Shown here: piece by piece, positions 1 to 36,423 of the stretch
Layout: the number at the start of each line of letters is the position of its first letter
How positions within the stretch are numbered: the first letter of the stretch is position 1
DNA from: Phycisphaerales bacterium
GTDB taxonomy: Bacteria > Planctomycetota > Phycisphaerae > Phycisphaerales > SM1A02
Length of the DNA: 36,423 bases
Reading direction: 5' to 3'
Assembly (NCBI GenBank): GCA_022446965.1
Contig: JAKVBV010000022.1
Coordinates: forward strand, 1-36,423
Position numbers and translations under genes: made by a program
The notes under the pieces: model-generated
Databases searched by the model: none
Told to the model about the DNA's origin: nothing
What the model saw: only the letters and a program-made list of their open reading frames with translations

Positions 1-1174
1 AGGGGGCGTCGGCGCAAGCACCTTCAACCATCGTGCCGCCGAAGGCGTCACAGGTGGCTGCATCGACTTCGAGGCACTCAGTTGAGCTCACGCAGCAGAC
101 CTGAGCGATGGGCTGGCAACCAGCATCGGCGCACGAACCGCCGACCCAGGTGCCGGTGCAGGCCGTGTCGAGCTGTTCGACGCAGGAGCCATCGGGATAG
201 CAGCATGCACCGTAGATGCAGGCTGAGCAATCGCTGTCGTCGCCGAGGTAGCTGCCGCCCATGGCGTTGCAGTCATCTTCGGTGTAGTCACCACAGTCGC
301 CAGTGTCCATGCAGCAGCCGCCGGTGGGGAGCACGGGCGTGCAGTCAGCGCCGAAGCCACTGATGACGGCCAGAACGTCGTCGACGTTCACGACACAGTC
401 GCCGTTGGGAAGCGGAGCACAGTCGCCCTCGGGGCGAGAGGTGCCGTCGCCAGCTTCGCCGAACGAACCGATGACCGCCAGAAGGTCATCCACGTTGACC
501 ACGTAGTCAGCGTTCACGTCAGCGTTGCAGGGGGCCTCAGCCAGCATGGAATCACACGGGTCGGAAGCGCCGCCAGCGATCACGCGAAGGGCGATCGAAG
601 CGGCGGTGGCCTGAAGGCCGCCGAAGCCGAAGCCGTCGCCGGGGTTGGCCTGCCAGCCTGAGCCATCGCCCAGGACACTGTCAGAAGCACCGGTCTGACC
701 GTTGGTGCCGAACTCGTTGATCGGGATGATCGCGACGTAGGCTGTGCCGGCATTGACGGCAAAATCGGCATCCATGTGCACGAGCGAGGTGCCATCGGGG
801 CCAGCCCAATCCGCGTCGCCGACTGGGGTGCCGAGGACTTCAACACTGGTGTAGCCGACAAGGCTGACGGCAGCCGCTTCGGGGCTCTCGTAGAAGTTGC
901 CGGAGAGGCCTTGCACGGCATCGAGGCCGGCGTAGCCGTTCCAGCCACCCGTAACGATGCTGATGCGGGAGGCGTTCATGCCTGCGCTGTTGTCAAAGTC
1001 ATCGAGGCATGCGACGTCATACTGCGCATACGCTTCCTCGAAGATCTGATTCGCTGAGAAGGTTGTTCCAATGCTTGAACCGTCGTTGTCGCCAATCTGG
1101 TCCATGAGCACCGAACCGCCCTGTGCGACGGCAGCGAGGCCGAGAATACAAAGGCAAGTAGGCAAAGTTTTCAT
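1..1174 (-). CDS. Partial secreted Cys-rich protein with dockerin-like module
   Basis: The minus-strand frame opens at ATG 1174 and stays open to the window edge, so 391 residues are visible and the C-terminus is missing. The start is supported by AGGAGGGG about 9 nt upstream. Residues 1-19 form a signal peptide (MKTLPTCLCILGLAAVAQG). Residues 20-205 are an uncharacterised beta-rich-looking domain. Residues 215-276 are a dockerin-like pair of Asp/Asn-rich repeats (VVNVDDLLAVIGSFG and VVNVDDVLAVISGFG). From 286 on come Cys-rich repeats of the GACCYPDGSC type, probably disulfide-bonded. The dockerin-like module is paralogous to one in the next upstream secreted gene. It is probably exported and surface-associated; the function is unknown. 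No cohesin gene is visible, so a cellulosome role is not supported. Confidence 0.85.
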   Translation of the reverse strand, partial: MKTLPTCLCILGLAAVAQGGSVLMDQIGDNDGSSIGTTFSANQIFEEAYAQYDVACLDDFDNSAGMNASRISIVTGGWNGYAGLDAVQGLSGNFYESPEAAAVSLVGYTSVEVLGTPVGDADWAGPDGTSLVHMDADFAVNAGTAYVAIIPINEFGTNGQTGASDSVLGDGSGWQANPGDGFGFGGLQATAASIALRVIAGGASDPCDSMLAEAPCNADVNADYVVNVDDLLAVIGSFGEAGDGTSRPEGDCAPLPNGDCVVNVDDVLAVISGFGADCTPVLPTGGCCMDTGDCGDYTEDDCNAMGGSYLGDDSDCSACIYGACCYPDGSCVEQLDTACTGTWVGGSCADAGCQPIAQVCCVSSTECLEVDAATCDAFGGTMVEGACADAP

Positions 1175-1211
1175 CTCTTCTATCCCCTCCTGAGGGATTG
1201 AATTTGGTTGT

Positions 1212-1229
1212 GTCCGGAACGCTCCGGAC
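1212..1229 (-). repeat. Inverted repeat upstream of secreted gene
   Basis: GTCCGGA-ACGC-TCCGGAC is a perfect 7-bp inverted repeat with a 4-nt loop, about 38 nt before the ATG at 1174. There is no T-run after it in either direction, so it is not a terminator. It could be an operator or a 5' leader hairpin. Confidence 0.4.
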
Positions 1230-1410
1230 TGTGATTGCAAATGGGCCTGACGACCACGTGTAGGTGCCACGCACATCTGATGATGTTCGTGACGTACTCG
1301 ACTTAACCGGATAGACCGTGTTGGGTCACACCTTCTCCTTGCATCTGCCACAGCCCCCTGCGACGGATGCCTCTTCTCCTGGAACTTGTTTCGGGACAAG
1401 CTCCGCGTCC

Positions 1411-1439
1411 AAATTCGCCCCCAAGCAACGGTCTGTCAA
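1411..1439 (-). promoter_or_regulatory. Candidate sigma-70-type promoter, weak -10
   Basis: On the minus strand a perfect TTGACA (1434-1439) is followed after 17 nt by GAATTT (1411-1416). The -35 matches the consensus fully but the -10 matches poorly. If used, it would give the secreted gene ending at the window edge a leader of over 200 nt containing two hairpins. Confidence 0.3.
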
Positions 1440-1504
1440 GGACTTGTTGTCTTTGTTTGAAGGGAAATCAGGCGAATTTTGATGTCTGTACAGGCGGAGT
1501 GTCC

Positions 1505-1548
1505 GAAAAGAAGCCCTCCACAGCCCCGTAGGAGGGGCTGTGGAGGGC
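1505..1548 (-). terminator. Rho-independent terminator of the large secreted gene
   Basis: A perfect 15-bp stem (1513-1527 with 1534-1548) and a 6-nt loop lie 28 nt past the stop codon at 1577. On the minus strand the stem is followed by TTCTTTTC, giving the U-rich tail. Its position and polarity fit termination of the gene at 1577-4693. Confidence 0.87.
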
Positions 1549-1576
1549 GTGGTCACGCAGTTGCGGGCCCTTTTGG

Positions 1577-4500
1577 TCAGTCGATGGACTGTCCGTCATT
1601 GAGCGCCCCAGGCGTCGCCAGATCAACGAATTCAGCCCAGATGGCCGAACTCGGTGTGGCACCGGTGAGGCCTAGGCTCGATGCAGCAGACGTACCGGAC
1701 CCTTCCATGACACCGATGTCGGTGGACTCCATGCCGGCGGCTGGGCCCGTGGCGGCTGCAATCGTGCCTTCATAGGAGATGAAGTCGGCCACCGAACCGG
1801 CCACATCCACACACATGCCGTCCGGGGCACCGTTCTGGATACCGCTGACGTAGGCGTAGTAGATGGTCCAGCCATCACCGCTGTCGCCCGCCGTGCAGTC
1901 GGCGGCCACGTTCAACGGCGTGCCATAGGGGTTGCCATTATTGCCGTTGTAGAGGGTGATGGTGACCATTGCCGGGTCCACACCATCTAGCACGACGACC
2001 TCGACGAATTCGTTCTCGTCAGTGCCACCGTTGTCATAGTGCAGTTCGTTGAACCAGACACCTTCGGCCATTTCCTGACATTCGTCAGGGATGCCGTCGC
2101 CGTTGGCGTCTTCGCTGGTGCCGTCGGCGATATCGCAGACGTCACCGATGCCGTTGGCGTTGCAGTCGGCCTGATCTGGGTTGTAGAGATCGCAATTGTC
2201 GAACTCGTCCGGCACACCGTCGCCATCGGAATCTTCGCCACCACCACCATCGCCACAGTCCCCAAAGGGCGTGCCGTCGATGGTCTTGCCTGGTGAGAAC
2301 AAGGCACCAGTGGAAGACACCGTGGAGTGCTTGTAGAAGTCCACGCCCTGTACATCGGGGTAGCGGGTGATCGACTGGTTGTCGCCGCCTTCAGAGCCGT
2401 AGGCCACTTCAGCGACCACTTCGCCCTTGGCGTTGAACAGCGTGACTGTGTCGCCACCGTTGTTGAAGCCCAGATAGCCCGTGGAGGCCACCTCGACCAC
2501 TGCACCGCCGATATCTCCGAAGAGGGCAGGATCACCACCGCCGAAGACCACCAAGGCACATCCCGGTCCGAGCACGACGTCGTTGCCGATCTCATGACGC
2601 AGGCCCACAGCATCGTGGATCTGCCAGCCACCCATGAAGACGTCGCTGTTCGTGGCGTTCACGATCTCGACAAACTCGTCTTCGGAGTAGTTGGGCGTAC
2701 CGTCGCCATTGGCGTCGCCGTTGGTTGAGTCGGGGTCGGCATTGATCTCGTTGATCGTGAAGACCTCGCCCTCGCACTCGTCGGGCACGCCGTTGCCATT
2801 GTCATCCAAGGAGGTGCCGTCGGCGATGTCACAGGCATCGGCCACGCCGTTGCCGTTGCAGTCAGGATCACATTCGTCCGGAATGCCGTTGGCATCGCAG
2901 TCAGAGCTGTTGCCCTGGGCGATGTCGCAGTCATCGGGAATGCCGTTGAAGTTGCAGTCGTCCTCACAGGTGTCTGGAATGCTGTTCTCGTTGCAATCCA
3001 GAGCGAGGCCGTCCGCAATTGCGCACAGGTCGCCATAGCCATCACCGTCACAGTCGGCCTGATCCGGGTTGGCCAGATTTGGACAGTTGTCCTGGGCATC
3101 GATGACGCCGTCGCCATCGCTGTCGGTGAAGTCGCAGAAGTTTGCGTTCCCGGGCGTGTCCACGAAGTCCGAGGGGAAGAACCCGTTGTCATACCACGTC
3201 GCATCGCACTTGCGAGCACCGCCGGGGGCGTAGATGCCGTCGGGGCCCACAGTCGTGTCGCAGTAGACGTGATCTGAGTAGTCATCGACTTCCTCAACGA
3301 AGGCGACGCAGTCCAGGATGGAATCCCAAGGCATGACGTCCATTACGCCATCATTATCGGTGTCGACATCAGTGCCCAGTTCACCTGTGAATCCGGCCAC
3401 CAGCATGTAGGTGACCTGGTCGGAACCCTCAAAATTGAGCTCGTAGGGGTAATCAGGCGTGCCGAGCATCATCTCCGGCTCGCCAACCACGAAGAATCCT
3501 GAATCACCGATGGCCAGACCATCAAGAGACACGGCCTCTTCGATGACGCCGTGGTAATCGTCGGTGCCGTCGCCGATGGCGATGAACGTGAGGCCGTCCA
3601 GGCTGGCTCCCGGTTCGCCGATCAGTTCGAAGTACTCATCGGTGTCGGCGCCACTCTGGTTGGCTCGCAATTCATTGATCAGTACATCTCCGCCGCTCGA
3701 CGAACAGGGGTTGTCGCCGCACAGCACGCCGTCGTCCGTATAGGTTCCACCAGCGGCTTCGCACGTGGATGATGTCATTTCAGCGCAGGTGCCATCAGAG
3801 AAGCAGCAGGCGCCACTGCGTTGGCCGAACTTTGAGATGCACTCGAGAAGGTCGTCCACGTTGACGACGCAGTCGCCCATTGGCAGCGGTGAGCAGTCGC
3901 CGATGGGGCGGAAAGAGCCGTCGCCGACGGTGCCGAAGTTGCCGATGATGGACAGGAGGTCATCCACATCGCAGTCGGTGTCGTTGTCGATGTCGGCGGG
4001 GAAGCCATCGAGGGGCTCATCGCACGGATCTGGGCCGGAGTCTGCCGAGGCGGAGATTGACTCCACCCAGCTGATCTGCGGATAACCGATGTCGGCAAGG
4101 TCGGTCCAGCCGTTGATGCCACATTCGCCACCAGTGTTGATCCAGGACGGTGACTCCTGTGCCATGGTGTTGGCGCCCACGTAGTAGGCAGGCGTGTCGC
4201 CCAGGACCGGCATGGTGAGCACGGCAACGATCATCGAGTCGGCTTCCACCGAGATGGGTGGGTCGAAGGCCGCGGTGATGGAGATCACGTCGTTGGGGCT
4301 GGCGTCCACGTCCACCGTGGTGGTGCCCAGCAGCGTGCCCTCGGGCGTGCTGCCAGAGCCTTTATACAGCGACACAGTGACAGTGGCTCCGGTGGAGAGA
4401 TACTCGAGTGACCAGTCAACGCAGTGCACAGCAACCGCAGTCCCCGCAAGATCCGTTTCAGCCATGTTGTGTACACGGGCATACGAGGCCATTGGTGTAT

Positions 4501-4693
4501 TCGCCGAGTAGCACACGATCGATGTGCCTGTCGCAACGTCGCCTACGCTCTCGGAGATGATGTGCGTGCTGCCGGGGCAGCTGGCGTCATCGCTGGCTTG
4601 TGCGGCCATGGTGATGCTGCCAGCAGCAGCAAGTGTGCATGCAAGTACCGATCGCGTCGCGCCTGCTCGGCGGCGTGTGGTGTTCGTGGTCAT
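1577..4693 (-). CDS. Large secreted protein: dockerin-like module, three lamin-tail-like domains, type-3 repeats
   Basis: The protein has 1038 residues. ATG 4693 is preceded by GGAGGAGA at 8 nt. An export signal with Arg-rich N-terminus and hydrophobic core covers about 1-33. Residues 45-215 form an unassigned domain. Residues 232-291 are a dockerin-like module ending GDCVVNVDDLLECISKFG, and 294-331 a GACCFSDGTC Cys-rich repeat. Lamin-tail-like (LTD) domains start near 336 (VLINELRANQ), 644 (FTINEINADPD) and 877 (GVWFNELHYDN). Between them are thrombospondin-type-3-like Asp/Asn/Cys repeats at 524-642 and 820-872, which in known families bind calcium. There is no visible C-terminal anchor or sorting motif. 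It is likely an extracellular or cell-surface adhesion or scaffold protein; the exact role is unknown. A strong terminator follows. Confidence 0.9.
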   Translation of the reverse strand: MTTNTTRRRAGATRSVLACTLAAAGSITMAAQASDDASCPGSTHIISESVGDVATGTSIVCYSANTPMASYARVHNMAETDLAGTAVAVHCVDWSLEYLSTGATVTVSLYKGSGSTPEGTLLGTTTVDVDASPNDVISITAAFDPPISVEADSMIVAVLTMPVLGDTPAYYVGANTMAQESPSWINTGGECGINGWTDLADIGYPQISWVESISASADSGPDPCDEPLDGFPADIDNDTDCDVDDLLSIIGNFGTVGDGSFRPIGDCSPLPMGDCVVNVDDLLECISKFGQRSGACCFSDGTCAEMTSSTCEAAGGTYTDDGVLCGDNPCSSSGGDVLINELRANQSGADTDEYFELIGEPGASLDGLTFIAIGDGTDDYHGVIEEAVSLDGLAIGDSGFFVVGEPEMMLGTPDYPYELNFEGSDQVTYMLVAGFTGELGTDVDTDNDGVMDVMPWDSILDCVAFVEEVDDYSDHVYCDTTVGPDGIYAPGGARKCDATWYDNGFFPSDFVDTPGNANFCDFTDSDGDGVIDAQDNCPNLANPDQADCDGDGYGDLCAIADGLALDCNENSIPDTCEDDCNFNGIPDDCDIAQGNSSDCDANGIPDECDPDCNGNGVADACDIADGTSLDDNGNGVPDECEGEVFTINEINADPDSTNGDANGDGTPNYSEDEFVEIVNATNSDVFMGGWQIHDAVGLRHEIGNDVVLGPGCALVVFGGGDPALFGDIGGAVVEVASTGYLGFNNGGDTVTLFNAKGEVVAEVAYGSEGGDNQSITRYPDVQGVDFYKHSTVSSTGALFSPGKTIDGTPFGDCGDGGGGEDSDGDGVPDEFDNCDLYNPDQADCNANGIGDVCDIADGTSEDANGDGIPDECQEMAEGVWFNELHYDNGGTDENEFVEVVVLDGVDPAMVTITLYNGNNGNPYGTPLNVAADCTAGDSGDGWTIYYAYVSGIQNGAPDGMCVDVAGSVADFISYEGTIAAATGPAAGMESTDIGVMEGSGTSAASSLGLTGATPSSAIWAEFVDLATPGALNDGQSID
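2768..3124 (-). repeat. Thrombospondin-type-3-like coding repeats, main block
   Basis: These bases encode residues 524-642 of the large secreted protein. Short units such as DSDGDGVIDAQDNCPN, DCDANGIPDECD and DDNGNGVPDEC alternate with DIADGTS linkers. The spacing of Asp and Cys is typical of calcium-binding type-3 repeats. A second, shorter block lies at 2078-2236 (residues 820-872). The DNA similarity reflects the protein repeats. Confidence 0.8.
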
Positions 4694-4756
4694 CGGGCTT
4701 CTCTCCTCCTGATGAATATCCCGATCCAGTCTAGGGTCTGTTTCTGATCAGGCGAG

Positions 4757-4766
4757 GGGTATACCC
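4757..4766. promoter_or_regulatory. Palindrome GGGTATACCC, possible operator
   Basis: A perfect 10-bp palindrome lies in the 120-nt gap between the ArsR-like gene (stop at 4814) and the start of the large secreted gene (4693). Its place upstream of that start would suit a regulator site, perhaps for the neighbouring ArsR-like protein. This is inferred from position only. Confidence 0.2.
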
Positions 4767-4813
4767 GGGAATCTGGTTGTTACTGGGGTGTTTTGAACCA
4801 CTTATCCACGCTG

Positions 4814-5296
4814 TCAATTTGCCGTTTTTGGCGTCAGATCTTCGGGCACCGCTCTTGAATGGGGCACAAGAGTCCGCTGGCGGATCGTGGGCAACTGAAG
4901 GTCGATCAGTCCCGCGCCGGCCGGGATGCGAAGATGAAGCTCGCCAGCGACGCTGTGGTCGAACGGCGTGCCCAGCCGGTAGATTCTGGTCCGCGACTGT
5001 GCGGTCCGCTCCACGAGGCCTGCATCTCGGAGTTGGCGAAGATTGTGGCTCACAAGACCCACGCTCTCGCCGATCGATGCGGCCAGCGCGGTCACGGTGC
5101 AGGGCCCGTGGGCCAGCCGCCGGAGTAGTGCTAGGCGAACTCGGCCACCGAGGAGGCTGAGCATGTCGTGGGCGCCATCTTCAGGGTCGCTGCCACAATT
5201 GGGTAGATGGTGTGTCTCGGGGTGCGTCGGCGATGGCAATCGGTCCAAGGGAGAAGCCCCACCGGGTGCCTGAGGGACAAGAGACACCCGCAACAA
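4814..5296 (-). CDS. ArsR-family winged-helix transcriptional regulator
   Basis: The frame is 160 residues from its most upstream start, a TTG at 5296. The core, from about residue 40 to 110, is an ArsR/SmtB-type winged helix: LLGGRVRLALLRRLAHGP, then recognition-helix region GESVGLVSHNLRQLRDAGLV and wing RTRIYRLG. The first ~40 residues are Pro/Gly-rich and show no ribosome-binding site. The true start may be further in, for example ATG 5164 (116 residues), although that trims the first helix. No Cys pair of the classical metal site is evident, so the signal sensed is unknown. It lies upstream of the large secreted gene on the same strand. Confidence 0.75.
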   Translation of the reverse strand: MLRVSLVPQAPGGASPLDRLPSPTHPETHHLPNCGSDPEDGAHDMLSLLGGRVRLALLRRLAHGPCTVTALAASIGESVGLVSHNLRQLRDAGLVERTAQSRTRIYRLGTPFDHSVAGELHLRIPAGAGLIDLQLPTIRQRTLVPHSRAVPEDLTPKTAN

Positions 5297-5416
5297 CTCG
5301 GGCGTTGATGGCCCAGCATTTGATGATCACGGCCGGTGCGGTCCGGCAATCTCAATCACATGACCGGCGGTACGCCTCGTCGACCACCCCGGTTCGCGCC
5401 AGACGCGAAGCTGGCT

Positions 5417-5500
5417 TCACAGCACGGTCCACACGCCGATGGCGGCCAGCAGCAGGCCGATACCAATGGTAATGATGCCAATTCGCCGAATTCGCTGCAC
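5417..5500 (-). CDS. Possible very small hydrophobic membrane peptide
   Basis: From GTG 5500 the frame encodes 27 residues, a basic start (VQRIRRIG) and one hydrophobic stretch (IITIGIGLLLAAIGVWTVL), with stop at 5417. The same frame stays open upstream as a Pro/Ala-rich segment and then runs into the tRNA-Leu gene, which cannot be coding. No ribosome-binding site is visible. Either it is a short membrane peptide or the remnant of a longer one; it may also be chance. Confidence 0.22.
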   Translation of the reverse strand: MQRIRRIGIITIGIGLLLAAIGVWTVL

Positions 5501-5568
5501 GCGCTGTTGGCGTGGCGGAGGCGCTTGGGGCGCTGGTCCTGCTGGTGCAGTACCGCCAGCTGATGCAA

Positions 5569-5653
5569 TACCGGAGGTGGGACTCGAACCCACACTCCCT
5601 AAACGGGAAACGGATTTTGAATCCGTCGCGTCTGCCAATTCCGCCACTCCGGC
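5569..5653 (-). tRNA. tRNA-Leu (anticodon CAA)
   Basis: An 85-nt class II tRNA reads on the minus strand. The acceptor stem GCCGGAG pairs with CTCCGGT (one G-U at the first pair), with discriminator A. The anticodon arm is ACGGA-TTCAAAA-TCCGT, giving CAA. There is a long variable arm with a CCC/GGG stem, and the T-arm is GTGGG-TTCGAGT-CCCAC. The 3' CCA is not encoded. Confidence 0.96.
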
Positions 5654-5742
5654 AATGCGGGGCATCATCTCCACTTGTTGGTCAGTTTGCCAGCCGACAG
5701 TGGCGGGAAACTCCACGGGATACGTGGAACTACACTGCGTTG

Positions 5743-7017
5743 ATGGCTGCACGGCATGCATCGAAGAAGCGACACGCATCCTCATCTGGGCAGGAGTCCG
5801 ATGACGGCTCGTCCGGCGGAGGGCTCAAGACCTTCATCCCTTGGATCGTGTTGGTCGGAGCCGCGGCCATCGTCACGGCATTCGCGTTGGATCTCGGTGC
5901 GCCTGCACCAACGCCGGCACGCCCGGCACCGGCGCAGCCCTCCACGCCACTGGCAAGTACCCAGCTCACAAATCGGCCAGTGACGACGGCGCCGGCTGCT
6001 CCGGCGCCCTCGCCCACAGCCAAGGCCAACTTCACGGTGTCTCCGGCCGTGCTCGACTACGGCACACTCGCCCCGGGCGAAGTGAAGCCCATTGACGCCA
6101 CGGTGACCAACACTGGCGACGAGCCACTTCGGTTCACCGGTGAAATGAAGGGATGCAGTTGTACCACCCTGGATCTGCGTCCGACCACGGTGCAGCCTGG
6201 TGAATCGGTCACCTTCGCCGCCACCATGACGGCCGGGCTGACGCCCACGACCAAGAAGTCATCAATCCGCCTGGTGCTTCGTGACCACCAGCCAGCCCGC
6301 ATCGAGGTGGATGGCGAGATTGTTCGGGGTGTTCGGGTGAATCCACGGCGGCTCGCTGCGGTCGGTCGCCCGGCCGACAATCCCGATGGACCAGCGGTGC
6401 CCGTGCAGGTGCGTCGTGTGCGGTTCGAATCGCCCTCAGGCACCCCGTTCCGGATCCTCCGTGTGGATGGTCGAGACGTGAAGACGTTCATCGGCGGTGA
6501 TCGATTCCTGAACCCGCAGCCGACCCATGCCTTTATCTTCGACGACTTCGAGCAGTGGGACCCGGTGACCGGGCTCAATGACAAGGGCGAATTGATGCCC
6601 TTCTTCCGGATGATCGAAACGGATCATCCTGGCGGAGAAGTCATCGCAATTCCGGTGGACCATCCAGCCCGCGTCGCCCATCTGGAACGCCGCGGCGAGC
6701 GGCCCTGGTTGTGGGTGGAAACACATCTGGTGGTCGGGGCAGTCGAGCCTGGCGGCACGATCGCCTTTGACGTGCCCATCAAGATGGCTGGAGCCAATGA
6801 GGCTGAAATGGTGCACGGTGTGACGAGTGAATCTCCCGACGTGCTCGATGTCACGCTGGCCGGTATTCGGCGTGAGGGGCGAGAGTGGCGGGCCACGATC
6901 AATGTGACGCCCAAGCGCACTGACGACGGTGCGTTTCTTGGTCGCATCCGCTTCCACAGTCCGAACTACTCCGCATCGGTCCCGGTGATCGGTGCCGTCC
7001 GCACCACCGGCGCGTGA
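5743..7017 (+). CDS. DUF1573-type single-pass membrane protein
   Basis: The protein has 424 residues from ATG 5743. The frame is open further upstream, but that part crosses the tRNA-Leu gene on the other strand, so the ATG after it is chosen. A Lys/His/Ser-rich cytoplasmic start is followed by one membrane helix (about 29-50) and a Pro/Ala-rich linker (52-95). Residues 97-195 resemble DUF1573: F-x-PAVLDYGTLAPGE, then VTNTGDEPLRFTG, the CSC motif in KGCSCTTLDLRP and VQPGESVTF. The rest (200-424) is probably further beta-sandwich domain, likely extracytoplasmic. It overlaps ispD by GTGA. Function is unknown; family members are abundant in planctomycetes. Confidence 0.87.
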   Translation: MAARHASKKRHASSSGQESDDGSSGGGLKTFIPWIVLVGAAAIVTAFALDLGAPAPTPARPAPAQPSTPLASTQLTNRPVTTAPAAPAPSPTAKANFTVSPAVLDYGTLAPGEVKPIDATVTNTGDEPLRFTGEMKGCSCTTLDLRPTTVQPGESVTFAATMTAGLTPTTKKSSIRLVLRDHQPARIEVDGEIVRGVRVNPRRLAAVGRPADNPDGPAVPVQVRRVRFESPSGTPFRILRVDGRDVKTFIGGDRFLNPQPTHAFIFDDFEQWDPVTGLNDKGELMPFFRMIETDHPGGEVIAIPVDHPARVAHLERRGERPWLWVETHLVVGAVEPGGTIAFDVPIKMAGANEAEMVHGVTSESPDVLDVTLAGIRREGREWRATINVTPKRTDDGAFLGRIRFHSPNYSASVPVIGAVRTTGA

Positions 7018-7778
7018 TTGTCTCGGCGATCATTCCGGCGGCTGGAGCAGCGTCACGCTTCGGCGAAGACAAGTTGGCTCGTCAACTTGGTGGTCGCCCC
7101 GTGCTGGTTCGTGCAGTCGAAGCCTTGTCCAAGCGGGACGAAGTGCGAGACATCATCGTGGCTGGTCCACCTGATGATCTGAGCGCATTCACTGCTCGCT
7201 TCGGTGATGTGCTGGGTTTTCTCGGTGCCACCATCGTGCCCGGCGGGGCTCAGGCGCGTTGGCAAACCGTCGCCGCTGCACTGACGCATGTGGCTGACGA
7301 CTGTACGCACATCGCCGTGCACGATGCCGCTCGGCCGTGCCCAGGCGAGGCGCTCCTTGATCGGGTCTTTGCGGCGGCGGCCAAACTGCCAGCCGTGGTC
7401 CCGGGCGTTGCTGTGAGTTCTGCCGTGAAGCGAGTGCAGGTGGGGCGCGTCCATGTGGTTCGCGACGACGATGTCGTGGCGGATGCGATTCTTGGCGCGG
7501 ACAGTGATCCGGGTATTCAGGCGTGGCCTGTCAGTGACTCCGTCGAGCGTGCAGGCTTGATGACAGTGCAGACGCCACAGGTGTTCCATGCTGATCTGCT
7601 GCGTCGTGCCCATGCGGAGGTCGATCCGAATGGTGCCGTGGATGATGCCGATCTCGTGCAGCGTCTGGGTGAACCTGTGCATGTGGTGCACGGCGACCCC
7701 ATGAATGTGAAGCTCACGCATCCTGCCGATTGGTCCATGGCGGAAGCGGCGCTCCGCGGCGGAGGAAGTGTGCTGTGA
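7014..7778 (+). CDS. ispD: 2-C-methyl-D-erythritol 4-phosphate cytidylyltransferase
   Basis: The 254-residue enzyme transfers CMP from CTP to methylerythritol phosphate, the third step of the non-mevalonate isoprenoid pathway in the cytoplasm. Family motifs are in order: nucleotide-binding loop PAAGAASRFGEDK (8-20), AVHDAARP (101-108), TPQVF (187-191), VDDADL (209-214) and GDPMNVKLTHPADW (227-240). The length exceeds the usual ~230 because of extra residues around 142-172. The GTG start overlaps the preceding stop (GTGA), so translation is probably coupled. No ispF is adjacent. Confidence 0.93.
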   Translation: MIVSAIIPAAGAASRFGEDKLARQLGGRPVLVRAVEALSKRDEVRDIIVAGPPDDLSAFTARFGDVLGFLGATIVPGGAQARWQTVAAALTHVADDCTHIAVHDAARPCPGEALLDRVFAAAAKLPAVVPGVAVSSAVKRVQVGRVHVVRDDDVVADAILGADSDPGIQAWPVSDSVERAGLMTVQTPQVFHADLLRRAHAEVDPNGAVDDADLVQRLGEPVHVVHGDPMNVKLTHPADWSMAEAALRGGGSVL

Positions 7779-8884
7779 ATGGTGACCGTCATGTCACGGT
7801 GATCGTGCCGGCCTATCAAGAGGCGGAGAGTCTGCCGCCGTTGCTCGAGCGTATCGCTGCCGTGCGAAGCGATGACACCGTCATCGAAATCCTCGATGTG
7901 ATCGTCGTCAATGACGAATCGGGAGACGGTACTCAAGCGGCTGTCGACGCACTGGGGCTGGACTGGGTGCAGGTGATCACCCGCACCGAAGAGCGCGGGC
8001 TTAGCAGTGCGGTGCTGCATGGTCTCGCCGCGGCTCAAGGTGACATCCTCATCGTGATGGATGCAGATCTGTCTCATCCGCCGGAGGCCATTCCAGCGTT
8101 CGTCAAGGCGCTCCAGCGTGGTGCCGACTTCGCTCTGGGGTCACGCTATGTCCCCGGGGGCAGCACGGAGGATGGCTGGGGCGTGTTGCGCTGGGTCAAC
8201 TCCAAGATCGCCACCTGGATGGCACGGCCATTCACCACCGTGAAGGATCCCATGAGTGGGTTCATCGGCATCCGTCGCGATACATGGTCGCACGCTGTCG
8301 ACCTTGACCCGGTTGGATACAAGATCGGTCTCGAGTTGATCGTGAAGTGTCGATGCATGCACGTTGTGGAAGTGCCCATCCACTTCTCCACGAGGCAACT
8401 GGGGCACAGCAAGCTAACGTTGCGTGTGCAACTTGAGTACCTGCAGCATGTGATCCGGTTGCTGCGGTGGAAGTTCCCCGGCTGGTCCAGCTTTATCCCA
8501 TTCGCGGCGGTCGGCGCCAGTGGCATGGGCGTCTATGTCGGATTGCTTGCCGTCTTGAGTGCATTCGTGCCCGATTGGAGCACGCTTTCGCAGACGATCG
8601 TGGCCGCACTCGGTGCCATGCTGTGGAACTTCGTGCTCGATCGCTGGTTGGCATTCTGGTACGCGACGCGAGGCAACATTGTGAAGCAGGCCCTTGGCTT
8701 CATGGCGATCTGCAGTGTGCCGGTCCTGGTGAACATTCTGATCACGGTGTCACTTGCAGGTGAAGCGTGGGGCACGCCCTTGGCTGGCGTCGTGGGTTCG
8801 CTGGTGGGGTCGGCCGCGGGCCTGTTGTTCAACTGGCTCATGACACGGTGGTTGGTATTCGGGAGCTCCAAGCATGTCACGTGA
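7775..8884 (+). CDS. GT2 glycosyltransferase (dolichol-phosphate-mannose-synthase type) fused to GtrA domain
   Basis: The protein has 369 residues from GTG 7775, which sits 6 nt after GGAGGAAG and overlaps the ispD stop (GTGA). Residues 7-235 are a GT-A glycosyltransferase of family 2: VIVPAYQEAESLPPLL at the N-terminus, the metal-binding DAD (96-98, in MDADLSHPPE), GSRY (122-125) and the acceptor-side QLGHSKL. Residues 238-362 are a GtrA-like membrane domain with about four helices and the repeated pattern NFVLDRWLAFW and NWLMTRWLVF. Such fusions load a sugar onto polyprenyl phosphate for envelope glycoconjugates. The exact sugar cannot be read. Its stop overlaps the methyltransferase gene by 11 nt. 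Confidence 0.92.
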   Translation: MNGDRHVTVIVPAYQEAESLPPLLERIAAVRSDDTVIEILDVIVVNDESGDGTQAAVDALGLDWVQVITRTEERGLSSAVLHGLAAAQGDILIVMDADLSHPPEAIPAFVKALQRGADFALGSRYVPGGSTEDGWGVLRWVNSKIATWMARPFTTVKDPMSGFIGIRRDTWSHAVDLDPVGYKIGLELIVKCRCMHVVEVPIHFSTRQLGHSKLTLRVQLEYLQHVIRLLRWKFPGWSSFIPFAAVGASGMGVYVGLLAVLSAFVPDWSTLSQTIVAALGAMLWNFVLDRWLAFWYATRGNIVKQALGFMAICSVPVLVNILITVSLAGEAWGTPLAGVVGSLVGSAAGLLFNWLMTRWLVFGSSKHVT

Positions 8885-9539
8885 GACCATTGGATTGACG
8901 GGGGCCATGCAGCAGTGGGTGGTTGATCACGGCACCGACGAGACCGACGTTGCTGTGCAGTTGCGAACCGCCATGGCAGACCACCCTGAGGGTGGCATGC
9001 AGACATCGCCAGAACAAGCGCAGCTGCTCCGTACGCTGGTACACGTCACTGGGGCGCAGCGCATCTTGGAGGTGGGGGTGTTCACCGGCTACAGCGCGAT
9101 GCTCATGGCATCGGCGCTCCCGCCAACAGGCACACTCATTGCCTGCGACATCAGTGAGCACTGGCTGGCCACGGCACGCACGTGGTGGGCGCGAGCGGGG
9201 GTGTCCGATCGCATCGAGTCACGATGCGGTCCGGCGATCGACACCTTGCAGGCGCTCATCGACGATGGGCACGCGGGCACCTTCGACATGCTGTACATCG
9301 ATGCCGACAAGACGTCCAGCGACGCCTATTGCGAGGTGGGCCTCACGCTGGTCCGGCCCGGTGGCGTCATCGCCATCGACAACATGTTCCGCGGTGGCCG
9401 AGTTGTTGATGCGCACGCCGATGACGAGAGCACGGTGGCCACACGCGCATTGGCGGCAAAATGGTCGGCCGATCCGCGTGTGTGCTGGAGTCTGCTTCCG
9501 ATCGGCGACGGCCTCGGTGTAATGACGCCGTTGGCCTGA
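8874..9539 (+). CDS. SAM-dependent O-methyltransferase, CCoAOMT-like family 3
   Basis: A soluble protein of 221 residues. The SAM-binding glycine loop is ILEVGVFTGYSA (64-75) and the acidic end of strand 2 is ACDIS (90-94). The divalent-metal site typical of the catechol/caffeoyl-CoA O-methyltransferase group is present as YIDADK (141-146) and AIDN (167-170). The family methylates ortho-dihydroxy aromatic or similar hydroxyl groups; the substrate here is unknown. ATG 8874 lies inside the end of the glycosyltransferase gene. The gene converges on uvrA with an 8-nt gap. Confidence 0.93.
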   Translation: MSRETIGLTGAMQQWVVDHGTDETDVAVQLRTAMADHPEGGMQTSPEQAQLLRTLVHVTGAQRILEVGVFTGYSAMLMASALPPTGTLIACDISEHWLATARTWWARAGVSDRIESRCGPAIDTLQALIDDGHAGTFDMLYIDADKTSSDAYCEVGLTLVRPGGVIAIDNMFRGGRVVDAHADDESTVATRALAAKWSADPRVCWSLLPIGDGLGVMTPLA

Positions 9540-9547
9540 ACTTGCAG

Positions 9548-12445
9548 TCAATCTATGTCCCGAAGGCAGGCACCGGTGCGGCTCTCTGGGATTGCTGCGA
9601 TGTCCGATGGCGTGCCTGTCGCCACCACGGTGCCGCCGCCGGATCCCCCTTCCGGTCCAAGATCGATGATCCAGTCGGCCGCTTTGATCACGTCGAGATT
9701 GTGCTCGATCACGATCAGCGTGTTCCCGCGATCAGCAAGCCTTTGCAGCACACTCAACAGACGATCGACATCACTGAAGTGCAGGCCGGTCGTCGGCTCG
9801 TCGAGGATATACAGCACCGATCCCTGTCGGTTGGCGCCAAGTTCGCGTGCGAGTTTCACCCGTTGTGCTTCGCCGCCGGACAAGGTGGTTGCCTTCTGTC
9901 CGAGTTCCAGGTAGCCCAGGCCGACCTCGTTCAGGCAGACAAGCATGCGATGCATACGGCCTTGGGCTTCGAAGAACGGCGCGGCTTCTTCGATGGTCAT
10001 GTCCAGCACATCAGCGATCGACTTTCCCTTCCACTTCACTTCGAGCGTCTGCGGGTCATACCGAGTGCCCTCACATGCCGTGCAGGTGACGAACACATCG
10101 GGTAGGAAGTGCATCTCGATGCGCTTCACGCCCTGGCCCTGGCATTCTTCGCACCGGCCGCCCTTCACATTGAAACTGAACCGCCCGGGTTGCCAGCCGC
10201 GAAGGCGTGCTTCACGCGTAGCGGCGAAGAGCTTGCGGATGTCGTCAAATATGCTCGTGTATGTGGCCGGGTTCGACCGAGGCGTACGACCGATGGGGGA
10301 CTGATCCACCTGCACGATGCGGTCGATGAGGTGCAGGCCATTGACCCGATCGTGCCCGCCGGGGATCACCCGAGCACCATGCTTCTCTTTGAGCGCGACC
10401 TGCAGCAGCACGTCGTTCACCAACGTCGACTTGCCTGAGCCACTCACGCCCGTGACGCAGGTCAGTCCGTGCAGGGGGAATGCCACATCGATCGACTGGA
10501 GGTTGTTGGCGCGGGCCCCTTTGACCGTGAGCGCCTTCTTCGCGTTCAAAAGCCGCGGCGCTCGGTCGGCGTCGCCCACGTGTTTGCGGCCGGCGAGGTA
10601 GTCGCCGGTCTGCGACGCGCGGTTGGCCTGCAACTGTTTCACGGTGCCTTGGGCCACCACAGAGCCGCCATGCACGCCGGCGCCAGGTCCCATGTCGATC
10701 ACTTGATCGGCGGCTCGGATCATCTCTTCGTCGTGTTCAACAACCAAAACGGTATTGCCGATGTCGGCCAGCCCACGGAGCGTGCGAATCAACCGTGCGT
10801 TGTCGCGCTGATGCAGGCCGATTGTCGGCTCGTCCAGCACGTAGCACACACCTACCAGGCCGGATCCCACTTGCGTGGCCAGCCGAATGCGTTGAGCCTC
10901 TCCGCCAGAGAGCGTGTTCGCTGCTCTGTCGAGCGTGAGGTATTCAAGGCCGACACTCATGAGGAAGCCCAGCCGCGCCTGCACTTCGCGCAGGATCGGC
11001 GCGGCGATGGCGGCTGATTCGGTGGACAGTTGAAGCTCGTCGAAGAAGGTGCTCGCCTGCGTGATCGTCATGCGTCCGACATCGGCCAGGCTCACGCCTT
11101 CGCCATCAGGTCCGGGGAGCATCACATGCACGCTTTGCGAGCGAAGGCGAGCGCCATGACACTCGGGGCATGTGTGCTGGGCCATGTACTGCGCCAACTT
11201 CTCTCGCACATGTTCGCTTTCGGTTTCCCGCCAGCGTCGTGTGAGATTGGTCAGCACACCTTCGAACTTAAACCGGCCTGGGGGAGCGCCGTACAGCAAC
11301 AGTTTGGTGTGCTTTGGATTGAGTTTGTTGAATGGAGTTCCCTTGTCGACACCGGCGTGCTCGCGAAACTTGCGCATCTGCCTGGCGTACCAGCTGTTCA
11401 TCCGTTTGCCGTTTCCGCGCCATGGGAGTACAGCACCGCCGTCGAATGGCAGCGATGGATCGGGGATCACGAGGTTCGTGTCGAACTCGCGGATGGACCC
11501 AAGCCCGTCACATCGTTGGCAGGCGCCAAACGGGCTGTTGAACGAGAACAGTCGAGGCTCAATCGCTTCCATGGCGCAGGCCGGGTGTTCGGTGCATGCC
11601 AGGTGCTCCGACCAGTGCGAGGTGATCCATTCGCCGTCGCGTTCTTCCAGCGTGAGCAGCAGCCCACCTCCGGCGCGAAGCGATGTCTCCACGGACTCCT
11701 GAAGCCGCTGCTTCACATCTGGTGAGATCACGATGCGATCGACGACCGCTTCGATGTCGTGCTGCTCATAGCGGCCCAGGTCCAGAGGATTCTCACCGTC
11801 ACGGGAGAGCACATCCCGCAGGTCGTGCACGGTGCCATTCACCCGGACGCGGACGAAGCCGGCTCGTTGCAGATCTTCGAGCACATCCTTGTGGTATCCC
11901 TTGCGGGCCCGCACGATCGGCGCACAGAGCATGAGGCGGGTGCCCGAGGCGAGTTGGAGCAAGGCTTGCACGATCGCCGCCGAGGACGTGCCTTCGATGG
12001 GGCGTCCGCAGGTGCCACCGCCGTCAACCGGGGCCCAGCATGTTGGTCGTCCCGCTCTGGCATACAGCAGGCGGAGGTAGTCTTGAATCTCCGTGGTCGT
12101 CGCCACTGTGGAGCGTGGGTTGTGCCCGCCGCTGCGCTGTTGGATGGCGATGGTGGGCGGCAGGCCTTCGATCGACTCGATGGCAGGCTTGGACAACTGC
12201 TGCAAGAATTGACGGGCGTAGGCCGTCAGTGACTCCATGTACTTGCGTTGCCCTTCGGCAAAGACAGTGTCGAAGGCGAGGGACGACTTGCCCGAACCAC
12301 TCACGCCTGTGATCACGACGAGGCTGTCGCGCGGGATCTCCACGTCGACATTGCGCAGATTGTGTTCGGCGGCGCCACGCACGGCGATCACGCCCTTGCC
12401 CGCCCGTGTGCGTTTCGTCGATGTGCGGGCCGCAGCAGGGGGCAT
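9548..12445 (-). CDS. uvrA: Excinuclease ABC subunit A
   Basis: This 965-residue ABC ATPase scans DNA for damage with UvrB in nucleotide excision repair. Seen are Walker A GVSGSGKS (47-54) and a second copy in the C-terminal half, two LSGGEAQR signatures, and two Walker B segments ([11 protein letters not shown] and [11 protein letters not shown]). The C-terminal zinc module [10 protein letters not shown]...CTAC is normal. The first zinc module departs from the usual CxxC: the window has CTEHPAC (284-290), with the downstream pair CQRC (309-312) retained. Length is normal for the family. The start lies 4 nt after the stop of the ABC-2 permease gene, so the two are probably cotranscribed although unrelated in function. 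Confidence 0.97.
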
Positions 12446-12449
12446 GATG

Positions 12450-13592
12450 TCAGCCCAATTCGCGGCGCTGGAAGAGCATGATGCCCAGAGCCAGTGCCAT
12501 GCACGTGTACAGCACGCCGTAGCCCAGTGAACTCAAAAGGTAGCTTGATGGAATCATTACGCCCTGCGTGAGTGCGTCGCTGAGCCAAAGCACCTGGAAG
12601 TTGGGAACGAGTCCGTATGTAGCCTTCAGCGCGAGCCAGCCGATGTACTCGCCGCCCTGTGCGAATGATGACAGCGGCACGGTGGCGACATCCACCATGC
12701 GAATCACCTCTTCAGGTGTCTCGCCGACACGGTGCAGCACCGTGATCTGTTCGATCTGGTCCACCTGGCCTGCCGTGGTTGCGCGTTCAAGCCAGTTGGC
12801 TTCGATGTCGTGCATCGGTCGGGCGAAGAGCCAGTCGGACAGCAAGCCGGTCACCAGAATGGCGAGGGTGGCCAGCAGTGTCATCACTTGACCCAGTCGA
12901 GTTGAAAACGCCACTGCAAACGCAGCGAGCATGCACTCGGCCATGGCGATGGCCAGTACCGCAATCCAGATCTGTCCCTTGAACGACTCGGCCATCGGTC
13001 GTGGGCTGAAGTCGGGCTCAAAGTTGAGGGTCACCAGATAGCCCACCAACAACATCGGTGTGATCACGAACAACGCGGTGCTCGTGAACACGGTCCCGTA
13101 GAAGTAGTTGCACCAGACCGCAATCGCCAGGCCCAGGACCAACGAGCCGAACCCGAACACGATCACCGGTACGTGCACCGGATCACGCACCGTTTGAATC
13201 ACGGCGTGCAGTTCGGTCATGGCAAAGACCAGTGACAGGCATAGTGTGGCCAGCATGAGCGCCCCGGCGACGCCGAGGAACTTGCCCACCAGGAAGACGG
13301 TCCGGCCGACGGGCTTGGAGACCACCGTGAGGGCTGTCTTCTGGGCAATCTCACGCCCCAGCACGCCCGTGGCGATGAATGCAGCGAGTACCGCACCACC
13401 GGTAAAGACGGTGGCCAAGCCGATGTCGATCAGCATGCGCTGATCCTCGCCCATGGTGAAGGCCGCCAGAGGGTTGCTCATGACGATCAGGAGGGCGGCC
13501 CCAGCCACCACCACCAGCGTGATGGGCTGTCGGATGCTCTCAAAGAAGGTGTTTCGGGCAATTGCCAGCAGGGCGGTCGGCATCTGGGGCAT
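12450..13592 (-). CDS. ABC-2-type transporter permease, without its own ATPase
   Basis: The protein has 380 residues from ATG 13592. The frame is open further upstream but without membrane-protein character, and the ribosome-binding site is weak. It starts with the conserved amphipathic segment [17 protein letters not shown], followed by about seven hydrophobic helices. Residues 91-108 ([18 protein letters not shown]) are the ABC2_membrane_2-type coupling motif, nearly matched in the permease at 19386-21503. A soluble stretch at about 260-320 precedes the last helices. No transporter ATPase is adjacent; uvrA follows. It is read divergently from the SPFH/ABC operon with 191 nt between, so it may use that operon's ATPase. 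The substrate is unknown. Confidence 0.87.
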
Positions 13593-13783
13593 GGTACGGC
13601 CGGTTTGGTCCCTGTGCGCCCCCCTGAAGGAGGGCTTCAGAAGGGCTGTCGTGGTACATTTTCGCCCTTCAACCTCACCCCAGGGTGAACCTCCCACGTT
13701 CTGGGGCAGTACGGCAACGATCGAGTTCTTCTTCGGATGAGTTGGCCCGGGAGGGCGACGGCTACAGGAGCCTCCTGAATTCC

Positions 13784-15892
13784 ATGCGTGTTGATCACCT
13801 CGCCTACCAACGGGCACTCCACATCACGACATTCGGACTGCTGCTGCAGGCACTGGTTGGTGCCATCCTGCTGGTGTTCGGCCTCGGCGTGGATGATGGC
13901 CCGTCTCAGTTGGCCGCCATCTGGTGCCTCATCGGCCTGATTCCGTGGATTGGTCTGCTGGTCGTCTTCGCCCAGCACCGGTTGGAGCGGCTCGAAGCAC
14001 TCGAAGAAGACGAACTTTCCGGCTCAGGCGCCACGGCGCTGTTCGAGCGATCTGGCGAAGCGGTGCGGCCTGCGGCCCGTCGTCTTCGCATGGCCTACAA
14101 GTGGATGCTGCCGGGCTTCTCGGTGGCGTACGCCATCGGCTTGATCATCGCAGGCTGGATGGCCATGAACTGGCTCGGCAGCGAAGATCTTGTCTCGTTG
14201 CCCTTGACGGAGTACCGCGGCTGGATCGAAGCCATTTTACTGTCCAGCTCGGCCGTCTGTTTCGTGTGCTCCCGATACCTCGCGGGTATGGCTGCACAAG
14301 AGGTGTGGCGACATTTGCGAGCAGGTGCTGGCCAGATGGTGTCCGTCGCACTGGTGCTCGGTGCCATGGCGGTCGGTGTCGCGTTCCGGTTCTTCGACAT
14401 CGACGGCGTTATTGAAACCGTCAGCTGGGCCGTGCCCGTGCTCATGTTCGCCGCGGCCCTGGAGATCGTGCTGAGTTTGGTGCTCAATGCGTATCGTCCC
14501 CGTCGCGCCGGCGAGTTCCCCCGTGCGTCGTTCGATTCTCCGAGCATGAGCCTATTGGCCCAGCCTGGGTCGGTCGTGCGGTCGATCAATGAAGCGGTCA
14601 ACTACCAGTTCGGATTCGACATCACCAGCTCCTGGGGCTATCAGCTCCTGCTGCGAAGCAGTCTTGGGCTTGGTGGCCTGGCCGTGCTGGTGCTGCTGTG
14701 CATGAGCACGGTGGTGGTGGTGGGGCCACGCGATCAGGGGCTACGACTGCGCAGCGGCGCGATCGTCGGCGATGCCGATGCAGCCGTGAAGGGCCCAGGT
14801 CCATTCGTGAAGCTGCCTTGGCCATTTGAATCGGCCAGTCTGTTCGACGTGACCGAGGTGCGCACGCTCGCCGCCACGCCGGTTCCGGTGGATGAGCCCG
14901 ACTACTACGACTGGCGTGAACCGCCAGAACTCAATGAGCTCTTCGATCCGGCCTACGTCGTGCGTTCATCTTCGCTCGGCGACCGAGGTGAAGCCGCACA
15001 GGAGGGCCACGCACTCGTCGTGCCCGATGTCCGGATCGCATGGCGTGTGAACGGTGGCGAGTTGCTGCAGTATCTGCACTTCGTCGCGGATGAACGACGG
15101 CCTCGTCAGACGGTGACGCAGCAGCAGCGCGTGATTCAACTTGTCGCCAAGGCTGAAATGACTCGGATGTTCTCGACGATGCGCCTGGATCAGGTGCTGT
15201 CGACCGATCGCAATCAACTTGGGTCCATGCTTCGCGATGCCATCCAGAAGCGTCTGGATACCGTCGACGCGGGCATCGCCATCGTGGCCGTTGAAGTGCC
15301 CGATGTCCGGCCGCCCAAGGACGTGGCCATCAAGTTTGAGGGCTTGCCCATCGCTATTCAGCAGCGCGATCAAACCGTGGCGGCGGAGGAGCGACGAGAA
15401 GTCGCAATGTTCACGGCGCTCGTGGGCGACTACGACCTCGTCGACAAGGTGCTCGCCGCCGTCGATCGAGTGGAAGACGCTCGCACTGCATTGGAAGACG
15501 TTCGAGCCGATGAGAGCGCGACGGATGCCCAACTCGCTGCGGCCCGAGCGGCCGTGCAGAAGGCCACACACGAGGCAGAAGCGTTGCTCCGTACCGGCGG
15601 CGGCCAGGCGTGGCAGGCCATTGCGAACGCCGAACGTGACTACTGGGTGGGCTTGATGGATCAGCGGGTGCGAGCCAGTCGCATTCAGGGGCAGTCCGCC
15701 TCTTGGGAGGCCGCGCCGGATCTGTATCGACAGCGAGCCATCATGGAGGTCTACGCCGACATGCTGCCCAATCTCCGCAAGTACATCGTGGGCATCGACC
15801 CCGATCGTTTGAATCTGAACGTCGAGATGCAGGAACACGCCTCGACAAACACGATCTTCTCCGACACCGTGTCGGCCGGATCGGATGAGTGA
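13784..15892 (+). CDS. SPFH/band-7 (HflK-like) protein with seven-helix N-terminal domain
   Basis: The protein has 702 residues from ATG 13784, preceded by AGGAG at a longish 13 nt; an in-frame GTG at 13685 would add 33 residues. Predicted membrane helices lie near 13-35, 44-62, 107-128, 146-165, 184-203, 212-234 and 290-312. A linker segment with AVNYQFGFDITSSWGYQLL precedes the last helix. From about 312 to 530 runs an SPFH domain (VVVGPRDQGLRLRSGAIVG, VPDVRIAWRV, VEVPDVRPP), followed by an Ala/Glu-rich coiled coil (about 540-650) as in HflK. HflK normally has a single helix, so the polytopic part is an addition. It is the first gene of a six-gene operon and overlaps the next by 8 nt. Confidence 0.85.
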   Translation: MRVDHLAYQRALHITTFGLLLQALVGAILLVFGLGVDDGPSQLAAIWCLIGLIPWIGLLVVFAQHRLERLEALEEDELSGSGATALFERSGEAVRPAARRLRMAYKWMLPGFSVAYAIGLIIAGWMAMNWLGSEDLVSLPLTEYRGWIEAILLSSSAVCFVCSRYLAGMAAQEVWRHLRAGAGQMVSVALVLGAMAVGVAFRFFDIDGVIETVSWAVPVLMFAAALEIVLSLVLNAYRPRRAGEFPRASFDSPSMSLLAQPGSVVRSINEAVNYQFGFDITSSWGYQLLLRSSLGLGGLAVLVLLCMSTVVVVGPRDQGLRLRSGAIVGDADAAVKGPGPFVKLPWPFESASLFDVTEVRTLAATPVPVDEPDYYDWREPPELNELFDPAYVVRSSSLGDRGEAAQEGHALVVPDVRIAWRVNGGELLQYLHFVADERRPRQTVTQQQRVIQLVAKAEMTRMFSTMRLDQVLSTDRNQLGSMLRDAIQKRLDTVDAGIAIVAVEVPDVRPPKDVAIKFEGLPIAIQQRDQTVAAEERREVAMFTALVGDYDLVDKVLAAVDRVEDARTALEDVRADESATDAQLAAARAAVQKATHEAEALLRTGGGQAWQAIANAERDYWVGLMDQRVRASRIQGQSASWEAAPDLYRQRAIMEVYADMLPNLRKYIVGIDPDRLNLNVEMQEHASTNTIFSDTVSAGSDE

Positions 15893-16802
15893 GACCATGA
15901 AGAAGAAATCAGCAATTGTCGTCGGGTTGATCGTGGTGGGTGTACTGATGTTGTTCAGTACCACTTTCTCCGTGGCCTACAACGAAATCGCGATTCGTAG
16001 CCGTTTCGGCAAGGTCGATGAACACAGCATCGTGCGAGAACCCGGGCTGCATTTCCGATTGCCCTTCTTCGCCGACTCGATCCACACCATGGACACGCGG
16101 TTGCAGTTGCTTGAGTCGCCTCAGGAAACCGTACAAACCAAGGATGGCCAGCAGGTCGTGGTTCGCGGGTTTCTGCTGTGGCGAGTGGATACCGATGGCG
16201 AAGGTCCGTTGAACTTCTACGAGGCCTATCCCCAGATGGCTGATGCCACCGGGTCACTGCAGACGCAGTTCCGCGATGCCCTCAACGCCATCGGTGGATT
16301 CACGTTGAATGAACTGCTTGATGCCGACAGCAAGCTGCCAGAGGCCGAAGCGGCCGTGCTCGCTCGCATGCAGGAGAACGTTCACGAGGGCGTGTCACCT
16401 GTGAGTGCTGGTATCAGTCGTCTTGTCTTCAAGGAGTCCACCACGGGCGAAGTGACCCGCCGCATGCGGGCCCGTCGCGACACCTTGGCCGAGAACGAGA
16501 AAGCGCGAGGTGCCGCCGAGGCTCAGCGCATCCGATCAGAAGCCAAGACGACCTCCGAGAAGATCATGGCCTTCGCGTCCCAGCGAGCGCAGGAGATTCG
16601 CACGCAAGGTGAAGAACATGCCGCGTCCTATCTCGCACAGATGAACGAGGACGAAGAACTGGCGGTGTTTCTGATCTGGCTGGACACGCTTGAGAAGGCG
16701 TTGTCAGAGAACACGACGATCATGCTCGACATGGATCAGGCGCCCTTCCATCTTCTTGATCCCACCGCAGATCCGACTCGAACGCTGGGAGCCGGCAAGT
16801 GA
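15885..16802 (+). CDS. SPFH/band-7 protein, HflC-like
   Basis: The protein has 305 residues from ATG 15885 (ATG 15897 is an alternative). One N-terminal membrane helix covers about 10-31. The SPFH domain has the HflC layout: AYNEIAIRSRFGKV, EPGLHFRLPFF, DTRLQLLESPQETVQTKDGQ and the RGFLLWRV strand. An Ala/Glu/Arg-rich helix (TRRMRARRDTLAENEKARG) and a C-terminal helical cap follow. In other bacteria HflC assembles with HflK into a large cage around the FtsH protease in the cytoplasmic membrane. No ftsH is in this window. The gene overlaps the next one by GTGA, suggesting balanced synthesis of the SPFH subunits. Confidence 0.88.
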   Translation: MSETMKKKSAIVVGLIVVGVLMLFSTTFSVAYNEIAIRSRFGKVDEHSIVREPGLHFRLPFFADSIHTMDTRLQLLESPQETVQTKDGQQVVVRGFLLWRVDTDGEGPLNFYEAYPQMADATGSLQTQFRDALNAIGGFTLNELLDADSKLPEAEAAVLARMQENVHEGVSPVSAGISRLVFKESTTGEVTRRMRARRDTLAENEKARGAAEAQRIRSEAKTTSEKIMAFASQRAQEIRTQGEEHAASYLAQMNEDEELAVFLIWLDTLEKALSENTTIMLDMDQAPFHLLDPTADPTRTLGAGK

Positions 16803-18235
16803 CGGAGATCGATCCGCGACAAGACGCTGCCCAAGATGCCTCCCCCCGACGGGAAGCATCGGCTCGACTGGATGTCGACGGCGTGGTCGGTTCCGAAGCA
16901 CAGCTTCGTGAAGCCATGGACCCGGCCAACCAGAGCCTGACCGACGCGCTGCGGCTGAGCTTCCGCGTATTGCAGGTGGCCATCATCGTGCTCGCCGTGC
17001 TCTTCCTCTTCTCCGGGTTCCGCACTGTCGGCAACGGGGAAGGTGGTGTCGCCACGGTCTGGGGCGAGATCAGCGACCCGGCAGGCCTTGAGCCTGGTTT
17101 GGCCACGAACTGGCCGCCACCAGTGGGCGACTTCGTGCTGTTCAAGGCGGACGGTCGATCCGTCACCGACAACAATGCGTTCGTGTCCCTGGCACAGATT
17201 GCTCATGGTCAGGAACGGTCCATTCAGAAGGCCGTCGTCACTGATCGGCTGAAGCCCGAGCGTGACGGTTCCTTTCTCACGGTGGGTGGCGAGATCGGGC
17301 ACATTCGTGTGTCGGCCACATATGCCGTGGCCGATCCGGCTCGCTTCCTGGAATCCGTTGGTGACCGTGAAGCCGACGCACTCGTGCGATTGGCATTGCA
17401 ACGTGCCGTCATTCAGGTTGGCGCATCGCACACCTTGCAAGACTTGCGAGACACCATCACGCCTGACCTGCTCAAGTCGATGTTGCGTGACCGAACGCAG
17501 GCCATGCTCGAAGCAGCGAGCACTGGTCTGATGGTCACGTCCATCGAGATGAGCCAGTCTCCGCTGCCCCCGGCGGCCATTCAGCAGGACTTCGAGTCGT
17601 ACAGCCGTGTCCGTCAGGAAGTCGCTGCCGACATCGAGCAGGCCCGACAAGACGCCCAGGAAACGCTTCTTGCTGCCGCTGGTCCGGGTCATGAAGCACT
17701 TGCAGCATTGATCGATGAATATGAGCGAGCATGGGCGCAGGGCGACACTGGCGCCGCCGAGGCTGTGCTCGCCCGCATGGACGAGGCCTTCGAGCAGTCC
17801 GATGTCACTGGCAACGTGGCTCGCGTGATCGATTCGGCTCGTCGTCATCGCATCGGTATCGATCAGACGCTCGGTCGCGATGCACGATTGTTCGCTGGTC
17901 TGCAGCAGGCCTATCAGGCCAATCCACAATCAGTGATCGCACGTCGATGGCTGGAGACGATCGGTCGCATCTATGGTCGCCCCGATGTTGAATTGATGCA
18001 GTTGCCCGAAGGGCTTGGCGCACTGGAGTTGAACATAACCAGTTCGCAGGTCATCAAGGATCTCCGTCGCACCATGCGGCTTGATCGGATCGACTCGGAG
18101 GCCTGGCAACGTGGCTTCACTGGATCAGCGCTGGATCAGTTCCAGGACGAAAGCGAAATCAAGATGGACGCGGGCGGCCGCCAGTTGGCGATCGACGAAA
18201 AGGGCCGTGTTAAAGGCATGCGGGAGAAGGACTGA
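16799..18235 (+). CDS. SPFH/band-7 (HflK-like) protein, third paralogue
   Basis: The protein has 478 residues from GTG 16799, which overlaps the preceding stop. A charged cytoplasmic start is followed by the conserved stretch ANQSLTDALRLSFRVLQ and one helix (about 55-73). The SPFH-like domain then begins FRTVGNGEGGVATVWGEI. Its middle resembles HflK (ISATYAV-like strand IRVSATYAVADPARFL, IEMSQSPLPPAAIQQDF). A helical coiled-coil part (about 265-400) and a polar C-terminus follow. It differs clearly from the other two SPFH proteins in the operon, suggesting a three-subunit assembly. The stop overlaps the ATPase start as TGATG. Confidence 0.85.
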   Translation: MTEIDPRQDAAQDASPRREASARLDVDGVVGSEAQLREAMDPANQSLTDALRLSFRVLQVAIIVLAVLFLFSGFRTVGNGEGGVATVWGEISDPAGLEPGLATNWPPPVGDFVLFKADGRSVTDNNAFVSLAQIAHGQERSIQKAVVTDRLKPERDGSFLTVGGEIGHIRVSATYAVADPARFLESVGDREADALVRLALQRAVIQVGASHTLQDLRDTITPDLLKSMLRDRTQAMLEAASTGLMVTSIEMSQSPLPPAAIQQDFESYSRVRQEVAADIEQARQDAQETLLAAAGPGHEALAALIDEYERAWAQGDTGAAEAVLARMDEAFEQSDVTGNVARVIDSARRHRIGIDQTLGRDARLFAGLQQAYQANPQSVIARRWLETIGRIYGRPDVELMQLPEGLGALELNITSSQVIKDLRRTMRLDRIDSEAWQRGFTGSALDQFQDESEIKMDAGGRQLAIDEKGRVKGMREKD

Positions 18236-19389
18236 TGGCGTCCGCTCAACACAGCGGTCCGATCGTTGAAGCGGTCGGGCTCAGCAAGATCTTCCGTGAC
18301 TTCTGGATGCGGGCGCGAGCCCGCGCAGTGGACGGCATCACGTTCACCATCGAAGAGGGCCAGATCTTCGGCATGCTCGGCCCCAACGGATCGGGCAAGA
18401 GCACGACGATCAAGATGATCCTCGGCCTGTTGCGGCCCACCTCAGGTCGGCTCAGCGTGTTTGGCCGTCCGCCTTCGGACGTCGCCGTCAAACGACACAT
18501 CGGCTTCCTGCCGGAAGAGTCGTATCTCTACCGCTACCTCACACCGCTGGAGACTCTGGACTACTACGGTCAACTGTTCGGCATCGCTCGCTCAGAGCGT
18601 CGTCGTCGTGGTGAAGAATTGCTCGACATGGTCGGTCTGGGCCCTGTGGCGCACCGCCACGTGGGCGAATTCTCCAAGGGCATGACACGCCGATTGGGCC
18701 TTGCTCAAGCCTTGGTCAACGATCCGGACTTCCTCATCCTTGACGAACCCACCAGTGGCCTCGACCCGATCGGGACACGTCAGGTGAAGGAACTCCTGCT
18801 GGAGCTCAAGAGCCGTGGCAAGTCGATCCTGCTCAGTTCGCACCTGTTGGGTGACGTGCAGGATGTGTGCGACACCATGGTCATGCTCTACGGCGGTCGC
18901 ATCCGCGCACAGGGCACAGTTGACGAACTGCTGACCGACGACAGCCAGACGGTCATTCGTACGCCGAGCTTGTCGGCCGACGTGGTCGAGCGCATCGAGA
19001 CAGTGCTGCGTGAAGCCGGTACGGCCGTGGAGTCGGTCGAGACGCCGCGGCAACGTCTGGAAGATCTCTTCATGGATATGGTTGAGCAGGCCCAGCAGGA
19101 ACATGCGGCCACATCGGGCGCTCTCAGTGGTGGGGAAACGGCGCAGTTCCTTCGTGATGACGACACTGATGAGGCCAAGAGTCTGCTCGACGAACTGCAG
19201 CACGAGCCCATGCCTGTGGAGGCACCCGCCGCCGCGGCATCGGAGACGACTGAGGCACCGTCGATCGTGAGTGATCTCGTCTCCAATGATGCTGGCCAAC
19301 CTGTGTCAGATACGCCGTCTTCCGGCGCCGCTCACGATGATGATGTCATCGGCGACCTCCTTGATTCCGATGGGGAGTCGCGCGGTTGA
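18235..19389 (+). CDS. ABC transporter ATP-binding protein, ABC-2 class
   Basis: The protein has 384 residues. The nucleotide-binding domain spans about 8-235: Walker A GPNGSGKST (49-57), Q-loop region FLPEESYLY, signature FSKGM (146-150, a variant of LSGGQ common in ABC-2 exporters), Walker B FLILDEPTSGLD (166-177) and switch His in SSHLLGD (His203). After a short helper segment to about 280 there is a roughly 100-residue tail rich in Ala, Ser, Asp and Glu with no recognised fold. It would power the permease encoded next, whose TTG start overlaps this stop, and possibly the divergent permease at 12450-13592. Confidence 0.93.
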   Translation: MASAQHSGPIVEAVGLSKIFRDFWMRARARAVDGITFTIEEGQIFGMLGPNGSGKSTTIKMILGLLRPTSGRLSVFGRPPSDVAVKRHIGFLPEESYLYRYLTPLETLDYYGQLFGIARSERRRRGEELLDMVGLGPVAHRHVGEFSKGMTRRLGLAQALVNDPDFLILDEPTSGLDPIGTRQVKELLLELKSRGKSILLSSHLLGDVQDVCDTMVMLYGGRIRAQGTVDELLTDDSQTVIRTPSLSADVVERIETVLREAGTAVESVETPRQRLEDLFMDMVEQAQQEHAATSGALSGGETAQFLRDDDTDEAKSLLDELQHEPMPVEAPAAAASETTEAPSIVSDLVSNDAGQPVSDTPSSGAAHDDDVIGDLLDSDGESRG

Positions 19390-21503
19390 GTGTCATCGAG
19401 GCTCTGCGTCAGCGCCTAGAGCAGTGGCAACGGTTGCGTTGGTTCCGGATCTGTGCGTCCGTCCTCATTGTCGTGGCAGCCGGGCTCACGTTCGGCCGAG
19501 CTGCGTATGAAGGTGGCCGATTCTCCGATACGTTCACAGTGGTCTTCGACGCGTTGGTTAGCGACGAAAACGCGATATGGGCGTCCGATCTACAGGAGAA
19601 GGGTGAGGTCGTCATTCCAGGGGCCGGCACCTTCACGCTTGATGCAGATCTCATCAGCACGCAGATCAGCCCGGAAGGGCAGATCCTCGATCCGCTCAAT
19701 CTGACATCGCTATTGATGGGGCCACTGGTGCCTGAGGGGTACCCGGATTGGCTGTGGTCGCAGCCCAGTGTCGCGTGGGCCATGGCCATCGCGATGGCTG
19801 CAGCCGGACTCATCATCGTGTGGACCGGGCTTGTGCCGCTGCTTGTGCTTGTCGGCTCCATCGCTGGCTTGGGCATCGCGGTGGCGAGTTGGTCAGGTGC
19901 AGATGCCGTGGCCATGGCCATTGGTGCCATCGGCGTGTTGCTGTTGTTGTTCCAAGGCATGGTGCGATTGGCCGTGCCGTGTCTGGAAGGCATGGGCCGC
20001 GGAGGGGCTGTGGCCGCCACCGTGCTCCGCGAGTCCGCTCGTAGCCGGGTGGCGCTGGCCTTTGTCGTATTGCTTCTGGTGATGTTGCCGTTGCTGCCGC
20101 TCACACTGGATCTCGGGGCACCGCTGCGGCACCAGGTGCAGTCCCTGCTGGACCGAAGCCTGAGCTTGACGTTCGCCATGGTCGCCGTGATGACGATGGC
20201 CGTGGGGTGCAGCACGATCGCGTTCGACATTCGCGACAGGCACATCTGGCATCTCGTGAGCAAGCCGCTGGGCACCGGCCGGTATCTGCTGGGCAAGTGG
20301 ATCGGTGTGATTTCGCTCAACGCCATCGTGCTGGTGGTGGCCGGCACATTCATTGCCGCTTGGACGGGCTATCTCCGCTTGTCGCCGCCGCCCAACTCCA
20401 TGGATGCCGGGCGCGACATCAGCATTGTCAATGACGAGATTCTCACGACTCGAGCTGAGCGCTTCCCCGACTACCCACGACTGAGTGAAGACCAAATTCG
20501 TTCAGCCGTCGACCGGATCATTCGCGAAGAGCCTGAGTACGTGCAGTACGCAGAGGGCGTAGCACCACGGGCCTTGATTCGCGTGCTGCGTGAAGAGGTC
20601 GTGGCGGACTACCACCGTGACCAGAGGCGGGCCGAGTCGATCCTGAACGAGTCCGAAGATCCGTGGCAGACCGTGCATTTCAGTGGGTTGTCTGAAGCCA
20701 AGGCGCTCGGCGAGCCGGTCCGGATTCGTTTTCGTCTGCTGGGTGGGAGTAGTGACGAGCATCAACGCATGCTCGTGGGCGTGGCGATCAATGAGAACCT
20801 CGAAGCGGGAATGGTGGGGGCGTTCATCCCCACCGTGCGACAGCATGTCGATCTGAGCCCAGATGCCATCCGAGATGACGGCACACTCGAGGTGACATTC
20901 GTCAACCTGACGCACGTTCCGGTGCCCATCGGCACGAGCTGGCGCCCAGCGAATCTTCGCGGACTGCTGGAGATTCCTCCGCAGCGTGAACCCTTTGCCA
21001 TCTTCTGGGAAGTCGAAGAGGTCGAGGTGCTGTATGCCGCCGGCGGATTCGTGCCCAACTACATTCGCTCACTGCTGGTGCAGTGGGTTCGGTTGGCGGC
21101 CTTGGCAGCGGTGGCCTGCTTCGCCGCCACATTCCTGAGCTTCCCCGTGGCCTGCCTTGCATCTCTCACCATCCTGGTCGGCGCGGCCATGGGTCCGTTC
21201 CTTGCTGTCGCGTTGGGCTTCTTCACGCCTCCGCCGCTGGAGTCGGTCGAAGGGGTGGGTGCCACGATCGCTTGGGTCATCGACAGCTTCATTCGAGTGG
21301 TCTCGATGTCGCTTGTCTACCTGCTTGAGTCCTTCGGTGAGTTCTCATCGGTCGACAGGCTCATTCAAGGGCGGCTCGTGAGTTGGGGCATGGTGGTTCG
21401 CAGCATCATTGAACTGGGGCTTGCCTGGTGCGTACCGTTGCTCGGCGTGGGATGGGTCATTCTTCGCAAGCGGCAACTGGCGATTTACAGCGGGGACTCC
21501 TGA
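19386..21503 (+). CDS. ABC-2-type permease with N-terminal extension and large extracytoplasmic domain
   Basis: The protein has 705 residues from TTG 19386 (TTGA overlap with the ATPase stop). Helix 1 is near 20-37, then a soluble stretch to about 125, then several helices (about 128-195). The ABC-2 core begins near 212 (VLRESARSRVALAF). Residues 291-308 (VSKPLGTGRYLLGKWIGV) match the motif in the divergent permease. A large polar segment from about 332 to 560 probably faces the periplasm. C-terminal helices lie in about 560-700. It is roughly 325 residues longer than the homologous permease at 12450-13592 because of the N-terminal extension and the inserted domain. The substrate is unknown. 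Confidence 0.87.
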   Translation: MSVIEALRQRLEQWQRLRWFRICASVLIVVAAGLTFGRAAYEGGRFSDTFTVVFDALVSDENAIWASDLQEKGEVVIPGAGTFTLDADLISTQISPEGQILDPLNLTSLLMGPLVPEGYPDWLWSQPSVAWAMAIAMAAAGLIIVWTGLVPLLVLVGSIAGLGIAVASWSGADAVAMAIGAIGVLLLLFQGMVRLAVPCLEGMGRGGAVAATVLRESARSRVALAFVVLLLVMLPLLPLTLDLGAPLRHQVQSLLDRSLSLTFAMVAVMTMAVGCSTIAFDIRDRHIWHLVSKPLGTGRYLLGKWIGVISLNAIVLVVAGTFIAAWTGYLRLSPPPNSMDAGRDISIVNDEILTTRAERFPDYPRLSEDQIRSAVDRIIREEPEYVQYAEGVAPRALIRVLREEVVADYHRDQRRAESILNESEDPWQTVHFSGLSEAKALGEPVRIRFRLLGGSSDEHQRMLVGVAINENLEAGMVGAFIPTVRQHVDLSPDAIRDDGTLEVTFVNLTHVPVPIGTSWRPANLRGLLEIPPQREPFAIFWEVEEVEVLYAAGGFVPNYIRSLLVQWVRLAALAAVACFAATFLSFPVACLASLTILVGAAMGPFLAVALGFFTPPPLESVEGVGATIAWVIDSFIRVVSMSLVYLLESFGEFSSVDRLIQGRLVSWGMVVRSIIELGLAWCVPLLGVGWVILRKRQLAIYSGDS

Positions 21504-21506
21504 TCA

Positions 21507-23486
21507 ATGGCCAATGATCGTGTCATTCAAGGCGTGGCCATGGGCGTGATTCTCGCCGGCGGGGCCGGTGCATCCGTCCTTGTTCCCGATCTGGTGGATG
21601 AAGCCGAGCGGCACACGCTGCGGTACACCGATACTTCGGTTGAGAACGTGCCGCCCATCGTGGCGTTGGGCACGGCCATCGGTGCACTGCGTGGCTTGAT
21701 CGTCGACTACCTCTGGATCAAGGTCAACATGATGCAGGACCAGGGGCTGTACTACGACATGCTCGAGGACGCCCGGCTCATCACCAAGCTGCAGCCGCGC
21801 TTCGCGCCCGTGTGGACCTTCCATGGCCACAACATGGCCTACAACCTGTCGGTCAACACCAACACACCCGAAGAACGGTGGGAGTGGGTCCGCAAGGGCA
21901 TCGCGTTGGTTCGTGACGAAGGCCTCCGCTACAACCCAAACGACATTCTTCTGTATCGTGATCTGGCCTTCTGGCACGATCACAAGATCGAAGGCGTCAG
22001 CGATGATGCGCACCCGATCTACAAGCGTGAGTTCGCCAAAGAGTGGCATGACGTCCTGGGACAACCACCACTGACGTGGCCGGAGCGCACAGCTTGGATG
22101 CAGTCGATCGCCGATGCGCCGGACTCAGTCGAGATGCTGGTGGAGACGAATCCCGACGCCGCACTACTGGTTGATCGACTGAACGACGAGCTCGCGCCAC
22201 TGTTGCCCGAAGGAGCGACGGTGTTGGGACGAGAGCTGCTCCGCATGGTGACGATGCTCGAGGCGATCAACGGGGCGTCTTACACGGCGCAGGCCATGGA
22301 TCTTGCCGGCATGCTCGATGACAACGGCGATGCGGTCATGGGCAAGCTCGATGCATTGCGGCGTGATCCTGAACTGGCCCCGGGCTGGGATGCCCTGCTC
22401 GCCACCCTCCGCAAGGAGGTGCTGCAGGACCAGTACAACATGGATCCGCAGTTGATGGCCGAGTACACCCGCGACTTCGGTCCGATCGACTGGCGGCACC
22501 CGCAGGCGCATGCACTGTATTGGTCGCGCACCGGCGGCAAGCGTGGTGAACGCCGCGTGAGTGACGACGATGACCATCACGCCATCAACACCGATCGTCA
22601 GCAGTTGCATTCGCTGCAGGATCTTGCTCGCGGTGGTCGTGTGATGTACGACCCGTTCAGTCCGAGCATGCCCGGGCGGTTCCCAGAACCAGACTTCATC
22701 GACACCACGTCGCAGCTCTTTGACGAGCTGTATGTGAAGTACAACGAGTCTTCGGGCATGGGCGGAGAGACGTTTCTCGAGTTCATCAAGAACTTCCTCG
22801 GTCACAACATCCGCGTGGCGTTCCGGCAAGGCGAAACCGAGCGGGCGGAAGAGTTGTACGACCTGCTGGACCGTCGATTTGGCCGTGGTGCGTTCCCGCC
22901 CAATCCCGCCTACTCCATGCCGCTGGACGTCTTCGTGCGTGAGATCGGTCGCGACGAGTACGACCGCCAGCCGTATGTGGCCTTGAGCGATGTCATCGGT
23001 GGCTTGCGCTACGCCTTCCGCGTTGGCGTGGGCCAAAACCGGCCCGAGATTTACGAAGAGGCCATCGCCTTCGCCAACGACGTGACGGAGTTCTTCCGAA
23101 CGCACGAGTTCATGGACTTCGAAACCAAGATGGGCACCGGGCGCATGCGCGATCTCGTGTCCCAGATCGGACAGAGCGCGGAGCTGGCGTTCCTGCAGTT
23201 GATGACCGATCCATCCGTGCCCATCGAGGAACGGGCCACGATCTGGGCGCAGGTCGACGACATGGAACCGCAGATCCGAATGCGAACCTACGACCGCATT
23301 CGCCCATGGCTCGACCGTGAGATCAGTTCAGGCCCGCTGCGAGGTCGCATCGCTGTGGATCAGTTGCTGCCCGAGCCTCCTGGCATGGAGGCGTGGCGTG
23401 CTCAGCAGGCCGCTCAAGCCGTGCGTGAGGCGCAGGAAGATGGCGGCGGTCAGGGTGCGGGCGTCGAACGCACCGGCGATCGCTAG
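21507..23486 (+). CDS. Conserved planctomycete/verrucomicrobial protein of unknown function, VDYLWIK family
   Basis: The protein has 659 residues from ATG 21507, 3 nt after the permease stop, so it belongs to the operon. One hydrophobic helix lies near 6-27. Then comes a strongly conserved block: ALRGLIVDYLWIKVNMMQ, the stretch TKLQPRFAPVWTFHGHNMAY and TPEERWEWVRKGIALVRDEG. The spacing and helical character (about 60-140) suggest TPR-like repeats. The rest is helical and charged and contains many Tyr/Trp and a His/Asp patch (DDDDHH). I recall this family from Planctomycetes and Verrucomicrobia, sometimes under misleading automatic names. No enzyme motif is seen. A scaffold role for the SPFH-ABC machine is inference. 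Confidence 0.82.
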   Translation: MANDRVIQGVAMGVILAGGAGASVLVPDLVDEAERHTLRYTDTSVENVPPIVALGTAIGALRGLIVDYLWIKVNMMQDQGLYYDMLEDARLITKLQPRFAPVWTFHGHNMAYNLSVNTNTPEERWEWVRKGIALVRDEGLRYNPNDILLYRDLAFWHDHKIEGVSDDAHPIYKREFAKEWHDVLGQPPLTWPERTAWMQSIADAPDSVEMLVETNPDAALLVDRLNDELAPLLPEGATVLGRELLRMVTMLEAINGASYTAQAMDLAGMLDDNGDAVMGKLDALRRDPELAPGWDALLATLRKEVLQDQYNMDPQLMAEYTRDFGPIDWRHPQAHALYWSRTGGKRGERRVSDDDDHHAINTDRQQLHSLQDLARGGRVMYDPFSPSMPGRFPEPDFIDTTSQLFDELYVKYNESSGMGGETFLEFIKNFLGHNIRVAFRQGETERAEELYDLLDRRFGRGAFPPNPAYSMPLDVFVREIGRDEYDRQPYVALSDVIGGLRYAFRVGVGQNRPEIYEEAIAFANDVTEFFRTHEFMDFETKMGTGRMRDLVSQIGQSAELAFLQLMTDPSVPIEERATIWAQVDDMEPQIRMRTYDRIRPWLDREISSGPLRGRIAVDQLLPEPPGMEAWRAQQAAQAVREAQEDGGGQGAGVERTGDR

Positions 23487-24139
23487 CGACGCACCGGATT
23501 GGTCAGCAGGCCGACACCGGGAATCTCAACCTCGATCACGTCGCCATCCTGGAGCAGCCGCTTGGGGTTACGCGCCCAGCCCACACCAGCTGGTGTGCCG
23601 GTCAACAGCACCGTGCCTGCAAGCAGGGTGGTGCCACGGCTGAGTTCAGCAATCAGTGACGCCACGGAGAAGATCATGTTGCTCGTGCTCGAATGCTGCA
23701 TGACCTCACCATTGAGCCGGGTGATCAATGTGAGCTGCTGTGGGTCGTCAACCGTTGAGGCGGGCACGGGATCACTTAACGGGCAGAATGTGTCGAAGCT
23801 CTTGCCTCGGATCCACTGTCCGCCGGAGCCTTGCTTCTGCCACCACCGGGCGCTCACGTCGTTGGCGACGGCATAGCCGTGCACACAAGCGAGCGCGTCG
23901 TCTTGGGCGACATCGCGGCAGTCCGTGCCCAAGATGACGGCCAGTTCGCCTTCAAAGTCGACCTGAGGCCCGTGCTCGTCGCAGATGGGTGGAAGAACGA
24001 TCGCGTCAGTGGCACTACACGCGGCGGCCGGGTTCTTCATGAACACGGTGGGCCGGTCCGGAAGATCGGTCTGCATTTCGGCGGCGTGGTCGGCGTAATT
24101 GCGACCGATGCAAAAGATGGCGGGGGGGTTGTGCGTCAT
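23483..24139 (-). CDS. Fumarylacetoacetate hydrolase (FAH) family protein
   Basis: The 218-residue length is typical of the single-domain FAH group (acylpyruvases, decarboxylases, hydratases of 2-keto acids). Seen are [13 protein letters not shown] at the N-terminus, metal ligands Glu63 and Glu65 in [10 protein letters not shown] and Asp94 in ANDVSAR, Lys113 in [13 protein letters not shown], and GTPAGVG (181-187). It cleaves or decarboxylates C-C bonds of oxo-acids with Mg2+ or Mn2+; the exact substrate cannot be told. ATG 24139 overlaps the yidD stop (ATGA). It converges on the VDYLWIK gene with both stop codons in one CTAG palindrome. Confidence 0.92.
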
Positions 24140-24378
24140 GAGGGTGAGGTGTCGTCAGGGACAGGATCGTATCCCGAGCCGCCCAGTGGGTGGCATCTGC
24201 TCAGGCGTCGAATGGTGAGCCAACCGCCACGCAGTGCGCCGAACCGAGTGATCGCTTCTGCCCCGTACCGCGAGCAACTGGGCTGAAACCGGCAGTGGCG
24301 TCCGAGGAGTGGTGACAGCGTTGCCTGATACAGGCGGATACCAGCGAGCATGCATCGTGCGGGGATAGACATGTTCAC
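24136..24378 (-). CDS. yidD: Membrane protein insertion efficiency factor YidD
   Basis: An 80-residue protein from GTG 24378. It shows the family features in order: [16 protein letters not shown] amphipathic helix, Cys-rich [11 protein letters not shown] (29-39), and [14 protein letters not shown] (61-74). YidD is membrane-associated and assists YidC-dependent insertion of inner-membrane proteins. It follows rnpA with a GTGA overlap, the usual order in bacteria. The usual rpmH before rnpA and yidC after yidD are absent here. Confidence 0.95.
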
Positions 24379-24725
24379 GTGCCACTCCGTGTGAGCTGTT
24401 CTATGGCTTTGTGCAGGTACTGCCCGTACAGGTGCAGCGGGACTGGGGCGTGCGGCTTCACCACCACGACAAAGTCCCAGCCGTCAGGCCAGTGTGACCG
24501 GCTCAGGCGAAAGGCCTCTCGGAGCAGTCGCTTGATGCGATTTCGAGTCGGGGCATTGCCGGCACGTCTGGGGACCGCAAGGCCAAGACGGGCTGCGCCG
24601 TGTGACGTCTGCGCGGCATGCACCACCAGCGGCCCGACACCCAACGCTCGGCGTGTCGCGAACACCGCACTGAAGTCCTGCTTTGAGCGCACTCGCAATG
24701 ACCGTGGGAATCCCAGATCAGTCAT
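24375..24725 (-). CDS. rnpA: Ribonuclease P protein component
   Basis: A basic protein of 116 residues that binds the catalytic RNA of RNase P and helps remove 5' leaders of tRNA precursors. The N-terminal [20 protein letters not shown] and the hallmark [13 protein letters not shown] (61-73) are present, followed by the DFVVVVKP strand. ATG 24725 overlaps the end of the chloride-channel gene by 8 nt and the stop overlaps yidD. Expression therefore seems to depend on transcription through clc, because rpmH, the common partner, is not upstream. Confidence 0.95.
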
Positions 24726-26520
24726 GATTGCTCCGATCCAAGGCGGCTTGATAGCGGCGCATCAATCGGGCCCGTGTGACCATGCCGGTCACGTGTCCAT
24801 CAGCGACCACGGCCAGCGTGTCGGTGTCGGCGTGCGTGAACTGTTCCAGCACCTTGTCGAGGGAATCATCTGGTCCAACAACCGGGAGATCGGTGCGACA
24901 GACTTCACTCACCTGCAGCAGCGGTACTGCTTCACGGTGCAGCAGGGCCGCCTGAAGATCATCAAGCGTGATCATGCCCACGTAGTTGCCTTGAGCATCG
25001 ACCACGACAAAGTCGCACACGCCGTGATCTTCGTTGTCACGCAACACGTCGCCCAGGGGCGCGGATCGGCGCACGGTACGTGCGACGTCGAGGATCAGGT
25101 CGTGCACTGTCAGACGGCTGAGTACGGTGAGATCGGATGTGGCTCCCATGCGTAGGCCCAGGGCACGGAGTTTGGCTGAATACACGCTGTCGCTGCACAA
25201 GAGGCGGGCGACGGCCACGGCCACGACCGCAGCAAGCATCAGCGGCAGAATGATCTGGTAGTTCCGCGTGAGTTCGTACACGATGAGAATCGCGGTCAGG
25301 GGTGCGTGTGTTGCAGCGGCAACCATGGCCGCCATGCCGACGAGCGCGAAGCGAGCCGGTGTTCCATGCGGCAGAAGATCCAGCGCTTCAAGGCCCATGC
25401 CGAGCAGGCCGCCAACGGCAGCGCCCATGAGCAGGGCAGGGGCAAACATGCCGCCTGCGCCACCGGAGCTGATGGTGAAGCATGTGCCCAGCAGCTTTGC
25501 GCCCAGCAACAAAAGAATCACCCACCACAAGGCGCTCAGGCCTTCGCCGTCAGCCCCGCCAAGGTAGAAGTCCGGCGTCAGGAGTTCCGTGATGATTGGG
25601 TACCCGTTTCCATAGAAGGGCGGCAGAGCGTCATCACCGCGCAATACCAGCCAGAGCAGGCCCAGCAGTGCGAGCAGCGCACCGCCTACGGCAGGGCGAA
25701 GCACCATGGGAATGCGTGTGCGTTCGAAGAGGCGAGTGGTGTAGGCCATGAGCCGGATGAAGATGCCGGCAATCAGGCCACAGCACAGGCCCAGGAGGAG
25801 CCAGGCCGGAATCCACAGGGCGCGAAATCCATCTTCGTGTTCTGTGAATCCTGCGCCAAGTTCAAAGATCGCCGAGTCGTGCAGGATGCCCTGTGTCATG
25901 GCTGACGCCATCACCGCCGCGATGACGACCGGCGTGAAGGTTCGCACGGAGAAGTCACGCAGCAGCACTTCGATCACGAACAGCACGCCGGCGATGGGCG
26001 CGTTGAACACGGCCGCGATACCAGCAGCGGCGCCGCAGCCCAGAAGTGTGGTGGTGTGGCTTGTCGAGGCGGACAAGGATTGGCCGAGTGTCGACCCTGC
26101 AGTACCGCCGATGGTGACGATGGGGCCCTCCGCGCCAGCGGAACCACCAGAGCCGATGGTGAGCAGAGCGCAGATCCACCGTTGCACAGCCACCCGCATC
26201 GGCAGCCGGCTGCGGCGACGGAGTACCGCGTGGATGATCGTTGTCACCCCCGGTCCCACATACTGCGCCCGAATGCCGCTGCGGACGAGGCCCACAAGCA
26301 AGCCGCCCACGAACGGTGCCAGCAGCACCGCCATCCAGATCCAGTTGGCGTCGAGGTGATCACCGAACGACTGGGCGTGCTTGAGGGGCGTGACAAACGC
26401 CACCGCGATCGCGCCCATGAACAAGCCGATACATGCGGCGAGGCCGTACAGCCACCAGTCCTTGTGCAGGCCAAGACGGATGGCGATCCGGCGTGTGCGT
26501 CGAATGAGACCTGTAGCCAT
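24718..26520 (-). CDS. CLC-family chloride channel/anion transporter with two CBS domains
   Basis: The protein has 600 residues; ATG 26520 has GGAGG at about 11 nt. The CLC membrane domain (about 20-445) shows the gating-glutamate motif GAEGP with Glu131, GGMFAP (358-362) and ELTRNYQIILP with the filter Tyr422. Two CBS domains follow (about 470-595), which in relatives bind adenine nucleotides and modulate gating. Two departures from the E. coli antiporter are seen. The first filter motif reads VGPG, with Pro90 where E. coli has Ser107. The proton-glutamate position reads IEV (Glu184-Val185) rather than IEE. The gene leads the overlapping operon clc-rnpA-yidD-FAH. Confidence 0.93.
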   Translation of the reverse strand: MATGLIRRTRRIAIRLGLHKDWWLYGLAACIGLFMGAIAVAFVTPLKHAQSFGDHLDANWIWMAVLLAPFVGGLLVGLVRSGIRAQYVGPGVTTIIHAVLRRRSRLPMRVAVQRWICALLTIGSGGSAGAEGPIVTIGGTAGSTLGQSLSASTSHTTTLLGCGAAAGIAAVFNAPIAGVLFVIEVLLRDFSVRTFTPVVIAAVMASAMTQGILHDSAIFELGAGFTEHEDGFRALWIPAWLLLGLCCGLIAGIFIRLMAYTTRLFERTRIPMVLRPAVGGALLALLGLLWLVLRGDDALPPFYGNGYPIITELLTPDFYLGGADGEGLSALWWVILLLLGAKLLGTCFTISSGGAGGMFAPALLMGAAVGGLLGMGLEALDLLPHGTPARFALVGMAAMVAAATHAPLTAILIVYELTRNYQIILPLMLAAVVAVAVARLLCSDSVYSAKLRALGLRMGATSDLTVLSRLTVHDLILDVARTVRRSAPLGDVLRDNEDHGVCDFVVVDAQGNYVGMITLDDLQAALLHREAVPLLQVSEVCRTDLPVVGPDDSLDKVLEQFTHADTDTLAVVADGHVTGMVTRARLMRRYQAALDRSNHD

Positions 26521-26537
26521 GCCCCGAGGGCCTCCAC

Positions 26538-26568
26538 GGGCCCCGGAGCGGGCCCGCCATTGGCGGGC
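26538..26568 (-). repeat. Overlapping GC-rich hairpins before clc
   Basis: GCCCGCC-ATT-GGCGGGC (26552-26568) is a perfect 7-bp inverted repeat. An alternative stem pairs GGGCCC 26538-26543 with 26550-26555; the two cannot form at once because they share bases. They lie 18-48 nt upstream of the clc start, in its likely leader. No U-run follows. Confidence 0.35.
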
Positions 26569-26590
26569 AGGCTACCGCGCCGGGTGTGCA

Positions 26591-26619
26591 TGGACACGCT
26601 ATCGTTGCCCCTGTAGAAT
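26591..26619 (+). promoter_or_regulatory. Sigma-70-type promoter for rpoZ-coaC
   Basis: TGGACA (26591-26596), a 17-nt spacer and TAGAAT (26614-26619) match the consensus at five of six positions each. The -10 is preceded by TG at 26612-26613, directly abutting it. The predicted start near 26627 gives a leader of about 50 nt before rpoZ. Confidence 0.65.
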
Positions 26620-26677
26620 ACTCGGCTCGCCCATTGAGCCCCTGTGGGGCCTTCAGCACAGCATTGGAGCCTGTCCC

Positions 26678-26926
26678 ATGATCGAAGCCCTTCGTTCGGA
26701 TGAAATCGTCGCCAAGTGTGGTGGCCGATTCAAGCTCTGCGCCCTGATCCAACACCGGCTCAAGGAGTTGGTTGTCGAGCAGGCTCGCCCGCTGGTTGAA
26801 CGTGAAGGCCGCACGGATCTGGAACTCGTGATCGAAGAGATCATGCAGGACAAGATCACCGCGGAATGGGTGGATGCCACCGATGCCGACCACGCCACGG
26901 GCGCCGGTTGGCCGTTGGCCTCGTGA
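26678..26926 (+). CDS. rpoZ: DNA-directed RNA polymerase subunit omega
   Basis: An 82-residue protein from ATG 26678, with TGGAG about 12 nt upstream. The sequence follows the omega pattern: IEALRSDEIVAKCGGRFKL at the N-terminus, LIQHRLKELV helix, a TDLELVIEEIMQDKI segment and a short tail. Omega wraps the beta-prime C-terminus and aids assembly of RNA polymerase. The frame is open far upstream into clc antisense sequence, but homology begins at this Met. It overlaps coaC by GTGA; rpoZ next to coaBC or coaC is a common bacterial arrangement. Confidence 0.88.
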   Translation: MIEALRSDEIVAKCGGRFKLCALIQHRLKELVVEQARPLVEREGRTDLELVIEEIMQDKITAEWVDATDADHATGAGWPLAS

Positions 26927-27492
26927 CCGCCGAGTCACGCCACATCTTGATCGGAATCTGCGGGGGCATTGCCGCGTACAAGCTGGCGGCGGTTGTCTCT
27001 GCGGTCGTGCAGCGTGGTGACCGTGTCACGGTGGCAATGACCGCGTCGGCGCAGCGCTTCATTGGACCAGCCACTCTTGAAGCCCTCAGTGGTCGTCCTG
27101 TGCTCACCGAGCCGTGGACTGTGATCAATGATCCCACCAGTCAGCACATCGCACTTGGCCGTGACGCCGACGCCATGCTCGTCGCGCCGTGCACCATGAA
27201 CACCGCGGCCAATCTGGCCCAGGGCCGCACCGATGATGCTGTCACGTTGTTGGCGGCATCGATCGACCGTGACGCCACTCCTGTGCTCGTGGCACCGTCG
27301 ATGAACGCCACGATGTATGCCCAGCCAGCACTGCAGCGCAATCTTGCCGTGCTTGCTCGCGATGGCTTCAAGATCCTGGCACCGGACTCCGGTTGGCAGG
27401 CCTGTCGGACGGACGGCGCTGGTCGTCTGCCCGAACCTGCAGCATTGATCGACGCGATTGACGCCGCCGTACGCGCCACGTCGGACGTCTGA
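26923..27492 (+). CDS. coaC: Phosphopantothenoylcysteine decarboxylase (single-domain CoaC flavoprotein)
   Basis: The protein has 189 residues from GTG 26923, overlapping the rpoZ stop. It is an FMN-dependent decarboxylase that makes 4'-phosphopantetheine in coenzyme A synthesis. Seen are ILIGICGGIAAYKLA, the active-site His in TSQHIALGRDADAMLVAPCT, the NTAANLAQGRTDDAVT segment, the substrate-clamp APSMNATMY and a conserved Cys in GWQACRTDGAGRLPEP. In most bacteria it is fused to CoaB (phosphopantothenoylcysteine synthetase) as a ~400-residue protein. Here the gene stops after the CoaC domain and no CoaB follows, so CoaB must be encoded elsewhere. Confidence 0.9.
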   Translation: MTAESRHILIGICGGIAAYKLAAVVSAVVQRGDRVTVAMTASAQRFIGPATLEALSGRPVLTEPWTVINDPTSQHIALGRDADAMLVAPCTMNTAANLAQGRTDDAVTLLAASIDRDATPVLVAPSMNATMYAQPALQRNLAVLARDGFKILAPDSGWQACRTDGAGRLPEPAALIDAIDAAVRATSDV

Positions 27493-27500
27493 CACTCTCA

Positions 27501-27547
27501 AGAAAAAACACAGGCCCGGCTCCGCAGCGGTGGAGCCAGGCCTGTGT
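27501..27547 (-). terminator. Strong terminator after rpoD
   Basis: ACACAGGCC at 27508-27516 plus GGCTCC at 27518-27523 pair with GGAGCC at 27532-27537 plus GGCCTGTGT at 27539-27547. This makes a 15-bp stem with one C/A mismatch and an 8-nt loop. On the minus strand it is followed by TTTTTTCTT, so it ends the dnaG-rpoD transcript. It lies just past the coaC stop and may also slow plus-strand transcription. Confidence 0.88.
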
Positions 27548-27576
27548 TGGGAGAACGAGGAGTACCCTCGTCTTGG

Positions 27577-29391
27577 TCAGGTTTCGTCGGTGTCGACAAA
27601 GCTCGACAGCCTGCGGCGACGCACGGGATGCTGCAACTTGCGAATCGCCTTGGATTCCACCTGTCGCACGCGTTCGCGTGTCACCTTGAAGATGCGCCCC
27701 ACCTCTTCGAGGGTGTAGGTGTAGCCGTCACCAATGCCGTAGCGCAACTTGAGGATCTCGCGTTCGCGATAGGTGAGTGTCTTGAGCACGTCGTTGATCC
27801 GGCTTCGCAGCATGTCGCTGGTTGCCGACGCGGACGGAGCTTCCTGGCGCTCATCCTCGATGAAGTCGCCGAACTGCGAATCTTCGGATTCACCGACGGG
27901 TCGATCAAGACTGATCGGGTGGCGGGAGATCTTCATGACACGGCGGGTTTCCTCCACTGGCATGCCGGCCTGTTCGGCCAACTCTTCGATCGTGGGTTCG
28001 CGACCCATGATCTGCAGCAGGCGCTTCTGGATCGTCCGCAGTTTGGACATCGTCTCGATCATGTGGACCGGCACACGGATGGTGCGGGCGTGATCGGCGA
28101 TGGCACGAGTGATCGCCTGGCGGATCCACCACGTGGCGTACGTGGAGAACTTGTAGCCACGCATGTACTCGTACTTGTCCACGGCACGCATCAGGCCGGT
28201 GTTGCCTTCCTGAATGATGTCTAGGAAGGACAGGCCACGGTTGCGGTACTTCTTGGCGATGGACACCACCAGACGGAGGTTGCCGCCGGAGAGATCACGC
28301 TTGGCCTGTTCGTACTCTTCGAAGACCGTTTCGATCTTCAAGAGGCGTGCCCGCAATTCCTCTGGTGATTCCATCACCAGGCCGCGAATGCCACGGAGTT
28401 CGTCTTCCATGGCCTGGCGATCCTCAGGATGGACACGCGAGGGGTTGTTGCGGGCGAGCTTGAGCTCACGCTCGAGTTCGTCCAGCTTGCGGAGGATCGA
28501 CTGCATGCGACGCATGAGCGGCTGAATGCGGGCCGTTCGGAGGCAGCATTCTTCCAGCAACGTGGCCATCTTGCGACGGCGACGCTCCATGCGTTCGCGG
28601 AGTGCATCAGCCTGCTTATCGGCGAGGCCGTCTTCGATGCGTTCCCAGTCTTCTTCGTTCGCCTTGAGCATGAGACGGACGCTGGCCATGTTGACCGGAA
28701 TGCGGCGGGCCACCTTCTCCTTGGCGTTCTCTTCCGCCGTGGAGATGCGCATGGTGCGGTCGAAGGGCAGCTCGCTGTCATGCACCTGCTGCAGCACGTT
28801 GCACGACTCACGGGAGGAGAAATCTGACTCGAGCACGAGGCGACGGAAGATCATTCGTGTCGTCTCGATCTTCTTGGCCAGACGGATCTCCTCTTCCCGA
28901 GTGAGCAGCGGGATGGTGCCCATCTGAGTGAGATACATGCGGATGGGATCGTCGATTCGCTTGGAACGAGATTCCTCCAACGCCGCGGCGACGGTGGCGG
29001 CATCGTTCTCGTCGAACAGCTCGTCGTTCTCGATCGCGTGCGGGGACAGGCCTTCCTCTTCGGCGTCTTCCTTCTTGCGAGCCTGCTCTTCGGCGAGCAG
29101 TTCTTCTTCGGTAGCCAGATTGAAGGTGCGACGGGGGTTGTCACGCTTGAACTTCAGGTTCGTCTGCAGTGGCGCGTAGAAGGGCTTGCCCTTGCTGAGC
29201 CGACGATCAAGATAGTTCAGCAGATCAAGATCGAGCCCGTTGATATGGACGAGGAGTGCGTCCATCTTTTCCGGGTCGACGTACTCATCCGGCACGGCCG
29301 TGTTGAGTTCCTCGAATGAGATCCATCCACGGGATTGCCCGTGATTGATGAGATCCTTGATCGTGGGATGTAGTGTTGTCAGGTCGATCAC
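27577..29391 (-). CDS. rpoD: Primary RNA polymerase sigma factor
   Basis: The protein has 604 residues from GTG 29391, which has AGGAG 8 nt upstream. Longer starts in the frame would overlap dnaG by more than 100 nt. Region 1.1-like sequence covers about 8-70. Region 1.2 is [12 protein letters not shown] (148-158). A charged non-conserved insert runs about 180-365. Region 2 is [17 protein letters not shown] with the -10-binding stretch [17 protein letters not shown] (415-431). Region 3 covers about 448-520, and region 4 has [14 protein letters not shown] and the helix-turn-helix [20 protein letters not shown] (560-579). It is the housekeeping sigma. It lies 40 nt downstream of dnaG, as in the classic macromolecular-synthesis operon, and is followed by a strong terminator. 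Confidence 0.96.
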
Positions 29392-29431
29392 GCTTGGTGC
29401 TCCTGGGTCCTGCGAAAGAAGGTTCTGTTCC

Positions 29432-31249
29432 TCAGCCCTCGATTGGTCTGGGTAGTGCGCTGGGCCGACGGCCGGCCAAGCGAATTGCGTTGACGAGTTC
29501 AGCGGCGCTGTCAGGCTGATCCGAGCCTTCCCGACGCCAGTCATTGATCTTCATGTCCATCTGTTGCTCATCGCGGCGGCGATGCAAGCGGGCAAAGAGG
29601 CGGTCGACAGCGCCGGTGAGGTCTTCGCCGGCATCGGTCTGGCTTTGCAAGATGGCGTGCCCGGATTCCACGAGCTCCGTGGCGAGCGCACGCAGCGCAT
29701 CGTCCTTCAGGTGCTCGTGCAGGTGGGGGACATCCACCTGTTGCCCGGCCTGCAGCAGGTCCAGAGCGGCCTTGGCGATGGCCTGCAACGACGGTGCCGT
29801 GATGGATTCGAGGGCGGCATCTGCAGGCAGGCGATGGGAGATCGCGGCGAGTGCCACGGCGAGCAGTTCTCGCTCGATAGGTGAGGCTGCGGCAGGCTGT
29901 TCCGGTGCGTCGTTTGCTGGGCGGCTTTGCCGATCAGGGCCGCTCTTGAGGGTCTGTTGTACGCGCGACACGGCAACACCGGAGCACTCGGAGATACGAG
30001 CCACCAACATGTCATGTCGCATCGGGTCGACCTTGTCCAATGCGGTGCGGCCAAGTTCGCCCAGCAGGCGTTCGAGTTTCTGTTGTCGCTGTGCACTGCC
30101 GCGTGGTGTGGCGGCGATTCCGGATCGCTCAAGCATCCAGTCGATGGCGTCCACAGCATCGGCCAGCGCCGCTTCGAAGCGTGCCTTGCCGTTGTCCTGG
30201 GAGAGCAGGTCATCGGGGTCGATGCCATCAGGCAACACGCAGATCCGCACATCGAGAACATGCCGCAGCGTGGTGAACACCGCTCGGTCGGCAGCCTTGC
30301 GGCCGGCCTCGTCGCCATCGAACAGCAGAATGACCGAGGCCACATTGCGCTGCAGGATGCGGGCGTGGTCGTTGGTGAAGGCGGTGCCCAGTGTGCCCAC
30401 TGTTTCTTCGAAGCCCGCGGCATGGCAGGCGATGACGTCGGTGTAGCCTTCGGCCACGATCGCCCGGTTGGTGTTTCGCATCGGCTTGCGGGCCAGATGA
30501 ATGCCGTACAGCGTGCGGTGCTTCTTGAAGAGGTCGTGCTCGGGGGAGTTGAGGTACTTGGGGCCATCATCGCCGAGATCACGGCCGCCGAATGCGATGG
30601 GTTGCCCGGCGTCGTCGTGAATGGGGAACATCAGACGATTGCGGAATGTGTCCCAAACACGGCCGTTGTCGCCTTCCTTGAGCAGTTGGGCACCAGCAAG
30701 CACCTTGACCGGCATGTCATCGCCGGCCAGTGCATCTTGCAGCGCGTTCCAGGCATCGGGGGCGGCGCCCAGGCCGAATCGTTCCACCATGTCGGCTGAG
30801 ATGCCACGGTGCTCGATGCACTGCCGTGCAGCAGCACCATGTTCGCCGTCCAGTGTGTGGCGGAACCAGGCGTCGGCTTTGTCCAGCGCTTTGCGCAACC
30901 ATTGGCGGCGTTGTTGACGACGATCGCCGTCTTCGCGGTCACGGCTGCCCCGTCGCTCCAACGTGATGCCGGCTCGCTCAGCCAGATGGTCCAAGGACTG
31001 GACGAAGGACCAATTCAGGTACTTCTCAAGGAACCGGTAGCAGTCGCCGCTGGCTCCACAGGCGAAGCACTTGTAGAAGGGCGTTCCTTTGTGGGTGACC
31101 ACAGCGAACGAGGGGCGAGCGTCGTCATGGAACGGGCACAGGCCGACATGCTCGCGGCCCTTGGGCTCGAGCTTGACGTACTCGCCGATGAGGGCCACGA
31201 GGTCTGTGGCGTCTCTGACTTGTTCAACCTGATCGGTCACACTGCTCAA
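29432..31249 (-). CDS. dnaG: DNA primase
   Basis: The protein has 605 residues from TTG 31249; GTG 31240 is an alternative and neither has a clear ribosome-binding site. The N-terminal zinc-binding domain has Cys38, His41 ([13 protein letters not shown]), Cys61 and Cys64 ([11 protein letters not shown]). The RNA polymerase core has [10 protein letters not shown] and [13 protein letters not shown]. The TOPRIM fold follows: the acidic residue in [10 protein letters not shown], then [10 protein letters not shown] and the metal-binding [11 protein letters not shown]. The C-terminal part is helical and would contact the replicative helicase. It synthesises RNA primers at the replication fork. It precedes rpoD; rpsU, often first in this operon, is absent. 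Confidence 0.96.
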
Positions 31250-31586
31250 CCGTTACTTCGCTCACCACCACACGACCAGATACTGCTGGCCGCTGCTCAT
31301 ACGCCCCCATTCCGGGACGCAACACTGCTGTCGAACCCATGCAGGGCCAAGAAGGGCGCACTGGGGGCTCGAATCACTGCTCATTCAGTTGTCGTGTCGC
31401 TCGGGCGCCGCTGCTGTCAGGTATGGGAGTCCGGCCCGGTGTTGGGCTCAGGGATGCACCCCTCTGTTGACGCGCCTCTCCGACTCTATGGATACCACCG
31501 CTCGGGTGTCGGTCAAATTTTCCTCGACCGAATTTCGTCGTCATGCTGCCTGATCGATCAGAATCGAAGGATCAGACGGTGCAGAA
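31250..31586. other. Intergenic region between rpmB and dnaG
   Basis: About 337 nt without a convincing gene. It must hold the start signals for dnaG unless dnaG is read through from rpmB. I see no clear -35/-10 pair. A 12-bp perfect palindrome, CTGATCGATCAG, lies at 31550-31561, and a weak stem TCGGTC/GACCGA at 31509-31531 with an 11-nt AT-rich loop. No good terminator for rpmB is visible. Confidence 0.5.
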
Positions 31587-31859
31587 TCAGGCCGATTGGG
31601 CCTGTTGTCGCGTGTAGCCGTACTTGCGTCGCAGGGGCTTCACGATGAGGCCGTTGCGAATGCATTTGGCGGTCGCCTTGATGCGGGTGGGCTTGCCGTC
31701 GACCATGGCACGAACAGTTTGGATGTTCGGCTTGATCTTGCGTTGGCCGATGCCACTGGGCTTCAAACCAATACCGCCCTGGGACTTGGGACGTCCGCGG
31801 TAGTGGATCTTGCGGCCCGTACTGGTACGGGCACCTGTGATGGAACACACTCGTGGCAT
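31587..31859 (-). CDS. rpmB: 50S ribosomal protein L28
   Basis: A 90-residue basic protein from ATG 31859, with GGAGG 7 nt upstream. The start PRVCSITGARTSTGRKIHY matches the bL28 pattern (x-RxCxxTGxxxxxG), followed by RKIKPNIQTVRAMVDGKPTRI and IRNGLIVKP. It is a structural protein of the large ribosomal subunit. The protein is somewhat longer than the usual 60-80 residues because of an insert rich in Gly/Lys and a C-terminal extension. A clear promoter is directly upstream. Confidence 0.95.
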   Translation of the reverse strand: MPRVCSITGARTSTGRKIHYRGRPKSQGGIGLKPSGIGQRKIKPNIQTVRAMVDGKPTRIKATAKCIRNGLIVKPLRRKYGYTRQQAQSA

Positions 31860-31891
31860 GGCGACAGCCTCCGCTCGCAATGGAATCGAGC

Positions 31892-31921
31892 ACTATAGCC
31901 TGTAATCGGGGGTGAGGTCAA
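31892..31921 (-). promoter_or_regulatory. Sigma-70-type promoter for rpmB
   Basis: On the minus strand TTGACC (31916-31921) is followed after 18 nt by TATAGT (31892-31897), each differing from consensus at one position. The predicted transcription start near 31885 leaves about 25 nt before the rpmB ATG. Confidence 0.75.
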
Positions 31922-31967
31922 GCCAGCGACAGCCTGTGAACGGCGCTGAGGGCCGAAAAAAGGCGTA

Positions 31968-33398
31968 TCAGGCGGATTCGCGGGCCTGTGTGCGACGCGA
32001 AACCTGTTCAAGGGGCACTCGGCCGCGGATCGCCTCAGCATCAATGACGTAGGTCACGCCTTGATTGTCCTGATCTGGCAGGTCGTACATGAGTGGCAGC
32101 ATGCACTCGTCCATCACACTTCGGAGCGCACGGGCGCCGGTGCCGCGTTCCATTGCGTCTTCCGCGATGGCTTCCATGGCATCCTGGGTGAACTCCAGCG
32201 CTGCCCCTTCGAGGTGGAACATGTGCTGGTACTGCTTGACCAGTGCGTTGCGTGGCTCGGTGAGGATGCGGATCATCTGCTCGCGGGTGAGCGGCAGCAG
32301 GGGCGTGACTACAGGAAGGCGACCAATGAGCTCCGGAATCAGGCCGAAGCTCTGCACGTCGTGGGCCGACACTTCGGTGAGCGGCGACACGTCCTCAGCC
32401 AGTGCCTCGTTTGCGGTGGATTCTGAGCTGCCGAAACCGATCTGGCGTTGACCGATGCGTCGGCGAATGATCTCTTCGAGCCCGTCGAATGAGCCGCCAC
32501 AGACGAACAGGATGTTGCTCGTGTCCATCTGGATGTACTGCTGTTCGGGATGCTTGCGGCCACCCTGTGGCGGCACGTTGGCGACGACGCCCTCGAGCAT
32601 CTTCAGCAGTGATTGCTGCACACCTTCGCCCGACACATCGCGTGTGATCGAGACGTTGTTCGACGTCTTGCCGATCTTGTCGATTTCATCGATGTAGATG
32701 ATGCCGCGTTGGGCAGAGTCGAGGTCGTAGTCAGCGGCTTGAAGCAGTTTCAGCAGCAGATTCTCGACATCTTCACCCACATAGCCCGCTTCGGTGAGCG
32801 TGGTGGCGTCGCCGATGGCGAATGGCACGTTCAGGATCCGGGCGAGGGTGCGAGCGAGCAGTGTCTTGCCGGTACCGGTGGACCCGATCAAGAGCACGTT
32901 GGACTTGTCCAGTTCGACCTCGGCGTCTTCAGCCTCAAGGTGCATCAGTCGCTTGTAGTGGTTGTGCACGGCCACAGCGAGCGTGCGCTTGGCCTGGTTC
33001 TGGCCGATCACGTACTGATCGAGGAACTCAGTGATGCGCCGGGGGCTGGGAACCGAGTTGAACAGTGGCCGCTTGCTCGACAGCCGACGCTTCTCCTGCC
33101 GGAAGATGTTCTGGCAGAGGTCGGTGCAATGCGAGCAGATGTAGATGTCGTTGGGGCCCTCGACCATGGGGCCAACTTCGCGTGACGTCTTGCCGCAGAA
33201 GGAGCACGTGGTGACTCGTCGTCCGCGAAAGCCGTCGTCGCCCGAGCCGCCATCACCAGCGTTGTCGTCGCCGTCGCCTGAACCGCCATCCGAGCCATCC
33301 ATGCCATCAACGTCACCGAGGCCGTCGCCGGCCTGGCTGAGCACTTCAAGCAGATCCGCTGCATCGGGCTGCGGGTTGGACTCGTTCTGCGAGGTCAT
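31968..33398 (-). CDS. clpX: ATP-dependent Clp protease ATP-binding subunit ClpX
   Basis: The protein has 476 residues from ATG 33398, with GGAGAG 8 nt upstream. This AAA+ unfoldase feeds substrates to ClpP. An unusual N-terminal extension (1-61) contains an Asp/Gly-rich stretch (about 24-56). The zinc-binding domain has Cys65, Cys68, Cys88 and Cys91. Next come Walker A GSTGTGKT (172-179), pore loop GYVGED (205-210), Walker B IIYIDEID (233-240), the IGF tripeptide that docks on ClpP (320-322), and sensor segments PELIGR and GTGARALR. The docking loop implies a ClpP partner, but no clpP is adjacent. It follows tig and a small membrane-protein gene. Confidence 0.96.
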
Positions 33399-33530
33399 TC
33401 CTGATCTCTCCTCAAACCACCAAGGGGCAGTGTACAGGCCTTCATGCACGCACCACGGCGGTGTGATTCATCCTGCCATCGACATGGCACACGGGCGCGG
33501 AAAAAGCCCAAAACGGCACGCATTGATGCG

Positions 33531-33836
33531 TCATTCGTCAGTGTTTTCCGGACCTTGAGGTGTGTCTGCGTCGTCTGTGTCGACCACAGGTGACTGGTGC
33601 ATGTGCAGCAATCTGGCCTTGAGTTGTTCGAATTGATCGTCGTCAATGTCGCCGGCGCGGCGCATCTCTCGAAGTTGTTGCAAGGTGAACGCCTCGCTGT
33701 GCGCCTGCTCCTTGCGAAAGTGCGACCGCACTGCAGAGATTGCCATGGCACCGAGAATGGAAGCGAGGGCCAGACCGCCGATGGCGAACCAGATACCCGA
33801 GGTGTTCTGCGCAATCTGGTGGCCGGTGGCGATCAC
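33531..33836 (-). CDS. Small membrane protein with SHOCT-like C-terminal segment
   Basis: The protein has 101 residues from GTG 33836, overlapping the tig stop (GTGA). One membrane helix is at about 14-36. A charged segment leads into FTLQQLREMRRAGDIDDDQFEQLKARLL (50-77 in full), a short helix-turn-helix pattern like SHOCT and related short C-terminal modules. The last 20 residues are acidic. Its place, coupled to tig and before clpX, is where clpP usually stands. Function is unknown. Confidence 0.8.
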   Translation of the reverse strand: MIATGHQIAQNTSGIWFAIGGLALASILGAMAISAVRSHFRKEQAHSEAFTLQQLREMRRAGDIDDDQFEQLKARLLHMHQSPVVDTDDADTPQGPENTDE

Positions 33837-35209
33837 GCCTTCTCCTGCAGGGCCTTCCAGTCATCGATGGAGATGTCTTCGATGTCCATCTTCTCGACGA
33901 GCCAGTCCATGGCCTTCTTGTCGCGGATCGACATGGCCATTTGCTGGAGACGATTCTGCTTGGCCAGTTCGCCACGCAACTTGTCGGGACGCATGCCCTG
34001 GCGCATGGCCATCATGGCGATGGCGCCATTGAGCTCCTGCTCGCTGATATTGATCTCCGCCTCTTCGGCGATGCGGGACAAAACGAAGAAGCCCTTGATG
34101 CGGTCGCGTGTTTTGTCTGCACTCTGCTCACGGATCTCAGCGAGCTTGCCTTCGAGTTCATCGGCTTCGAGGCCACGCTGCAGCAGTTCCATGCGGATGC
34201 GTTCGAGATCTCTGGTGATCTGCTGTTCGCTGAAGCCCTCAGGCAGATCCATCGTGATGGCATCCACCACCTGGTTCATGGCCTGATCACGCATGGCCTG
34301 GGCCTGTTCTTCGTCACGCTGTTGCTCGAGGGCAAGGCGAATCTGTTCACGAAGCACGTCTTCGGAGGCCAGCGAATAGGTGTCGATGAGCTCCTGCACA
34401 GTGCACGGCGTGATGCGCTCGGCGATCTGGATCGTGAAGTCGATCTCGAGCGCCTTGCCGCGAATGTCTTCACGCTCGTGGCCTTCGGGGCCAGTGGTTT
34501 CCAGCGTTACCTTGGAGCCAACGCTCTTGCGGGAGAAGTTCTTGGTGAGGTCGTCGATCATCAGGCCCAAGACCGGACCGGTTTCACCCTTCTCGGGCAG
34601 GACGACGAGAATCTGCGGCGCGGTGTAGAGGGGTTCCTCTTCACCGGCGAATCGAAGCACGGCTTCACCAAGCAGGCGATCGGCGGGCTTGAAGCTCTTC
34701 TCGAGTTCCTCACCTTGGCCGTTCTTGAGGCACTGCCGTTCGATTTCGGCGTTGATCAATTCGTCAGTGACTTCTAACTGCGGTCGCTGGATCGTCATGC
34801 CTTCAATCTTGGGCAGATCAAACTCCGGAGCCACTTCGATCTCCACGGCGAAGCTCAAGGGCTTGCCCTGTTCCAACTCAACCACCTGGTCGGGGTCGAC
34901 AGGTTGCGGATCACTGATGGGTCGCAGTTCGTTGGCGGCGAGGCACTCTTGATAGGCTTCGCTGACCAGCTGATTGCGGGTGTCCTGCTTGAGGTCTTCG
35001 CCGAAGCGTCGCTCGATGAGGTGGCGGGGGGCTCGCCCCTTGCGGAAGCCTGGCAGGGCGGCTTGCACCTGCAGCGTGCCCATGGCTTCGTCGATCTTCT
35101 CGTCGACCTTGTCAGCGGTCACGACGATGCTCAAACGCTTGCGTGCGGGACCGGCGTCCTCAACTGAGAACTCAAAGCCAGCGGAATCGGTGGACGTATC
35201 CTGAGCCAT
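33833..35209 (-). CDS. tig: Trigger factor
   Basis: The protein has 458 residues from ATG 35209, with AGGAG about 11 nt upstream. This ribosome-bound chaperone meets nascent chains at the exit tunnel. The ribosome-binding signature GFRKGRAPRHLIERRFG (54-70) is clear. The PPIase-like domain (about 160-270) is present but divergent. The C-terminal helical arms follow (VQELIDTYSLASEDVLREQI, ISEQELNGAI, and LVEKMDIEDISI at the end). It is slightly longer than the usual ~430 residues. It is coupled by GTGA to the small membrane-protein gene and lies upstream of clpX. Confidence 0.95.
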   Translation of the reverse strand: MAQDTSTDSAGFEFSVEDAGPARKRLSIVVTADKVDEKIDEAMGTLQVQAALPGFRKGRAPRHLIERRFGEDLKQDTRNQLVSEAYQECLAANELRPISDPQPVDPDQVVELEQGKPLSFAVEIEVAPEFDLPKIEGMTIQRPQLEVTDELINAEIERQCLKNGQGEELEKSFKPADRLLGEAVLRFAGEEEPLYTAPQILVVLPEKGETGPVLGLMIDDLTKNFSRKSVGSKVTLETTGPEGHEREDIRGKALEIDFTIQIAERITPCTVQELIDTYSLASEDVLREQIRLALEQQRDEEQAQAMRDQAMNQVVDAITMDLPEGFSEQQITRDLERIRMELLQRGLEADELEGKLAEIREQSADKTRDRIKGFFVLSRIAEEAEINISEQELNGAIAMMAMRQGMRPDKLRGELAKQNRLQQMAMSIRDKKAMDWLVEKMDIEDISIDDWKALQEKA

Positions 35210-35233
35210 GACGAGGCAATCTCCTGCCCTGCG

Positions 35234-35257
35234 GCTCGATGGCCGCGGGAATCGAGC
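35234..35257 (-). promoter_or_regulatory. Hairpin in the trpA-tig gap, just before the tig ribosome-binding site
   Basis: GCTCGAT (35234-35240) and ATCGAGC (35251-35257) form a perfect 7-bp stem with a 10-nt loop, extendable by CCCT/AGGG with a bulge. It ends close to the AGGAG of tig and has no U-run. It could influence tig translation or partly end trpA transcription. Confidence 0.3.
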
Positions 35258-35278
35258 AGGGTAGCACAGCGCAGGCCT

Positions 35279-36070
35279 TCAGGCGAGTGTTGGAAGCCCT
35301 GTGGCAAGGGCTGTCACGGTGTCCAGAGCGGTCTTGACTGGGTCTTGGGCCGTGTCGATCGCCTTGACGAGGGCGGATCCGACGATCGCTGCATCACAGG
35401 CCTCGACGGCCTGCGCCACTGCGGCCGACGAGTCGATGCCGAAGCCTACGGCGATGGGGAGATCCGTGTACTGACGGATGGTGTTCACCCGTTGATCGAG
35501 TCCGTCCATCGAACTGCGTTGACCCGTGATGCCCGCCCGGGCGAGCAGGTACACGAAGCCACGACAGCGTTGCACGAGTGCTTCGATCCGCGCGGGTGTG
35601 GTCGTGGGCGCGATCAGCAGCGAGCACGACATCTGGAGTGCGTCGATCGTGGGCAGCAGTGCATCGATCGCAACAAGATCGGCGTCCGGAACGATGATGC
35701 CGTCGAAGCCTGCATCGGCGAGTTGTTTAATGAAGTCGCCATCTCCGCGTCGGTGCACGATGGAGTGGCTCACCATGGCGACCAGGCCCATGTCGGTGTG
35801 TGCTTTTGCAGTACGCACTGCCCTGAGCACATCGTCGATGGTGGTGCCTGCGTGCAGCACATCATGCATGGCGCCAGCGATGACGGGGCCGTCGGCGATG
35901 GGGTCACTGAATGGCAGGCCGACCTCGGCGATCGCCGCGCCGGCATCTGCGAAGCCTTCGAGCATGGCGGTGGTGGCAGCTGTGGTTGGATGGCCGCCGG
36001 TGATGAAGGGCATCAGGGCGCGGCCGCCCTCAGCGCGAAGTGCGGTGAAGATTGTGTCGATGCGGCCCAT
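35279..36070 (-). CDS. trpA: Tryptophan synthase alpha chain
   Basis: The protein has 263 residues, normal for the family. It cleaves indole-3-glycerol phosphate to indole, which is channelled to TrpB. The TIM-barrel motifs are present: MPFITGGHP (20-28), AEVGLPFSDPIADGP with catalytic Glu49 and Asp60 (same numbering as E. coli), DGIIVPDADL, FVYLLARAGITGQRSS and the phosphate-binding AVGFGIDSSAA. No trpB or other trp gene is beside it, so the pathway genes are dispersed. It is followed on the same strand by tig after 69 nt. Confidence 0.96.
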   Translation of the reverse strand: MGRIDTIFTALRAEGGRALMPFITGGHPTTAATTAMLEGFADAGAAIAEVGLPFSDPIADGPVIAGAMHDVLHAGTTIDDVLRAVRTAKAHTDMGLVAMVSHSIVHRRGDGDFIKQLADAGFDGIIVPDADLVAIDALLPTIDALQMSCSLLIAPTTTPARIEALVQRCRGFVYLLARAGITGQRSSMDGLDQRVNTIRQYTDLPIAVGFGIDSSAAVAQAVEACDAAIVGSALVKAIDTAQDPVKTALDTVTALATGLPTLA

Positions 36071-36108
36071 GGGTGTGCAGGGTATCGCCCCGTGCGCGGT
36101 ACCGTCTT

Positions 36109-36408
36109 CTACTTCGTGCCGTCAGGCCCGCCGTCAGCGATGTACTTGTCATGCACAGCCTGCGTGAGATCGACGCCGGTGATGTTGGCTAGCGTGGCCA
36201 ACCAGGCCAGGACGTCTGCAAACTCCTCTGCGAGATTGGCGTCGATGGGTTCGCCTCGCTCGCGCCGCGCGATGGCCTCGGCTAACTCGCCGACCTCTTC
36301 GCAGAACCACAGCCACGTGCGTGGGGCACCGCGGGCATTGTCGGTCTCGAAGTAGCGATCGTGGATGAGCTGTTGGAAGGCAGCAAGCGTCATGGCGGTG
36401 TCTGGCAT
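36109..36408 (-). CDS. MazG-like nucleotide pyrophosphohydrolase
   Basis: A 99-residue single-domain all-alpha NTP pyrophosphatase of the MazG superfamily. The metal-binding signature is visible as EEVGELAEAI (Glu37, Glu38, Glu41) and EEFADVLAWLATLAN (Glu61, Glu62, Asp65), the ExxE...ExxD pattern. The Trp-rich RTWLWFCEE start is typical. It would hydrolyse (d)NTPs to monophosphates, perhaps in house-cleaning. Full-length MazG is about 260 residues with two domains, so I give no gene symbol. It lies 38 nt upstream of trpA on the same strand. Confidence 0.9.
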   Translation of the reverse strand: MPDTAMTLAAFQQLIHDRYFETDNARGAPRTWLWFCEEVGELAEAIARRERGEPIDANLAEEFADVLAWLATLANITGVDLTQAVHDKYIADGGPDGTK

Positions 36409-36423
36409 GCGTGCAGAATAGGG

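Follow-up and report, generated by a model that had tools for sequence, protein, structure and literature searches.

What does the protein encoded at 21507-23486 on the + strand do, and does its place at the end of an operon of SPFH and ABC transporter genes offer a clue to its role? We refer to this target protein as TGT, and the window is the whole 36,423-nucleotide stretch of DNA that was analysed. TGT is the last gene in a run of six on the + strand (SPFH1, SPFH2, SPFH3, ABC ATPase, permease, and TGT), in which neighbours are joined by short overlaps or, between the permease TGA ending at 21503 and the TGT start codon, separated by a gap of 3 nt, exactly as had been read from the sequence at the outset. 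The features discussed below are as follows.

12450-13565, - strand: second ABC-2 permease, divergent, upstream of SPFH1
13685-15892, + strand: SPFH1 (Band_7), with six hydrophobic segments N-terminal to the SPFH domain
15885-16802, + strand: SPFH2 (Band_7), HflC-like, below the NCBIfam equivalog cut-off
16799-18235, + strand: SPFH3 (Band_7), with a single hydrophobic segment
18235-19389, + strand: ABC ATPase of the DrrA/GldA/NosF/ABCA type, whose Walker A, signature, and Walker B motifs all look intact by eye
19386-21503, + strand: ABC-2 permease with a predicted NosY-like fold and a carbohydrate-binding-module-like insert at residues about 356-553
21507-23486, + strand: TGT, 659 aa, ATG to TAG, with a hydrophobic N-terminal helix and a predicted alpha-solenoid
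21666-22022, + strand: TGT conserved core, residues 54-172, common to the phylum sample and Nitrospirota
22359-22706, + strand: TGT second conserved block, residues 285-400, mostly in loci with SPFH genes, its distribution following ancestry

Searches of Pfam and NCBIfam gave no family for TGT at E <= 1, and no paralogue was found in its own genome, where the sole other match (E 0.07) contained stops. The CTAG at 23483-23486 is common to TGT and a convergent FAA-hydrolase gene, the two stop codons overlapping on opposite strands. Our searches of the open-access literature found no paper describing a TGT-type outer partner or its SPFH context. The PVC signature protein of PMC3444138, called small in that paper, was taken to be a different protein.

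Occurrence of TGT and its linkage to the ABC genes

A search with the whole of TGT found matches in 141 of 150 sampled genomes of the class, and a profile of the conserved core recovered 3 of the 9 that had been missed, for a total of 144. The same profile matched 188 of the 246 genomes of the phylum sample, which takes in 17 genomes of the class. Nearly all of the best 80 of 580 named relatives are titled as Phycisphaerae-group or Planctomycetota MAGs. Two loci titled Cyanobacteria and Dehalococcoidia (L132 and L159) encode a TGT core 64-66% identical to the Phycisphaerae query and are perhaps mislabelled or mis-binned MAGs. Among 72,556 plasmid records, tblastn gave three matches, all from Candidatus Manganitrophus (Nitrospirota) and two of them with identical TGT proteins. 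In viral contigs, no homologue was found with the whole protein, and none of the 40 pattern matches from the core-profile search was confirmed.

Gene neighbourhoods were compared in three sets: 73 class loci (L039-L111), hand-picked from the 141 genomes with a whole-TGT match; the named set, consisting of the best 80 of the 580 loci; and 40 non-class loci (L202-L241) from 37 genomes, picked for family spread among the core-profile matches listed. The named and class sets are not independent, several contigs being common to both (e.g., L123 and L075), and family f45 is under-sampled in the non-class set, with both of its two sampled loci lacking ABC genes. The proposed linkage would have been refuted had the orthologues consistently lain away from ABC and SPFH genes. 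Instead, an ATPase and a permease lie directly upstream of TGT in 67 of 69 class, 69 of 71 named, and 32 of 38 non-class usable loci, those with less than 3.5 kb upstream having been left out (4, 9, and 2, respectively). Four of the automatic misses (L060, L181, L203, and L219) have both ABC genes by eye, having been missed because the gap is larger, a further gene intervenes, or an ORF was called too long, while L163 has the permease without the ATPase. In five loci (L071, L210, L213, L240, and L241), no ABC ATPase or permease was called on the side of the TGT homologue. By our own count, loci from 49 family codes keep the order ATPase-permease-TGT. No permease-TGT gene fusions were present in the class and phylum ORF sets. 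It is clear from these counts that the linkage of TGT to the ABC genes is real and strong. Of the two Manganitrophus records examined, one plasmid (L245) has the triad intact, and in the other (L246) the permease and TGT ORFs are annotated in pieces. This Nitrospirota triad shows that the family reaches beyond the Planctomycetes-Verrucomicrobia group to which the sequence-only reading had assigned it.

SPFH genes were counted where the upstream sequence extends for 8 kb or more: the full set of three occurs in 54 of 62 class, 58 of 61 named, and 9 of 34 non-class loci, and 8, 2, and 25 loci, respectively, have none; a single genome (G207) even has one TGT copy with SPFH genes and one without (L211 and L212). 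The core unit is ATPase-permease-TGT, to which part of the family adds SPFH genes, because the triad is kept across loci while SPFH is often missing. The proposed tie to an SPFH-ABC operon thus holds across the phylum sample for the ATPase and permease and fails for SPFH in most non-class loci. In this way, a protein family present in nearly every sampled genome of the class and about three quarters of the phylum sample gains its first functional context, together with testable partners. The divergent permease, too, has relatives that are encoded on the strand opposite to TGT and lie over 4 kb upstream of it; such a gene is seen in 35 of the 62 class loci, 54 of the 61 named loci, and 2 of the 34 non-class loci.

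Predicted folds of TGT, the permease, and the ATPase

The conserved core of TGT has a mean column identity of 53% (alignment A2, 28 diverse rows). Across 77 sequences (alignment A3, the window plus 76 relatives, four incomplete rows of the 80 named loci having been left out), 27 columns are invariant, and 21 of these lie at residues 63-173; the three sequence blocks singled out at the outset are present at residues 60-77, 96-112, and 120-131, within the most conserved part of the family. An AlphaFold2 model built from the 77 sequences (mean pLDDT 87.9, pTM 0.84) consists of a long N-terminal helix (residues 2-35), 29 further helices of at least 4 residues, and two short strands, with conservation peaking in the helices at 50-184 and then at 332-376 and 419-440.

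When the model was compared with the PDB, Foldseek returned no match at E <= 0.001 (best E 4.3e-3). A second structural aligner placed TPR/HAT solenoids at the top (SKI complex, LGN, and OGT, Z 9.3-12.3), the SKI-complex chain aligning over 212 residues at an rmsd of 6.2 with Z 12.3, a value inside the range below about 13 that can be generic for helical repeats. The matches listed are helical-repeat proteins or large assemblies. Unlike these solenoids, TGT fails TPR sequence models and the TPR motif: none of seven relatives scanned reached a TPR Pfam cut-off (best TPR_17 in L219, 20.4 bits vs 24.4), and a crude scan for a 34-residue motif, with a pattern written from recall, gave a mean best score of 9.95 against 10.2 in shuffles (20 of the 77 rows). 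By sequence, TGT matches solved structures only weakly: no protein A or P450 chain does better than E 0.0015, and a designed chain reaches 0.12. Judged from the model, TGT is an alpha-solenoid, probably TPR-like in fold, and not a sequence-defined TPR protein, so that the earlier description as TPR-like fits the predicted fold and not the sequence.

An N-terminal hydrophobic segment was detected in all 77 sequences at a lenient threshold. The 10 residues ahead of this segment contain a mean of 1.7 K/R, and the 15 residues behind it have a net charge averaging +0.3. A further TM-like stretch beyond residue 70 occurs in 5 of the 77, and the window TGT itself has a second hydrophobic stretch at 48-66, which the model puts in a solenoid helix. 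These features fit, modestly, a signal anchor that leaves the solenoid outside the cytoplasm, which is its probable location.

The permease was modelled from 67 sequences (alignment A4, 66 of the 73 permease rows plus the window; pLDDT 82.8, pTM 0.82). The model matches the NosY chain 7znq_y of NosDFYL with Z 18.9 and an rmsd of 3.4 over 230 residues of a 250-residue chain, and the entry after NosY reaches only Z 9.8. Foldseek alone gave nothing at E <= 0.001 for this model, and by sequence no solved structure matched better than E 0.018. In the model, a jelly-roll insert spans residues about 356-553, resembling BcsB and carbohydrate-binding modules including CBM35 (Z 7-9.7). The nearest solved relatives of the ATPase are ABCA1/3/4/7 (best E 3.1e-64), followed by NosF (E 1.5e-46).

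Possible roles of TGT

The known system that the triad most invites comparison with is NosDFY, which serves nitrous oxide reductase maturation. NosD is a periplasmic beta-helix, NosY is not thought to carry substrate, and the ABC part is thought to work by moving NosD via ATP hydrolysis. The window system shares with NosDFY the predicted permease fold, an ATPase related to NosF, with ABCA proteins scoring higher, and a partner protein encoded beside the ATPase and permease; it differs in that the partner is a helical solenoid in the model, whereas NosD is a beta-helix, and in having the jelly-roll insert and SPFH genes. TGT is probably a dedicated external part of the ABC machine because it is nearly always encoded right behind the ATPase and permease. 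We put the probability at roughly one half that, specifically, an ABC-2 machine resembling NosFY has TGT as its dedicated extracytoplasmic subunit, the helical solenoid standing where NosDFY has NosD. In such a machine, the N-terminus of TGT would be cytoplasmic and the solenoid would lie on the outer face of the inner membrane, docked onto the outer domain of the permease. ATP hydrolysis might then move this pair, as is thought for NosD, and the movement would lead to cargo being handed over or released at the membrane surface. The assembly may, in Phycisphaerae, be enclosed or stabilised by the three SPFH proteins. Several observations speak against this assignment: the topology signal is modest, given the mean charge of +0.3 and the second hydrophobic stretch at 48-66; TGT has no NosD-like fold; the ATPase is nearer to the lipid-moving ABCA proteins than to NosF; the permease has no Foldseek match at E <= 0.001; and five loci have no ABC genes.

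As far as tested, the system is not of a new kind, because its engine is a NosFY-like ABC pair; what may be novel is the outer partner with its SPFH context. Were a NosY-like core to work with another outer partner, this would favour the view of this ABC type as a general mechanical driver with a swappable outer subunit. If the SPFH proteins serve the ABC machine, HflK/HflC-like proteins would also gain a role beyond FtsH control.

A candidate cargo for the NosFY-like machine is a metal or cofactor, in view of the P-type ATPase genes in many SPFH loci. Where the upstream sequence extends for 8 kb or more, relatives of one P-type ATPase (PF00122 and PF00702) occur in 38 of the 121 loci that have three SPFH genes and in none of the other 36; these sums draw on overlapping locus sets, ignore kinship, and count one locus with two SPFH genes among the 36. 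The contrast is carried by the non-class set (p 5e-7) and is not significant in the class set alone (p 0.18). Of 42 copies, 32 lie between SPFH3 and the ABC gene; the window operon has no P-type ATPase gene. Such a gene is seen in or beside the operon at, e.g., L056, L061, L136, L158, L204, L209, L211, L224, and L237, and the P-type ATPases of L209, L211, L224, and L237 have CPS, CPG, CPL, or CPV replacing CPC, which is odd for a metal pump. A bolder and on balance unlikely proposal is that these loci represent an undescribed class of Planctomycetota envelope machine in which a NosFY-like mechanotransducer, held in Phycisphaerae within a three-SPFH cage, drives the membrane-anchored solenoid in place of NosD and passes an ion or cofactor to envelope proteins. 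The ion or cofactor would then be collected at the inner membrane, and the SPFH proteins would organise an ABC machine and not a protease.

An alternative candidate cargo, an envelope glycan or protein, is suggested by the jelly-roll insert and the pilus-type neighbours in Nitrospirota, and the same evidence bears on the strongest rival explanation, in which a true exporter of envelope polysaccharide, lipid, or pilin-like protein uses TGT as its receptor or docking part. Here, the permease would move the cargo, the jelly-roll would bind it, and the solenoid would receive it, in the manner of PilGHI or a polysaccharide ABC-2 exporter. Besides the likeness of the insert to BcsB and CBM35, this explanation can draw on the ABCA phospholipid transporters being closest to the ATPase and on the genes that follow the triad in Manganitrophus. 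The triad of L245 lies inside a pilus or type II secretion-like locus (5164-15969), which encodes in order a prepilin, a small ORF, the ATPase, the permease, and a TGT homologue of 276 aa, after which come PilZ, secretin, PilM, a protein with a T2SSM match below the cut-off, an unknown ORF, and a second ABC-2 permease related to the Phycisphaerae divergent permease (best rows at phmmer E about 1e-19 to 1e-23). PilZ, secretin, and PilM also follow the triad in L219, from Planctomycetota, but this is the only one of the 40 sampled non-class loci with relatives of these genes, and none of the window operon genes is of pilus type. PilGHI of Myxococcus xanthus (TC 3.A.1.144.5) likewise combines a jointly encoded ABC ATPase, membrane part, and extracytoplasmic component, and PMC3924187 lists the three as receptor, ATPase, and membrane part, required for PilA export; PMC3724824 describes PilG, PilH, and PilI as essential for pilin passage across the inner membrane. 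The gene order there is G-H-I, whereas it is ATPase-permease-TGT here. The permease core, however, fits NosY, a protein regarded as moving no substrate of its own, and we consider the exporter possible but doubtful.

It is less plausible still, and in our estimation improbable, that TGT is primarily a component of an SPFH/FtsH quality-control assembly akin to an HflKC cage, with the ABC pair as its client or neighbour. The usual SPFH context is illustrated by Agrobacterium, where, according to PMC8656257, HflK and HflC sit with FtsH in detergent-resistant membranes. All three window SPFH proteins carry a Band_7 domain (48.3, 75.6, and 40.8 bits for SPFH1, SPFH2, and SPFH3 vs a cut-off of 23.6), and they account for every Band_7 match in the genome, which, together with the three SPFH genes upstream in most class and named loci, would suit an assembly of this kind, as would the one M41 (FtsH-type) match of the genome. 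In contrast to HflK/HflC, they fall below the NCBIfam equivalog cut-offs (hflC 104.8 vs 134.4 for SPFH2; hflK 52.6 and 51.7 vs 159.4), number three and not two, and are encoded with an ABC machine, while the sole M41 (FtsH-type) match of the genome is on another contig. The second TGT block might also be taken as a point in favour, as 60 of the 63 loci with SPFH genes have it, compared with 5 of the other 33 (Fisher p 6.5e-16). However, a quick ATPase tree of 91 of the 96 loci (5 without ABC genes dropped, several long rows placed unsurely) needs 5 changes for the SPFH label and 2 for the block, and an independent-pairs test gives p = 1. Because shared ancestry explains the association, it shows no contact, and we rejected it as a sign of such. 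Moreover, SPFH genes are missing from most non-class loci (25 of 34), in which the triad is nonetheless kept.

The TGT homologues without ABC genes have varied neighbours. An H+-pyrophosphatase gene follows the TGT homologue in 11 of the 40 non-class loci (L215-L218, L220, L223, L233, L234, L239, L240, and L241), the Pfam family having been confirmed in two, and L240 and L241 are orphans without ABC genes; a relative occurs in 2 of the 73 class loci. The orphan L210 (2870-3809) has as neighbours a MotA/ExbB-type gene and another, ExbD-like one that scores below the Pfam cut-off, and cytochrome c assembly and FtsK genes adjoin L213 and L071, respectively. These orphans are what favours a mere relic of old shared transcription, with TGT serving a separate function, for example as a scaffold for another envelope complex, which is very unlikely given that the triad order persists across so many family codes and on a Nitrospirota plasmid.

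Elsewhere in the window, the gene at 1577-4693 on the - strand encodes a 1038-aa protein with repeated DxDGDG-type stretches that, by eye, resemble calcium-binding, thrombospondin type 3-like repeats.
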